A DNA stretch of 39,503 bases, taken from assembly GCA_030840445.1 (NCBI GenBank), contig JAVEEN010000191.1:1-39503 (forward strand), read 5' to 3'. The notes below the pieces were generated by a model. The model had not been told where the DNA came from, ran no database searches, and saw only the letters and a list, made by a program, of their open reading frames with translations. Below, piece after piece: positions 1 through 39,503 of the stretch. Numbering within the stretch: position 1 is the stretch's first letter; the number at the start of each line of letters is the position of its first letter. The position numbers and the translations under genes are program-made. Origin of the DNA: Pseudonocardiales bacterium. GTDB taxonomy: Bacteria; Actinomycetota; Actinomycetes; Mycobacteriales; Jatrophihabitantaceae.

Positions 1-1
1 A

Positions 2-23
2 GCCGGGCACCTGAAAGCCCGGC
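2..23 (-). terminator. Hairpin downstream of scoB
   Basis: A perfect 7-bp inverted repeat (GCCGGGC at 2-8, GCCCGGC at 17-23) with an 8-nt loop lies just past the scoB stop codon on the minus strand. The window edge hides any U-tract. It is a plausible intrinsic terminator of the CoA-transferase operon. Confidence 0.55.
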
Positions 24-30
24 CACCGCA

Positions 31-669
31 CTAGCCGAGGGCGCTGATCAGCTTCGGCTCGGTGGCGGCTCGGACCTCGTCCTCGCGGACCCCCGGGGCC
101 AATTCGCGCAACACTAGGCCATCGGCCGTGATGTCGATCACGGCCAGGTCGGTAACGATCTGCTGTACGCAGCCGCGACCGGTCAGCGGCAGACTGCATT
201 CCGCGACGATCTTCGGGGTGCCGTCCTTGGCGGTGTGCTCCATCATCACGATCACCCGGCGCGCTCCGTGCACCAGGTCCATCGCACCGCCCATGCCCTT
301 GATCATCTTGCCGGGAATGGTCCAGTTGGCCAGATCACCGTTGGCGGCGACCTGCATCGCGCCCAGGATCGCCACGTCGATGTGCCCGCCGCGAATCATC
401 CCGAACGAGGTAGCCGAATCGAAGAAGCTGGCGCCCGGAAGGACGGTGACGGTCTCCTTGCCGGCATTGATCAGATCGCCGTCCACGTCGTCCTCGTATG
501 GGTACGGGCCGACGCCGAGAATGCCGTTCTCGGACTGCAGCACGAGATGCACGCCGTCGGGCACATAGTTGGGCACCAGGGTCGGCAGCCCGATGCCCAA
601 GTTCACGTACTGGCCGTCGGTCAGCTCCCGAGCGACCCGGGCCGCAAGTTCCGTGCGCGTCAACGCCAT
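31..669 (-). CDS. scoB: Succinyl-CoA:3-ketoacid CoA-transferase subunit B
   Basis: This is the beta subunit of a 3-oxoacid CoA-transferase (SCOT), which moves CoA between succinyl-CoA and acetoacetate in the cytoplasm during ketone body or short acyl metabolism. The 212-residue protein carries the family active-site motif LQSENGILG, with the catalytic glutamate at residue 47 that forms the glutamyl-CoA thioester. Length is normal for a separate B subunit. The open frame continues upstream, but the ATG at 669 gives the usual N-terminus and lies two bases past the subunit A stop, so the genes are translationally coupled. A 3-oxoadipate CoA-transferase (PcaJ) is the alternative; the partner subunit argues for SCOT. 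Confidence 0.9.
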
Positions 670-671
670 GA

Positions 672-1463
672 TCAGACCTCCGACCCGGCGCCGGAGCCCG
701 GTGTCGATGCGCTCGCCCGCTGCCGGACGGTCCGCTTTTCGATCAGCTTTCCCGCCAAACCGACCTCGACCACCCGTTGCACGAACACCCCGGGCGTATG
801 CACCTGCGCCGGATCCAACTCGCCAGGCTCGACCAACTGCTCGACCTCGGCGATGGTCACGCGTCCGGCCGTCGCACACAACGGGTTGAAATTGCGGGCC
901 GCCGAGTCGTAGACAAGGTTTCCGTGTCGATCGCCCCGCGCCGCGCGGACCAAGGCGAAATCGGTCACGATGCCCTCCTCCAGGACGTACTCCTGCCCGC
1001 CGAACACCCGGGTCTCCTTCGGCGGTGACGCCACGGCGACGGAACCGTCGGAGTTGTATCGCCACGGCATGCCACCCTCGGCTACCCAGGTTCCGACGCC
1101 GGCGGGCGTGTAGAACGCCGGGATACCGGAGCCGCCCGCCCGCAAGCGTTCGGCCAACGTGCCCTGCGGCGTCAACTCCAGCTCCAGCTCGCCGGCCAGG
1201 TACTGCCGGGCGAATTCGCGGTTCTCTCCTACGTAGGACCCGATGGTCCGCCGGATCCGGCCCGCGAACAGCAAGAGCCCGAGACCAGCCTCATCCACTC
1301 CGCAATTGTTCGAGACCGTCTCGAGGGAGGTTGCGCCCTGACCGAGAATCGCCTGGATCAGTACATGCGGAATCCCGCACAAGCCGAAGCCACCCACCGC
1401 CAATGACGAACCGGTCGAGATATCGGCAACCGCCTCAGCGGCCGACCCAACCACCTTGTCCAC
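672..1463 (-). CDS. scoA: Succinyl-CoA:3-ketoacid CoA-transferase subunit A
   Basis: This is the alpha subunit, which binds CoA and pairs with the gene just downstream. The 263-residue protein shows the glycine-rich GGFGLCGIP segment near residue 30, then [18 protein letters not shown] and [14 protein letters not shown], a set that matches SCOT-A rather than PcaI. The open frame begins at a GTG at 1472, but GTG 1463 gives the common family start MDKVV and sits about 8 nt after a GAGGGG ribosome-binding site, so 1463 is preferred. Two short palindromes lie 35-60 nt upstream and could be a regulator site. Confidence 0.88.
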
Positions 1464-1497
1464 GCTATGCACCCCTCAGAAGGCTGATAGTCGATTG

Positions 1498-1524
1498 GAC
1501 ACTGTCTATCACCTGGTGACACTG
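1498..1524 (-). promoter_or_regulatory. Candidate operator upstream of scoA
   Basis: The heptamer GACACTG occurs twice, at 1498-1504 and 1518-1524, exactly 20 bp (about two helical turns) apart. Interleaved are the palindromes GACACTGTC (1498-1506) and TCACCTGGTGA (1509-1519). The block is 35-60 nt before the chosen scoA start and overlaps the 3' end of the TIGR03089 gene. A TetR- or IclR-type repressor site is possible, but no regulator gene is nearby in the window. Confidence 0.3.
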
Positions 1525-2219
1525 ACCTGTTCCGCCGCCGCGCGGTCGTCCAGTTTCGCGAGGTCGGCGTGGCGGACCAGCACCGACGATCCGCCGACGA
1601 TCAGCGGAGCGAGCAGGGCGTGCACCCAGGCCGTCGCACCGAAGTCGGGCTGCGTCCACATCAGCCGAGCCGCGTCGGAAAGCGCCAGCTCAGTCACAGC
1701 TTCCTGCGCGTCCTCGACGACCTGCAGGCGCGACCGACCGTTCAGGGCCGGCCGCTCGGCATCGGCCCGACTTTGCACAGCGGCCCACGCATCTGGTTGC
1801 GGCCGTACGGATGCGGCGTAGTCCGACATACCCCGCGGCGCCTCGGCCGAGCGCGCCATGGACAACAGGGAAACCGCGTACACGTCGTCGACCGCGCTCA
1901 GATCCGCCTGCGACAGGGACTCGGCGTCGCCGAATGCCACCGCGGCCGGCCCCGGCTCGCTGGTCACCTCGAGTCCGGCGAACCATGACCCGAACAGCAC
2001 CGGCGCGATGAGCCAGTGCACTGGCATGGTCACGAACACCCGGTCGCCAGGTATCAGACCGAGTTCGTCAGTGAGCAGGAAGTGGGTCTTGGCCACCCAA
2101 TTGGCCAGGGACTTTGCTGACAGCTCGGCCCGCTCCCCGGACGCGTCGTCATAGAAGGTCAGCATGGGGCTGGTCGGATCAGCAGCGACGCGCCGGCTGA
2201 ACAGTGTCTCCGGTGTCAT
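1509..2219 (-). CDS. TIGR03089 family protein (AMP-ligase-like, actinobacterial)
   Basis: The 236-residue protein resembles the N-terminal part of adenylate-forming acyl-CoA synthetases (PTSPMLTFYDD..., then GDRVFVTMPVHW, then SWFAGLEV). It is too short to hold the ATP-binding P-loop or the C-terminal lid, so it is not a full ligase. It matches the actinobacterial TIGR03089 family, whose gene usually lies beside an LCP protein as it does here (17-bp gap, same strand). The function of the family is not established. The ATG at 2219 gives the normal length. Confidence 0.8.
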   Translation of the reverse strand: MTPETLFSRRVAADPTSPMLTFYDDASGERAELSAKSLANWVAKTHFLLTDELGLIPGDRVFVTMPVHWLIAPVLFGSWFAGLEVTSEPGPAAVAFGDAESLSQADLSAVDDVYAVSLLSMARSAEAPRGMSDYAASVRPQPDAWAAVQSRADAERPALNGRSRLQVVEDAQEAVTELALSDAARLMWTQPDFGATAWVHALLAPLIVGGSSVLVRHADLAKLDDRAAAEQVSVTR

Positions 2220-2236
2220 CTAGGTTCAGGCGTCAT

Positions 2237-3856
2237 CTAGTTGATGCAGCCCGCATCGGCCGCGGTGGTCACCGGCACCGACGAGGAGGTGCTCGGCGTG
2301 CTTGCCTGCGGGGCGGTGGTCTTCGGGGTCGTCGGCATCAGCGATGTGACCTGGACACCGTTGTTGCCGAGCAGCAGCGTCACGCCGGTCACGGTCGAGG
2401 ACCGCACCATGACCGCCTGCGGGACCTGTGCCTGCAGGGCCTTCGCCGCGCTCTCCTGTCCCTTCGCGTAGCGGATCGTGGTCTTGGCCAGCACATCCGA
2501 GGTCGGCGCGGGCACCGTGGTCTTGAACCCGGCCGCGCGCAGCGCTGCGGCGTTGGTGTTCTCCAAGCCGTTGGAATCGCTGTCGTTTAGCACCGTGACG
2601 TTCACCGAACTCGGCGCAGCGGCCTTGGCGTTCTTCAGGGCGCTCGCAGCGTCGACCCCGATCAAGCTGTCGACGAAGTCCGGCATCGCCTGCGTATCGA
2701 CGACGACCACGTTCTGGGTGCCGCCGTCGATCTGCACATCCTGGGTTCCGTTGATCGGGATAGTGGTGAACTTGATGTTGCCCGCCTGCAGGTTCTGCAT
2801 CTGCTGAGCCAGCTTGAGCGGATCGAGTCCGGTGTGTCCGGCGGAGTCACCATCCAACTGCAACGACTTGGTGATGGCCTTGAGCAGGTTCTGCAGCTTG
2901 AAGGGGTTGAGCAACGTCCTGGCGGAGGACATCTTGCGGAACACCGCGGACAGGAAGTACTGCTGGCGCTTGATCCGGTCGAGGTCACCGCCGGGGAGTC
3001 CGTGGCGCTGCCGGACGAAGGCAAGTGCGGTCTTGCCCTGGATGACGTGATGCCCCTTGGACAGCTTCAACTGCGAGTAACCGTCGTCGACATTGTTGTT
3101 GAGGCAGATGTCCACCCCACCGATGGCGTCGGAGATTCGAACGAAACCGATCAGGTCAACCTGGACGAAGTGGTCGACGCTCAGCCCGGTCAGGTTCTCG
3201 ATCGTCTTGACCAGCAACTGAGCACCGCCGGACTTGTCACCGTTGGCGTCTGCGATCCCGTCGGTGTACGCAGAGTTGAGCTTGGCCTTACCATGTCCCG
3301 GGATGTCGACATAGGAGTCCCGCGGGAAAGAGATCACAGTGGCCTTGCTGCCGTCTGCCGGGACGTGCATCAGCATCATCGTGTCGGTGTTGAGGCTGCC
3401 GCCGTCGCGGCCGATTCCGAGCGCTCTCAACTCCGCGTCGGTGGCCGTCTCGCGGTCATCATTGCCGACGATGAGAATGTTCTGGTCGGAACCGTCGATA
3501 TTGTTTTTCGATGCCGCCGTGCCGCCGGCCGGGATCGCCGTCACGCGGGGAATGTTGGCCTTGAAACTGCGGTACTGGGCCCAGGCCCAGCCGCTGCCGA
3601 ACAGCACCGCAAGTGACAGGACCGCCGCGATCACCTGGATGCCCAAGCTGGCGCCGGCGAGGACGTCCGAGCCAGAGCGCTTCGCGGCGCGCCGTTCGGA
3701 TCGGCTCTGGCGGCTTGCGGGCGGCTGGTCCCCGCCGGCGGCGGTGCCCGCGGGGCGGCGGCTCGGAGGCCGTGCGTGGCGCCGGCCACGGGGATCCAGC
3801 TCGGGAGGCAGCTCTCCTGGTCCGGGATGCCCTGGGACGTCGTTGTTGGAAGGCAC
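2237..3856 (-). CDS. LCP family cell-wall glycopolymer ligase with LytR_C domain
   Basis: LytR-CpsA-Psr proteins transfer glycopolymers from polyprenyl-pyrophosphate carriers onto peptidoglycan outside the membrane. This 539-residue protein has a basic, proline-rich cytoplasmic N-terminus (1-65), one membrane segment (about 66-94), an LCP domain (about 124-310) and a LytR_C domain (about 412-510), followed by a Ser/Thr-rich tail. Expected residues are visible: NTDTMMLMHV (156-165), SFPRDSYVDIPG with R179/D180, KLNSAYTDG, and the basic segment RQRHGLPGGDLDRIKRQQYF. It corresponds by position to mycobacterial Rv3267 and is divergent from rmlB. It probably attaches the polymer made by this cluster. 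The GTG start has no Shine-Dalgarno sequence, but a TAnnnT hexamer lies 6 nt upstream. Confidence 0.92.
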   Translation of the reverse strand: MPSNNDVPGHPGPGELPPELDPRGRRHARPPSRRPAGTAAGGDQPPASRQSRSERRAAKRSGSDVLAGASLGIQVIAAVLSLAVLFGSGWAWAQYRSFKANIPRVTAIPAGGTAASKNNIDGSDQNILIVGNDDRETATDAELRALGIGRDGGSLNTDTMMLMHVPADGSKATVISFPRDSYVDIPGHGKAKLNSAYTDGIADANGDKSGGAQLLVKTIENLTGLSVDHFVQVDLIGFVRISDAIGGVDICLNNNVDDGYSQLKLSKGHHVIQGKTALAFVRQRHGLPGGDLDRIKRQQYFLSAVFRKMSSARTLLNPFKLQNLLKAITKSLQLDGDSAGHTGLDPLKLAQQMQNLQAGNIKFTTIPINGTQDVQIDGGTQNVVVVDTQAMPDFVDSLIGVDAASALKNAKAAAPSSVNVTVLNDSDSNGLENTNAAALRAAGFKTTVPAPTSDVLAKTTIRYAKGQESAAKALQAQVPQAVMVRSSTVTGVTLLLGNNGVQVTSLMPTTPKTTAPQASTPSTSSSVPVTTAADAGCIN

Positions 3857-3862
3857 TGTGGG

Positions 3863-3868
3863 AGGCTA
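3863..3868 (-). promoter_or_regulatory. -10 element for a probable leaderless LCP mRNA
   Basis: On the minus strand the hexamer TAGCCT is followed by 6 nt and then the GTG start at 3856. That is the spacing expected if transcription begins at the start codon. A TTGACG lies 21 bp further upstream, too far for an ideal -35 box. Confidence 0.4.
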
Positions 3869-3913
3869 CCGGTGCTGCCTGTGAATCGGCGTCAACCAGG
3901 TGCATGTGACAGC

Positions 3914-4927
3914 ATGCTCGTCATGCGTGTTTTCGTCACCGGCGGCGCCGGGTTCATCGGTTCGCAGTACGTGCGGGAGATCCTCAACGACAAGTTCGAG
4001 GCCTTCGCAGGGGCGCAGGTGACGGTTTTCGACAAGCTCACCTACGCCGGAAACCTGGCCAACCTGGCGCCCGTGGCGGACAGCCCGCGGTACCGTTTCG
4101 TGCAGGGCGATATCTGCAGCGCGATCGATCTGGACGCGGCACTGCCGGGTCACGACGTCCTGGTCAATTTCGCGGCCGAGTCCCACGTGGATCGGTCGAT
4201 CACCGGGGCCGCCGACTTCATCCAGACCAATGTGCTCGGCGCCCAGCAGGTGTTCGACGCCGCGCTGCGTCATCAGGTGGAGCGGGTGGTGCACATCTCC
4301 ACCGACGAGGTTTACGGCTCCATCGACGAAGGATCCTGGACCGAGGACCAACTCCTCGAACCGAACTCGCCGTACTCCGCGGCCAAGGCCGGGTCGGACC
4401 TGATTGCCCGCGCCTACGCCAAGAGCTACGGGCTGAACATCTCGATCACGCGATGCTCCAACAACTACGGGCCATACCACTTCCCGGAGAAGGTCATCCC
4501 GTTGTTCGTGACCAACCTGCTGGATGGGCAGAAGGTGCCGCTTTACGGCGAAGGTGCCAATGTGCGGGACTGGCTGTTCGTGGCCGACCACTGTCGCGGT
4601 ATCCAGCTCGTGGTGGACAAAGGTGCGGCCGGGGAGTTCTACAACATCGGCGGTGGACGCGAACTGTCGAACAAGGAGTTGACCGAACTGTTGCTGGAGG
4701 CAACCGGACGGGACTGGTCCTACGTCCAGCCCATCCTCGATCCCCGCGGCGGCGGCCACGACCTGCGGTATTCCGTGGACTACTCCAAGGTCGCCGAACT
4801 CGGCTACGCCCCGCAGATGACCTTCGAGCAGGGGTTGGCCGAAACCGTGCAGTGGTACCGGGACAACCGGGACTGGTGGGAGCCGCTGAAGGAACGCGCA
4901 GCCCTCGCCCATATCGCCAAGGTCTGA
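3914..4927 (+). CDS. rmlB: dTDP-glucose 4,6-dehydratase
   Basis: This enzyme converts dTDP-glucose to dTDP-4-keto-6-deoxyglucose, the second step of dTDP-L-rhamnose synthesis. The protein (about 337 residues) is an extended short-chain dehydrogenase. It has the NAD-binding motif TGGAGFIGS at the N-terminus, the STDEVYGS segment holding the active-site Thr/Asp/Glu, and the YSAAK catalytic Tyr-Lys pair. The downstream NNYGPYHFPEKVIP and GANVRDWLFV segments are typical of RmlB. Both ATG 3914 and ATG 3923 are possible starts; neither has a clear ribosome-binding site. rmlD follows after 4 bp. No rmlA or rmlC is in the window, so the first and third steps must be encoded elsewhere. Confidence 0.95.
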   Translation: MLVMRVFVTGGAGFIGSQYVREILNDKFEAFAGAQVTVFDKLTYAGNLANLAPVADSPRYRFVQGDICSAIDLDAALPGHDVLVNFAAESHVDRSITGAADFIQTNVLGAQQVFDAALRHQVERVVHISTDEVYGSIDEGSWTEDQLLEPNSPYSAAKAGSDLIARAYAKSYGLNISITRCSNNYGPYHFPEKVIPLFVTNLLDGQKVPLYGEGANVRDWLFVADHCRGIQLVVDKGAAGEFYNIGGGRELSNKELTELLLEATGRDWSYVQPILDPRGGGHDLRYSVDYSKVAELGYAPQMTFEQGLAETVQWYRDNRDWWEPLKERAALAHIAKV

Positions 4928-4931
4928 TCGG

Positions 4932-5819
4932 ATGGCCGACGCTGCCACCCGCTGGCTGATCACCGGATCGCGCGGTCAACTTGGCACCGACCTGCAGCGG
5001 GTGCTCGCAAGAACGCCGGACGACGAGGTCCTGGCCATCCAACACGATGTGTTGGATATCACCGACTCGGCAGCGGTCTCGGCGATGCTGACCGAGTTCC
5101 AGCCGGATGTGATCGTCAACGCGGCGGCGTACACGGCGGTGGACCGGGCCGAGACCGACGAGGAGTCGGCTTACATGGTCAATGCCACCGGACCGGGGGT
5201 GCTCGCCGCCGCTGCGGGTCGGACGGGCGCCCGGCTCGTGCAGGTGTCCACCGATTACGTCTTCGCCGGCGATGCCGACCGGCCGTACGAAGTCACCGAT
5301 CGGCCGGACCCGAGATCGGCCTACGGTCGGACCAAGCTCGCCGGTGAGATCGCGGTGCGCGAATTGCTTCCCGAATCATCCTTCGTGGTCCGCACGGCGT
5401 GGGTGTACGGCGCGGCCGGGGCGAATTTCGTCAAGACCATGGCCCGGCTGGAAAAGACCAACGACACGCTCAGCGTGGTGGATGACCAGCGAGGGTCGCC
5501 CACCTGGTCGGCCGACCTGGCCACGGCGCTCGTCGAATTGGCTCGGTCCGACGCCCCGGCCGGTATCTACCACTGCACCGGCAGCGGGGACACCACGTGG
5601 CACGGTTTCACTCAGGCCATCTTCGCCGAGCTCGGCGCCGACCCGGCGCGCGTGCTACCCACGACCAGCGATCAGTTCGTACGACCGGCTCCGCGGCCGA
5701 GTTATTCGGTGTTGAGCGACCAGGCCTGGCGAGCGGCCGGGCTCACCCCGATGCCGGCCTGGCGCGACGCGCTGCGCAACGCCTTCGCCGAGTCCCGCGA
5801 GGCGTTCACCGCGGGCTGA
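4932..5819 (+). CDS. rmlD: dTDP-4-dehydrorhamnose reductase
   Basis: This enzyme performs the last step of dTDP-L-rhamnose synthesis, NAD(P)H-dependent reduction of dTDP-4-dehydrorhamnose. The 295-residue protein has the Rossmann motif GSRGQLGTDL near the N-terminus, VNAAAYTAVDRAE, STDYVFAGD and the catalytic pair in SAYGRTKLAGE. RTAWVYG and DDQRGSPTW are also typical. The ATG lies 4 bp after the rmlB stop, so the two are co-transcribed. The gene order LCP, rmlD matches the mycobacterial backbone (Rv3267, Rv3266c). In this genome the next backbone gene, wbbL, is displaced by about 19 kb. Confidence 0.95.
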   Translation: MADAATRWLITGSRGQLGTDLQRVLARTPDDEVLAIQHDVLDITDSAAVSAMLTEFQPDVIVNAAAYTAVDRAETDEESAYMVNATGPGVLAAAAGRTGARLVQVSTDYVFAGDADRPYEVTDRPDPRSAYGRTKLAGEIAVRELLPESSFVVRTAWVYGAAGANFVKTMARLEKTNDTLSVVDDQRGSPTWSADLATALVELARSDAPAGIYHCTGSGDTTWHGFTQAIFAELGADPARVLPTTSDQFVRPAPRPSYSVLSDQAWRAAGLTPMPAWRDALRNAFAESREAFTAG

Positions 5820-5832
5820 GCGTGAGTCAGCC
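5814..5832. terminator. Small hairpin between convergent rmlD and GT4
   Basis: GGCTGA (5814-5819) and TCAGCC (5827-5832) form a 6-bp stem with a 7-nt loop. The arms contain the stop codons of the two convergent genes. It could serve both directions, but there is no U-tract. Confidence 0.35.
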
Positions 5833-6966
5833 GACGGCGAATCGGTAACCGGCAACCGTCCGTTCGGCGCACCGCTGCCAGGTGAAAGCCGCCGCGTGCT
5901 GTTGACCGGAAAGGCGATCTGCAGCCGACGGCGGACTGGACAGGCGAGCGAGTACGGCGGCCGCCAGGGCCTCGACGTCGCCCACCGGCACCAGGGTCGT
6001 CATGCGCTGGGCCGCACCTATTACTTCGGTCACCGCAGGGATATCGGAGGCCACGACCGGGGTGCCCGCGGCCAGGGCTTCCAGCGGCGGCAGGCCGAAA
6101 CCCTCATAGCGTGAGGGAAAGGCGAGCATTAGGGCGCCCGAGACGAGGGCCTGCAGCGCGGCCGTGTCGAGGTAACCGGGCACGATCAGACGGTCCGGGG
6201 GGATATCGAAGGTTTCCAGCGCCGGTCCCCAGCCGGCCGGGCCCACCAGGACCAGCGGCGGCAGTTCAGGATCGGCTCGGGACAGTTGCCGGTACGCAGC
6301 CAACAGCACGTCCAGGCCCTTGCGTGGCTCCAGAGCCCCGACGGCCAGCAGGTACTCCGCCGGTAAGCCTGGAAGCGCCGCTATCGCAGAGGTGTCGAAC
6401 CAACTCGGGTCGACACCCAGCGGTGTGGCGTGGACCCGGTCGGCCGGCAACCCGTAAGCCTGGCACACCTCGTCGGCGATGGCCTGTGTCGGCGTGAGCA
6501 CGACCGCAGCGCGCGAGACCGCTCGCGGAACCAGGGTCCGGTAGTCCAACGAGGCACGATCCACCAACTCGGGAAAGCGTAAATAGCTCAGGTCGTGCAC
6601 GGTGAGCACTCCGGCGGCCCGACGCGGCGGTGGCAACACGAAATTCGTGCCGTGCACGACGTCGGCCCGACCCATCACCCATTCCGCCGGCGGTAGATCG
6701 GATCGCAGCCAGCTTCGATGTAACAACCGGGCCGGGACCGGACGGTGCACACCACGCACACCGTTCGGCAATGCGGAAACCACCGATCGACCTCTGAGTG
6801 TGAACGCCGCGGCGCGCACGCTGATGCCCTCGGTGACCGCCAGCTCGTCCAACAGGTGCTCCACATAGCGCCCGATACCGGTGCGCTGGCCGGCCAACGG
6901 CGTGGCATCGAGGGCAACCCGCAGCTGTGCCGGGCCGCGGTCCATCTGGGCTCGGAAAGCGCCCAC
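5827..6966 (-). CDS. Glycosyltransferase family 4
   Basis: This is a retaining GT-B glycosyltransferase expected to add a sugar to a lipid-linked polysaccharide at the inner membrane face. The 379-residue protein shows the N-terminal RVALDATPLAGQRTGIGRYV loop, HGTNFVLPPP, TVHDLSYLRFPE, the sugar-nucleotide region VGALEPRKGLDVLL, and the E-x7-E motif in YEGFGLPPLEALAAGTPVV. It resembles mannosyl- or rhamnosyltransferases of WbpY/WbdB type, but the donor cannot be read from sequence. GTG 6966 directly abuts the upstream stop codon; ATG 6945 is an alternative. It is the last gene of the minus-strand export operon. Two similar GT4 genes lie at 22.7 and 24.0 kb. Confidence 0.85.
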   Translation of the reverse strand: MGAFRAQMDRGPAQLRVALDATPLAGQRTGIGRYVEHLLDELAVTEGISVRAAAFTLRGRSVVSALPNGVRGVHRPVPARLLHRSWLRSDLPPAEWVMGRADVVHGTNFVLPPPRRAAGVLTVHDLSYLRFPELVDRASLDYRTLVPRAVSRAAVVLTPTQAIADEVCQAYGLPADRVHATPLGVDPSWFDTSAIAALPGLPAEYLLAVGALEPRKGLDVLLAAYRQLSRADPELPPLVLVGPAGWGPALETFDIPPDRLIVPGYLDTAALQALVSGALMLAFPSRYEGFGLPPLEALAAGTPVVASDIPAVTEVIGAAQRMTTLVPVGDVEALAAAVLARLSSPPSAADRLSGQQHAAAFTWQRCAERTVAGYRFAVG

Positions 6967-7836
6967 TCAGCTGGGTTTGACGCAATGCCAGATGATGAAA
7001 TGCAAATCCGGGTGGAAGCCGAAGCGGCGCGCTTCACGCTCGTCGGCGACGGCCGTCAGGGTGCTCGGATCGGCATGGCTCAACAGGTCGACTTCATCGA
7101 CGTCGGTGCCGGCCCAGCCCGAGTCGAACTCCTTCCGATTCAGCCGGTCGATCAGCTCCTGGGTGACCAGGCACGTCACCGTGAAGCCGGCGGCCTCCAG
7201 CTGGTCACGCAGGTCCCAGCCGAAGCGCCAGTAGACCAGGGTGTTGTCACCGTGGTACTCCACTGTGACCGGGGGAGCGGTGACGCCCTGTGGCATCGGG
7301 ATCATCAGCATTACCGAGCCACCCGGGGCCATCACCCGAAACAGCTCGTTGACGGCCTTGCCGGTATCCGGTACGTGTTCGAGTACATGGGGGGTGAGGA
7401 TCACGTCCAGGCTCGAATCCGGCAGCTCGAGGTCCTGCAGGTCCAGCCGTACGGTGGCCCGATGCGCGGATTCGTCATAGTCGCTCGCGACATAGTTCAC
7501 CAGGGACGACATGCGGGACCGGTAACGCTGATCCAGCCGCGGACTCGTCTCCAGAACGCGCTGAGCCTCGGAGTACGGGACCAGCTTCGTCCAGCACCAG
7601 TAGAGGAAGCGGTCTCTGGCGATACTCCCACAAACCGGACAGTTCGCGCCCTCGCTGTGGGCATGCCCGAGGAACTCGGCACCGTGCCAACCGCAGATGT
7701 TGCACACTCGCTGGTAGGAGGCCTGGTCCGAAACTGCCTTGGCCGCTTTCCACACCCCCAGGCGGGGATCGGCCAGTTGCTCCCGTTTCAGCAGGAAATG
7801 ACGAAGTCGATTCCGACTTGCTGCGATCAACGACAT
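6967..7836 (-). CDS. Zinc-ribbon class I methyltransferase-like protein
   Basis: The 289-residue protein has an N-terminal putative zinc ribbon (C45-x2-C48 and C66-x2-C69) followed by a Rossmann-type methyltransferase region. The later methyltransferase motifs are clear (LDLQDLELPDSSLDVILTPHVLEHVPD at 131-157 and VMAPGGSVMLMIP), but the SAM-binding loop is unusual: it reads VLETSPRLDQRY rather than a DxGxGxG form. Proteins of this layout occur in surface-polysaccharide clusters, where they may methylate a sugar. Target and activity are unknown. ATG 7836 was chosen over an upstream in-frame start because GGAG lies 8 nt before it. Confidence 0.7.
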   Translation of the reverse strand: MSLIAASRNRLRHFLLKREQLADPRLGVWKAAKAVSDQASYQRVCNICGWHGAEFLGHAHSEGANCPVCGSIARDRFLYWCWTKLVPYSEAQRVLETSPRLDQRYRSRMSSLVNYVASDYDESAHRATVRLDLQDLELPDSSLDVILTPHVLEHVPDTGKAVNELFRVMAPGGSVMLMIPMPQGVTAPPVTVEYHGDNTLVYWRFGWDLRDQLEAAGFTVTCLVTQELIDRLNRKEFDSGWAGTDVDEVDLLSHADPSTLTAVADEREARRFGFHPDLHFIIWHCVKPS

Positions 7837-7875
7837 GACAGTGCTCCGATAGCTCGAACGGGAAGAGATCGGCCA

Positions 7876-7913
7876 GGGGACCAGCACAGGGAGGGGGACA
7901 CGGGGGAAAGATA
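7876..7913 (-). promoter_or_regulatory. G-rich intergenic block with possible internal promoter
   Basis: The 84-bp gap between the GT4 stop (7921) and the zinc-ribbon methyltransferase start (7836) has four G-runs on the plus strand (7876-7879, 7889-7891, 7893-7897, 7902-7906), so the minus-strand transcript is C-rich. A TATCTT hexamer (minus strand, 7908-7913) could be an internal -10 box. Neither function is established. Confidence 0.25.
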
Positions 7914-7920
7914 CCGTGAT

Positions 7921-9471
7921 TCAGGACAGGAGGTCATAGCTATCGGCGAGTTCCTTCCAGCGATGGGCGAAGGCCTCTTCGGAGAATTGACGGACACGTT
8001 GCTGAGCCGAGTCGGACATTCGCGCTCGAAGGTCGGGATCGTGGGCGACCTGCACCGTCCTGATCCGCAATTCACTCTCATCCGACCACCGGAAACCGTC
8101 GACACCCTGGCGCACGATCTCACGCTGCCCCGCCCGGTCGATGACGACCGGTACGCACCCACCGGCCATCGCCTCCGCCGTCGTCATGCCGAAATGTTCA
8201 TTCGTCCATGGCCGCTTCTCGGTGTCTTCCTTGAAGCCGGTCGCCGACCAGAAGATGGCGGAGGAGGACATCAGGCTCTCGACCAGCGACCGTGGCGCGT
8301 TGGGATGGATGTCCACCGGAAGCCCGGCCGCGGCAGCCCGGACCTTGTCCAGGTATGGACGCTGAGTGTCCTCGCAACCGCCCACCACGGCGAGCCGCCA
8401 GCCGTCGATCTGACCGGAGCGGACCAGGCGGCCGAACATCTCGACCATCTCCAGCTGGCGCTTGGAATGCCCGTACCCAGGTGCGAAGAAACGCCCTACG
8501 CTCAGGATTCGCTGCTCCCGGGTGGGGGAGGCCACGATCCGCTCGACCTCGATCGGCGGGAACAGGACCTCCGATTCGACGCCCCACAGGCGGCGGATCC
8601 AGTCCTGGGTATATGCCGAATTGGCCAGCACGACGTCATAGCTGTCGAGGAAGCTGAAGTCCTTCGGATTGCGGCGCAGCCACGGGAACCGGTTGCCGAC
8701 GCGTTCGCCTGCGGTCAAGCCGCTCCCGACATGGGTCAATCGGCTCATGGCGATTCCGAGTTGGCGCTGGTCGAACACCCCTGGGCTGAAGGTGGCCGAC
8801 CGCATCCGGACGTGCCGGTGATTCTCCGAACCGGGCACCGAGATCTCGATCGGCCGGAATTGGCTGCCGACGGTCAATTCGGTCAGGCACCGGCCGTCTT
8901 CCGTCTCCACAGTCAGGTGCACCGCCTCCGAGGCGCCAGGCCGGCCGAGGTCGGCCCGGATGACGCGGGTCGGACCGGGATCGAATACCAACCGGCCGTC
9001 ACCGTTGCTCCAGGCCCACTGCCGGCGTCGGCCTCCTTCGGGCGGGTACCAGCCGGAGCCGTAGCGGAACCCGTGCGTGGCATCAGATTGCTGGACATGC
9101 TTACCCAGCAGCCGAATCGCCGTCCGGTGCGGTGCCGGCAGGTCGTGATCGTGCGGCGTCGGGAAGAAGCACAGGTAAGCACTGTGCCGGGACTGAGCCT
9201 TTACTCGTGACATGTAGGTCGCATTGACGAACAGGTCGTATTCCGACGACAATTCCGACACCGCGTCCTCGCCGAGGTCGGGCGTGACCCGAAGCGTCGT
9301 CCGGCTGAGATCGAGGCCGAGCCGGCCGGCCAGTTCTACCAGTGAAACCTCATGGTGACCGAGCAGTTCGACCTCGGCCTCGGACTGCGAGAGGATCTCG
9401 GCGATCATCGCCGAATGTCGCTCACCGCCGCCCATCGAGTGCCAGAACCGGTCATAGATTGCGGCTTTCAT
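7921..9471 (-). CDS. GT-B glycosyltransferase (GT4-like) with inserted beta-rich domain
   Basis: The 516-residue protein starts as a GT4 enzyme (KAAIYDRFWHSMGGGERHS, with a glycine-rich acceptor loop) and ends with the GT4 donor half (ILSVGRFFAPGYGHSKRQLEMVE, then EHFGMTTAEAMAGGCVPVV). Between them, at about residues 128-250, is an extra segment with Trp/Gly-rich alternating hydrophobic sequence (GWYPPEGGRRRQWAW...), which looks like a beta-sandwich. This makes the protein about 120 residues longer than an ordinary GT4. ATG 9471 overlaps the upstream stop as ATGA, so it is preferred over ATG 9486. The neighbouring GT2 gene has a similar-looking insertion. The sugar donor is unknown. Confidence 0.82.
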   Translation of the reverse strand: MKAAIYDRFWHSMGGGERHSAMIAEILSQSEAEVELLGHHEVSLVELAGRLGLDLSRTTLRVTPDLGEDAVSELSSEYDLFVNATYMSRVKAQSRHSAYLCFFPTPHDHDLPAPHRTAIRLLGKHVQQSDATHGFRYGSGWYPPEGGRRRQWAWSNGDGRLVFDPGPTRVIRADLGRPGASEAVHLTVETEDGRCLTELTVGSQFRPIEISVPGSENHRHVRMRSATFSPGVFDQRQLGIAMSRLTHVGSGLTAGERVGNRFPWLRRNPKDFSFLDSYDVVLANSAYTQDWIRRLWGVESEVLFPPIEVERIVASPTREQRILSVGRFFAPGYGHSKRQLEMVEMFGRLVRSGQIDGWRLAVVGGCEDTQRPYLDKVRAAAAGLPVDIHPNAPRSLVESLMSSSAIFWSATGFKEDTEKRPWTNEHFGMTTAEAMAGGCVPVVIDRAGQREIVRQGVDGFRWSDESELRIRTVQVAHDPDLRARMSDSAQQRVRQFSEEAFAHRWKELADSYDLLS

Positions 9472-10859
9472 CGCGGTACCAACCATTGCTGAAGATCGCC
9501 TTTGCGAACATGTGCCTTTCGCGCAAGGCTAATGCGGTGCCGCAGAGCGGCAGGCAAGTGGGTGCTGTAGGAGCCGAGAACGCGCCATCTCAGCAGCAGG
9601 GCGCGCAGCCCTGGCCGGCGTCGTCGAACCAGGAGTTGCCGGGCCGCTACCGCACTGAGGACCAGGGACTCGCGCAGATATCCACCCACCGCCGCCCGGG
9701 CCAGATCGGCGGTGGCGTTCTTGGTCAGCATCAACATCCGGTTGCGCTCGACATGGAACACCCAGCGTGGCGACCACTCTTTGCTGCTGGCTGCGTGGAT
9801 GTGCCGCAGCACGGCGGAGGGCTCGTAGCGAATGTGCCAGCCGGCCGAGCGCCACCGCCACGACAGGTCGGTGTCCTCGTAGTACATGAAGAATGCGTCA
9901 TCGAACCAACCGATCTCGTGGCCGATCGCGGCGCGCATGGCCATCCCGTTGCCGCAGGCGGTGAAGACTTCGGCTGGTTCGTCGTACTGGCCACGGTCGA
10001 CCTGCTGAAACCCCCGGTCACCGCCGGAACCCTCCGCGAAGACCTGGCCTCCGGCGTTGTTGATCACGTCGAAGACGGGGGTACCAGCCTCGATGTCCAC
10101 CGATAGGGTGCTCGGTTCGCTGGTCACCTGCACGGCAACCGGCCGGCCGTTGACGATGAGCGTGAGCTGCTTGGCGCGCTCGCCCGCGACCGACATGGTC
10201 ATCCGAACGGGGCGTTCGACGGACTTCGATCCAGCCGCGTCGCCGGGCAGCGGCACCAGAAAAGTCCCGGCAGGTCGCGACCAACGGAACCGGCCGGAAC
10301 CGGAGCCCTCCGGACCGTAGACCGCCTGCTCCCACAGGATCTTGTCACTGACCTCGACGCCGTCCACCTCGACGCCGTGGATCCGGACTCCGAGGTCGCG
10401 GGTGTCCGAGCTGTTCGGTTGGAAACCTTCGGTGTTCAAGGCCACCTCGGCGAATTTCGGCAGGAAGAGCACCTTGCCGGTCACGATGCCGATATCGACG
10501 TTGCCGGGCGCGCTGAACACGGCCAGCAGGTTCGCCAGCCATCCCGGCTCCGGAACCGCGTCATTGTTGAGCAGCACCGCGTACGGCGTTCGGACCTCCC
10601 GCAGCGCGACATTGTTACCGCCGGCGAAGCCGAGGTTGTCGGCGTTGGCCATGACCCGAACCCAGGGATAGTCCCGGGCGAGCAGTTCCAGCGATCCGTC
10701 GGCGGATGCGTTGTCGACCACTACCGTGTCGAAGCTCAGCTCATCCGTGCGGTCAGCGGACGTCAGGACCTGGCGTGCCAGCCCGTCCAGGCAGGCTGGC
10801 AACAGGTGCGCCCCGTTGTAGTTCACGATGATCACGGTGGCCATTGCGGTGCTGGACAC
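9468..10859 (-). CDS. Family 2 glycosyltransferase with inserted beta-rich domain
   Basis: This is a GT-A inverting enzyme of the rhamnosyltransferase type. It has ATVIIVNYNGAHLLPACLDGL at the start, VVVDNASADGS (47-57), NLGFAGGNN (75-83) and the metal-site region LLNNDAVPEPGW (96-107). The catalytic-base region is FFMYYEDTDLSWRWRSAG (323-340). An ordinary relative, such as the gene at 13867-14907, runs from NNDA straight to a NNAG...DEPAEVF segment. Here about 115 residues (about 151-264) are inserted, with the motif YGPEGSGSGRFRWSRPAG and beta-like alternation. The GTG start lies 2 bp after the upstream TAA. Probably a sugar transferase of the exported polymer; the insertion may bind glycan. 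Confidence 0.85.
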   Translation of the reverse strand: MSSTAMATVIIVNYNGAHLLPACLDGLARQVLTSADRTDELSFDTVVVDNASADGSLELLARDYPWVRVMANADNLGFAGGNNVALREVRTPYAVLLNNDAVPEPGWLANLLAVFSAPGNVDIGIVTGKVLFLPKFAEVALNTEGFQPNSSDTRDLGVRIHGVEVDGVEVSDKILWEQAVYGPEGSGSGRFRWSRPAGTFLVPLPGDAAGSKSVERPVRMTMSVAGERAKQLTLIVNGRPVAVQVTSEPSTLSVDIEAGTPVFDVINNAGGQVFAEGSGGDRGFQQVDRGQYDEPAEVFTACGNGMAMRAAIGHEIGWFDDAFFMYYEDTDLSWRWRSAGWHIRYEPSAVLRHIHAASSKEWSPRWVFHVERNRMLMLTKNATADLARAAVGGYLRESLVLSAVAARQLLVRRRRPGLRALLLRWRVLGSYSTHLPAALRHRISLARKAHVRKGDLQQWLVPR

Positions 10860-10861
10860 AG

Positions 10862-11749
10862 TTACGCTTCCGGACTTCTCGATGGGGCCCCAGGCACGGG
10901 ACGTCGCGCGACGACATAGGTTTCATTCGGTGGATAAAGCTCTTCCAGCAGCCGTTGATAGGCCGTTTGCTGGCTCACCAGTTGGTGTTGTACGACCTGC
11001 AGCCTGTCATCGAGTACGCCGATGAGGTGAACCAGCCGCTGCACCGTGTCGGTCAGGACCGTCCGGGGGTCCTCGTGCGGCTGGCGGAAGCGTCGCTGCT
11101 CCTGCTCGGCCGCCACCTGCATCCCGGCGAGCACCTGGTTCAGATCCTGTTTGAGGTCTGCGAACGACTCAGTTGGCGAGTTGTGTAGCTGGGCCGGCGC
11201 GCCCGGGTGGTTCAGCGGATTACCGCCGGTGTCGGTGACCTCGAGGCCGGCCTGACGGGCGAAGAATTCCAGCGCTACCGGGTCGTAGAACCGCACGTGC
11301 GTCGGATCTCGCCAGAAGTCATGACCCAGCACCGACAGGCACGCGGCGTTCGGCACGGCGGCCACGAATACGCCGCCGGGCCGGAGCACCCTTGCCGCCT
11401 CCAGGTAGACGCCCGACGCGACTTCCGAGGGCAGGTGTTCGATGAAATGCGCGGCGAACAGCCCACCGAGTGAAGCGTCCTGCACCGATTTCAGGTAGGC
11501 CAGGGCGTCGTCGAGGACGACCTCGTGACCGCGCTCCGCGGCTTGTTCGACCATTCCCGGGTCGAGGTCGACACCGCGCGCCGAGATGCCGGCGGAGTCC
11601 AGCAGATCCAGAAATACCCCTGGACCACAGGCCAGTTCCAGTACCGGGCCTTCGGTGAAGTATCCCACGTAGTTGCTCAGCACCTTGTGGGCGTTGGCGT
11701 AGTCGAATTCCCGGAAGGCGTAGTACTGGCTTTCGGTTCGATCACTCAT
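10862..11749 (-). CDS. SAM-dependent methyltransferase with C-terminal coiled coil
   Basis: The 295-residue protein has a class I methyltransferase domain (about 1-180) with VLELACGPGVFLDLL (36-50, SAM loop), GVDLDP (59-64) and HFIEHLP (101-107). A long helical tail follows (about 196-272) with leucine/valine heptads (for example VLTDTVQRLVHLIGVLDDRL), indicating a coiled coil. Its ATG overlaps the wzt stop as ATGA. In ABC-exporter O-antigen systems, WbdD-type proteins join a terminating methyltransferase (plus kinase) to a coiled coil that measures chain length. This protein has a methyltransferase and a coiled coil but no kinase. A role in capping the polymer is inferred from that likeness and from the coupling to wzt. 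Confidence 0.8.
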   Translation of the reverse strand: MSDRTESQYYAFREFDYANAHKVLSNYVGYFTEGPVLELACGPGVFLDLLDSAGISARGVDLDPGMVEQAAERGHEVVLDDALAYLKSVQDASLGGLFAAHFIEHLPSEVASGVYLEAARVLRPGGVFVAAVPNAACLSVLGHDFWRDPTHVRFYDPVALEFFARQAGLEVTDTGGNPLNHPGAPAQLHNSPTESFADLKQDLNQVLAGMQVAAEQEQRRFRQPHEDPRTVLTDTVQRLVHLIGVLDDRLQVVQHQLVSQQTAYQRLLEELYPPNETYVVARRPVPGAPSRSPEA

Positions 11750-12933
11750 CCGGTGGCCACCTGCGTGGTGCCGACCTGGTAGTCGACGCCGATGATGCCC
11801 AGCTGGTGTTCGGACTCGATCCCGAACGCGTGCTGAGTCCGGTGATAGGTGATTAGCTCTTCGTCCTCGGTGAAAAGCTGGATGATCAAGACGAACCGGC
11901 CCTTGACCGGTGGGCTCTGCGGAACGAAGAAGTCGAATTCCCAGGTCCCCGGACCGTCCGGCAGATCGTCATCAGTGGCGGTCATGGTCCAGATCGGGAT
12001 GTCACCGACCCCGAGCACCACCGCGCGGACCGTGTGCAGTGCTTTGACACTGTTGGCCCCCAAGGTCATTTCCACCTTGGCCGCAAAGGCCGAGCCTGCG
12101 GGAAATATCGACACCCCTGGTCCGTCGGGACGATCGCTGAACACCACCGGGCCGAAGGTGATCTCACCTTCCGGCCCCTCGTCCGGAATGGAATCCGGAC
12201 GATCAGTGCCCAACAGTTTCTGCAATTCGGCCACCGCGAAGTACGGGTCGCCGTCGAAGCGAACCTGTCCGTGGTCGAGCAGGATGGCGCGGGTACACAC
12301 CTTCTCGATCAGCTCCGGGGAGTGACTGACGAACAGAATGGTCTTTCCGGCCTGCTGGAACTCGGCGATCTTGTTCAGGCACTTGCGCTGGAAGTGTTCA
12401 TCGCCCACCGCCAGGACTTCGTCCACCAGCAGGATGTCCGGATCGACATGCACCGCGACCGCGAAACCGAGCCGGACGTACATGCCGGAGGAATAATGCT
12501 TGACCGGATTGTCGATGAACTCGGCCAGTTCGGCGAACTCGACGATGGAGTCGTACAGCTTGTCCGTCTCGCGCCGGGTCAAGCCGAGCAGGGAGGCATT
12601 GAGATAGATGTTCTCGCGGCCCGAGAGCTCACCGTTGAATCCGGCACCCAGCTCCAACAGCGAGGCGATCCGGCCCCGAGCCTCGACAGCTCCCTCGGTC
12701 GGTCGGAGGATTCCGGCCAGCACCTTGAGCAGGGTGGACTTACCAGATCCGTTCGCGCCGATCAGGCCCACGCTCTGCCCGTGCGCGATCTCCAGTGACA
12801 CATCGCGCAGCGCATAGAAGTCCACGCTCGCGGCCTTGCGCCGGACCAGGCGCTCCTTGATGCTGGTGGCCCGTTCGGTGTGACTTGCGAATCTCTTGCT
12901 CACCTCGTGCGCGGTGATGGCGGCATCGGTCAC
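11746..12933 (-). CDS. wzt: Polysaccharide ABC exporter ATP-binding protein (Wzt-like) with C-terminal extension
   Basis: This is the ATPase of a polysaccharide exporter. The nucleotide-binding domain (about 1-240) has Walker A GANGSGKST (59-67), the signature YSSGM (147-151), Walker B DILLVDE (166-172) and the switch histidine H204. LGAGFNGELSGRENIYLNA is typical of the Wzt/TagH group. Residues about 255-395 form a further beta-rich domain like the Wzt C-terminal domain, which in Gram-negative bacteria recognises the modified end of the polymer. Such an extension predicts that this exporter selects capped chains, which fits the coupled methyltransferase downstream. The GTG start is 2 bp after the wzm stop. 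Confidence 0.9.
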   Translation of the reverse strand: MTDAAITAHEVSKRFASHTERATSIKERLVRRKAASVDFYALRDVSLEIAHGQSVGLIGANGSGKSTLLKVLAGILRPTEGAVEARGRIASLLELGAGFNGELSGRENIYLNASLLGLTRRETDKLYDSIVEFAELAEFIDNPVKHYSSGMYVRLGFAVAVHVDPDILLVDEVLAVGDEHFQRKCLNKIAEFQQAGKTILFVSHSPELIEKVCTRAILLDHGQVRFDGDPYFAVAELQKLLGTDRPDSIPDEGPEGEITFGPVVFSDRPDGPGVSIFPAGSAFAAKVEMTLGANSVKALHTVRAVVLGVGDIPIWTMTATDDDLPDGPGTWEFDFFVPQSPPVKGRFVLIIQLFTEDEELITYHRTQHAFGIESEHQLGIIGVDYQVGTTQVATG

Positions 12934-12935
12934 GC

Positions 12936-13796
12936 CTAGAGCTCCTCAGCAAAGTCGGCGGACAGCCGCCGGTAGGTGCTGGTGCCCAGCCAGAGCAACA
13001 ACAACGAGATGACGGCGCCGACACCCAGGCGCTCGAAGTAGAAAAGGTAACCGGGATCGGCCAGTACGTGATCGCCGTTGGCCAGCACGACGTCCTTGGC
13101 GTAGAGGGCTCGCTGCATGGCGGTGGTGACTCCTGCCATCGGGTTCAGGTAGTAGGCGTTGGCCAGGCCGTGCCGGTTCAGTTCCTTGGTGACCTGGGCG
13201 ATCGAATACACGATCGGATTGACCCAGAAGCCGGCCATCAACACCACTTCGACGATGTGCTTGGTGTCGCGGTAGCGGACATTGAGCCCGGCCACCAGGT
13301 ACGCCAGGCCGACCGTGAAGAGCATCGCGACGGCCAGAGCCGGGATGAGCAGCAGCAGGCCCGGACCGAGCACGGAGGTGAACCCGGTGGCCAGCATGAC
13401 GACCAGCAGGACGAACAACTGCAGCACGAAGTGGACCAGGTTGAAGCCCACGGCGGTCATCGGCAGGATCCCCAGCGGGAACCGGACCTTCTTCACCAGG
13501 CCGGAGTTGCCGACAACGGATTCGGTGGCCGTGCTGACCGACCCGGAGAACATGTTCCAGACCAGCAGGCCGGACAGCAGGTAGAAGCCGAACTGCGGGA
13601 TACCGTTCTTCAGAACGACGCCGAAGACGAAGCTGTACACGACCAGTAACAGCAGCGGGTTGGCCAGGGACCACAAAAAGCCCAACACGCTGCCCTGGTA
13701 CTTGACCTTGAGGTCCTTGCGGATGAGGCCGACCAGCAGCTCCCGCCGTACCTGGCGCTGCGCGCGCGCTCGTTGGTCGATGCTCGTGGCACTCAC
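12936..13796 (-). CDS. wzm: Polysaccharide ABC exporter permease (Wzm-like)
   Basis: This is the membrane component paired with Wzt, exporting a polyprenyl-linked polysaccharide across the cytoplasmic membrane. The 286-residue protein has an N-terminal amphipathic region (LLVGLIRKDLKVKYQGSVLG) followed by about six membrane segments, including LLLLVVYSFVFGVVL and IVYSIAQVT near the fifth and sixth. This is the ABC-2 type permease layout of Wzm/TagG. Upstream in-frame codons exist to 13883, but GTG 13796 has AAGGAG 6 nt before it and gives the usual family start, so it was chosen. It is transcribed with the GT2 gene 70 bp upstream. Confidence 0.9.
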   Translation of the reverse strand: MSATSIDQRARAQRQVRRELLVGLIRKDLKVKYQGSVLGFLWSLANPLLLLVVYSFVFGVVLKNGIPQFGFYLLSGLLVWNMFSGSVSTATESVVGNSGLVKKVRFPLGILPMTAVGFNLVHFVLQLFVLLVVMLATGFTSVLGPGLLLLIPALAVAMLFTVGLAYLVAGLNVRYRDTKHIVEVVLMAGFWVNPIVYSIAQVTKELNRHGLANAYYLNPMAGVTTAMQRALYAKDVVLANGDHVLADPGYLFYFERLGVGAVISLLLLWLGTSTYRRLSADFAEEL

Positions 13797-13866
13797 CTGG
13801 GCTCCTTCGAGTGTCGTGGGCGGATCGGTGGTGGCTCGACCCACGGTCATGCGGCAGAACCGGCAG

Positions 13867-14907
13867 TCAGAATAACCCGCCACGGCGGGGAACCCACGCT
13901 GTCACGATGTCCTGCCGGCTCAACACAGCCGATCGAGAGACCGATTTACGCGCTTTCAGGGCCCACCCTATGTGTCCGAGCACACCGCCAATTGCCCTCA
14001 TCCGCACGCCGGTGCGAAATACCGCAACCTCCGGTATCGGCTGGCCCAGGCGCCGACGCACAGCAAGGGACAAGGTGGTCAGTCCGAAGCGGACGAGCTG
14101 AGCCCACGCGAAGCGCAGCGGCGCGCAGCGCAGCAACATCAACAACCGGTTCCGTTCGTTGTAGAAAGCGAACACTTCCGACATCCGGTCCGTCGACGCG
14201 GCGTGGCGGTGCAGCACGACCGCCTCGGGTTCGTAGCGAACCCGGTAACCGGCCAGCCGGAGCCGCCAGGCGAGATCGGTGTCTTCGTAATAGAGGAAGA
14301 ACTCGGCCGGCATGCCGCCGACCGAGCGAACGTGATCGGTTCGCAACACCGCGGCGCCGCCGGAGAAGCCGAAGACCTCAGCCGGCTCGTCGAACGGGGC
14401 GCCGTCCGGCTCGCCACCGCCTCGGTCGGTGCCGTACCCGTCCTCGGTAAGCCGGACCCCGGCGTTGTTGATGATCGGTGGCCCGTCGTCGGGATCGGTC
14501 CAGAGCAGCATCTTCGCCGTCACGGCGGCAGCGTCGCGGTGTTCAGCCAGCGCGGCCAGCGAGCGCTCCAACCACTCGGGCTCGGCTCGGGCGTCGTTGT
14601 TGAGCAGTGCCATGAACGGCGTGTGCACGAGCGGCAGCGCCGCGTGGATTGCGCCGGCGAACCCGGTGTTGTGCGGCAGCCGATGGACCCTGGCCTGCGG
14701 ATATCGCTGATCGAGCAGCTCGGCGGTGCCATCGGTCGAGGCGTTGTCCATCACCAGCACGTTCGGTGCCAGGGTCTGGGCGGCGAGCGAGTCGAGGCAG
14801 GCCGGGAGCAGATGGGCGCCCTGCCAGGTCACCACGACCACGGTGACATCGCGTCCGCTGCCGGCGGGGGTCGTGTCGCCGGTGGTGGGGCCGGCGGACT
14901 CGATCAC
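13867..14907 (-). CDS. Family 2 glycosyltransferase (rhamnosyltransferase-like)
   Basis: This 346-residue GT-A enzyme has VVVVTWQGAHLLPACLDSL (23-41), VMDNASTDGT, NTGFAGA and LLNNDARAEPEW at the metal site. FFLYYEDTDLAWRLRLAGY marks the catalytic-base region. It is a compact relative of the insertion-bearing GT2 at 9468-10859 and of the WbbL-like gene at 25150. It is the first gene of the minus-strand exporter operon. The GTG start has no Shine-Dalgarno sequence, but TACTGT lies 6 nt upstream, which suggests a leaderless mRNA. The sugar donor is unknown; dTDP-rhamnose is likely given rmlB/rmlD nearby. Confidence 0.87.
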   Translation of the reverse strand: MIESAGPTTGDTTPAGSGRDVTVVVVTWQGAHLLPACLDSLAAQTLAPNVLVMDNASTDGTAELLDQRYPQARVHRLPHNTGFAGAIHAALPLVHTPFMALLNNDARAEPEWLERSLAALAEHRDAAAVTAKMLLWTDPDDGPPIINNAGVRLTEDGYGTDRGGGEPDGAPFDEPAEVFGFSGGAAVLRTDHVRSVGGMPAEFFLYYEDTDLAWRLRLAGYRVRYEPEAVVLHRHAASTDRMSEVFAFYNERNRLLMLLRCAPLRFAWAQLVRFGLTTLSLAVRRRLGQPIPEVAVFRTGVRMRAIGGVLGHIGWALKARKSVSRSAVLSRQDIVTAWVPRRGGLF

Positions 14908-14913
14908 CAGGAG

Positions 14914-14919
14914 ACAGTA
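14914..14919 (-). promoter_or_regulatory. -10 element of the export operon (leaderless)
   Basis: On the minus strand TACTGT is followed by 6 nt and the GTG start at 14907. This is the probable promoter of the operon running to 5827. No convincing -35 box is seen. Confidence 0.4.
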
Positions 14920-15070
14920 ACCGCCGTCGGGAACCGCGTCGGGAGCGGCGTCGAGAGCCGCCGTCGGGAGCGGCGGAATCTGCGCGTTCGTGCGGTGCGA
15001 GCGGCTATTCGCCCATGATCAACAAGCAACAGCCGGCTCGGCCTTGGGCTCGCACCCGAAGGTGTACCGG

Positions 15071-15076
15071 TATCGT
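15071..15076 (+). promoter_or_regulatory. -10 element of the GT-C-like gene (leaderless)
   Basis: TATCGT is followed by 8 nt and the GTG at 15085. The 177-bp divergent region 14908-15084 holds this element and the one for the opposite operon; nothing else was recognised in it. Confidence 0.35.
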
Positions 15077-15084
15077 TGCCGGAT

Positions 15085-17193
15085 GTGTCCGACCTGACCA
15101 GCGCCGCCGTCACATCGTCTCACCGCAGCGACAGTGTCGGGGATGGCGACACAGTACCGGTCCCGACCGCCAGTCGTGCTGACTCAGATCGACGCAACCA
15201 CGACCGCGCCGTCACCCTTGGCGAGCTGCTCCTGTTGGCCGCGGCCACGGTCGTCGGACTCGTGGCGCTGGTGTCGCTGGCCGCGGCGCATCTGCACCAC
15301 CACACGCCGCTGGTCGTGTCGGCCGGTTCGGTCGTCGTGGTGCTGGCAGCCGGGCTGGTCGTATTCCGCTGGGACCGCCCGGCGATCCGGCTGGATCTGA
15401 CCGGGCTGATCCCCATTCTGGTCGGTCTCGGATTCGCCGCCGTCATGATGTTTCCCGGCTTCCAATATGCAACGGGTGACCGTGATCCAGGGGCCTACGT
15501 TGAGACCGCAGTCGCCATTCAGCACTACCACTCCGTAGAGTTCCCCGACGATCTGGTGCAGGCCGGGCTGCCCGGCGGTGTCTCGCCTGGTGCTGAATGG
15601 CCAGCTATTTGGGACAAACCTGGGCATCCGGGCATCATCCTTCCGCAGTTCTACCACCTGTGGCCCGCCCTGCTGGCGACGGCCAAGGACGCCGGCGGCT
15701 TCACCGGTCTGTTCAACACCGGCCCCCTCCTCGGTGTCATTGCCGTGGGGTTGGCGGTAGCGGTCGCGCGCCGGCTGGCGGGGTGGCCGGCCGCCTGGGC
15801 CGCGGCTGTCCTGTTGTCGTCCAACATGCTCGAGGTATGGCAGGCCAAGTACCCCACAGCGGAAATCTTCGGCCAGCTGCTGTTCGTCGGGGCGTTGCTC
15901 GGCGTAGTGCTGGCCATCCGCACCGGCTGGAAGGGCGCGGCCGCCGCGGCAGGAGTGTTGGTCGGCCTCGGTTATCTCGAGCGTGCCGACGGCATCATCG
16001 TCGTGTTGATGGCGTGGGCCTTTCTCGCGGCGCTCGTCGCGATACGAAGGTTCGACGCCCGGGCAGCCTGCTTCGGTGGCGGCTTGCTGGCCGTGTTGCC
16101 CTACGGCTTCTACCAGGCCTACGTCGTGGCGCGGGCGTACACCCTGGCCAATGCGGTCCCGAGCTTCGCCAAAGTCCTCGCCGCGATGCTCGCCCTGGCG
16201 CTGGTGGGACTCGCGCTGGCCTGGCAACGCACCTTGGCCGCCCGGGTGGTGTCCCTGGCCGACAATGGTCGTCGGCGGTTGCTGCTCGGTCTGGCGTTCG
16301 TCGGAATCTGTGGTCTGCTCGGCCTGATCGGTGGCCTGCGTCCGAAGCTCTTCGGCCGGGATTACTTCATGTACGCCGGCAAGTCCATTCGTTCCTACGA
16401 CGAGATCTCGCTCATCCGGCTGAGCTGGTTCTTCTCGCTGCCTGGCCTTTTCCTGATGTTCGCCGGTGTGATGTTCGTGGCTTTGCGGACCTGGCGTTTC
16501 GACCGCTGGGTAGTGGCGATTCCTACCGTCGCACTATTGGTCCTCTACTGCTATCACGCCAAGAATTCCGCCTACATGATGTGGTCCACGCGCCGCTTCG
16601 TTACGACGGTGGTTCCCGGGATGGTGCTGCTGATGGGGTGCGGCGCCGCCCTGATCGTGTACTGCATCCGCCGCTACCTCCCGAGATTGCCGCAGCTCGT
16701 TGCCGTCGCCGTCATCGGGGTGCTGCTGGCCGGCCTCACAGTCTTCAACCTCAGGGAATCCGTGCCGCTGCGCAACCATAACGAGAACGGTGGTTCGATC
16801 GAAGTCGAGCAGGCCATAGCCCGGCTGGCGGGCGACCAAAAGGGCGTTTTTCTATGGGAGCGATCGGCTTACTGCTGCAACGCGCCGTACCAGCTGTTCG
16901 GCGGTCCGCTGTTCACCATCCTCGACCAGTCGAGTGCTGTGGTGCCGGCTACCGCGAGTGCGGTTCCGGGTGCTCTGAAAACCTATGTGGACCACTTCGC
17001 CGGTACCGGACGTCCGGTCTTCTACGTGGCCGACAAGAAGCACACCCCCCCGGTGATCGCCGGTGTCACGGCGACCAAGGCACTGCAACTGGTTGGCAGC
17101 CTGCCGCATTGGGAGGAGACGTTTGTCTCCCGGCCGAAGAAGACCAAGGATTACCCCTACGACATGACGGTGTACCGACTGACCAAGAGCTGA
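15085..17193 (+). CDS. Multi-pass membrane protein, probable GT-C type glycosyltransferase
   Basis: This protein of about 702 residues has a hydrophilic N-terminus, about 11-13 membrane segments and a soluble C-terminal region of about 130 residues. Between the early membrane segments is a loop with TGDRDPGAYVETAVAIQ, an acidic motif in the position where GT-C enzymes (polyprenyl-phosphate-sugar users such as the PMT and ArnT groups) carry their catalytic acid. Such enzymes act on the outer membrane face. The polyprenol-phosphate GT2 at 20022 could supply the donor. A TTG at 15076 is an alternative start; GTG 15085 fits a leaderless mRNA. Membership in GT-C is inferred from topology and the acidic loop. 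Confidence 0.7.
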   Translation: MSDLTSAAVTSSHRSDSVGDGDTVPVPTASRADSDRRNHDRAVTLGELLLLAAATVVGLVALVSLAAAHLHHHTPLVVSAGSVVVVLAAGLVVFRWDRPAIRLDLTGLIPILVGLGFAAVMMFPGFQYATGDRDPGAYVETAVAIQHYHSVEFPDDLVQAGLPGGVSPGAEWPAIWDKPGHPGIILPQFYHLWPALLATAKDAGGFTGLFNTGPLLGVIAVGLAVAVARRLAGWPAAWAAAVLLSSNMLEVWQAKYPTAEIFGQLLFVGALLGVVLAIRTGWKGAAAAAGVLVGLGYLERADGIIVVLMAWAFLAALVAIRRFDARAACFGGGLLAVLPYGFYQAYVVARAYTLANAVPSFAKVLAAMLALALVGLALAWQRTLAARVVSLADNGRRRLLLGLAFVGICGLLGLIGGLRPKLFGRDYFMYAGKSIRSYDEISLIRLSWFFSLPGLFLMFAGVMFVALRTWRFDRWVVAIPTVALLVLYCYHAKNSAYMMWSTRRFVTTVVPGMVLLMGCGAALIVYCIRRYLPRLPQLVAVAVIGVLLAGLTVFNLRESVPLRNHNENGGSIEVEQAIARLAGDQKGVFLWERSAYCCNAPYQLFGGPLFTILDQSSAVVPATASAVPGALKTYVDHFAGTGRPVFYVADKKHTPPVIAGVTATKALQLVGSLPHWEETFVSRPKKTKDYPYDMTVYRLTKS

Positions 17194-17209
17194 CGCGGCT
17201 CGACGCGTC
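17192..17209 (+). terminator. Weak hairpin after the GT-C-like gene
   Basis: GACGCG (17192-17197) and CGCGTC (17204-17209) form a 6-bp GC-rich stem around a 6-nt loop at the stop codon. There is no U-tract, so termination is uncertain. Confidence 0.3.
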
Positions 17210-17261
17210 CGGCACTGTCGTGAGTGGTGGTTCTCAGTTCGACTAATGGGACTGGTGTGAC

Positions 17262-17267
17262 TAGCAT
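17262..17267 (+). promoter_or_regulatory. Possible -10 box of the SpoIID-domain gene
   Basis: TAGCAT lies about 41 nt before the ATG at 17309, giving a leader of about 35 nt that includes the AGGAG ribosome-binding site at 17296-17300. A weak TTCGAC lies 18 bp upstream. Confidence 0.35.
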
Positions 17268-17308
17268 TTCGGCCAGCGCCACTCTGTCGGCGGTCAGGAG
17301 ACCTACCC

Positions 17309-19912
17309 ATGAAGTCGTCAACGCGTGCCCGCGCGCTCGGCGCGGTGGCCACGGCCGGAATCCTGGTGACGGGCTTACTGACGGCGACCACCTGGTCAGC
17401 TCATGAGGCCGGGGCTGAGGTCATCACGCCCACCACTTCCGGGGTGTGGACCGTGGCCGGCCACGGTTTCGGCCACGGCCACGGCCTGAGCCAGTACGGA
17501 GCCCGCGGCGCCGCTCGCCCGGCCGCTGGGCGTAAGGGCTTGACCGCGGCGCAGATTATCGCTTTCTACTACCCGGGGACGGTCCTCAAGACGCTCACGC
17601 AGCCGAGCATCCGGGTTCGGATCGGTGCCGACGGCGGCGCCACCACCGTCGCAGTGCCGGCCGGGCAGAGGATCACGCTGAGTTGGACCGGCGGGAAGCT
17701 TTCGACCACTTCGGCCGGAGCATCGAGGCTGCGGCTGGTGCCGAGCGGCACCGCCGGAAGGCTGCAGGCGCAGTACTTCAAGACGAGCTGGGTCAACTGG
17801 GGCCCGACGTTACCGGCCATCGCCAATTTCGCGTCCTCAGCGGGCTCGCTGCGGCTGCTGCAACCGTCGGGCTCCACCGAGCTGCGCGGGTCCGTGGGCG
17901 CGGTTCTCGATGCGAGTCTCGGGCGGATCACCGTGAACCGGCTGCCGCTGGATGCCTATGTGCAAGGCGTGGTGCCACGCGAGATGCCGGCGTCCTGGGA
18001 GGCAGCCGCGGTTCAGGCGCAGGCCATCGCCGCACGTAGCTACGCGCGCTACGCCGTCGAGCACAACAGTGGCGCCAGCTTCGATATCTGCGATTCCAGC
18101 AACTGTCAGGTGTACGGCGGCGAAGCCCATTACAACACCTCCGGCTCGCTCCTGTACGGCGAGGTGACGGCCTCCAACCAGGCCGTGGCGGCCACTGCGA
18201 ACCAGGTTTCGACATATCAGGGTGCGACGATCTTCGCGCAGTTCTCCTCCAGCGACGGTGGCTGGACTTCCGGCGGCGGCAAACCGTATCTGCCGGCCAA
18301 GGCCGATCCGTACGCCGCCAACGCCGGCGACCCGAACCTGAACTGGACCGAGCAGGTCAAGGTGTCCGATGTCGCGGCCCGGTACGGGCTGGCTCACCTC
18401 AGCCAGATCTCCATCACCGGACGCGACGGACATGGCGAGTGGGGTGGGCGGGTGCTGTCGGCGACCGTCTCCGGAACCAACTCGGCCGGGCACCCGGTAT
18501 CGATCCCGACCTCCGGCTCCGCGCTGGCTTCGGCGATGGGGCTTCGCCACGAGTGGTTCCACGTCACCGCGGTGCCTCCTGCCGCGCCGGCCTCGGTTAC
18601 GGCTTCCTCTAGGGACGCCGCGGCCCTGGTTTCCTGGACACCACCGGCCAGCAGCGGCTCGGACGCGATCACCGGATATTCGGTGACCGTGGCCAATGTG
18701 CAGCGCGTCGTGGTCGGCGCGGGCAGCCGATCGGCCTGGGTCGGCGGCTTGCACAATGGCGGCAGGTTCGTGGCATCGGTTCGTGCGATCAGTTCCGTCG
18801 GCGAAGGCCCGCCGGCCGATGTGACCCTCAGCCCGATCGCAGCTCCCCAGGACGTCCGGGCGGTTCCAGCCCTGCGCATCTATGACTCTCGCCCCAGCAA
18901 GGTTCCGGCGACCGCGACGAGTCCATTGAACTTCGGCGTCGGCGGGCACGGCTCCATCCCGATCGGCGCGAGCGCGGTTCAGCTCGCGGTCACCATCGTG
19001 GCACCGACAGCGTCGGGCACCCTGCGGGTCTACAACGACGGTTCGGCCACGCCGGCGGCCACCGCGATCGCCTACCGGGCCGGCCGGACCATTACCGCAA
19101 CGGTGTCCGTTCCCCTCACCACGAGCGGGCGGGTGGTGTTCCGGCCTACCGCCGGTGCGATGCACCTCGTGCTGGATCAGCTGTCCTACTCGACCCCCAC
19201 CGCGTCCCGGCTGACGGCCAGGGCGCCGGGCCTGCTGCTCGACTCGGCCAGAATCGGGGTCGGCGCGGGCCGCACGCTGTCGGTCGGTAGTGCGGTTCCG
19301 GCCCAGGCCACGGCCGTGGTGCTCCAGATTCTCGGCGCGAGTTCGGCCGGCTCGGGCTGGGTCCGCGTCTGGCAGCAAGGCACCGCACCGCTGGTCAGCC
19401 AGCTGTCGATCCCGCCGGGATCCAGGAGCAGCAACACGGTCATCGTGCCCCTGGCGGCTAACAAGACCGTTCGAATCGCTGCCAGCGCCACCACGATCGG
19501 CGGTCAGGTCAGCCTCGTCGGATTCCTGGCACCCTCGGGCACCGGGCGCTTCGAGGTGGTCCCGATCACCGGCACCGCCGACACCCGCGCCCGGGTGGGT
19601 GCTGATCTCAGCGTCTCCCGGACGGCCACCGTGCTCAAGCTCGCCGGTAAACCGCAGTTGCCGGCGTCGGCCTTCAGCGCCGTCCTGTTGCACCTGACCG
19701 TGTCCAACGTCAGCGGTGCCGGCCAATTGCGCGTCTACGCCGACGGTGCCGCCGTGCCGCGCGCCGTGACGGCGCCGCTCAGCAAGGGCCTGGGTGATTC
19801 CACGACGGTGTTGGTTCCGGTCAGTTCCGCCGGTTCAGTGCGGTTGGTGACCGACGGAGCTACGGCAAAGGTTGCGGTGGACATCGCCGGTTACGTGACG
19901 GCGGGCCCCTGA
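17309..19912 (+). CDS. Secreted SpoIID/LytB-domain protein with Fn3-like and three GY-type repeat domains
   Basis: The 867-residue protein has a Sec signal peptide (basic start, then a hydrophobic stretch to about residue 28, cleavage near AGAEV). GHGFGHGHGLSQYGARGAA (51-69) and the core VVPREMPASWEAAAVQAQAIAARSYA (221-246) mark a SpoIID/LytB domain; E225 lies where SpoIID, a lytic transglycosylase for stripped glycan strands, has its catalytic acid. Two cysteines (261, 266) may form a disulfide. A fibronectin III-like segment follows (about 425-510), then three repeats of about 110 residues. It is probably a wall-remodelling or wall-bound surface protein. AGGAG 8 nt before the ATG supports the start. 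Confidence 0.85.
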   Translation: MKSSTRARALGAVATAGILVTGLLTATTWSAHEAGAEVITPTTSGVWTVAGHGFGHGHGLSQYGARGAARPAAGRKGLTAAQIIAFYYPGTVLKTLTQPSIRVRIGADGGATTVAVPAGQRITLSWTGGKLSTTSAGASRLRLVPSGTAGRLQAQYFKTSWVNWGPTLPAIANFASSAGSLRLLQPSGSTELRGSVGAVLDASLGRITVNRLPLDAYVQGVVPREMPASWEAAAVQAQAIAARSYARYAVEHNSGASFDICDSSNCQVYGGEAHYNTSGSLLYGEVTASNQAVAATANQVSTYQGATIFAQFSSSDGGWTSGGGKPYLPAKADPYAANAGDPNLNWTEQVKVSDVAARYGLAHLSQISITGRDGHGEWGGRVLSATVSGTNSAGHPVSIPTSGSALASAMGLRHEWFHVTAVPPAAPASVTASSRDAAALVSWTPPASSGSDAITGYSVTVANVQRVVVGAGSRSAWVGGLHNGGRFVASVRAISSVGEGPPADVTLSPIAAPQDVRAVPALRIYDSRPSKVPATATSPLNFGVGGHGSIPIGASAVQLAVTIVAPTASGTLRVYNDGSATPAATAIAYRAGRTITATVSVPLTTSGRVVFRPTAGAMHLVLDQLSYSTPTASRLTARAPGLLLDSARIGVGAGRTLSVGSAVPAQATAVVLQILGASSAGSGWVRVWQQGTAPLVSQLSIPPGSRSSNTVIVPLAANKTVRIAASATTIGGQVSLVGFLAPSGTGRFEVVPITGTADTRARVGADLSVSRTATVLKLAGKPQLPASAFSAVLLHLTVSNVSGAGQLRVYADGAAVPRAVTAPLSKGLGDSTTVLVPVSSAGSVRLVTDGATAKVAVDIAGYVTAGP
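18869..19897 (+). repeat. Three tandem surface-domain repeats within the SpoIID protein
   Basis: Residues about 521-630, 641-742 and 751-863 share one pattern: a start like RIYDSR, LLDSAR or TADTRA; then a P-x-x-A-x-A-V strand (IGASAVQLAV, AQATAVVLQI, ASAFSAVLLH); a G-x-L/V-R-V-Y/W strand; T/N-x-x-V-x-V-P-L; and a closing strand ending in LDQLSY, VGFL or VDIAGYV. The repeats are divergent, so the duplication is old. Similar domains are common on actinobacterial surface proteins. Confidence 0.65.
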
Positions 19913-19997
19913 TTGACACGGACCACAAGCCGGTTCACGGTATTCTGACGGGAGCGGGCCAGCGGTCCGGACCCGAGGACACCTCCAGAAACTCGGG
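19913..19997 (+). promoter_or_regulatory. Promoter and leader region of the polyprenol GT2 gene
   Basis: TTGACA (19913-19918) overlaps the end of the preceding gene and TATTCT lies at 19941-19946, but the 22-bp spacer is longer than usual. Downstream are a perfect 10-bp palindrome GGTCCGGACC (19964-19973) and a hairpin CCCGAG/CTCGGG (19972-19977, 19992-19997; 14-nt loop), before the GAGG ribosome-binding site at 20012-20015. A structured leader is possible. Confidence 0.35.
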
Positions 19998-20021
19998 CTG
20001 CTCTCACGAACGAGGTCTTTG

Positions 20022-21011
20022 GTGCGTCTTGTAGTTCAGGTTCCCTGCCTCAACGAAGAGGAAACTCTGCCGATGGTGCTGGAGTCGATTCCGAAGCAGA
20101 TCCCAGGAATCGACGAGATCATCGTCCTGATCATCGACGACGGATCCACCGATCGCACCGTCGAGGTCGCCAAGCAGCACGGTGTCACCCATTTTGTCCG
20201 GCACGCCCGTAACCGCGGCCTGGGCCGGTCTTTCCACGACGGAGTACAGCGAGCCCTGGAGTTGGGTGCCGACATCGTCGTGAACACCGACGGCGACAAT
20301 CAATATCCCCAGGAGCGGATCACCGACCTGGTTCAGCCGATCATCCGCGGCGAGGCGGACATCGTCATCGCCGACCGCCAGGTGCACCTGGTCGAACACT
20401 TCTCCAAGCCCAAGGTTGCCCTGCAGAAGTTCGGCAGCCACATCGTGAACAAGGCCGCGGGGACTGATCTGCCTGATGCCGCGAGCGGTTTCCGCGCGTA
20501 CTCGCGCGAGAGCGTCATGCTGCTCAACACGATCACCCGCTTCAGCTACTGCATGGAAACGATCATCCAGGCCGGCAACAAGAAATTGAAGATCGCCAGC
20601 CTGCCTATCCTGACCAATCCGAAGACCCGCGAGTCGCGGTTGTTCAAGTCGACGTATCAACACGTCTTCAAGTCCGCGGGCGCCATCATCCGCGCCTACA
20701 TCATGTACAAGCCATACGTCATCTTCAGCACCCTGGCGTTGTTCTTCGGGGTGCTGGGGCTGCTGCCGTTCGTCCGGTTCCTGATCTTGCAACTCACCCA
20801 GGATCAGCCCGGCAGCCACCTGCAATCACTGCTGGTGGGCGCCATCCTGCTGCTCATGTCCTTCCTGAGCGTGATCATCGGCATCATCTCCGACCTGATC
20901 CGAACCAATCGGATGCTCATCGAGGACACCCTCGAGCACACCAAGAAGATGCGGTTCGGATCCGGCGAGGACCTGCTCTCGCCCGCGGAGTTGACGGTAG
21001 GCGTCGGCTGA
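20022..21011 (+). CDS. Polyprenyl-phosphate glycosyltransferase (family 2, DPM1/ArnC-like) with C-terminal membrane segments
   Basis: The 329-residue protein begins with a GT2 domain: VVQVPCLNEEETLPMVL, IDDGSTDRTVEVA and the DxD-type NTDGDNQYP. DLPDAASGFRAYSRES is the usual dolichyl/polyprenyl-phosphate sugar synthase signature. Two membrane segments follow near residues 230-290 (STLALFFGVLGLLPFVRFLI and LLVGAILLLMSFLSVIIGII). It probably makes a polyprenyl-phosphate sugar donor on the inner membrane face for GT-C enzymes such as the one at 15085. GTG 20022 was chosen because GAGG lies 6 nt upstream; TTG 20019 is the alternative. It heads the plus-strand group that continues to 23828. Confidence 0.85.
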   Translation: MRLVVQVPCLNEEETLPMVLESIPKQIPGIDEIIVLIIDDGSTDRTVEVAKQHGVTHFVRHARNRGLGRSFHDGVQRALELGADIVVNTDGDNQYPQERITDLVQPIIRGEADIVIADRQVHLVEHFSKPKVALQKFGSHIVNKAAGTDLPDAASGFRAYSRESVMLLNTITRFSYCMETIIQAGNKKLKIASLPILTNPKTRESRLFKSTYQHVFKSAGAIIRAYIMYKPYVIFSTLALFFGVLGLLPFVRFLILQLTQDQPGSHLQSLLVGAILLLMSFLSVIIGIISDLIRTNRMLIEDTLEHTKKMRFGSGEDLLSPAELTVGVG

Positions 21012-21040
21012 CGCAGGTTGCCCGTACCCGGGGCGGGGCG

Positions 21041-21940
21041 TTGCGCCCGCTGCTGCGCGTGGGCGGGATCCTGATCGGGCTGCTGGCGATTAGCTTGTGC
21101 CTGCGCACCATCGCTGGTGAATGGCACGAGATCCGGCACGCCGTCGCGACGGCCGACCCGCTGCTGATGCTGCTCGGCCTGCTGGGCAGCGTGGTGGGTA
21201 TGAGTTTCCTGGCAGTGCTCTGGCGATCCGCGCTGATCGCCTTCGGGGAGCGGATCTCATTTCGGCACGCGCTGGCGTGGTATTTCGCCGGTGAGCTCGG
21301 CAAGTACCTGCCGGGTGGGGTCTGGCAGGTCGTCGGGCGCGGTGAGTTGGCGGTTCGCGGTGGCGTTCGCCGATCGGTGGGCTACGCCAGCACGCTGGTC
21401 TCCATGGTGGTCATGTGCATCGCGGCCGCTGTGGTCTGCGGTGTCCTCGCGCCGTTGCTGGCCATGGACGGCAATGGCTTCGGCTGGGAGATACTGCTGT
21501 TGTTGCTGATCCCGCTGGGCGTTGTGGCAGTCCATCCCCGGGTATTCGGGCGGGTCCTCGGCCTCGTCGAACGGTTGTCCAAGGGCCGGTTGAAGTTGGA
21601 TCCGCCGCCCTGGCCGGTGATGCTGCGACTGATCATCACCGGTACCCCCACCTGGTTCCTGGTGGGCGGGGCTTCGGTGGCGGTCACGGCGGCTCTGGGC
21701 TACGACCAGAATCCCGCCCGGATCGCCTTCGCAGCCGTCACGGCCTGGATCGTGGGATTCCTGGCCATCCCAGTCCCTGCCGGTGCCGGTATTCGTGAAC
21801 TGGTCTTCGTCGCCGTATGCGGGCTCGCCGCCGGCCCGGCGACCGCGGTGGCGGCGCTGGCCCGGATCCTCTTGCTGATCACCGACGCCGCAGGCGGCGC
21901 GGCCGGGCTGTCGGCGTCGCGCTCCAGGCCATCCGGTTAG
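21041..21940 (+). CDS. Lysylphosphatidylglycerol synthase TM-region/UPF0104-like membrane protein
   Basis: This hydrophobic protein of about 299 residues has some 7-8 membrane segments, with the family-like ALAWYFAGELGKYLPGGVWQVVGRGELA in an early loop and the late FLAIPVPAGAGIRELVFVAV segment. Such proteins share the membrane half of MprF and occur in polysaccharide clusters next to polyprenol-phosphate GT2 genes. A role in flipping a lipid-linked sugar has been proposed for some of them. No catalytic domain is fused. The start is uncertain: TTG 21041 gives the full first segment and GTG 21059 is the alternative. It follows the GT2 by 29 bp and is probably co-transcribed. Confidence 0.7.
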   Translation: MRPLLRVGGILIGLLAISLCLRTIAGEWHEIRHAVATADPLLMLLGLLGSVVGMSFLAVLWRSALIAFGERISFRHALAWYFAGELGKYLPGGVWQVVGRGELAVRGGVRRSVGYASTLVSMVVMCIAAAVVCGVLAPLLAMDGNGFGWEILLLLLIPLGVVAVHPRVFGRVLGLVERLSKGRLKLDPPPWPVMLRLIITGTPTWFLVGGASVAVTAALGYDQNPARIAFAAVTAWIVGFLAIPVPAGAGIRELVFVAVCGLAAGPATAVAALARILLLITDAAGGAAGLSASRSRPSG

Positions 21941-21943
21941 ACT
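21938..21943 (+). promoter_or_regulatory. Possible internal -10 box
   Basis: TAGACT, a common actinobacterial -10 form, overlaps the stop codon of the UPF0104-like gene 52 bp before the next ATG. No clear -35 box is present. Confidence 0.25.
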
Positions 21944-21994
21944 GCTCCGGACGCCGCGACCTGTGGGGGGCCGGGCCGGAACAAGAGGTGGTTG

Positions 21995-22714
21995 ATGGCG
22001 GCCGATCTGCTGGCCCGAGCCAAGGGCGTTTACGCCAGAACAGCTCGGCACACCGGGACGCTGCTGTCGCGCGTCGGGGTAGTAGGTAGCGAGGCGCCGG
22101 ATCGAGATCACCGCGTCAAGCACTGGATGTACAGCCTGAGCAAGGTGCATGATTCGCTGGCGATCGCCCAGCTCGGCGTCCCGTGGTGGACCTACCGTTC
22201 CATCGACGTCATCGAGGCCTGGCTGTCCGCCCGGCCGCGCCCGATCCGGGTCTTCGAGTGGGGCTCGGGTGCGAGCACCTCGTGGCTGGCCTCGCGAGCC
22301 GACGAGATCCACTCGGTGGAACATCACCGTGGCTTCGGCGAGATGATCGGTCGCGAGCTGGCCAAGTACCCGAACGTGCACTTCCAGATCGTCGAGGCGG
22401 TCGAGTCCGCGACGCCGCAGGTGCCGTCACACAAGGAGGGCCACGCCGGCCTGGATTTCGCCGACTACGTGTCGAGCATCGATCAGGTGGGCGGCGACTT
22501 CGACCTGATCGTGATCGACGGCCGGGCCCGGGAGGCTTGCTTGACCGCGGCCCTGAAGCACCTCGCCGATGACGGGATCGTGGTGTTCGACAACACCCGC
22601 AGGCACCGGTATCAGGCGGCGATAGCCGCTTCAGGCGTCCATCAGCGGGCGCTGTCCGGCCTGACGCCGACGTTGCCGTACCCGGATCAGACGTCCATCC
22701 TCACCGCTCGCTGA
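21995..22714 (+). CDS. Class I SAM-dependent methyltransferase-like protein
   Basis: The 239-residue protein has a Rossmann methyltransferase core with a SAM-loop-like VFEWGSGASTSWLA (near 86-99), IHSVEHHRGF (second strand with an acidic end) and FDLIVIDGRAREACL (third region). FDNTRRHRY follows. The likely role is modification of a sugar or lipid in the polysaccharide pathway; the substrate cannot be deduced. ATG 21995 was chosen because AGAGG lies 6 nt upstream; TTG 21992 is in frame. The next gene starts 7 bp after the stop, so the two are co-transcribed. Confidence 0.65.
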   Translation: MAADLLARAKGVYARTARHTGTLLSRVGVVGSEAPDRDHRVKHWMYSLSKVHDSLAIAQLGVPWWTYRSIDVIEAWLSARPRPIRVFEWGSGASTSWLASRADEIHSVEHHRGFGEMIGRELAKYPNVHFQIVEAVESATPQVPSHKEGHAGLDFADYVSSIDQVGGDFDLIVIDGRAREACLTAALKHLADDGIVVFDNTRRHRYQAAIAASGVHQRALSGLTPTLPYPDQTSILTAR

Positions 22715-22721
22715 CGCGCAG

Positions 22722-23828
22722 ATGCGGGTGGCATTGCTGGGCGAGCAGCTGTTCGCCCCGGTGCCCGGCGGCACCGGCAGGTACTCCCGCGAACTCTGGC
22801 AGGCTCTGGTCCGCACGGCTGAGCCGGGTAATAACGTGCAGTTGTGGACGGCCTGGCACTCCCGAGCGGAGTTGACCGGGGGGGCCGCGCCCGGCGCCCG
22901 GCGGCTGCCCCTTCCGCGACGCGCCCTGACGGCGGCCTGGAAGTATGGCCTGCCGCCCGCGCCCCGGGGTGCTCAGCTGGTCCACGCGCCTACTCCCTTG
23001 GCGCCCCGGGTGCAGGTCCCGCTGGTCGTCACGATTCACGACACCGTCCCGTGGACGCATCCGGAGACGTTGAGCCGCCACGGCGCGCGGTGGCACATCC
23101 AGATGGCGGAGCGGGCGATCCGCCGAGGGGCGCACCTCACCGTTCCCACCCAGGCGGTGGCGGACTCGCTGAGCGCGGTGGGCCTGGACCTGCCACCCGG
23201 TCACGTTCACGTCCTCGGGGCCGGCGTGTCGGCGGCCCTTGCGGTGCCGCCGAGCGCCGCGGAGTCGGCGGAGGTCGTGCGGGAGCTCGACCTGCCCCCT
23301 CGCTTCGTCCTCTCGCTGGCAACCTTCGAGCCGCGCAAGGGCCTCGACATCCTGCTGGACGCGCTCGCGGAGCTGGGACCGCGGGCCCCGATCCTGGTGC
23401 TCGTGGGCCAGCCCGGTTGGGGCGGACTGGATCCAGAGGCAGAGGCTCGCCGCCGCAACCTGCCGGCCGACCGCGTCCGGGTGCTGCGGTCTTTGCCCGA
23501 CCGGCAGTTGGCAGTGGTCCTGCGTCGCGCCGAGCTGCTCGTCATGCCGTCCCGGGCCGAGGGGTTCGGTCTGCCCGTTCTCGAGGCGATGGCCGTGGGT
23601 ACACCGGTCATCTGCAGTGACGATCCCGCGTTATGCGAGGTGGCCGGCGGTGCCGCGCTGGTGGTGGCCCGGGGCGACAGCGGCGCGCTGGCAGGTGCCC
23701 TTTCCGAGCTCGGCGGCGATCCGGTGCGACGTCGCGGGCTAAGCCGGCTCGGGTTGGACCGAGCGGCCCATTTCAGCTGGGACGAGGTCAGCCGACGTGC
23801 CTGGCGGTTGTACGCGGCGTTGGTCTAA
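22722..23828 (+). CDS. Glycosyltransferase family 4
   Basis: This 368-residue GT-B enzyme starts with RVALLGEQLFAPVPGGTGRYSREL, followed by VHAPTPLAPRVQVPLVVTIHDTVPW. The donor half contains LATFEPRKGLDILLDAL and the E-x7-E motif in RAEGFGLPVLEAMAVGTPVI. It resembles the GT4 genes at 5827 and 24023 throughout, so the three are probably paralogues within one pathway. The short 7-bp gap to the preceding gene indicates co-transcription. The donor is unknown. Confidence 0.85.
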   Translation: MRVALLGEQLFAPVPGGTGRYSRELWQALVRTAEPGNNVQLWTAWHSRAELTGGAAPGARRLPLPRRALTAAWKYGLPPAPRGAQLVHAPTPLAPRVQVPLVVTIHDTVPWTHPETLSRHGARWHIQMAERAIRRGAHLTVPTQAVADSLSAVGLDLPPGHVHVLGAGVSAALAVPPSAAESAEVVRELDLPPRFVLSLATFEPRKGLDILLDALAELGPRAPILVLVGQPGWGGLDPEAEARRRNLPADRVRVLRSLPDRQLAVVLRRAELLVMPSRAEGFGLPVLEAMAVGTPVICSDDPALCEVAGGAALVVARGDSGALAGALSELGGDPVRRRGLSRLGLDRAAHFSWDEVSRRAWRLYAALV

Positions 23829-23980
23829 GCGGTCAAACAGCGACTTCTTGCTGGCGCTCTGCGGATTGCCCGGGTTCTTCCGGCGCCCAACCATGGTCGG
23901 CCACCAGTTCGTCGCCCGGCTAGAGTCCCATCACGACAGCACCGTCACCCACGACTGACACGCCGACGGCGCTACCCCGG

Positions 23981-23986
23981 TAAGGT
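23981..23986 (+). promoter_or_regulatory. Possible -10 box before the GT4-wbbL operon
   Basis: TAAGGT lies in the 194-bp gap 23829-24022, about 37 nt before the TTG start at 24023. CTGACA is 20 bp upstream, a slightly long spacer. The rest of the gap shows only the GGGAG ribosome-binding site. Confidence 0.35.
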
Positions 23987-24022
23987 TCAAGCTTCTGACG
24001 ATTCACCGGTTGGGAGTAGCTG

Positions 24023-25153
24023 TTGCTGAAGGTTCTCTTCGACGCAACCGCTGTGCCGGCCGATCGCGGTGGCGTAGGCCGCTACATCGACAGCCTGCTG
24101 CCTGCGCTCTCGGCCCTTTCCGACGCCCCCGAGCTGCAGGTGGTGTGCCGTCCCGAGGACGTCGGGCACTACAGCGATCTCACCCAGTCCGAGGCCGTCG
24201 CCGCGCCCGGCTGGACCGGACGCAGGCCCGCTCGGCTGGTCTGGGAACAGACCGGCCTGGCCTTGCTGGCCCGGCGTAGCGGTGCCGATGTCTTGCACAG
24301 CCCGCACTACACGATGCCGGTCGTCGCCGGCCTGCCGACCGTGGTCACACTGCACGATGCGACGTTCTTCTCCGATCCCGACCTGCACCTGCCCGCGAAG
24401 CGCTATTTCTTCCGATCGGCAACCAGGCACGCGGTGCGACGCGCGACCGAACTGATCGTGCCATCGGCGGCGACGCGGGACGAACTGCGCCGCCGCGTCT
24501 CGCCGCGGGCGGCCCGCGCCACAGTGGCCCACCTGGCCGTCGACCGAGATGTGTTTCACCCGCCGACAACCGACGAGGTAGCGAAGTTGCGCGCCGACCT
24601 CGGTCTGTCCGAACGGCCTTTCGTGGCATTTCTGGGCACCGTCGAACCCCGCAAGAACGTCGGAAATCTGATCCGAGGTTGGGTCGCGGCTTGTGCGGAT
24701 CGAGCCGATCCGCCGGCGCTCGTGCTGGCCGGCGGGCAGGGCTGGGACGAGAGCGTGGACGCCGCCGTCGCAGCGATACCCGCACACCTGAGACTGGTCC
24801 GGCCCGGTTACCTGCGCATCGAGGCGCTACGTGCACTGCTCGGGGGCTGCGAGCTGTTCGCCTACCCATCGCTCGGCGAGGGCTTCGGCCTGCCGGTGCT
24901 CGAGGCCATGTCCTGCGGTGCGGCCGTGCTGACCACTGACCGGCTGGCGCTGCCCGAGGTGGGCGGTGACGCGGTGGCCTACACCGCGATCGATGCGGCA
25001 TCGATCGGACGGGCGTTGGCCGGCCTGCTCGACGCCCCCGACCGCAGACGGCAGCTGGCCGAGCTGGGGCGGGTCCGGGCGGCCGAATTCAGCTGGGCGC
25101 AGGCGGCCGCCATCCATGCCGAGGTTTACCGGCGGGCGGCCCGGGGCCGATGA
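24023..25153 (+). CDS. Glycosyltransferase family 4
   Basis: This 376-residue GT-B enzyme has LKVLFDATAVPADRGGVGRY at the N-terminus, HSPHYTMP and TLHDATFFSDPDLH in the acceptor half. FLGTVEPRKNVGNLIRGW and LGEGFGLPVLEAMSCGAAVL (E-x7-E) lie in the donor half. The TTG start is supported by GGGAG 6 nt upstream and by the family N-terminus. Its stop overlaps the wbbL ATG as ATGA, so it is tied to the conserved wbbL/NDP-mannose pyrophosphorylase block. It is likely a mannosyl- or rhamnosyltransferase; which one cannot be read. Confidence 0.85.
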   Translation: MLKVLFDATAVPADRGGVGRYIDSLLPALSALSDAPELQVVCRPEDVGHYSDLTQSEAVAAPGWTGRRPARLVWEQTGLALLARRSGADVLHSPHYTMPVVAGLPTVVTLHDATFFSDPDLHLPAKRYFFRSATRHAVRRATELIVPSAATRDELRRRVSPRAARATVAHLAVDRDVFHPPTTDEVAKLRADLGLSERPFVAFLGTVEPRKNVGNLIRGWVAACADRADPPALVLAGGQGWDESVDAAVAAIPAHLRLVRPGYLRIEALRALLGGCELFAYPSLGEGFGLPVLEAMSCGAAVLTTDRLALPEVGGDAVAYTAIDAASIGRALAGLLDAPDRRRQLAELGRVRAAEFSWAQAAAIHAEVYRRAARGR

Positions 25154-26043
25154 GTGCCGCTGTGAATCCCAATGGGAGTTCCACTGTGCCTCCGGCGTCC
25201 GTCGCGGTCGTGACGGTGACCTATTCGCCGGGCCCCACTCTGGGCTCGTTCCTCGATTCCCTGCAGAAGGCCAGCGATCTCCCCGTTCCGGTGGTGCTGG
25301 CCGACAACGGCTCGCACGACGGTGCGCCGGAGGCCGCTACCGCCCGGGACAACGTGACCCTGCTGCGCACCGGTGCCAATCTCGGTTTCGGCCAGGCAGC
25401 CAACCGGGGCGTTGCCGCCACCGGGTCCGAATGGGTGGTCGTCGCCAACCCTGATGTGGTCTGGGCGCCCGGCTCGCTGGACGAGCTACTGGCGGCTGCG
25501 CAGCGCTGGCCCCGGGCCGGATCGTTGGGACCCTTGATCCGCACTGAAGCTGGTGAGCTGTATCCGTCGGCGAGAGCCCTGCCGTCACTGGGGCGGGGTA
25601 TCGGGCACGCCCTGCTCGGCTCGTGGTGGCCCAGTAACCCGTGGAGCGCCGCGTACCGCCGCGACAATGATGCTATCGCCGAACGTCCGGCAGGCTGGCT
25701 GTCCGGGTCGTGCCTGTTGATCAGGCGCGCCGCCTTCGACGCCGTCGGCGGCTTCGATCCGGCCTACTTCATGTACTTCGAGGACGTCGATCTCGGTGAC
25801 CGCCTGGGCCGGGCCGGCTGGCAGAACGTCTACGTGCCGTCGGCGGAGGTCGTTCATCTCGGTGGCCACTCGACGAGCAAGCGCCGCTCGGACATGCTGG
25901 CCGAGCATCATCGCAGTGCGTGGACCTATCTCGCCCGCCGCTATCCGGGACCGCGATGGGCGCCGATCCGCTGGTTGCTGTATGCCGGCCTGCAGTTACG
26001 GGCGAGGATCTTGAATGCCAAGGGCGGTCAGGGGAAGCGATGA
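25150..26043 (+). CDS. wbbL: Rhamnosyltransferase WbbL (GT2)
   Basis: WbbL transfers L-rhamnose from dTDP-rhamnose to GlcNAc-PP-polyprenol, building the linker that joins a polysaccharide to peptidoglycan. The 297-residue protein matches remembered mycobacterial WbbL (Rv3265c) along its length: VTYSPGPTLGSFL, VLADNGSHDG, TGANLGFGQAANRG, VVANPDVVWAPGSLDELL, AERPAGWLSGSCLLIRRAAF and YFMYFEDVDLGDRLGRAGW. Its ATG overlaps the GT4 stop, and its stop overlaps the next ATG, both as ATGA. The next gene is the NDP-mannose pyrophosphorylase, as in mycobacteria. It works with rmlB/rmlD and the LCP ligase. Confidence 0.9.
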   Translation: MSAAVNPNGSSTVPPASVAVVTVTYSPGPTLGSFLDSLQKASDLPVPVVLADNGSHDGAPEAATARDNVTLLRTGANLGFGQAANRGVAATGSEWVVVANPDVVWAPGSLDELLAAAQRWPRAGSLGPLIRTEAGELYPSARALPSLGRGIGHALLGSWWPSNPWSAAYRRDNDAIAERPAGWLSGSCLLIRRAAFDAVGGFDPAYFMYFEDVDLGDRLGRAGWQNVYVPSAEVVHLGGHSTSKRRSDMLAEHHRSAWTYLARRYPGPRWAPIRWLLYAGLQLRARILNAKGGQGKR

Positions 26044-27125
26044 CCATCGAGTCGAGCTCAGGGGTAGACGCGATCGTTCTGGTCGGCGGCCAAGGCACCC
26101 GGCTACGGCCGCTCACCCTGTCCGCGCCCAAGCCGATGCTGCCCACGGCGGGGGTGCCCTTCCTGACCCACCTGCTGTCGCGGATCAAGGCGGCCGGCAT
26201 CGATCACGTGGTGCTGGGAACCAGTTACCAGCCCGCCGTGTTCAGCGAGTACTTCGGCGACGGCTCGACGCTGGGCCTCGAGCTGGAATACGTGGTCGAG
26301 GACGAACCGCTCGGTACCGGCGGGGCGATCGGTAACGTACGCCACTTGCTCCGCGGTGACACCGCCATGATCTTCAATGGCGATGTGCTGTCCGGCTGTG
26401 ACCTCGTCGCGCTGTCCCAGCAACACCGCGACACCGCCGCCGATGTGACCCTGCACCTGACCAAGGTCGACGACCCGCGCGCGTACGGATGCGTCCCCAC
26501 TGATACCGACGGTCGGGTTACCGCGTTTCTGGAGAAGGACCCAGATCCGATCACCGACCAGATCAACGCCGGAACCTACGTGTTCAGTCGCAAGATCCTG
26601 GACTCCATACCGGCCCATCGGCCGGTCTCCGTCGAACGCGAGACCTTTCCCGAGCTGCTCGCGGCCGGCGCGAGGGTGTGCGGATTCATCGAGGCCAGTT
26701 ACTGGCGCGACCTGGGAAAGCCGTCGGACTTCGTTGCTGGATCCGCTGATCTGGTCCGTGGGATCGCGCCCAGTGCGGTTCTGGCCGGCAAAACCGGTGA
26801 ATTCTTGGTTCTGGACGGTGCCGAGGTCCACCCGAGCGCGGTGCTGATGGGCGGGACGGCAGTGGGAGTGGGTTGCGTGATCGGTGCGGGGGCGGTGGTC
26901 GACGGTTCGGTGCTGTTCGATGGCGCGCGGATTGCCGAAGGTGCGATGGTGACCTGCAGCGTCATCGGCGCCGGCGCGTCGGTCGGTGCCCGGACTGTGC
27001 TGAGTGACGTCGTGGTGGGGGACCGGGCCGCGCTCGGCGCTGGCATCGAGTTGCTCGCCGGCGCCCGGGTGTGGCCGGATATGGTGCTGGCCGACGGCTC
27101 GATCCGGTTCTCGGCGGACTCCTGA
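26040..27125 (+). CDS. Mannose-1-phosphate guanylyltransferase/NDP-sugar pyrophosphorylase
   Basis: This enzyme makes an NDP-sugar from a sugar 1-phosphate. The 361-residue protein has an N-terminal nucleotidyltransferase domain with LVGGQGTRLRPLTLSAPKPM (14-33), DEPLGTGGAIGN and FNGDVLSGCD. A C-terminal left-handed beta-helix (about 265-345) has hexapeptide-like repeats such as VGVGCVIGAGAVVDGSV. It corresponds to mycobacterial Rv3264c, which makes GDP-mannose (called manB there). A glucose-1-phosphate thymidylyltransferase is the alternative, but the phosphomannomutase and the probable manA downstream support mannose. It is translationally coupled to wbbL. Confidence 0.85.
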   Translation: MTIESSSGVDAIVLVGGQGTRLRPLTLSAPKPMLPTAGVPFLTHLLSRIKAAGIDHVVLGTSYQPAVFSEYFGDGSTLGLELEYVVEDEPLGTGGAIGNVRHLLRGDTAMIFNGDVLSGCDLVALSQQHRDTAADVTLHLTKVDDPRAYGCVPTDTDGRVTAFLEKDPDPITDQINAGTYVFSRKILDSIPAHRPVSVERETFPELLAAGARVCGFIEASYWRDLGKPSDFVAGSADLVRGIAPSAVLAGKTGEFLVLDGAEVHPSAVLMGGTAVGVGCVIGAGAVVDGSVLFDGARIAEGAMVTCSVIGAGASVGARTVLSDVVVGDRAALGAGIELLAGARVWPDMVLADGSIRFSADS

Positions 27126-27138
27126 GCGGCTGGCGGGG

Positions 27139-28077
27139 ATGCCTGATCAGCCGTCACCCCGAAGTCGCCGGATCCGGCTGGACCGTCCGACAGACCTGCC
27201 GCGCACCCTGGGGCTGTTACGTCGGGGGAGCGGCGATCCGACCATGCGGTCCGACGCCCGAGGCGGTTTCTGGCGCGCCACCCGTACGCCCGAGGGCGTC
27301 GGCACCCTGCAGTTGAGCGTGGCTGCCGGTGAGCTGCTCGCCCTAGCCTGGGGGCCGGGTGCAAGCTGGCTGCTCGATTCGGTGCCGGAGCTGATCGGAC
27401 AGTCCGATGACTGGTCCGAGCTGGATGTCTCGGGACATCCGGTGCTGCATTCGGTCCGCCGCCGGTTGCCGGGCTTGCGGTTGTGCCGCACCGGCCTGGT
27501 GCTCGACGCGCTGATCCCGGCTGTGCTCGAACAACGGGTCACCGGTGGCGAGGCGTGGCGGGCCTGGCGGATGCTGGTGCGAACCTTCGGCGCGCCGGCG
27601 CCCGGACCGGCGCAGCTGAAGCTCTGGGTGGCGCCGGCGCCGGACAGGCTACTGGAGGTGCCCAGCTGGGACTGGCATCGCTACGCCGTTGATGCCAAGC
27701 GGTACCGGACGATTCGCGCCGTCGCGACGGTGGCAAGCCGGCTGGAGGAGTCGGTTGCGATAGCTGCTGACGGGCAGTTCGATGTTGCGCTCCAGCGGCT
27801 GCAGGTGGTTCCGGGCGTCGGCGAGTGGACCGCAGCCGAGACGGCCCTGCGGGCCTTCGGTGACCCCGATGTGGTCAGCGTGGGCGACTTTCACCTCAAG
27901 AATCGGGTCGGCTATGCCCTGACCGGTGCCGCGCGAACCGATGACGCGACGATGTTGGAGCTCCTCGAACCCTGGCGCGGCCAGCGGGCCCGGGTGGTTC
28001 GGCTCATCGAATCGAGTGGTATGAGTCCGCCCAAGTACGGTCCGCGCTTCAGCCCGAACGATATCCGAGTCAGCTGA
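27139..28077 (+). CDS. AlkA-like DNA-3-methyladenine glycosylase (HhH-GPD)
   Basis: This is a base-excision repair glycosylase that removes alkylated purines. The 312-residue protein has the helix-hairpin-helix LQVVPGVGEWTAAE (221-234) followed by FGDPDVVSVGDFHLKN, with D250 in the position of the catalytic aspartate of AlkA. The N-terminal 110 residues are an AlkA-like beta region. No cysteine cluster for an iron-sulfur site is present. The ATG lies 13 bp after the NDP-sugar gene stop, so it is probably read from the wbbL operon, although its job is unrelated. Confidence 0.82.
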   Translation: MPDQPSPRSRRIRLDRPTDLPRTLGLLRRGSGDPTMRSDARGGFWRATRTPEGVGTLQLSVAAGELLALAWGPGASWLLDSVPELIGQSDDWSELDVSGHPVLHSVRRRLPGLRLCRTGLVLDALIPAVLEQRVTGGEAWRAWRMLVRTFGAPAPGPAQLKLWVAPAPDRLLEVPSWDWHRYAVDAKRYRTIRAVATVASRLEESVAIAADGQFDVALQRLQVVPGVGEWTAAETALRAFGDPDVVSVGDFHLKNRVGYALTGAARTDDATMLELLEPWRGQRARVVRLIESSGMSPPKYGPRFSPNDIRVS

Positions 28078-28117
28078 GCTGGTGGGCGCGCAGAGCTGCT
28101 GGGCCGGCGAGCTCGAC

Positions 28118-28978
28118 TCAGCCGAATGCGTCGAGTACGGCGTCGGACAGCGCTGGCCAGGCTTTGATCGACCACTCGTCGAAGTCGCGGTCGGCGAGTG
28201 CCACCAGGGCCAGGCCGACCTCCGGGTCGACCCAGAACATCGTGCCGCTGCGCCCGAAATGCCCATACGTCGCAGCGGAATTCTGTACCGAGGTCCAATG
28301 CGGGACCTTGTGGTCCCGGATCTCGAAGCCCAGGCCCCAGTCGTTGCTGTCCTGGCCGCCGTAGCCGGGCAGCACGCCCCGCAGCCCCGGGTACTGCACG
28401 CTTCGCAGCTCCTGCCGGATGCCGGGTGAGAGCAGGCCGCTGGTGCTGAGCAACTCGGTCAGCATCGCGATCAGATCGGTCACGGTGGACACACCGTCCT
28501 TGGCCGGGGAACCCTCCAGACGAGAGGACCGCATGCCGAGCGGGACGAAAACCGCCTCCTGCAGGTAGTTCTCGAAGCTCATGTCGGTCGCGCTCACCAG
28601 CATGTCTCCGAGCACGTCGAAGCCGGCGTTGGAATAGATGCGGCGGCTGCCGGGCTCGGCGGCTCGCCGCCGCCGTTCCGGGCTGAGGCCGGATGCGTGC
28701 GCGAGCAGGTGGCGCACGGTCGCACCGGGCAGCTCGGTGGCGAGGTCGCCGCCGTCGTCGGTACGGCCGGCGATGGGCGCGTCGAGGTCGATGGCCTGCT
28801 CCTCCGCCGCGACCAGGAGGGCCAGGGCGGCGAGCGGCTTGGTCACCGACGCAAGCTTGAACTGGTGCTCGAGATCGCCGGCCGTGGCCAATACGCCGGA
28901 TGGCCCGACCACGGCCGCCGCGGCGCGCTCGACCGGCCAAGACGCGAGCTGGGTCAGCGGATCACCGGCTGGACTCAC
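28118..28978 (-). CDS. Serine hydrolase, class C beta-lactamase-related
   Basis: This 286-residue protein has the penicillin-binding fold motifs SVTK (S44-K47), YSN (115-117) and a late HFG in YGHFGRSG in place of KTG. This is the pattern of class C beta-lactamase-like esterases and DD-peptidase relatives. There is no signal peptide, so it is probably a cytoplasmic esterase or amidase rather than a secreted lactamase. Its GTG overlaps the CofE-NUDIX stop as GTGA, tying it to the F420 operon. Its substrate is unknown. Confidence 0.8.
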
Positions 28979-30384
28979 AGGCTGCTCCGCGAAGCGGCCC
29001 GCCGGATCAGCTCCGGCAGCTCCGGGGCGATGTTGTCCGGCAGCGCGTCGAGGTCGAACCAGCGCAGGTCATCGGACTCGGCGCTGATGACCGGCTCCGC
29101 GCCCGGCGGTGTCCGTCCGACGAAACGTACATCGAAATGCCGAGTCGGGATACCGAGTGAACAGGTGATCGGATGGATGTCGAGGTCGACGGGGCTGGGA
29201 TCCAGCTGGATGCCTGCGATGCCGCTTTCTTCGAGGGCTTCACGTGCGGCGGCAGCGACTAGCGACGGATCGCTGTCCTCGCAGTGGCCGCCGAGTTGCA
29301 ACCAGGCACCGACTCGCGGGTGCAGGGTCAGCAACACCCGACGGCCCTCATGGTCGAGCAGGACGGTGCTCGCGGTCACGTGCCCCGGGGCGCAGGCCCG
29401 TCTGGTCGCGTCCGGGCGGGCTGCCAGTAAGGCGTAGAAGCCTTCCCGGACGGCCGCCTGGCCGGTACCGTCGCCGGCATCCAGGGCCATGGCGCTCAGG
29501 GTGGCCAGCACGTCGGCGTGCAGCCCGGCAACGCCGGTGCCGTCGCCGTCCGCGGCCTGCACCCGGCCGAGCGCCAGGGCCTCGGCCGTACCCATCCGGA
29601 ACAGATCATCACCGGAGCCGCGCAGCAGCGTGGTCGATCCCTTGCCATCGTCGGTGTAGGCGAGGCCACGGATCACGGCCACCGGGACGTGGGACAGCTT
29701 GCCCTTGATGAGATCGCCCGCTGCGGCCAGTTCGTCGGCGATCGCCACCTCGGTGACAGTGAGGACGTTGCCGTGCCGGTCGGTACTGCCGCGTTCGTCG
29801 ATCACCGCGGCGATGCCGGCGACTCCGATGGCGACGTCGGAGATACCGTGCCGCCACGGGCGCCCCATCGAGTCCGAGATAACCACCGCGACGTCGGCGC
29901 CGATGGTCTCGGCGATGCCGTCGCGCAGGGCCTGGGCGGATCGATCGGGATCCTCGGGCAGCAGGGCGATCTCATCCAGGCCGACGTTGGATGCGTCCAC
30001 CCCGGCCGCCGCCATGACCAGGCCATGCCTCGTTTCGGCGATGACCAGTGTTCCGCGGCGGGCCACGACTCGGACCGTCTCGTCCGCAATGGCCTGCGAG
30101 CGCAGAGCCTCTCGGGCAGCTGGATCGTCGGAAGGGGCCGGGATGAGCCGGCCCTCGGCCTTCGAGACGATCTTCGAGGTCACGACCAGGACGTCGCCGT
30201 CCTGCAGCCACGGGGCGTTGCCGGTTATCTCGGCGACGAGATCGGTGCCGGGGCGAAGCTCGCCGATGCCGGTGATCGGCAGGATCTCGATCCGGCTGGA
30301 CGGCGGCCCGATCGGCGGAGTCGGTGCTGGCTCCACAGCTGGCTCCACTGCCAGCTCGACTGCCGGCTCCAGGGGCGGCTTCAC
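28975..30384 (-). CDS. fbiB: F420-0:gamma-glutamyl ligase (CofE) fused to a NUDIX hydrolase
   Basis: CofE adds glutamate residues to coenzyme F420-0. The 469-residue protein has a short proline-rich repeat ([15 protein letters not shown], 7-21) and a CofE domain (about 31-275) with [10 protein letters not shown] (69-78), [12 protein letters not shown] (169-180) and [14 protein letters not shown] complete NUDIX domain follows (about 285-469), with Nudix box [20 protein letters not shown] (365-384) continuing EESGI. The box has one extra residue compared with the canonical form, as in a known actinobacterial NUDIX group. Mycobacterial FbiB instead has a C-terminal FMN nitroreductase domain that reduces dehydro-F420-0. 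The GTG start overlaps the fbiA stop as GTGA. Confidence 0.9.
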
Positions 30385-31337
30385 AGGCCGGCCACCTTCA
30401 GCGAATCCGCGACCATGCTGGCGGTGACCTCGACACTGGACATCAGCAGGTCCCGGGCGAGCACCGTGGCGCCGTCGAGTTCGGCGACGTCGCCGTCATG
30501 GATCAGCCAGCCGTCGAGGACGCCGTCGCCCTGGCGGGAACCATAGAAATGAGCCACCCCGTCGGCCGAGGTTTCGACGCCACGCACCGGCAGGCAGGCG
30601 TCGGCCATACCGCGTACCGGGGCGCCGCCGATGATCGGTGACAGGCCCACGACCGGCGCGGATGAGGCTCGCAACGCGTCGCGCACGCCCGCCACGTTGA
30701 GGATGGTGTCGACGGAGACGATCGGGTTGGACGGTGCCAGCAGGATCAGATCGGTGTCGGAGACCGCGTCCAGCACGCCGGCGGCGGGCCGCGCCGTGTC
30801 GAGGCCGACCTGCACGAAGGCATGCGCCGGCAGGCCGGCGCGATAGCGGACCCACCATTCCTGAAAGTGAATGGCCCGGCGCTGCCCGTCGATCTCGACC
30901 ACCACGTGCGTCTCGCACCGATCGTCGGTCATCGGGATCAGCCGGATACCGGGCTGCCAGCGTTGACACAGCGCCGCGGTGACATCGGAGAGCGGATAGC
31001 CGGCGTCGAGCATCTGGGTCCGCACCAGATGGGTGGCGACGTCGAGGTCCCCGAGGCCGAACCAGGTGGGCTCGGCACCGTACTCGGCCAGCGACTCCTT
31101 GATCCGCCAGGTCTCACCGGCCCGGCCCCAGCCGCGCTCGGAGTCGATGACCCCGCCCAGGGTGTACATCACGCTGTCCAGGTCGGGGCAGATCCGCAGG
31201 CCGTGCATCGTGACATCGTCGCCGGTGTTGACGATCGCAGTGACCTCGTCCGAGCGACCGTCCGAGGTGGCGAAGTGCCGGACGCCCTGGAGGAATTTCG
31301 CTCCGCCGACGCCGCCGGCCAACACAGTGATGCGCAC
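30381..31337 (-). CDS. fbiA: Phosphoenolpyruvate/2-phospholactate transferase (CofD)
   Basis: FbiA joins the phosphoenolpyruvyl (or phospholactyl) group to the deazaflavin FO, giving dehydro-F420-0 or F420-0. The 318-residue protein starts [19 protein letters not shown], followed by [53 protein letters not shown] and [15 protein letters not shown], all characteristic of CofD. GTG 31337 gives the family start; an in-frame TTG at 31343 would add two residues. Upstream of 31337 is either GAGG or a TAGGTT -10 hexamer 6 nt away. The gene lies 23 bp after the GPP34-like gene and overlaps the CofE-NUDIX start. Confidence 0.93.
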
Positions 31338-31343
31338 CCTCAA

Positions 31344-31349
31344 AACCTA
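31344..31349 (-). promoter_or_regulatory. Possible -10 element before fbiA
   Basis: On the minus strand TAGGTT is followed by 6 nt (TTGAGG) and GTG 31337. It may drive a leaderless fbiA mRNA in addition to read-through from the upstream genes. The same bases can be read as a weak ribosome-binding region. Confidence 0.3.
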
Positions 31350-31360
31350 TGGCATGCCGG

Positions 31361-32041
31361 TCAGCCGGAAAGCAGCCGGGACCCGGCTCGCCGCCGCATG
31401 GCGATCAGCGCGGTACGGACCACCGTGCGCACCGCGTCCTGCTGGGTGTCCGCGCTGAGCCCGGCAGCCACCAGCAGCCGCGCCTCGGGAAGCAACCTAT
31501 CCATCCGCCGCAGCGCCAGCTTCGGACGTGGTCGGGCGCCCAGCAGACCGGCCCCGACAGCCAGCAAGGCGACGGTGGCGTCGAGGGTGCCGGGCCCGGC
31601 ACCGAGGATGGCTGGCGGCGAAGCTTGAGCCAGCGCCAGCAGTTCGGCCACCTGGACCGCCTGCGCCGAGGTCAGGTTTGGGTCGTTGTCGACGAAGACG
31701 CCGCGGGCCGCACCGGCCTGCCAGGCGCCGGTGCGCTGCAATTGGGCGCCGGCCGCATTGACGTCGGCGCCGACATGGGAGAACCACCGCTTCCACGGCA
31801 GCGCACCTCGGGCTGAGACCGCCCGGTGTACCGCGTCGGCCAGCTGGTCCCCGGTCTCGCTCGGGCCGATCGGAACCGGACGCTTGTCACCGGCCAGTCG
31901 CCCGTCGAGCAGCAGCTGAGCGAACAGGGCCGCGCGGATCGCGATGCCGGCGTGTCCTCGATGCCGCACCCGCCCCGCGGCGGGATCGAGCGACAGTCGG
32001 CAGATCGTGGCCCCCGGGGACTCCACAGCTGGGCTCGTCAC
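31361..32041 (-). CDS. GPP34 (GOLPH3/Vps74-like) family protein, putative
   Basis: The 226-residue, mostly helical protein has a start like ICRLSLDPAAGRVRHRGH followed by AIRAALFAQLLLDGRL, then WKRWFSHVGADVNAAGAQLQ, a pattern seen in bacterial GPP34 proteins. Eukaryotic members bind Golgi phosphoinositide and glycosyltransferases; the bacterial role is unknown. The open frame continues far upstream, but that part lies opposite fbiC and is a shadow. GTG 32041 overlaps the DUF4031 stop as GTGA and gives a sensible N-terminus. The family assignment is from pattern memory only. Confidence 0.6.
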   Translation of the reverse strand: MTSPAVESPGATICRLSLDPAAGRVRHRGHAGIAIRAALFAQLLLDGRLAGDKRPVPIGPSETGDQLADAVHRAVSARGALPWKRWFSHVGADVNAAGAQLQRTGAWQAGAARGVFVDNDPNLTSAQAVQVAELLALAQASPPAILGAGPGTLDATVALLAVGAGLLGARPRPKLALRRMDRLLPEARLLVAAGLSADTQQDAVRTVVRTALIAMRRRAGSRLLSG

Positions 32042-32313
32042 CGGCGCACCTCGGCCCGGCGTGCTCGGAGAAGCTCTCCGACGAAATGCATCTGAACCGG
32101 GAGCGCGCCCCGCGCGAGCGCGTCCGGCCGCAGATGAGCCGGAAGGTCGTAGTGCCAGCGCCAGGGGTGATCCTGGAAGAAGCGGCGAGGCATGCCCAGC
32201 GAGCCGGCCATGGCGTGCAGTTCTGCCGGGTCGTCGGCGAGCAGGTGACAGAAGTCGGTGTGGCGCAACCCTGCCGTGGGGTAACTGCGCACGGTGTCGA
32301 CGTAGCAAGTCAT
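32038..32313 (-). CDS. DUF4031 domain protein
   Basis: This 91-residue protein has the DUF4031 pattern: a short YVDTVR start, HTDFCHLLADDPAELHAMAG, a middle FQDHPWRWHYDLP, and a small C-terminal segment (GALPVQMHFVGELL). The family function is unknown. The ATG is at 32313, 91 bp from the divergent fbiC. The stop is coupled to the GPP34-like gene by a 4-bp overlap. It heads the minus-strand F420 operon. Confidence 0.75.
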   Translation of the reverse strand: MTCYVDTVRSYPTAGLRHTDFCHLLADDPAELHAMAGSLGMPRRFFQDHPWRWHYDLPAHLRPDALARGALPVQMHFVGELLRARRAEVRR

Positions 32314-32395
32314 CTCGATCAGTCAGGGTACGGCCCAGCAGATATCCGCCAGTGAGCCGAACGACAGCCCGTGTCAAACCGTCCGGGCCAACGCC

Positions 32396-32401
32396 TAGGC
32401 T
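32396..32401 (+). promoter_or_regulatory. -10 element of fbiC (leaderless)
   Basis: TAGGCT is followed by 6 nt and GTG 32408 (or 3 nt and ATG 32405). The spacing suggests that transcription starts at GTG 32408. The 91-bp divergent gap 32314-32404 holds nothing else recognised. Confidence 0.45.
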
Positions 32402-32404
32402 CGA

Positions 32405-34933
32405 ATGGTGAGCGTCGAGCAGCCTTCCGAGTCCGCCCTCCGTCGCGCCCTGCGCCGTGCCCGGGACGGAGCCGCCCTGGATGTCACCGAAACCTCGGTG
32501 CTGATGGCTGCCAGGGGCGAACAACTCACCGAGCTCATGTCGCTCGCCGCCGGTGTCCGCGACGCGGGCCTGATCGCCGCCGGGCGGTCGGGCGTCATCA
32601 CCTATTCGCGCAAGGTCTTCATCCCGCTGACCCGGCTGTGCCGTGACCGATGCCATTACTGCACCTTCGCCACCGTGCCGCACAGGCTTGCGGCCGCGTA
32701 CCTCGAGATCGACGAGGTGGTGTCCATCGCCGAGCAAGGGGCGGCGTTGGGCTGCAAGGAGGCGTTGTTCACCCTGGGGGACCGCCCGGAGGACCGCTGG
32801 TCCCAGGCCAGGGAATGGCTGGATGAGCGTGGTTATGACTCCACGCTGGACTACGTGCGCGCGGCGGCGATCGCGGTACTGGAGCGCACCGGCCTGTTGC
32901 CGCACCTCAATCCCGGCGTGCTGAGCTGGACCGAACTGCAGCGGCTCAAGCCGGTCGCACCGAGCATGGGCATGATGCTCGAGACGACGGCCCGGCGGCT
33001 GTTCACCGAGCCCGGGGGCCCCCACTACGGCAGCCCGGACAAGGATCCCGACATCCGGCTGCGCGTCCTGACCGATGCGGGCCGGCTCAACGTGCCGTTC
33101 ACCACCGGGATCCTGGTCGGCATCGGCGAAACGCGGGTCGAACGAGCGGAGTCACTGTTCGCGATCCGCTCGATCGCGCGGGAGTTCGGTGCCATCCAGG
33201 AAGTGATCGTCCAGAACTTCCGGGCCAAGGACGACACCGCGATGCGTAACGATCCGGATCTGGATCTCGAGGAGTATCTGGCGACGCTGGCGGTATCCCG
33301 GTTGGTCTTCGGACCCAAGCTGCGGGTGCAGGCACCTCCCAATCTGGTCGACCTGACCGAGTGCCTGTTGCTGATCGACGCCGGCGTCGACGACTTCGGT
33401 GGTATCTCGCCACTCACGCCCGATCACGTCAATCCCGAACGCCCCTGGCCGGAGCTGGACAAGCTCACCGGCCTGCTGGCCGACCGCGGTTTCGCGCTGA
33501 GCGAGCGGCTCACCGCGCAACCTTCCTACGTGCTGGCCGAGGCACCTTGGCTGGACCCGCGGGTGGTGCCGCACGTCCGGGCGCTGGCCGATCCGGCCAC
33601 CGGCCTGGCGGCCGTGGAACCCGACGGTTCGCCCCGCTCTCCGCACGGCCTGCCCTGGCAGGAGCCCGACGCGGAGTGGGGATCCTCGGGTCGGACCGAC
33701 CTGCACCGCGCCGTGGACACCGAGGGCAGGACCAACGACCGGCGCAGCGACTTCGACGAGGTCTACGGCGACTGGGCGGCGCTGCGGGACAAGGTGTTCT
33801 CACCCGGTCAGACCGCTCTGGACTCCGAAGTGACGGCAGCCCTCCGGGCGGCCGAACGTGACCCGTCGGGCCTGAGCGACGCTCAGGCCTTGACCTTGAT
33901 GCAGGCCGACGGCGCAGGTCTGGCGGCGGTGGCCGCACTGGCCGACGAGCTTCGCAAGGACGCGGTCGGCGACACGGTGACCTACATCGTCAACCGCAAC
34001 ATCAACTTCACCAATGTCTGTTACACCGGCTGCCGCTTCTGCGCCTTCGCTCAGCGCGCTACCGACGCCGACGCCTACACCCTCTCCACGGAGGAGATCG
34101 AGCATCGGGTCACCGAAGCGGCCGCCGACGGGGCCACCGAGATCTGCATGCAGGGTGGTATCGACCCGAAGTTGCCGGCCACTGCGTATTTCGATCTGGC
34201 GCGGGCGGTCAAGCGGGCCGTGCCGAGCATGCACCTGCATGCCTTCTCGCCGATGGAAGTGGTCAACGGAGCCTCGCGAGCGAACCTGTCCATCGAGGAG
34301 TTCCTGATTGCGGCCAAGGAAGCCGGGGTCGACTCGCTGCCCGGCACCGCCGCCGAGATCCTGGACGACGAGGTCCGCTGGGTGCTGACCAAGGGCAAAC
34401 TGCCCACCTCGGCCTGGGTCGAGGTCATCAGCACCGCGCACCGCCTCGGTATCCCGACCACCAGCACCATGATGTTCGGTCATGTCGACCACCCCCGGCA
34501 CTGGGTGGCTCACCTGCGGCTGCTCGGCCGGTTGCAGGACGAGACCGGCGGCTTCACGGAGTTCGTGCCGCTGCCCTTCGTGCACAACCAATCGCCGATC
34601 TACTTGGCCGGCCTGGCCCGTGCCGGGGCCTCGCAGCGCGAGATCAAGGCGGTGCACGCGATGGCCCGCATCCTGCTCCACGGCAAGATCGCCAATATCC
34701 AGACCAGTTGGGTCAAGTTGGGGGAGGACGGGGCGATCGACATGTTGCGCAGCGGCGTCAACGACCTCGGCGGGACCCTCATGGAGGAGACGATTTCCCG
34801 GATGGCCGGTTCGGAGTTCGGCTCGCGTCGCTCCATCTCCGAACTGGAGGCGCTGGCCGCGCGTGCCGGTCGTCCCGCGCGGCAGCGCACCACCCTTTAC
34901 GCCCCGATATCGCCAAATTTGAACTCCGAGTGA
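32405..34933 (+). CDS. fbiC: FO synthase (bifunctional CofG-CofH radical SAM)
   Basis: FbiC makes the deazaflavin FO from tyrosine and 5-amino-6-ribitylamino-uracil. The 842-residue protein is the fused actinobacterial form. The N-terminal CofG half has the radical-SAM cluster C79-x3-C83-x2-C86 (CRDRCHYC), and the CofH half has C539-x3-C543-x2-C546 (CYTGCRFC). Other marks are [26 protein letters not shown], the CofH segment [17 protein letters not shown] and the end [22 protein letters not shown] 32405 and GTG 32408 are adjacent in-frame starts. It is divergent from the operon carrying fbiA and the CofE-NUDIX fusion, so three F420 genes share one locus. Confidence 0.96.
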
Positions 34934-34997
34934 GTTCCCACTGACACCCAGTAACCAAAATCAGGCTCAGAAAGTTGCCCGAATAGCAGGTATCGGC

Positions 34998-35027
34998 TTG
35001 ACTTATGGGTAACGACACGAGTGTAAT
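34998..35027 (+). promoter_or_regulatory. Strong SigA-type promoter of whiB
   Basis: TTGACT (34998-35003) and TGTAAT (35022-35027) each match the housekeeping consensus at five of six positions, with an 18-bp spacer. They sit in the least GC-rich stretch of the 255-bp gap 34934-35188. Two GTAAC pentamers (34951-34955 and 35009-35013) flank the -35 box and could be regulator contacts. Predicted transcription start is near 35035. Confidence 0.65.
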
Positions 35028-35034
35028 TCGAGGT

Positions 35035-35106
35035 ATGTCATTTCCCGAACGGAAACCACACCTGATGAGTGGCCCCGTCGGGACCTCGACGGGCTCGATC
35101 GGCTGA
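35035..35106 (+). CDS. Putative leaderless upstream ORF in the whiB leader
   Basis: An ATG lies 7 nt after the -10 box, which is where the transcript is expected to start, and opens a 23-codon frame ending in TGA. The peptide starts MSFPERKPHL and ends in a Gly/Ser/Thr-rich segment; it resembles no family known to me and has no cysteine. The frame ends 82 nt before the whiB GTG. Translation is not shown; it could be a regulatory leader peptide or chance. Confidence 0.35.
   Translation: MSFPERKPHLMSGPVGTSTGSIG
35074..35093 (+). promoter_or_regulatory. GC hairpin in the whiB leader
   Basis: CCCGTCG (35074-35080) and CGACGGG (35087-35093) form a perfect 7-bp stem with a 6-nt loop inside the putative upstream ORF. 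Ribosomes translating the ORF would melt it, so it could act as an attenuator or as a 5' stabilising structure. Confidence 0.4.
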
Positions 35107-35188
35107 CCCCCTGGGCCAGCGCACCACTGCACCACTGCACCACCCGCAGAACTGATCTACCCGCAACCGACCGCCGTAGGAGCCCACC

Positions 35189-35470
35189 GTGACGGACCTT
35201 CCCGTACACCTCGCCGAAGCGGACCTGCCCGATATCTTCGGCCTCCCCGACGAGCAGAGCTGGCAGGAGCGGGCGCTGTGCGCCCAGACCGACCCCGAGG
35301 CGTTCTTCCCCGAGAAGGGCGGCTCCACCCGCGAGGCCAAGAAGATCTGCGTCGGCTGCGAAGTCCGGGGCGAGTGCCTGGAGTACGCGCTGCAGAATGA
35401 CGAACGCTTCGGCATCTGGGGCGGCCTGAGCGAGCGCGAGCGCCGCCGGGTCAAGCGCCGCGCGGTCTGA
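35189..35470 (+). CDS. whiB2: WhiB family transcriptional regulator (WhiB2/WhmD-like)
   Basis: WhiB proteins hold a 4Fe-4S cluster and work with the main sigma factor; the WhmD/WhiB2 member is linked to cell division and septation. The 93-residue protein has the four cluster ligands C31, C54, C57 and C63 (C-x22-C-x2-C-x5-C), the GIWGG turn (75-79) and a basic tail ERERRRVKRR. The position between fbi genes and the metallopeptidase gene matches mycobacterial whiB2 (Rv3260c). The GTG start is supported by AGGAG at 35178-35182. The transcript has a leader of about 155 nt. Confidence 0.92.
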   Translation: MTDLPVHLAEADLPDIFGLPDEQSWQERALCAQTDPEAFFPEKGGSTREAKKICVGCEVRGECLEYALQNDERFGIWGGLSERERRRVKRRAV

Positions 35471-35495
35471 CCGAGGTCGCAGGCGCACCTCGGTC
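35469..35495. terminator. Terminator hairpin between convergent genes
   Basis: A perfect 9-bp stem (GACCGAGGT at 35469-35477, ACCTCGGTC at 35487-35495) with a 9-nt loop starts at the whiB stop codon. It lies 22 bp from the end of the convergent metallopeptidase-family gene and could stop both transcripts. There is no U-tract, as is usual in actinobacteria. Confidence 0.6.
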
Positions 35496-35516
35496 GCATC
35501 GAGGTCCCGGGCAGAC

Positions 35517-36035
35517 CTACTCGACGGGTGGGTCTATTTCCTCCGGTGAGGTACCGAGCAGCCGGGCCACCTGTTCGACCACCACGTCGTGGATGAGATC
35601 GGCCAGGTCCTCCGGTCGTAGCGCCCGGCTCTCCAGCGGTCGCCGGTAGATCACCACCACCGGACCGGGGATCGGCGCCAACCCGTTGCGGTACAGCCGC
35701 GACAGTGGCACCGCGTTGTCGTCCAGCACGTCGGAGTCGTAGTGGAAGTCGGCCGCTCCATGGTGCGTGACGGCCGGCACGTCCTCGACCGCGAACTCGA
35801 TGTCGGCGAGCTTGTCGCCGAGCCGAGGCTGGAGATGGTCCACGGCGCTGAGCACCATCGCGTCGAAGGTGTCGGATCGGGAGTGGGCGATCGGCAGCCC
35901 AGCGGGAGCCAGCCGCCCACGCAGACCTCGACCGCGCCGATCTCGCCGACCTCGACCGATCCCGCCGCGCCTGCCGCCGGTGCCTGCCTTCGAGGACGAG
36001 CCGCCGCCGGACTGTTCTCGCGGTGTGGTGCTCAT
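35517..36035 (-). CDS. Metallopeptidase family protein (zincin-like) with degenerate active site
   Basis: The 172-residue protein corresponds by position to Rv3259 and matches the small bacterial zincin-like family (DTFDAMVLSAVDHLQPRLGDKLADIEFAVEDVP, then VVVIYRRPLE). Where the family has HExxH it reads H149-D-V-V-V, followed by EQVARLLG, so the glutamate and the second histidine are missing. Zinc hydrolase activity is therefore doubtful. The first 45 residues are very rich in Arg and Gly and may bind nucleic acid or be disordered. The ATG at 36035 is the only good start. Confidence 0.78.
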   Translation of the reverse strand: MSTTPREQSGGGSSSKAGTGGRRGGIGRGRRDRRGRGLRGRLAPAGLPIAHSRSDTFDAMVLSAVDHLQPRLGDKLADIEFAVEDVPAVTHHGAADFHYDSDVLDDNAVPLSRLYRNGLAPIPGPVVVIYRRPLESRALRPEDLADLIHDVVVEQVARLLGTSPEEIDPPVE

Positions 36036-36133
36036 GATCGCCTGAGCCTAGTCCAGACCGGCACTGCCGGGCCGGAGTCCGACACGCGCCCGCCATCCCA
36101 GCCAGCTAGCGCGGTTATCCGGCCGGCGACGAC

Positions 36134-36139
36134 TAGTGT
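36134..36139 (+). promoter_or_regulatory. -10 element of the DUF3499 gene (leaderless)
   Basis: TAGTGT is followed by 8 nt and GTG 36148. The 100-bp divergent gap holds no other recognised signal. Confidence 0.35.
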
Positions 36140-36147
36140 CGGCGAAT

Positions 36148-36507
36148 GTGAGGCATGTCCGTCGGTGTACCCGGCCTGGTTGCGTACAAGCCGCCGTTGC
36201 CACTTTGACGTACATCTACGGCGAGTCCACCGCGGTGGTAGGTCCACTGGCCGCATTCGCTGAACCGCACTCCTATGACCTGTGCGAGGAACACGCGGTC
36301 CGACTGACGGTGCCCAGAGGTTGGGAAGTCGTCCGGCACGCCGGTGAATTTCCGTCCCCGCTGCCGCACGCCGACGACCTGGAGGCCCTCGCCGACGCGG
36401 TTCGCGAAGCTGCTCGGGTGGAGGTCAGGCCACCTGAAGGAGGTCGGGATGACAAGAATCCGGTCGGCCGGCGAGGTCACCTGAGGGTCGTGCCGCCTTC
36501 GGCGTGA
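36148..36507 (+). CDS. DUF3499 family protein
   Basis: This protein of about 119 residues starts RHVRRCTRPGCVQAAVATLTY and has STAVVGPLAAFAEPHSYDLCEEHAVRLTVPRGWEVVR, the conserved core of actinobacterial DUF3499 (Rv3258c in M. tuberculosis). C8 and C13 of the first motif and the later C-x2-H pair (DLCEEH) could bind a metal as a small zinc finger. The function is unknown. GTG 36148 fits a leaderless mRNA and the family start; GTG 36136 would add four residues. Confidence 0.85.
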   Translation: MRHVRRCTRPGCVQAAVATLTYIYGESTAVVGPLAAFAEPHSYDLCEEHAVRLTVPRGWEVVRHAGEFPSPLPHADDLEALADAVREAARVEVRPPEGGRDDKNPVGRRGHLRVVPPSA

Positions 36508-36638
36508 CCTCTGCCGAGCCCCGCGCCGCCTTCGCTGTGCCCCTCCTTCGGCTGCCCAAGCGGTCGGAGTCTGTGAGTGTGAGACTGCCCTACGGGGCCG
36601 CCGATGTGCACGCCGGTCAGCCCGCTGGCGAGGATCGG

Positions 36639-36644
36639 TAGGCT
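36639..36644 (+). promoter_or_regulatory. Possible -10 box of the phosphomannomutase operon
   Basis: TAGGCT lies 43 nt before the ATG at 36688, giving a leader of about 37 nt with AGGAG at 36672-36676. The rest of the 180-bp gap from 36508 has three CCTTCG-containing near repeats and a small AGTCT/AGACT inverted repeat (36568-36572, 36582-36586), with no assigned role. Confidence 0.35.
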
Positions 36645-36687
36645 GGCGGCCGTTCGACCTTCCACGAAACTAGGAGTCACCGTCGCC

Positions 36688-38061
36688 ATGCTCGACCTCT
36701 CCGAGATCGTCAAGGCCTACGACGTTCGCGGAATCGTCCCGGATCAGCTCAACGCCGACGTCGCTCGCGCCATCGGCGCGGCATTCGTCACGGTCACCGG
36801 TGCGACGACGATCGCCGCCGGGCACGACATGCGCGAGTCCGGGCCGGAGTTGCTTGCCGCCTTTGCCGAGGGCGCTACCGGCCGGGGCGCGAACGTCATC
36901 AGGATCGGCCTGGCCTCGACGGATCTGCTGTACTTCGCCTCCGGGCATCTGGATCTGCCCGGGGCGATGTTCACCGCGAGCCATAACCCGGCGCGCTACA
37001 ACGGCATCAAGCTGTGCCGAGCCGGTGCGCGGCCGATCGGCCAGGATTCCGGCCTGGTGGACATTCGGAAGACGGCCCAGGCCTATCTCGACAGCGGGTT
37101 GCCACCGGTGGTGGATCGGCCCGGCTCGGTGACCGACCTGGATCTGCTGGGCGGCTATGCAGGCTATCTGCGCTCGTTGGTGCCGCTGTCCGGATCGCGA
37201 CCGCTGAAAGTCGTGGTCGACGCCGGCAATGGGATGGCGGGTTACACGGTTCCAGCGGTGCTCGGCGCGGAGCTCCTGCCGAGTCTGCCGCTGGATATCG
37301 TCCCGTTGTACTTTGAGCTCGACGGCAACTTTCCCAACCATGAGGCGAACCCGCTGGAGCCAGCCAACCTGGTTGATCTGCAGAAGGCGGTAGTCGCCGA
37401 GAAGGCCGATATCGGACTTGCCTTCGACGGCGACGCCGACCGGTGTTTCTTCGTCGACGCCGACGGCAACGCGGTCTCACCCAGCGCGGTGACGGCCTTG
37501 GTCGCGGTCCGGGAACTGGCCAAGTCACCGGGGTCGGCGGTCATCCACAACCTGATCACGTCCCGGGCCGTTGCTGAGGTTATCCGTGAACACGGTGGCC
37601 GACCGGTTCGGACCCGCGTCGGGCATTCGTTCATCAAGGCTGAAATGGCCGAGACCGACGCGGTATTCGGTGGCGAGCATTCGGCCCACTATTACTTCCG
37701 GGATTTCTGGCGCGCCGATACCGGCATGCTCGCGGCGATGCATGTGCTGGCCGCGCTGGGCGAGCAGGATGGGACGCTGGCCGAGCTGACTGCCGGCTAC
37801 ACCCGCTACAGCGCGTCCGGTGAGATCAATTCCACCGTGGCCGACCAGGCGGCTCGACTGCGTACGGTAGCCGCACATTATCGAGCCCAGGGTGCCACCT
37901 TCGACGAGCTGGACGGCCTCACGATCACCCGGCCCGACGGCAGCTGGCTCAATGTCCGGGCATCGAACACCGAACCGCTGCTGCGGTTGAACGTCGAAGC
38001 CGGCAGCCCTGAGGAAATGCAGGCCCTGCGCGACGAGGCCCTGGCGATCATTCGGGGCTGA
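36688..38061 (+). CDS. manB: Phosphomannomutase/phosphoglucomutase
   Basis: This enzyme interconverts mannose 6-phosphate and mannose 1-phosphate, feeding GDP-mannose synthesis. The 457-residue alpha-D-phosphohexomutase shows the catalytic phosphoserine loop MFTASHNPARYNGIK (near 97), metal loop FDGDADRC, sugar-specificity loop GGEHSAHYYF and phosphate-binding loop RASNTEPLLRLNVE. AYDVRGIVPDQLN at the N-terminus is also typical. The in-frame region upstream of ATG 36688 is non-coding; AGGAG 11 nt before it supports the start. It corresponds to Rv3257c. Products go to the NDP-mannose enzyme encoded at 26040. Confidence 0.94.
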   Translation: MLDLSEIVKAYDVRGIVPDQLNADVARAIGAAFVTVTGATTIAAGHDMRESGPELLAAFAEGATGRGANVIRIGLASTDLLYFASGHLDLPGAMFTASHNPARYNGIKLCRAGARPIGQDSGLVDIRKTAQAYLDSGLPPVVDRPGSVTDLDLLGGYAGYLRSLVPLSGSRPLKVVVDAGNGMAGYTVPAVLGAELLPSLPLDIVPLYFELDGNFPNHEANPLEPANLVDLQKAVVAEKADIGLAFDGDADRCFFVDADGNAVSPSAVTALVAVRELAKSPGSAVIHNLITSRAVAEVIREHGGRPVRTRVGHSFIKAEMAETDAVFGGEHSAHYYFRDFWRADTGMLAAMHVLAALGEQDGTLAELTAGYTRYSASGEINSTVADQAARLRTVAAHYRAQGATFDELDGLTITRPDGSWLNVRASNTEPLLRLNVEAGSPEEMQALRDEALAIIRG

Positions 38062-38099
38062 GCCCAGTAGTACACGTCATCACACATCGGGAGCAACTG

Positions 38100-38327
38100 A
38101 TGAGCGTCTCCACCGAACTACTGGCGATCCTGGCCTGTCCGAGCGCCGATCACGCCCCGCTGCGGCTGGAAACCAATCCGGCTGCCGCCGACGTCGAGGA
38201 GTTGGTGTGCACCGTATGTCAGACGCGGTATCCCGTTCGGGACGGTATTCCGGTGCTGCTCACCGATGACGCCACCGCGGGACCCAACGGCATCGGCGTC
38301 CCGGCCACACCGCCCACCGGTGGGTGA
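38100..38327 (+). CDS. Trm112-like zinc-binding protein
   Basis: This 75-residue protein has ELLAILACPSADHAPLRL at the N-terminus and LVCTVCQTRYPVRDGIPVLL in the middle, the Trm112/UPF0434 pattern. The second pair (C-x2-C) is intact, but the first knuckle reads C-P-S-A, so one of the four usual zinc cysteines is absent. The function in bacteria is unclear; the eukaryotic relative activates methyltransferases. GGGAG at 38089-38093 supports the ATG. It lies between the mutase and SIS genes in one operon. Confidence 0.82.
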   Translation: MSVSTELLAILACPSADHAPLRLETNPAAADVEELVCTVCQTRYPVRDGIPVLLTDDATAGPNGIGVPATPPTGG

Positions 38328-38337
38328 GAGCCTCGCT

Positions 38338-39489
38338 ATGAACTCCTTCTCGCCAGCCATGCTGGACGATCCAGCGGCGCTGTCCGCGGCCGATCGGGCC
38401 GGACTGCTGCGCGCCCTCGCGTCGGCGGGGGCACAGGTCCGACGCGCGCTGTCGACCGCCGAGGACTACGGCGTCAATTCGTTGGCCGGCTCGATGACGC
38501 CACGAGCCGTGCTGGTGGCGCCGGACGCCAACGCGCCCTACCTGTCGAGCCTGCTCGCCGCGCTGGGTTCGCAGCACGCCCCGATCGTCGACTGGCGTCA
38601 GCCATTCCTGCCCCGGTGGGCCGGTCCAGCCGACGCCCTCATCGTCGTCTCGACGGACGGGCGCCATCCCAGACTTGCTGAACTGGTCGAGCAGGCCGAT
38701 CGGCGCGGCCTTGCTCTTGCCGTCGCCGCCCCGGCCGGCTCGCCGGTGGGAGCCGCGGCGCACCGGCATCCGATCGCCGATGTTGGTTACCTGGCGGCGG
38801 TGCCGACCCGCGCCGTCTGGTGGGCGTTGGCCACGCCGGCGCTGCAGGCCCTGAGCGCGCTCGGCCTGGCCGATATCGGCTCAAGTTTCGAGGCACTGGC
38901 CGATGCCTTGGACGAGGCGGCGGAAGCTAACCGGCCCGATTCCCCCTCGTTCACCGGCCCTGCGAAGGGTCTGGCCATCGATCTGGCCGAGGCGGTGCCG
39001 GTCATCGCCGGTGCCGGTCCGGGAGCGACCGTAGCGGCGCGCCGGGTGGCCGGGGCAATTCAACTCATCGGCGGGTCCACCGCCATGGCCGCGTCGCTGC
39101 CTGACGACGTGGCCCGGGTGGGCTCGTTGTTGGAATTCGCGGCGGCCGAGAATGACTTCTTCGCCGACCGGGTCACCGAGCCGGCCGTGTTACCCCGCCT
39201 GGTGCTGATCGGTGACGACGAGCCGTACTGGCCGCAGGGTCAGGATCGCCCGGACGAGATCGCATCCTTGGACAGCCTCGGCGCCGAAGCCGCGCGCCGT
39301 GCCGGCTCGGCCCTGGCTGACCTCGCCTCCAGCCGGGGTATCGGGTGCTCACGGATCGAGGTTCCGCAAGCACCGCCCCTGATCCGCTTCGCGGTCGCTT
39401 CCGCGGTCGGTGATTTTGCCGCGAGCTATCTCGCCCTCGGACGAGGGATCGATCCGTCCGCGCCGCGACTGGGGGAGTTGACCCATTGA
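38338..39489 (+). CDS. SIS-domain phosphosugar isomerase-like protein (TobH/Rv3256c type)
   Basis: The 383-residue protein corresponds to Rv3256c, which sits between phosphomannomutase and manA. DALIVVSTDGRHPRLAELVEQADRRGLALAV near residues 100-130 looks like a sugar-isomerase (SIS) half. The C-terminal part has GIGCSRIEVPQAPPLIRFAVASAVGDFAASYLALG, as in the bacterial PGI/PMI C-terminal domain. It may be a mannose or glucose 6-phosphate isomerase, or a non-catalytic relative; active-site residues cannot be verified by eye. ATG 38338 lies 10 bp after the Trm112-like stop. Confidence 0.78.
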   Translation: MNSFSPAMLDDPAALSAADRAGLLRALASAGAQVRRALSTAEDYGVNSLAGSMTPRAVLVAPDANAPYLSSLLAALGSQHAPIVDWRQPFLPRWAGPADALIVVSTDGRHPRLAELVEQADRRGLALAVAAPAGSPVGAAAHRHPIADVGYLAAVPTRAVWWALATPALQALSALGLADIGSSFEALADALDEAAEANRPDSPSFTGPAKGLAIDLAEAVPVIAGAGPGATVAARRVAGAIQLIGGSTAMAASLPDDVARVGSLLEFAAAENDFFADRVTEPAVLPRLVLIGDDEPYWPQGQDRPDEIASLDSLGAEAARRAGSALADLASSRGIGCSRIEVPQAPPLIRFAVASAVGDFAASYLALGRGIDPSAPRLGELTH

Positions 39490-39503
39490 AGCGCCTTGTC
39501 TCG
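39486..39503 (+). CDS. manA: Probable start of mannose-6-phosphate isomerase (manA), cut by window end
   Basis: TTG 39486 overlaps the SIS gene stop as TTGA and is preceded by GGGAG at 39473-39477. The six visible codons read (M)KRLVS, compatible with the N-terminus of ManA proteins. The call rests mainly on synteny, since manA follows the SIS gene in mycobacteria. Confidence 0.4.

Follow-up and report, generated by a model that had tools for sequence, protein, structure and literature searches.

The window, a 39.5-kb stretch of actinobacterial DNA (GC 63-71% in 2-kb steps) from a 4.34-Mb draft genome of 402 contigs, holds a gene cluster whose minus-strand order is GT2b, Wzm, Wzt, MTcc, GT2a, GT4b, MT2 and GT4a (Table 1). 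Beyond the plus-strand rmlB–rmlD pair, the same cluster includes an LCP transferase, which is expected to join the polymer to peptidoglycan. LCP matches were also found in L065, L067, L069, L072, L074, L076, L077, L126 and L127, and none in the stretches L075 and L128-L133. The real start of rmlB probably lies about 50 codons inside the called ORF; the ORF at 3866-4963 (-) was rejected as antisense to rmlB and is counted among the 22 window ORFs scored for coiled coils. Wzm matched the galactan Wzm model at E 7.3e-24, under that model's cut-off. The ATGA overlap between the Wzt and methyltransferase genes, already pointed out in an earlier note on this DNA, was confirmed.

Table 1. Features of the wall-polysaccharide cluster in the window
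Feature	Position	Strand	Basis or remark
LCP family glycopolymer transferase	2237..3856	-	LytR_cpsA_psr E 1.7e-49; TIGR00350 over cut-off
rmlB, dTDP-glucose 4,6-dehydratase	3776..4927	+	TIGR01181 over cut-off, residues 52-371
rmlD, dTDP-4-dehydrorhamnose reductase	4932..5819	+	TIGR01214 over cut-off
GT4a, GT4 glycosyltransferase, 379 aa	5827..6966	-	domain and relatives
MT2, second methyltransferase of the cluster, 306 aa	6967..7887	-	Pfam match; rival cap candidate
GT4b, GT4 glycosyltransferase, 521 aa	7921..9486	-	domain and relatives
GT2a, GT2 glycosyltransferase with long mid-domain insert; adjoins MTcc downstream	9468..10859	-	
MTcc, class I SAM-dependent methyltransferase, 295 aa, ATG start	10862..11749	-	
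MTcc, last sheet strand of the methyltransferase, residues 276-282, after the insert	10904..10924	-	alignment and model
MTcc, best 28-residue heptad stretch, residues 245-272	10934..11017	-	heptad score 0.37
MTcc, helical insert, residues ~181-271, between strands 6 and 7	10937..11209	-	model secondary structure
MTcc, methyltransferase core, residues 1-180	11210..11749	-	motifs LELACGPG, HFxEHL, DPTHVRFY; 7-sequence alignment and model
ATGA overlap, wzt stop / MTcc start	11746..11749	-	
Wzt, ATP-binding subunit, 395 aa, GTG start	11746..12933	-	
Wzt, C-terminal carbohydrate-binding domain, residues ~252-395	11749..12180	-	structural matches
Wzt, nucleotide-binding domain, residues 1-242	12208..12933	-	Aquifex Wzt NBD E 1.8e-68
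Wzm, ABC-2 membrane subunit, 315 aa	12936..13883	-	ABC2_membrane E 7.7e-16
GT2b, GT2 glycosyltransferase, 346 aa	13867..14907	-	

About 130 residues long, the insert of GT2a looks rich in beta structure by eye. Relatives can be aligned across it, and a sugar-binding module is one possibility. Adjoining the cluster at 17309-19912 (+) is a protein that carries SpoIID and fibronectin type III domains; SpoIID matches near the cassette also occur in L065, L067, L069, L126, L127 and L129. Two F420 genes, one for CofD and one for an F420 ligase with a NUDIX fusion, lie at 28975-31343 (-), with a mannose-1-phosphate guanylyltransferase (25920-27125) and a phosphomannomutase family enzyme (36604-38061) nearby.

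The closest named relative of the window is a 'Pseudonocardiales bacterium' MAG (94% identity over the methyltransferase), followed at 45-50% identity by 'Frankiales' MAGs and MAGs of other actinobacteria; for MTcc, dN/dS against the 94%-identical relative L005 was 0.14. The earlier note had described the protein as a methyltransferase joined to a heptad-rich helical tail. Both parts were recovered, but in a different arrangement. In the AlphaFold model of 10862-11749 (pLDDT 80.7, pTM 0.70), helices at residues 197-220 and 228-271, the second of 44 residues, lie inside the methyltransferase fold and are followed by a conserved strand, NExYVVAR, that completes the methyltransferase sheet in both the model and the complete orthologues. 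Since the chain returns after the helices to supply this last strand, the helices are an internal insert and not a tail. Most relatives end a few residues past the strand; in the window 13 residues follow it, and the final block is modelled at pLDDT 46. Insert length is 73-90 aa in 14 distinct sequences, the window included. Several loci appear under two ids (L005/L019, L006/L022, L007/L026, L008/L020, L010/L029 and L009/L126), and counts therefore refer to distinct sequences.

The MTcc heptad score, from a home-made measure rather than COILS, was the highest of the 22 scored window ORFs (next 0.29). It lies between the 95th (0.34) and 99th (0.43) percentiles of a 216-ORF background that includes spurious ORFs and a few of the very methyltransferases under study. 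Scores were 0.37-0.46 in all 14 distinct sequences complete at the insert, and of 15 distinct family sequences (window included), 14 retain the coiled-coil feature, the remaining one being truncated. Heptad periodicity against shuffled sequences was modest (p ~0.009 for the window, <0.05 in 11 of the 14). The region between strands 6 and 7 varies frequently among class I methyltransferases, and related methyltransferase domains of the same order (L032, L034) have a short segment where MTcc has its insert. Both points would fit an insert that serves an ordinary sugar methyltransferase only as a structural or substrate-binding lid and plays no part in chain length, recruitment or export. The scores and insert lengths maintained throughout the 14 complete sequences argue against such a lid, which we consider very unlikely.

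A WbdD-like layout, as suggested in the earlier note, was not borne out. E. coli WbdD (PMC3482155, PMC11231755) is a methyltransferase terminator of an ABC-exporter system with a helical oligomerising part, to which the MTcc helices are a possible counterpart. Its coiled coil lies C-terminal to the catalytic domains and is followed by a membrane helix and a polymerase site. The MTcc helices instead lie between strands 6 and 7, and neither the model nor the orthologues contain a C-terminal membrane amphipathic or polymerase-recruiting region. In the same system, WbdD adds a methyl-only cap in O8 and a methyl phosphate cap in O9a. The O9a protein has a kinase domain and the O8 protein is without one. 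A Pfam scan of MTcc at E 0.01 returned no kinase, as the earlier note had maintained, and its matches are to methyltransferases only, with no fused glycosyltransferase domain. Coiled-coil terminators are described as rulers in PMC11231755, and the conserved heptad helix of MTcc would suit a chain-length ruler that spaces the methyltransferase site from a polymerase at the membrane. Such a ruler is improbable here, because MTcc lacks the layout described for one, made up of a catalytic head, a coiled coil and a membrane foot carrying the polymerase. The protein stops shortly past strand 7, its long helix has 44 residues, and its best heptad stretch covers residues 245-272. The case for a ruler function of the MTcc helices is a weak one.

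The Wzt nucleotide-binding domain is of the Wzt/TagH type, with a Wzm partner gene. The extension beyond it measures about 145 residues, close to the 140 or so given in the earlier note. TagH and the Wzt family of teichoic acid and galactan exporters resemble the window protein in nucleotide-binding domain sequence, but the galactan exporter model spans 244 positions and has no C-terminal sugar-binding domain. The nucleotide-binding domain of our Wzt model was poor (pLDDT ~35), and the C-terminal domain alone was used. Its six best structural matches were all Aquifex Wzt, the top one being the 3-O-methyl-mannose-bound domain, so that the C-terminal region, as modelled, has the jelly-roll fold of Wzt carbohydrate-binding domains. 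The comparison with known Wzt C-terminal domains succeeded for fold but not for Pfam: Wzt_C (PF14524) did not match the window Wzt at E 0.01, and no match was obtained in its own genome at E 10. Sequence searches with the domain found no Wzt relative, and fold comparison alone detected the likeness; a single SfiI match (E 0.045) was taken as chance. In a single profile-profile comparison, the window domain and 11 Wzt_C sequences gave a probability of 47 (E 2e-4). In Aquifex, Trp362 stacks on the methyl group of the cap (PMC9445017). This residue appears to be Arg in the window Wzt (YHW vs YHR, aligned by eye), and the ligand may therefore differ from that of Aquifex.

The gene order Wzm-Wzt-MTcc-GT2a-GT4b was found in six of the seven long MTcc-holding loci of order relatives (L005, L006, L007, L008, L010, L133). 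In the seventh, L074, and in L126 from a distant family, the genes are reshuffled with MTcc still in the cluster; L128 had no Wzm or Wzt match within 13.5 kb. The 4-base wzt–MTcc overlap is kept in four of five relatives checked (L005, L006, L007, L010) and absent in L008. MTcc was detected at E <1e-60 in 14 of 298 order genomes, all of them within the 15 order genomes that carry this Wzt domain type at E <1e-40, and only 4 of the 284 order genomes without MTcc match the Wzt-domain profile at 1e-5. A class search returned one partial match at 1e-40 among 393 other genomes. Across the phylum, full-length MTcc was found in three distant-family genomes, each with the Wzt domain, and G895 gave a partial match.

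This Wzt domain type is present in each of the 17 MTcc genomes, in part by construction: 12 MTcc cassettes went into the domain profile (A3), which accounts for 12 of the 17 co-occurrences and leaves five free of it (G079, G053, G167, G325, G338). The two genes lie on different contigs in G325 and G338, a split that may reflect contig breaks (the L127 contig starts inside Wzm) and so was not counted as evidence. The cassette moreover travels whole, mostly in one family, and co-occurrence therefore fails to isolate a link between MTcc and Wzt.

Two cassettes, L075 (G068) and L132 (G019), keep Wzm-Wzt-GT2a-GT4b-GT4a with no MTcc between Wzt and GT2a, and these count against strict coupling. The G019 cassette (5208-11462) retains the Wzt C-terminal domain with no nearby methyltransferase found: its 19 kb gave no match to the methyltransferase queries and no ORF with a coiled-coil score above 0.29, and no methyltransferase appeared among six ORFs scanned with Pfam. 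Their Wzt domains are 27-29% identical to that of the window, compared with 26-34% for MTcc holders outside the genus. Since pairwise identity is similar whether or not MTcc is present, an exchange of the Wzt domain upon MTcc loss was rejected; G019 does fit the domain profile less well (E 2.6e-13) than the holders outside the profile (1.1e-18 to 6.1e-57). These two cassettes, the circular profile and the movement of the cassette as a whole weaken strict co-occurrence as proof of coupling.

These cassettes, the presence of a second methyltransferase (MT2) inside the cluster and the seeming loss of the methyl-stacking Trp would all suit an alternative in which MTcc methylates repeat-unit or linker sugars rather than the chain end, leaving termination to MT2 or a glycosyltransferase, and Wzt recognises a different cap or a sugar motif. 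MT2, which could be the cap enzyme in place of MTcc, was found in 12 of the 18 genomes searched, an unfair contrast since all 18 had been selected for having MTcc or its Wzt domain; five of the 17 MTcc genomes lack it. This absence, the overlap retained in most relatives checked and the pairings in the five genomes outside the profile tell against internal methylation, the main rival reading, which we regard as possible though doubtful.

Other exporter alleles exist in the genus of the window. L069 (G017) carries a different Wzm and a Wzt with a canonical Wzt_C domain (E 2.3e-25), together with a 318-aa methyltransferase (11402-12358, -) whose coiled coil (score 0.44) is truly C-terminal and whose end is basic; the set is flanked by LCP/rml and, on its far side, by SpoIID/GT2c. 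A similar set with a tail-type methyltransferase (10981-11955, -) lies beside rml and LCP in L072 (G086). By comparison with the window (2237-14907), one chromosomal slot seems to be occupied by different exporter cassettes within one genus, much as in serotype switching of a wall polysaccharide. Further tail-type enzymes were found in L075 (2343-3521, -; 392 aa, score 0.39), with a 74% relative beside MTcc in G053, and in L130 (13497-14684, -; 395 aa, score 0.50). With their basic ends and positions near Wzt genes, the enzymes of L069, L072, L075 and L130 are nearer the WbdD layout than MTcc is. In L077 the coiled coil precedes the methyltransferase. In L083 (9560-11688, +), Wzt is immediately followed by a tandem pair of similar tail-type coiled-coil methyltransferases; Pfam, applied to the first of them, supported it. 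No kinase match was obtained for the tail-type methyltransferases scanned with Pfam. The enzymes of L069, L072 and L083 share with MTcc a position adjoining Wzm/Wzt genes in Actinomycetota and differ in that their coiled coil is a true C-terminal tail.

Pfam recognised Wzt_C in L069 and in G483, the source of L083, and in 108 of 198 phylum genomes overall. Among 40 Wzt_C loci hand-picked from the 108, mostly high-scoring ones, 14 had a methyltransferase-like ORF touching Wzt or within 250 bases of it, according to a home-made iterative search in which self-hits inflate the E-values. Pfam backed 10 of these 14 at E 0.001, nine of them over the family cut-off, including one on the opposite strand (L113), and gave no match for those of L084, L090, L097 and L100. 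The general arrangement is therefore not rare in the phylum, nor are its parts out of the ordinary for an actinobacterium, and the window represents a variant of it.

Methyl-only capping has precedents. The Wzt of Aquifex aeolicus Wzm/Wzt (PMC9445017; structures 8dky and 8dku) recognises a 3-O-methyl cap with no further group. That protein, like the window Wzt, combines a nucleotide-binding domain with a carbohydrate-binding domain of the same fold. It differs in exporting the O antigen of an outer-membrane-bearing cell. At the sequence level the window domain does not match that protein, and the pocket residues seem different by eye. For the S-layer glycan of Geobacillus stearothermophilus, PMC2943079 describes a 2-O-methyl rhamnose cap added by WsaE, overlapping wzm, wzt and wsaE genes, and a Wzt predicted to bind the methylated chain. 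That system is likewise Gram-positive, with an adjoining and overlapping methyltransferase gene and a rhamnan product, but WsaE unites a methyltransferase and two glycosyltransferase domains in a single protein, and the glycan is delivered to an S-layer protein. Given Aquifex and the Geobacillus proposal, neither the methyl-only cap nor its Gram-positive use is a new idea. Literature searches limited to open-licence papers listed none that reports a coiled-coil methyltransferase adding a methyl cap alongside Wzt in Actinomycetota.

We tentatively favour, at slightly less than an even chance, a reading in which MTcc is a methyl-only chain terminator, Wzt reads its product prior to export, and LCP attaches the polymer to the wall. 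A lipid-linked, probably rhamnose-containing wall polysaccharide would be assembled in the cytoplasm by the GT2 and GT4 enzymes of the cluster. We infer that MTcc would O-methylate the non-reducing end, whereupon chain growth would stop; the Wzt C-terminal domain would bind the methylated end and admit the chain to the Wzm/Wzt channel, and the LCP enzyme would then link the exported chain to peptidoglycan. The helical arm of MTcc would most likely serve oligomerisation, docking to a neighbouring glycosyltransferase or Wzt, or both, and may set a minimum chain length. A more elaborate proposal, in which spacer or oligomerising helices looped in between the last two strands let MTcc measure or gate wall-polysaccharide length in Actinomycetota with a sequence-divergent Wzt domain, the same-locus allele being a tail-type coiled-coil methyltransferase with canonical Wzt_C, appears unlikely as a whole.

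If MTcc does cap the chain and Wzt does read the cap, the logic of O-antigen export would extend to LCP-linked wall polymers of Actinomycetota. The relatives, with tail-type coiled coils, internal arms or cassettes without such a methyltransferase, provide a natural test series.
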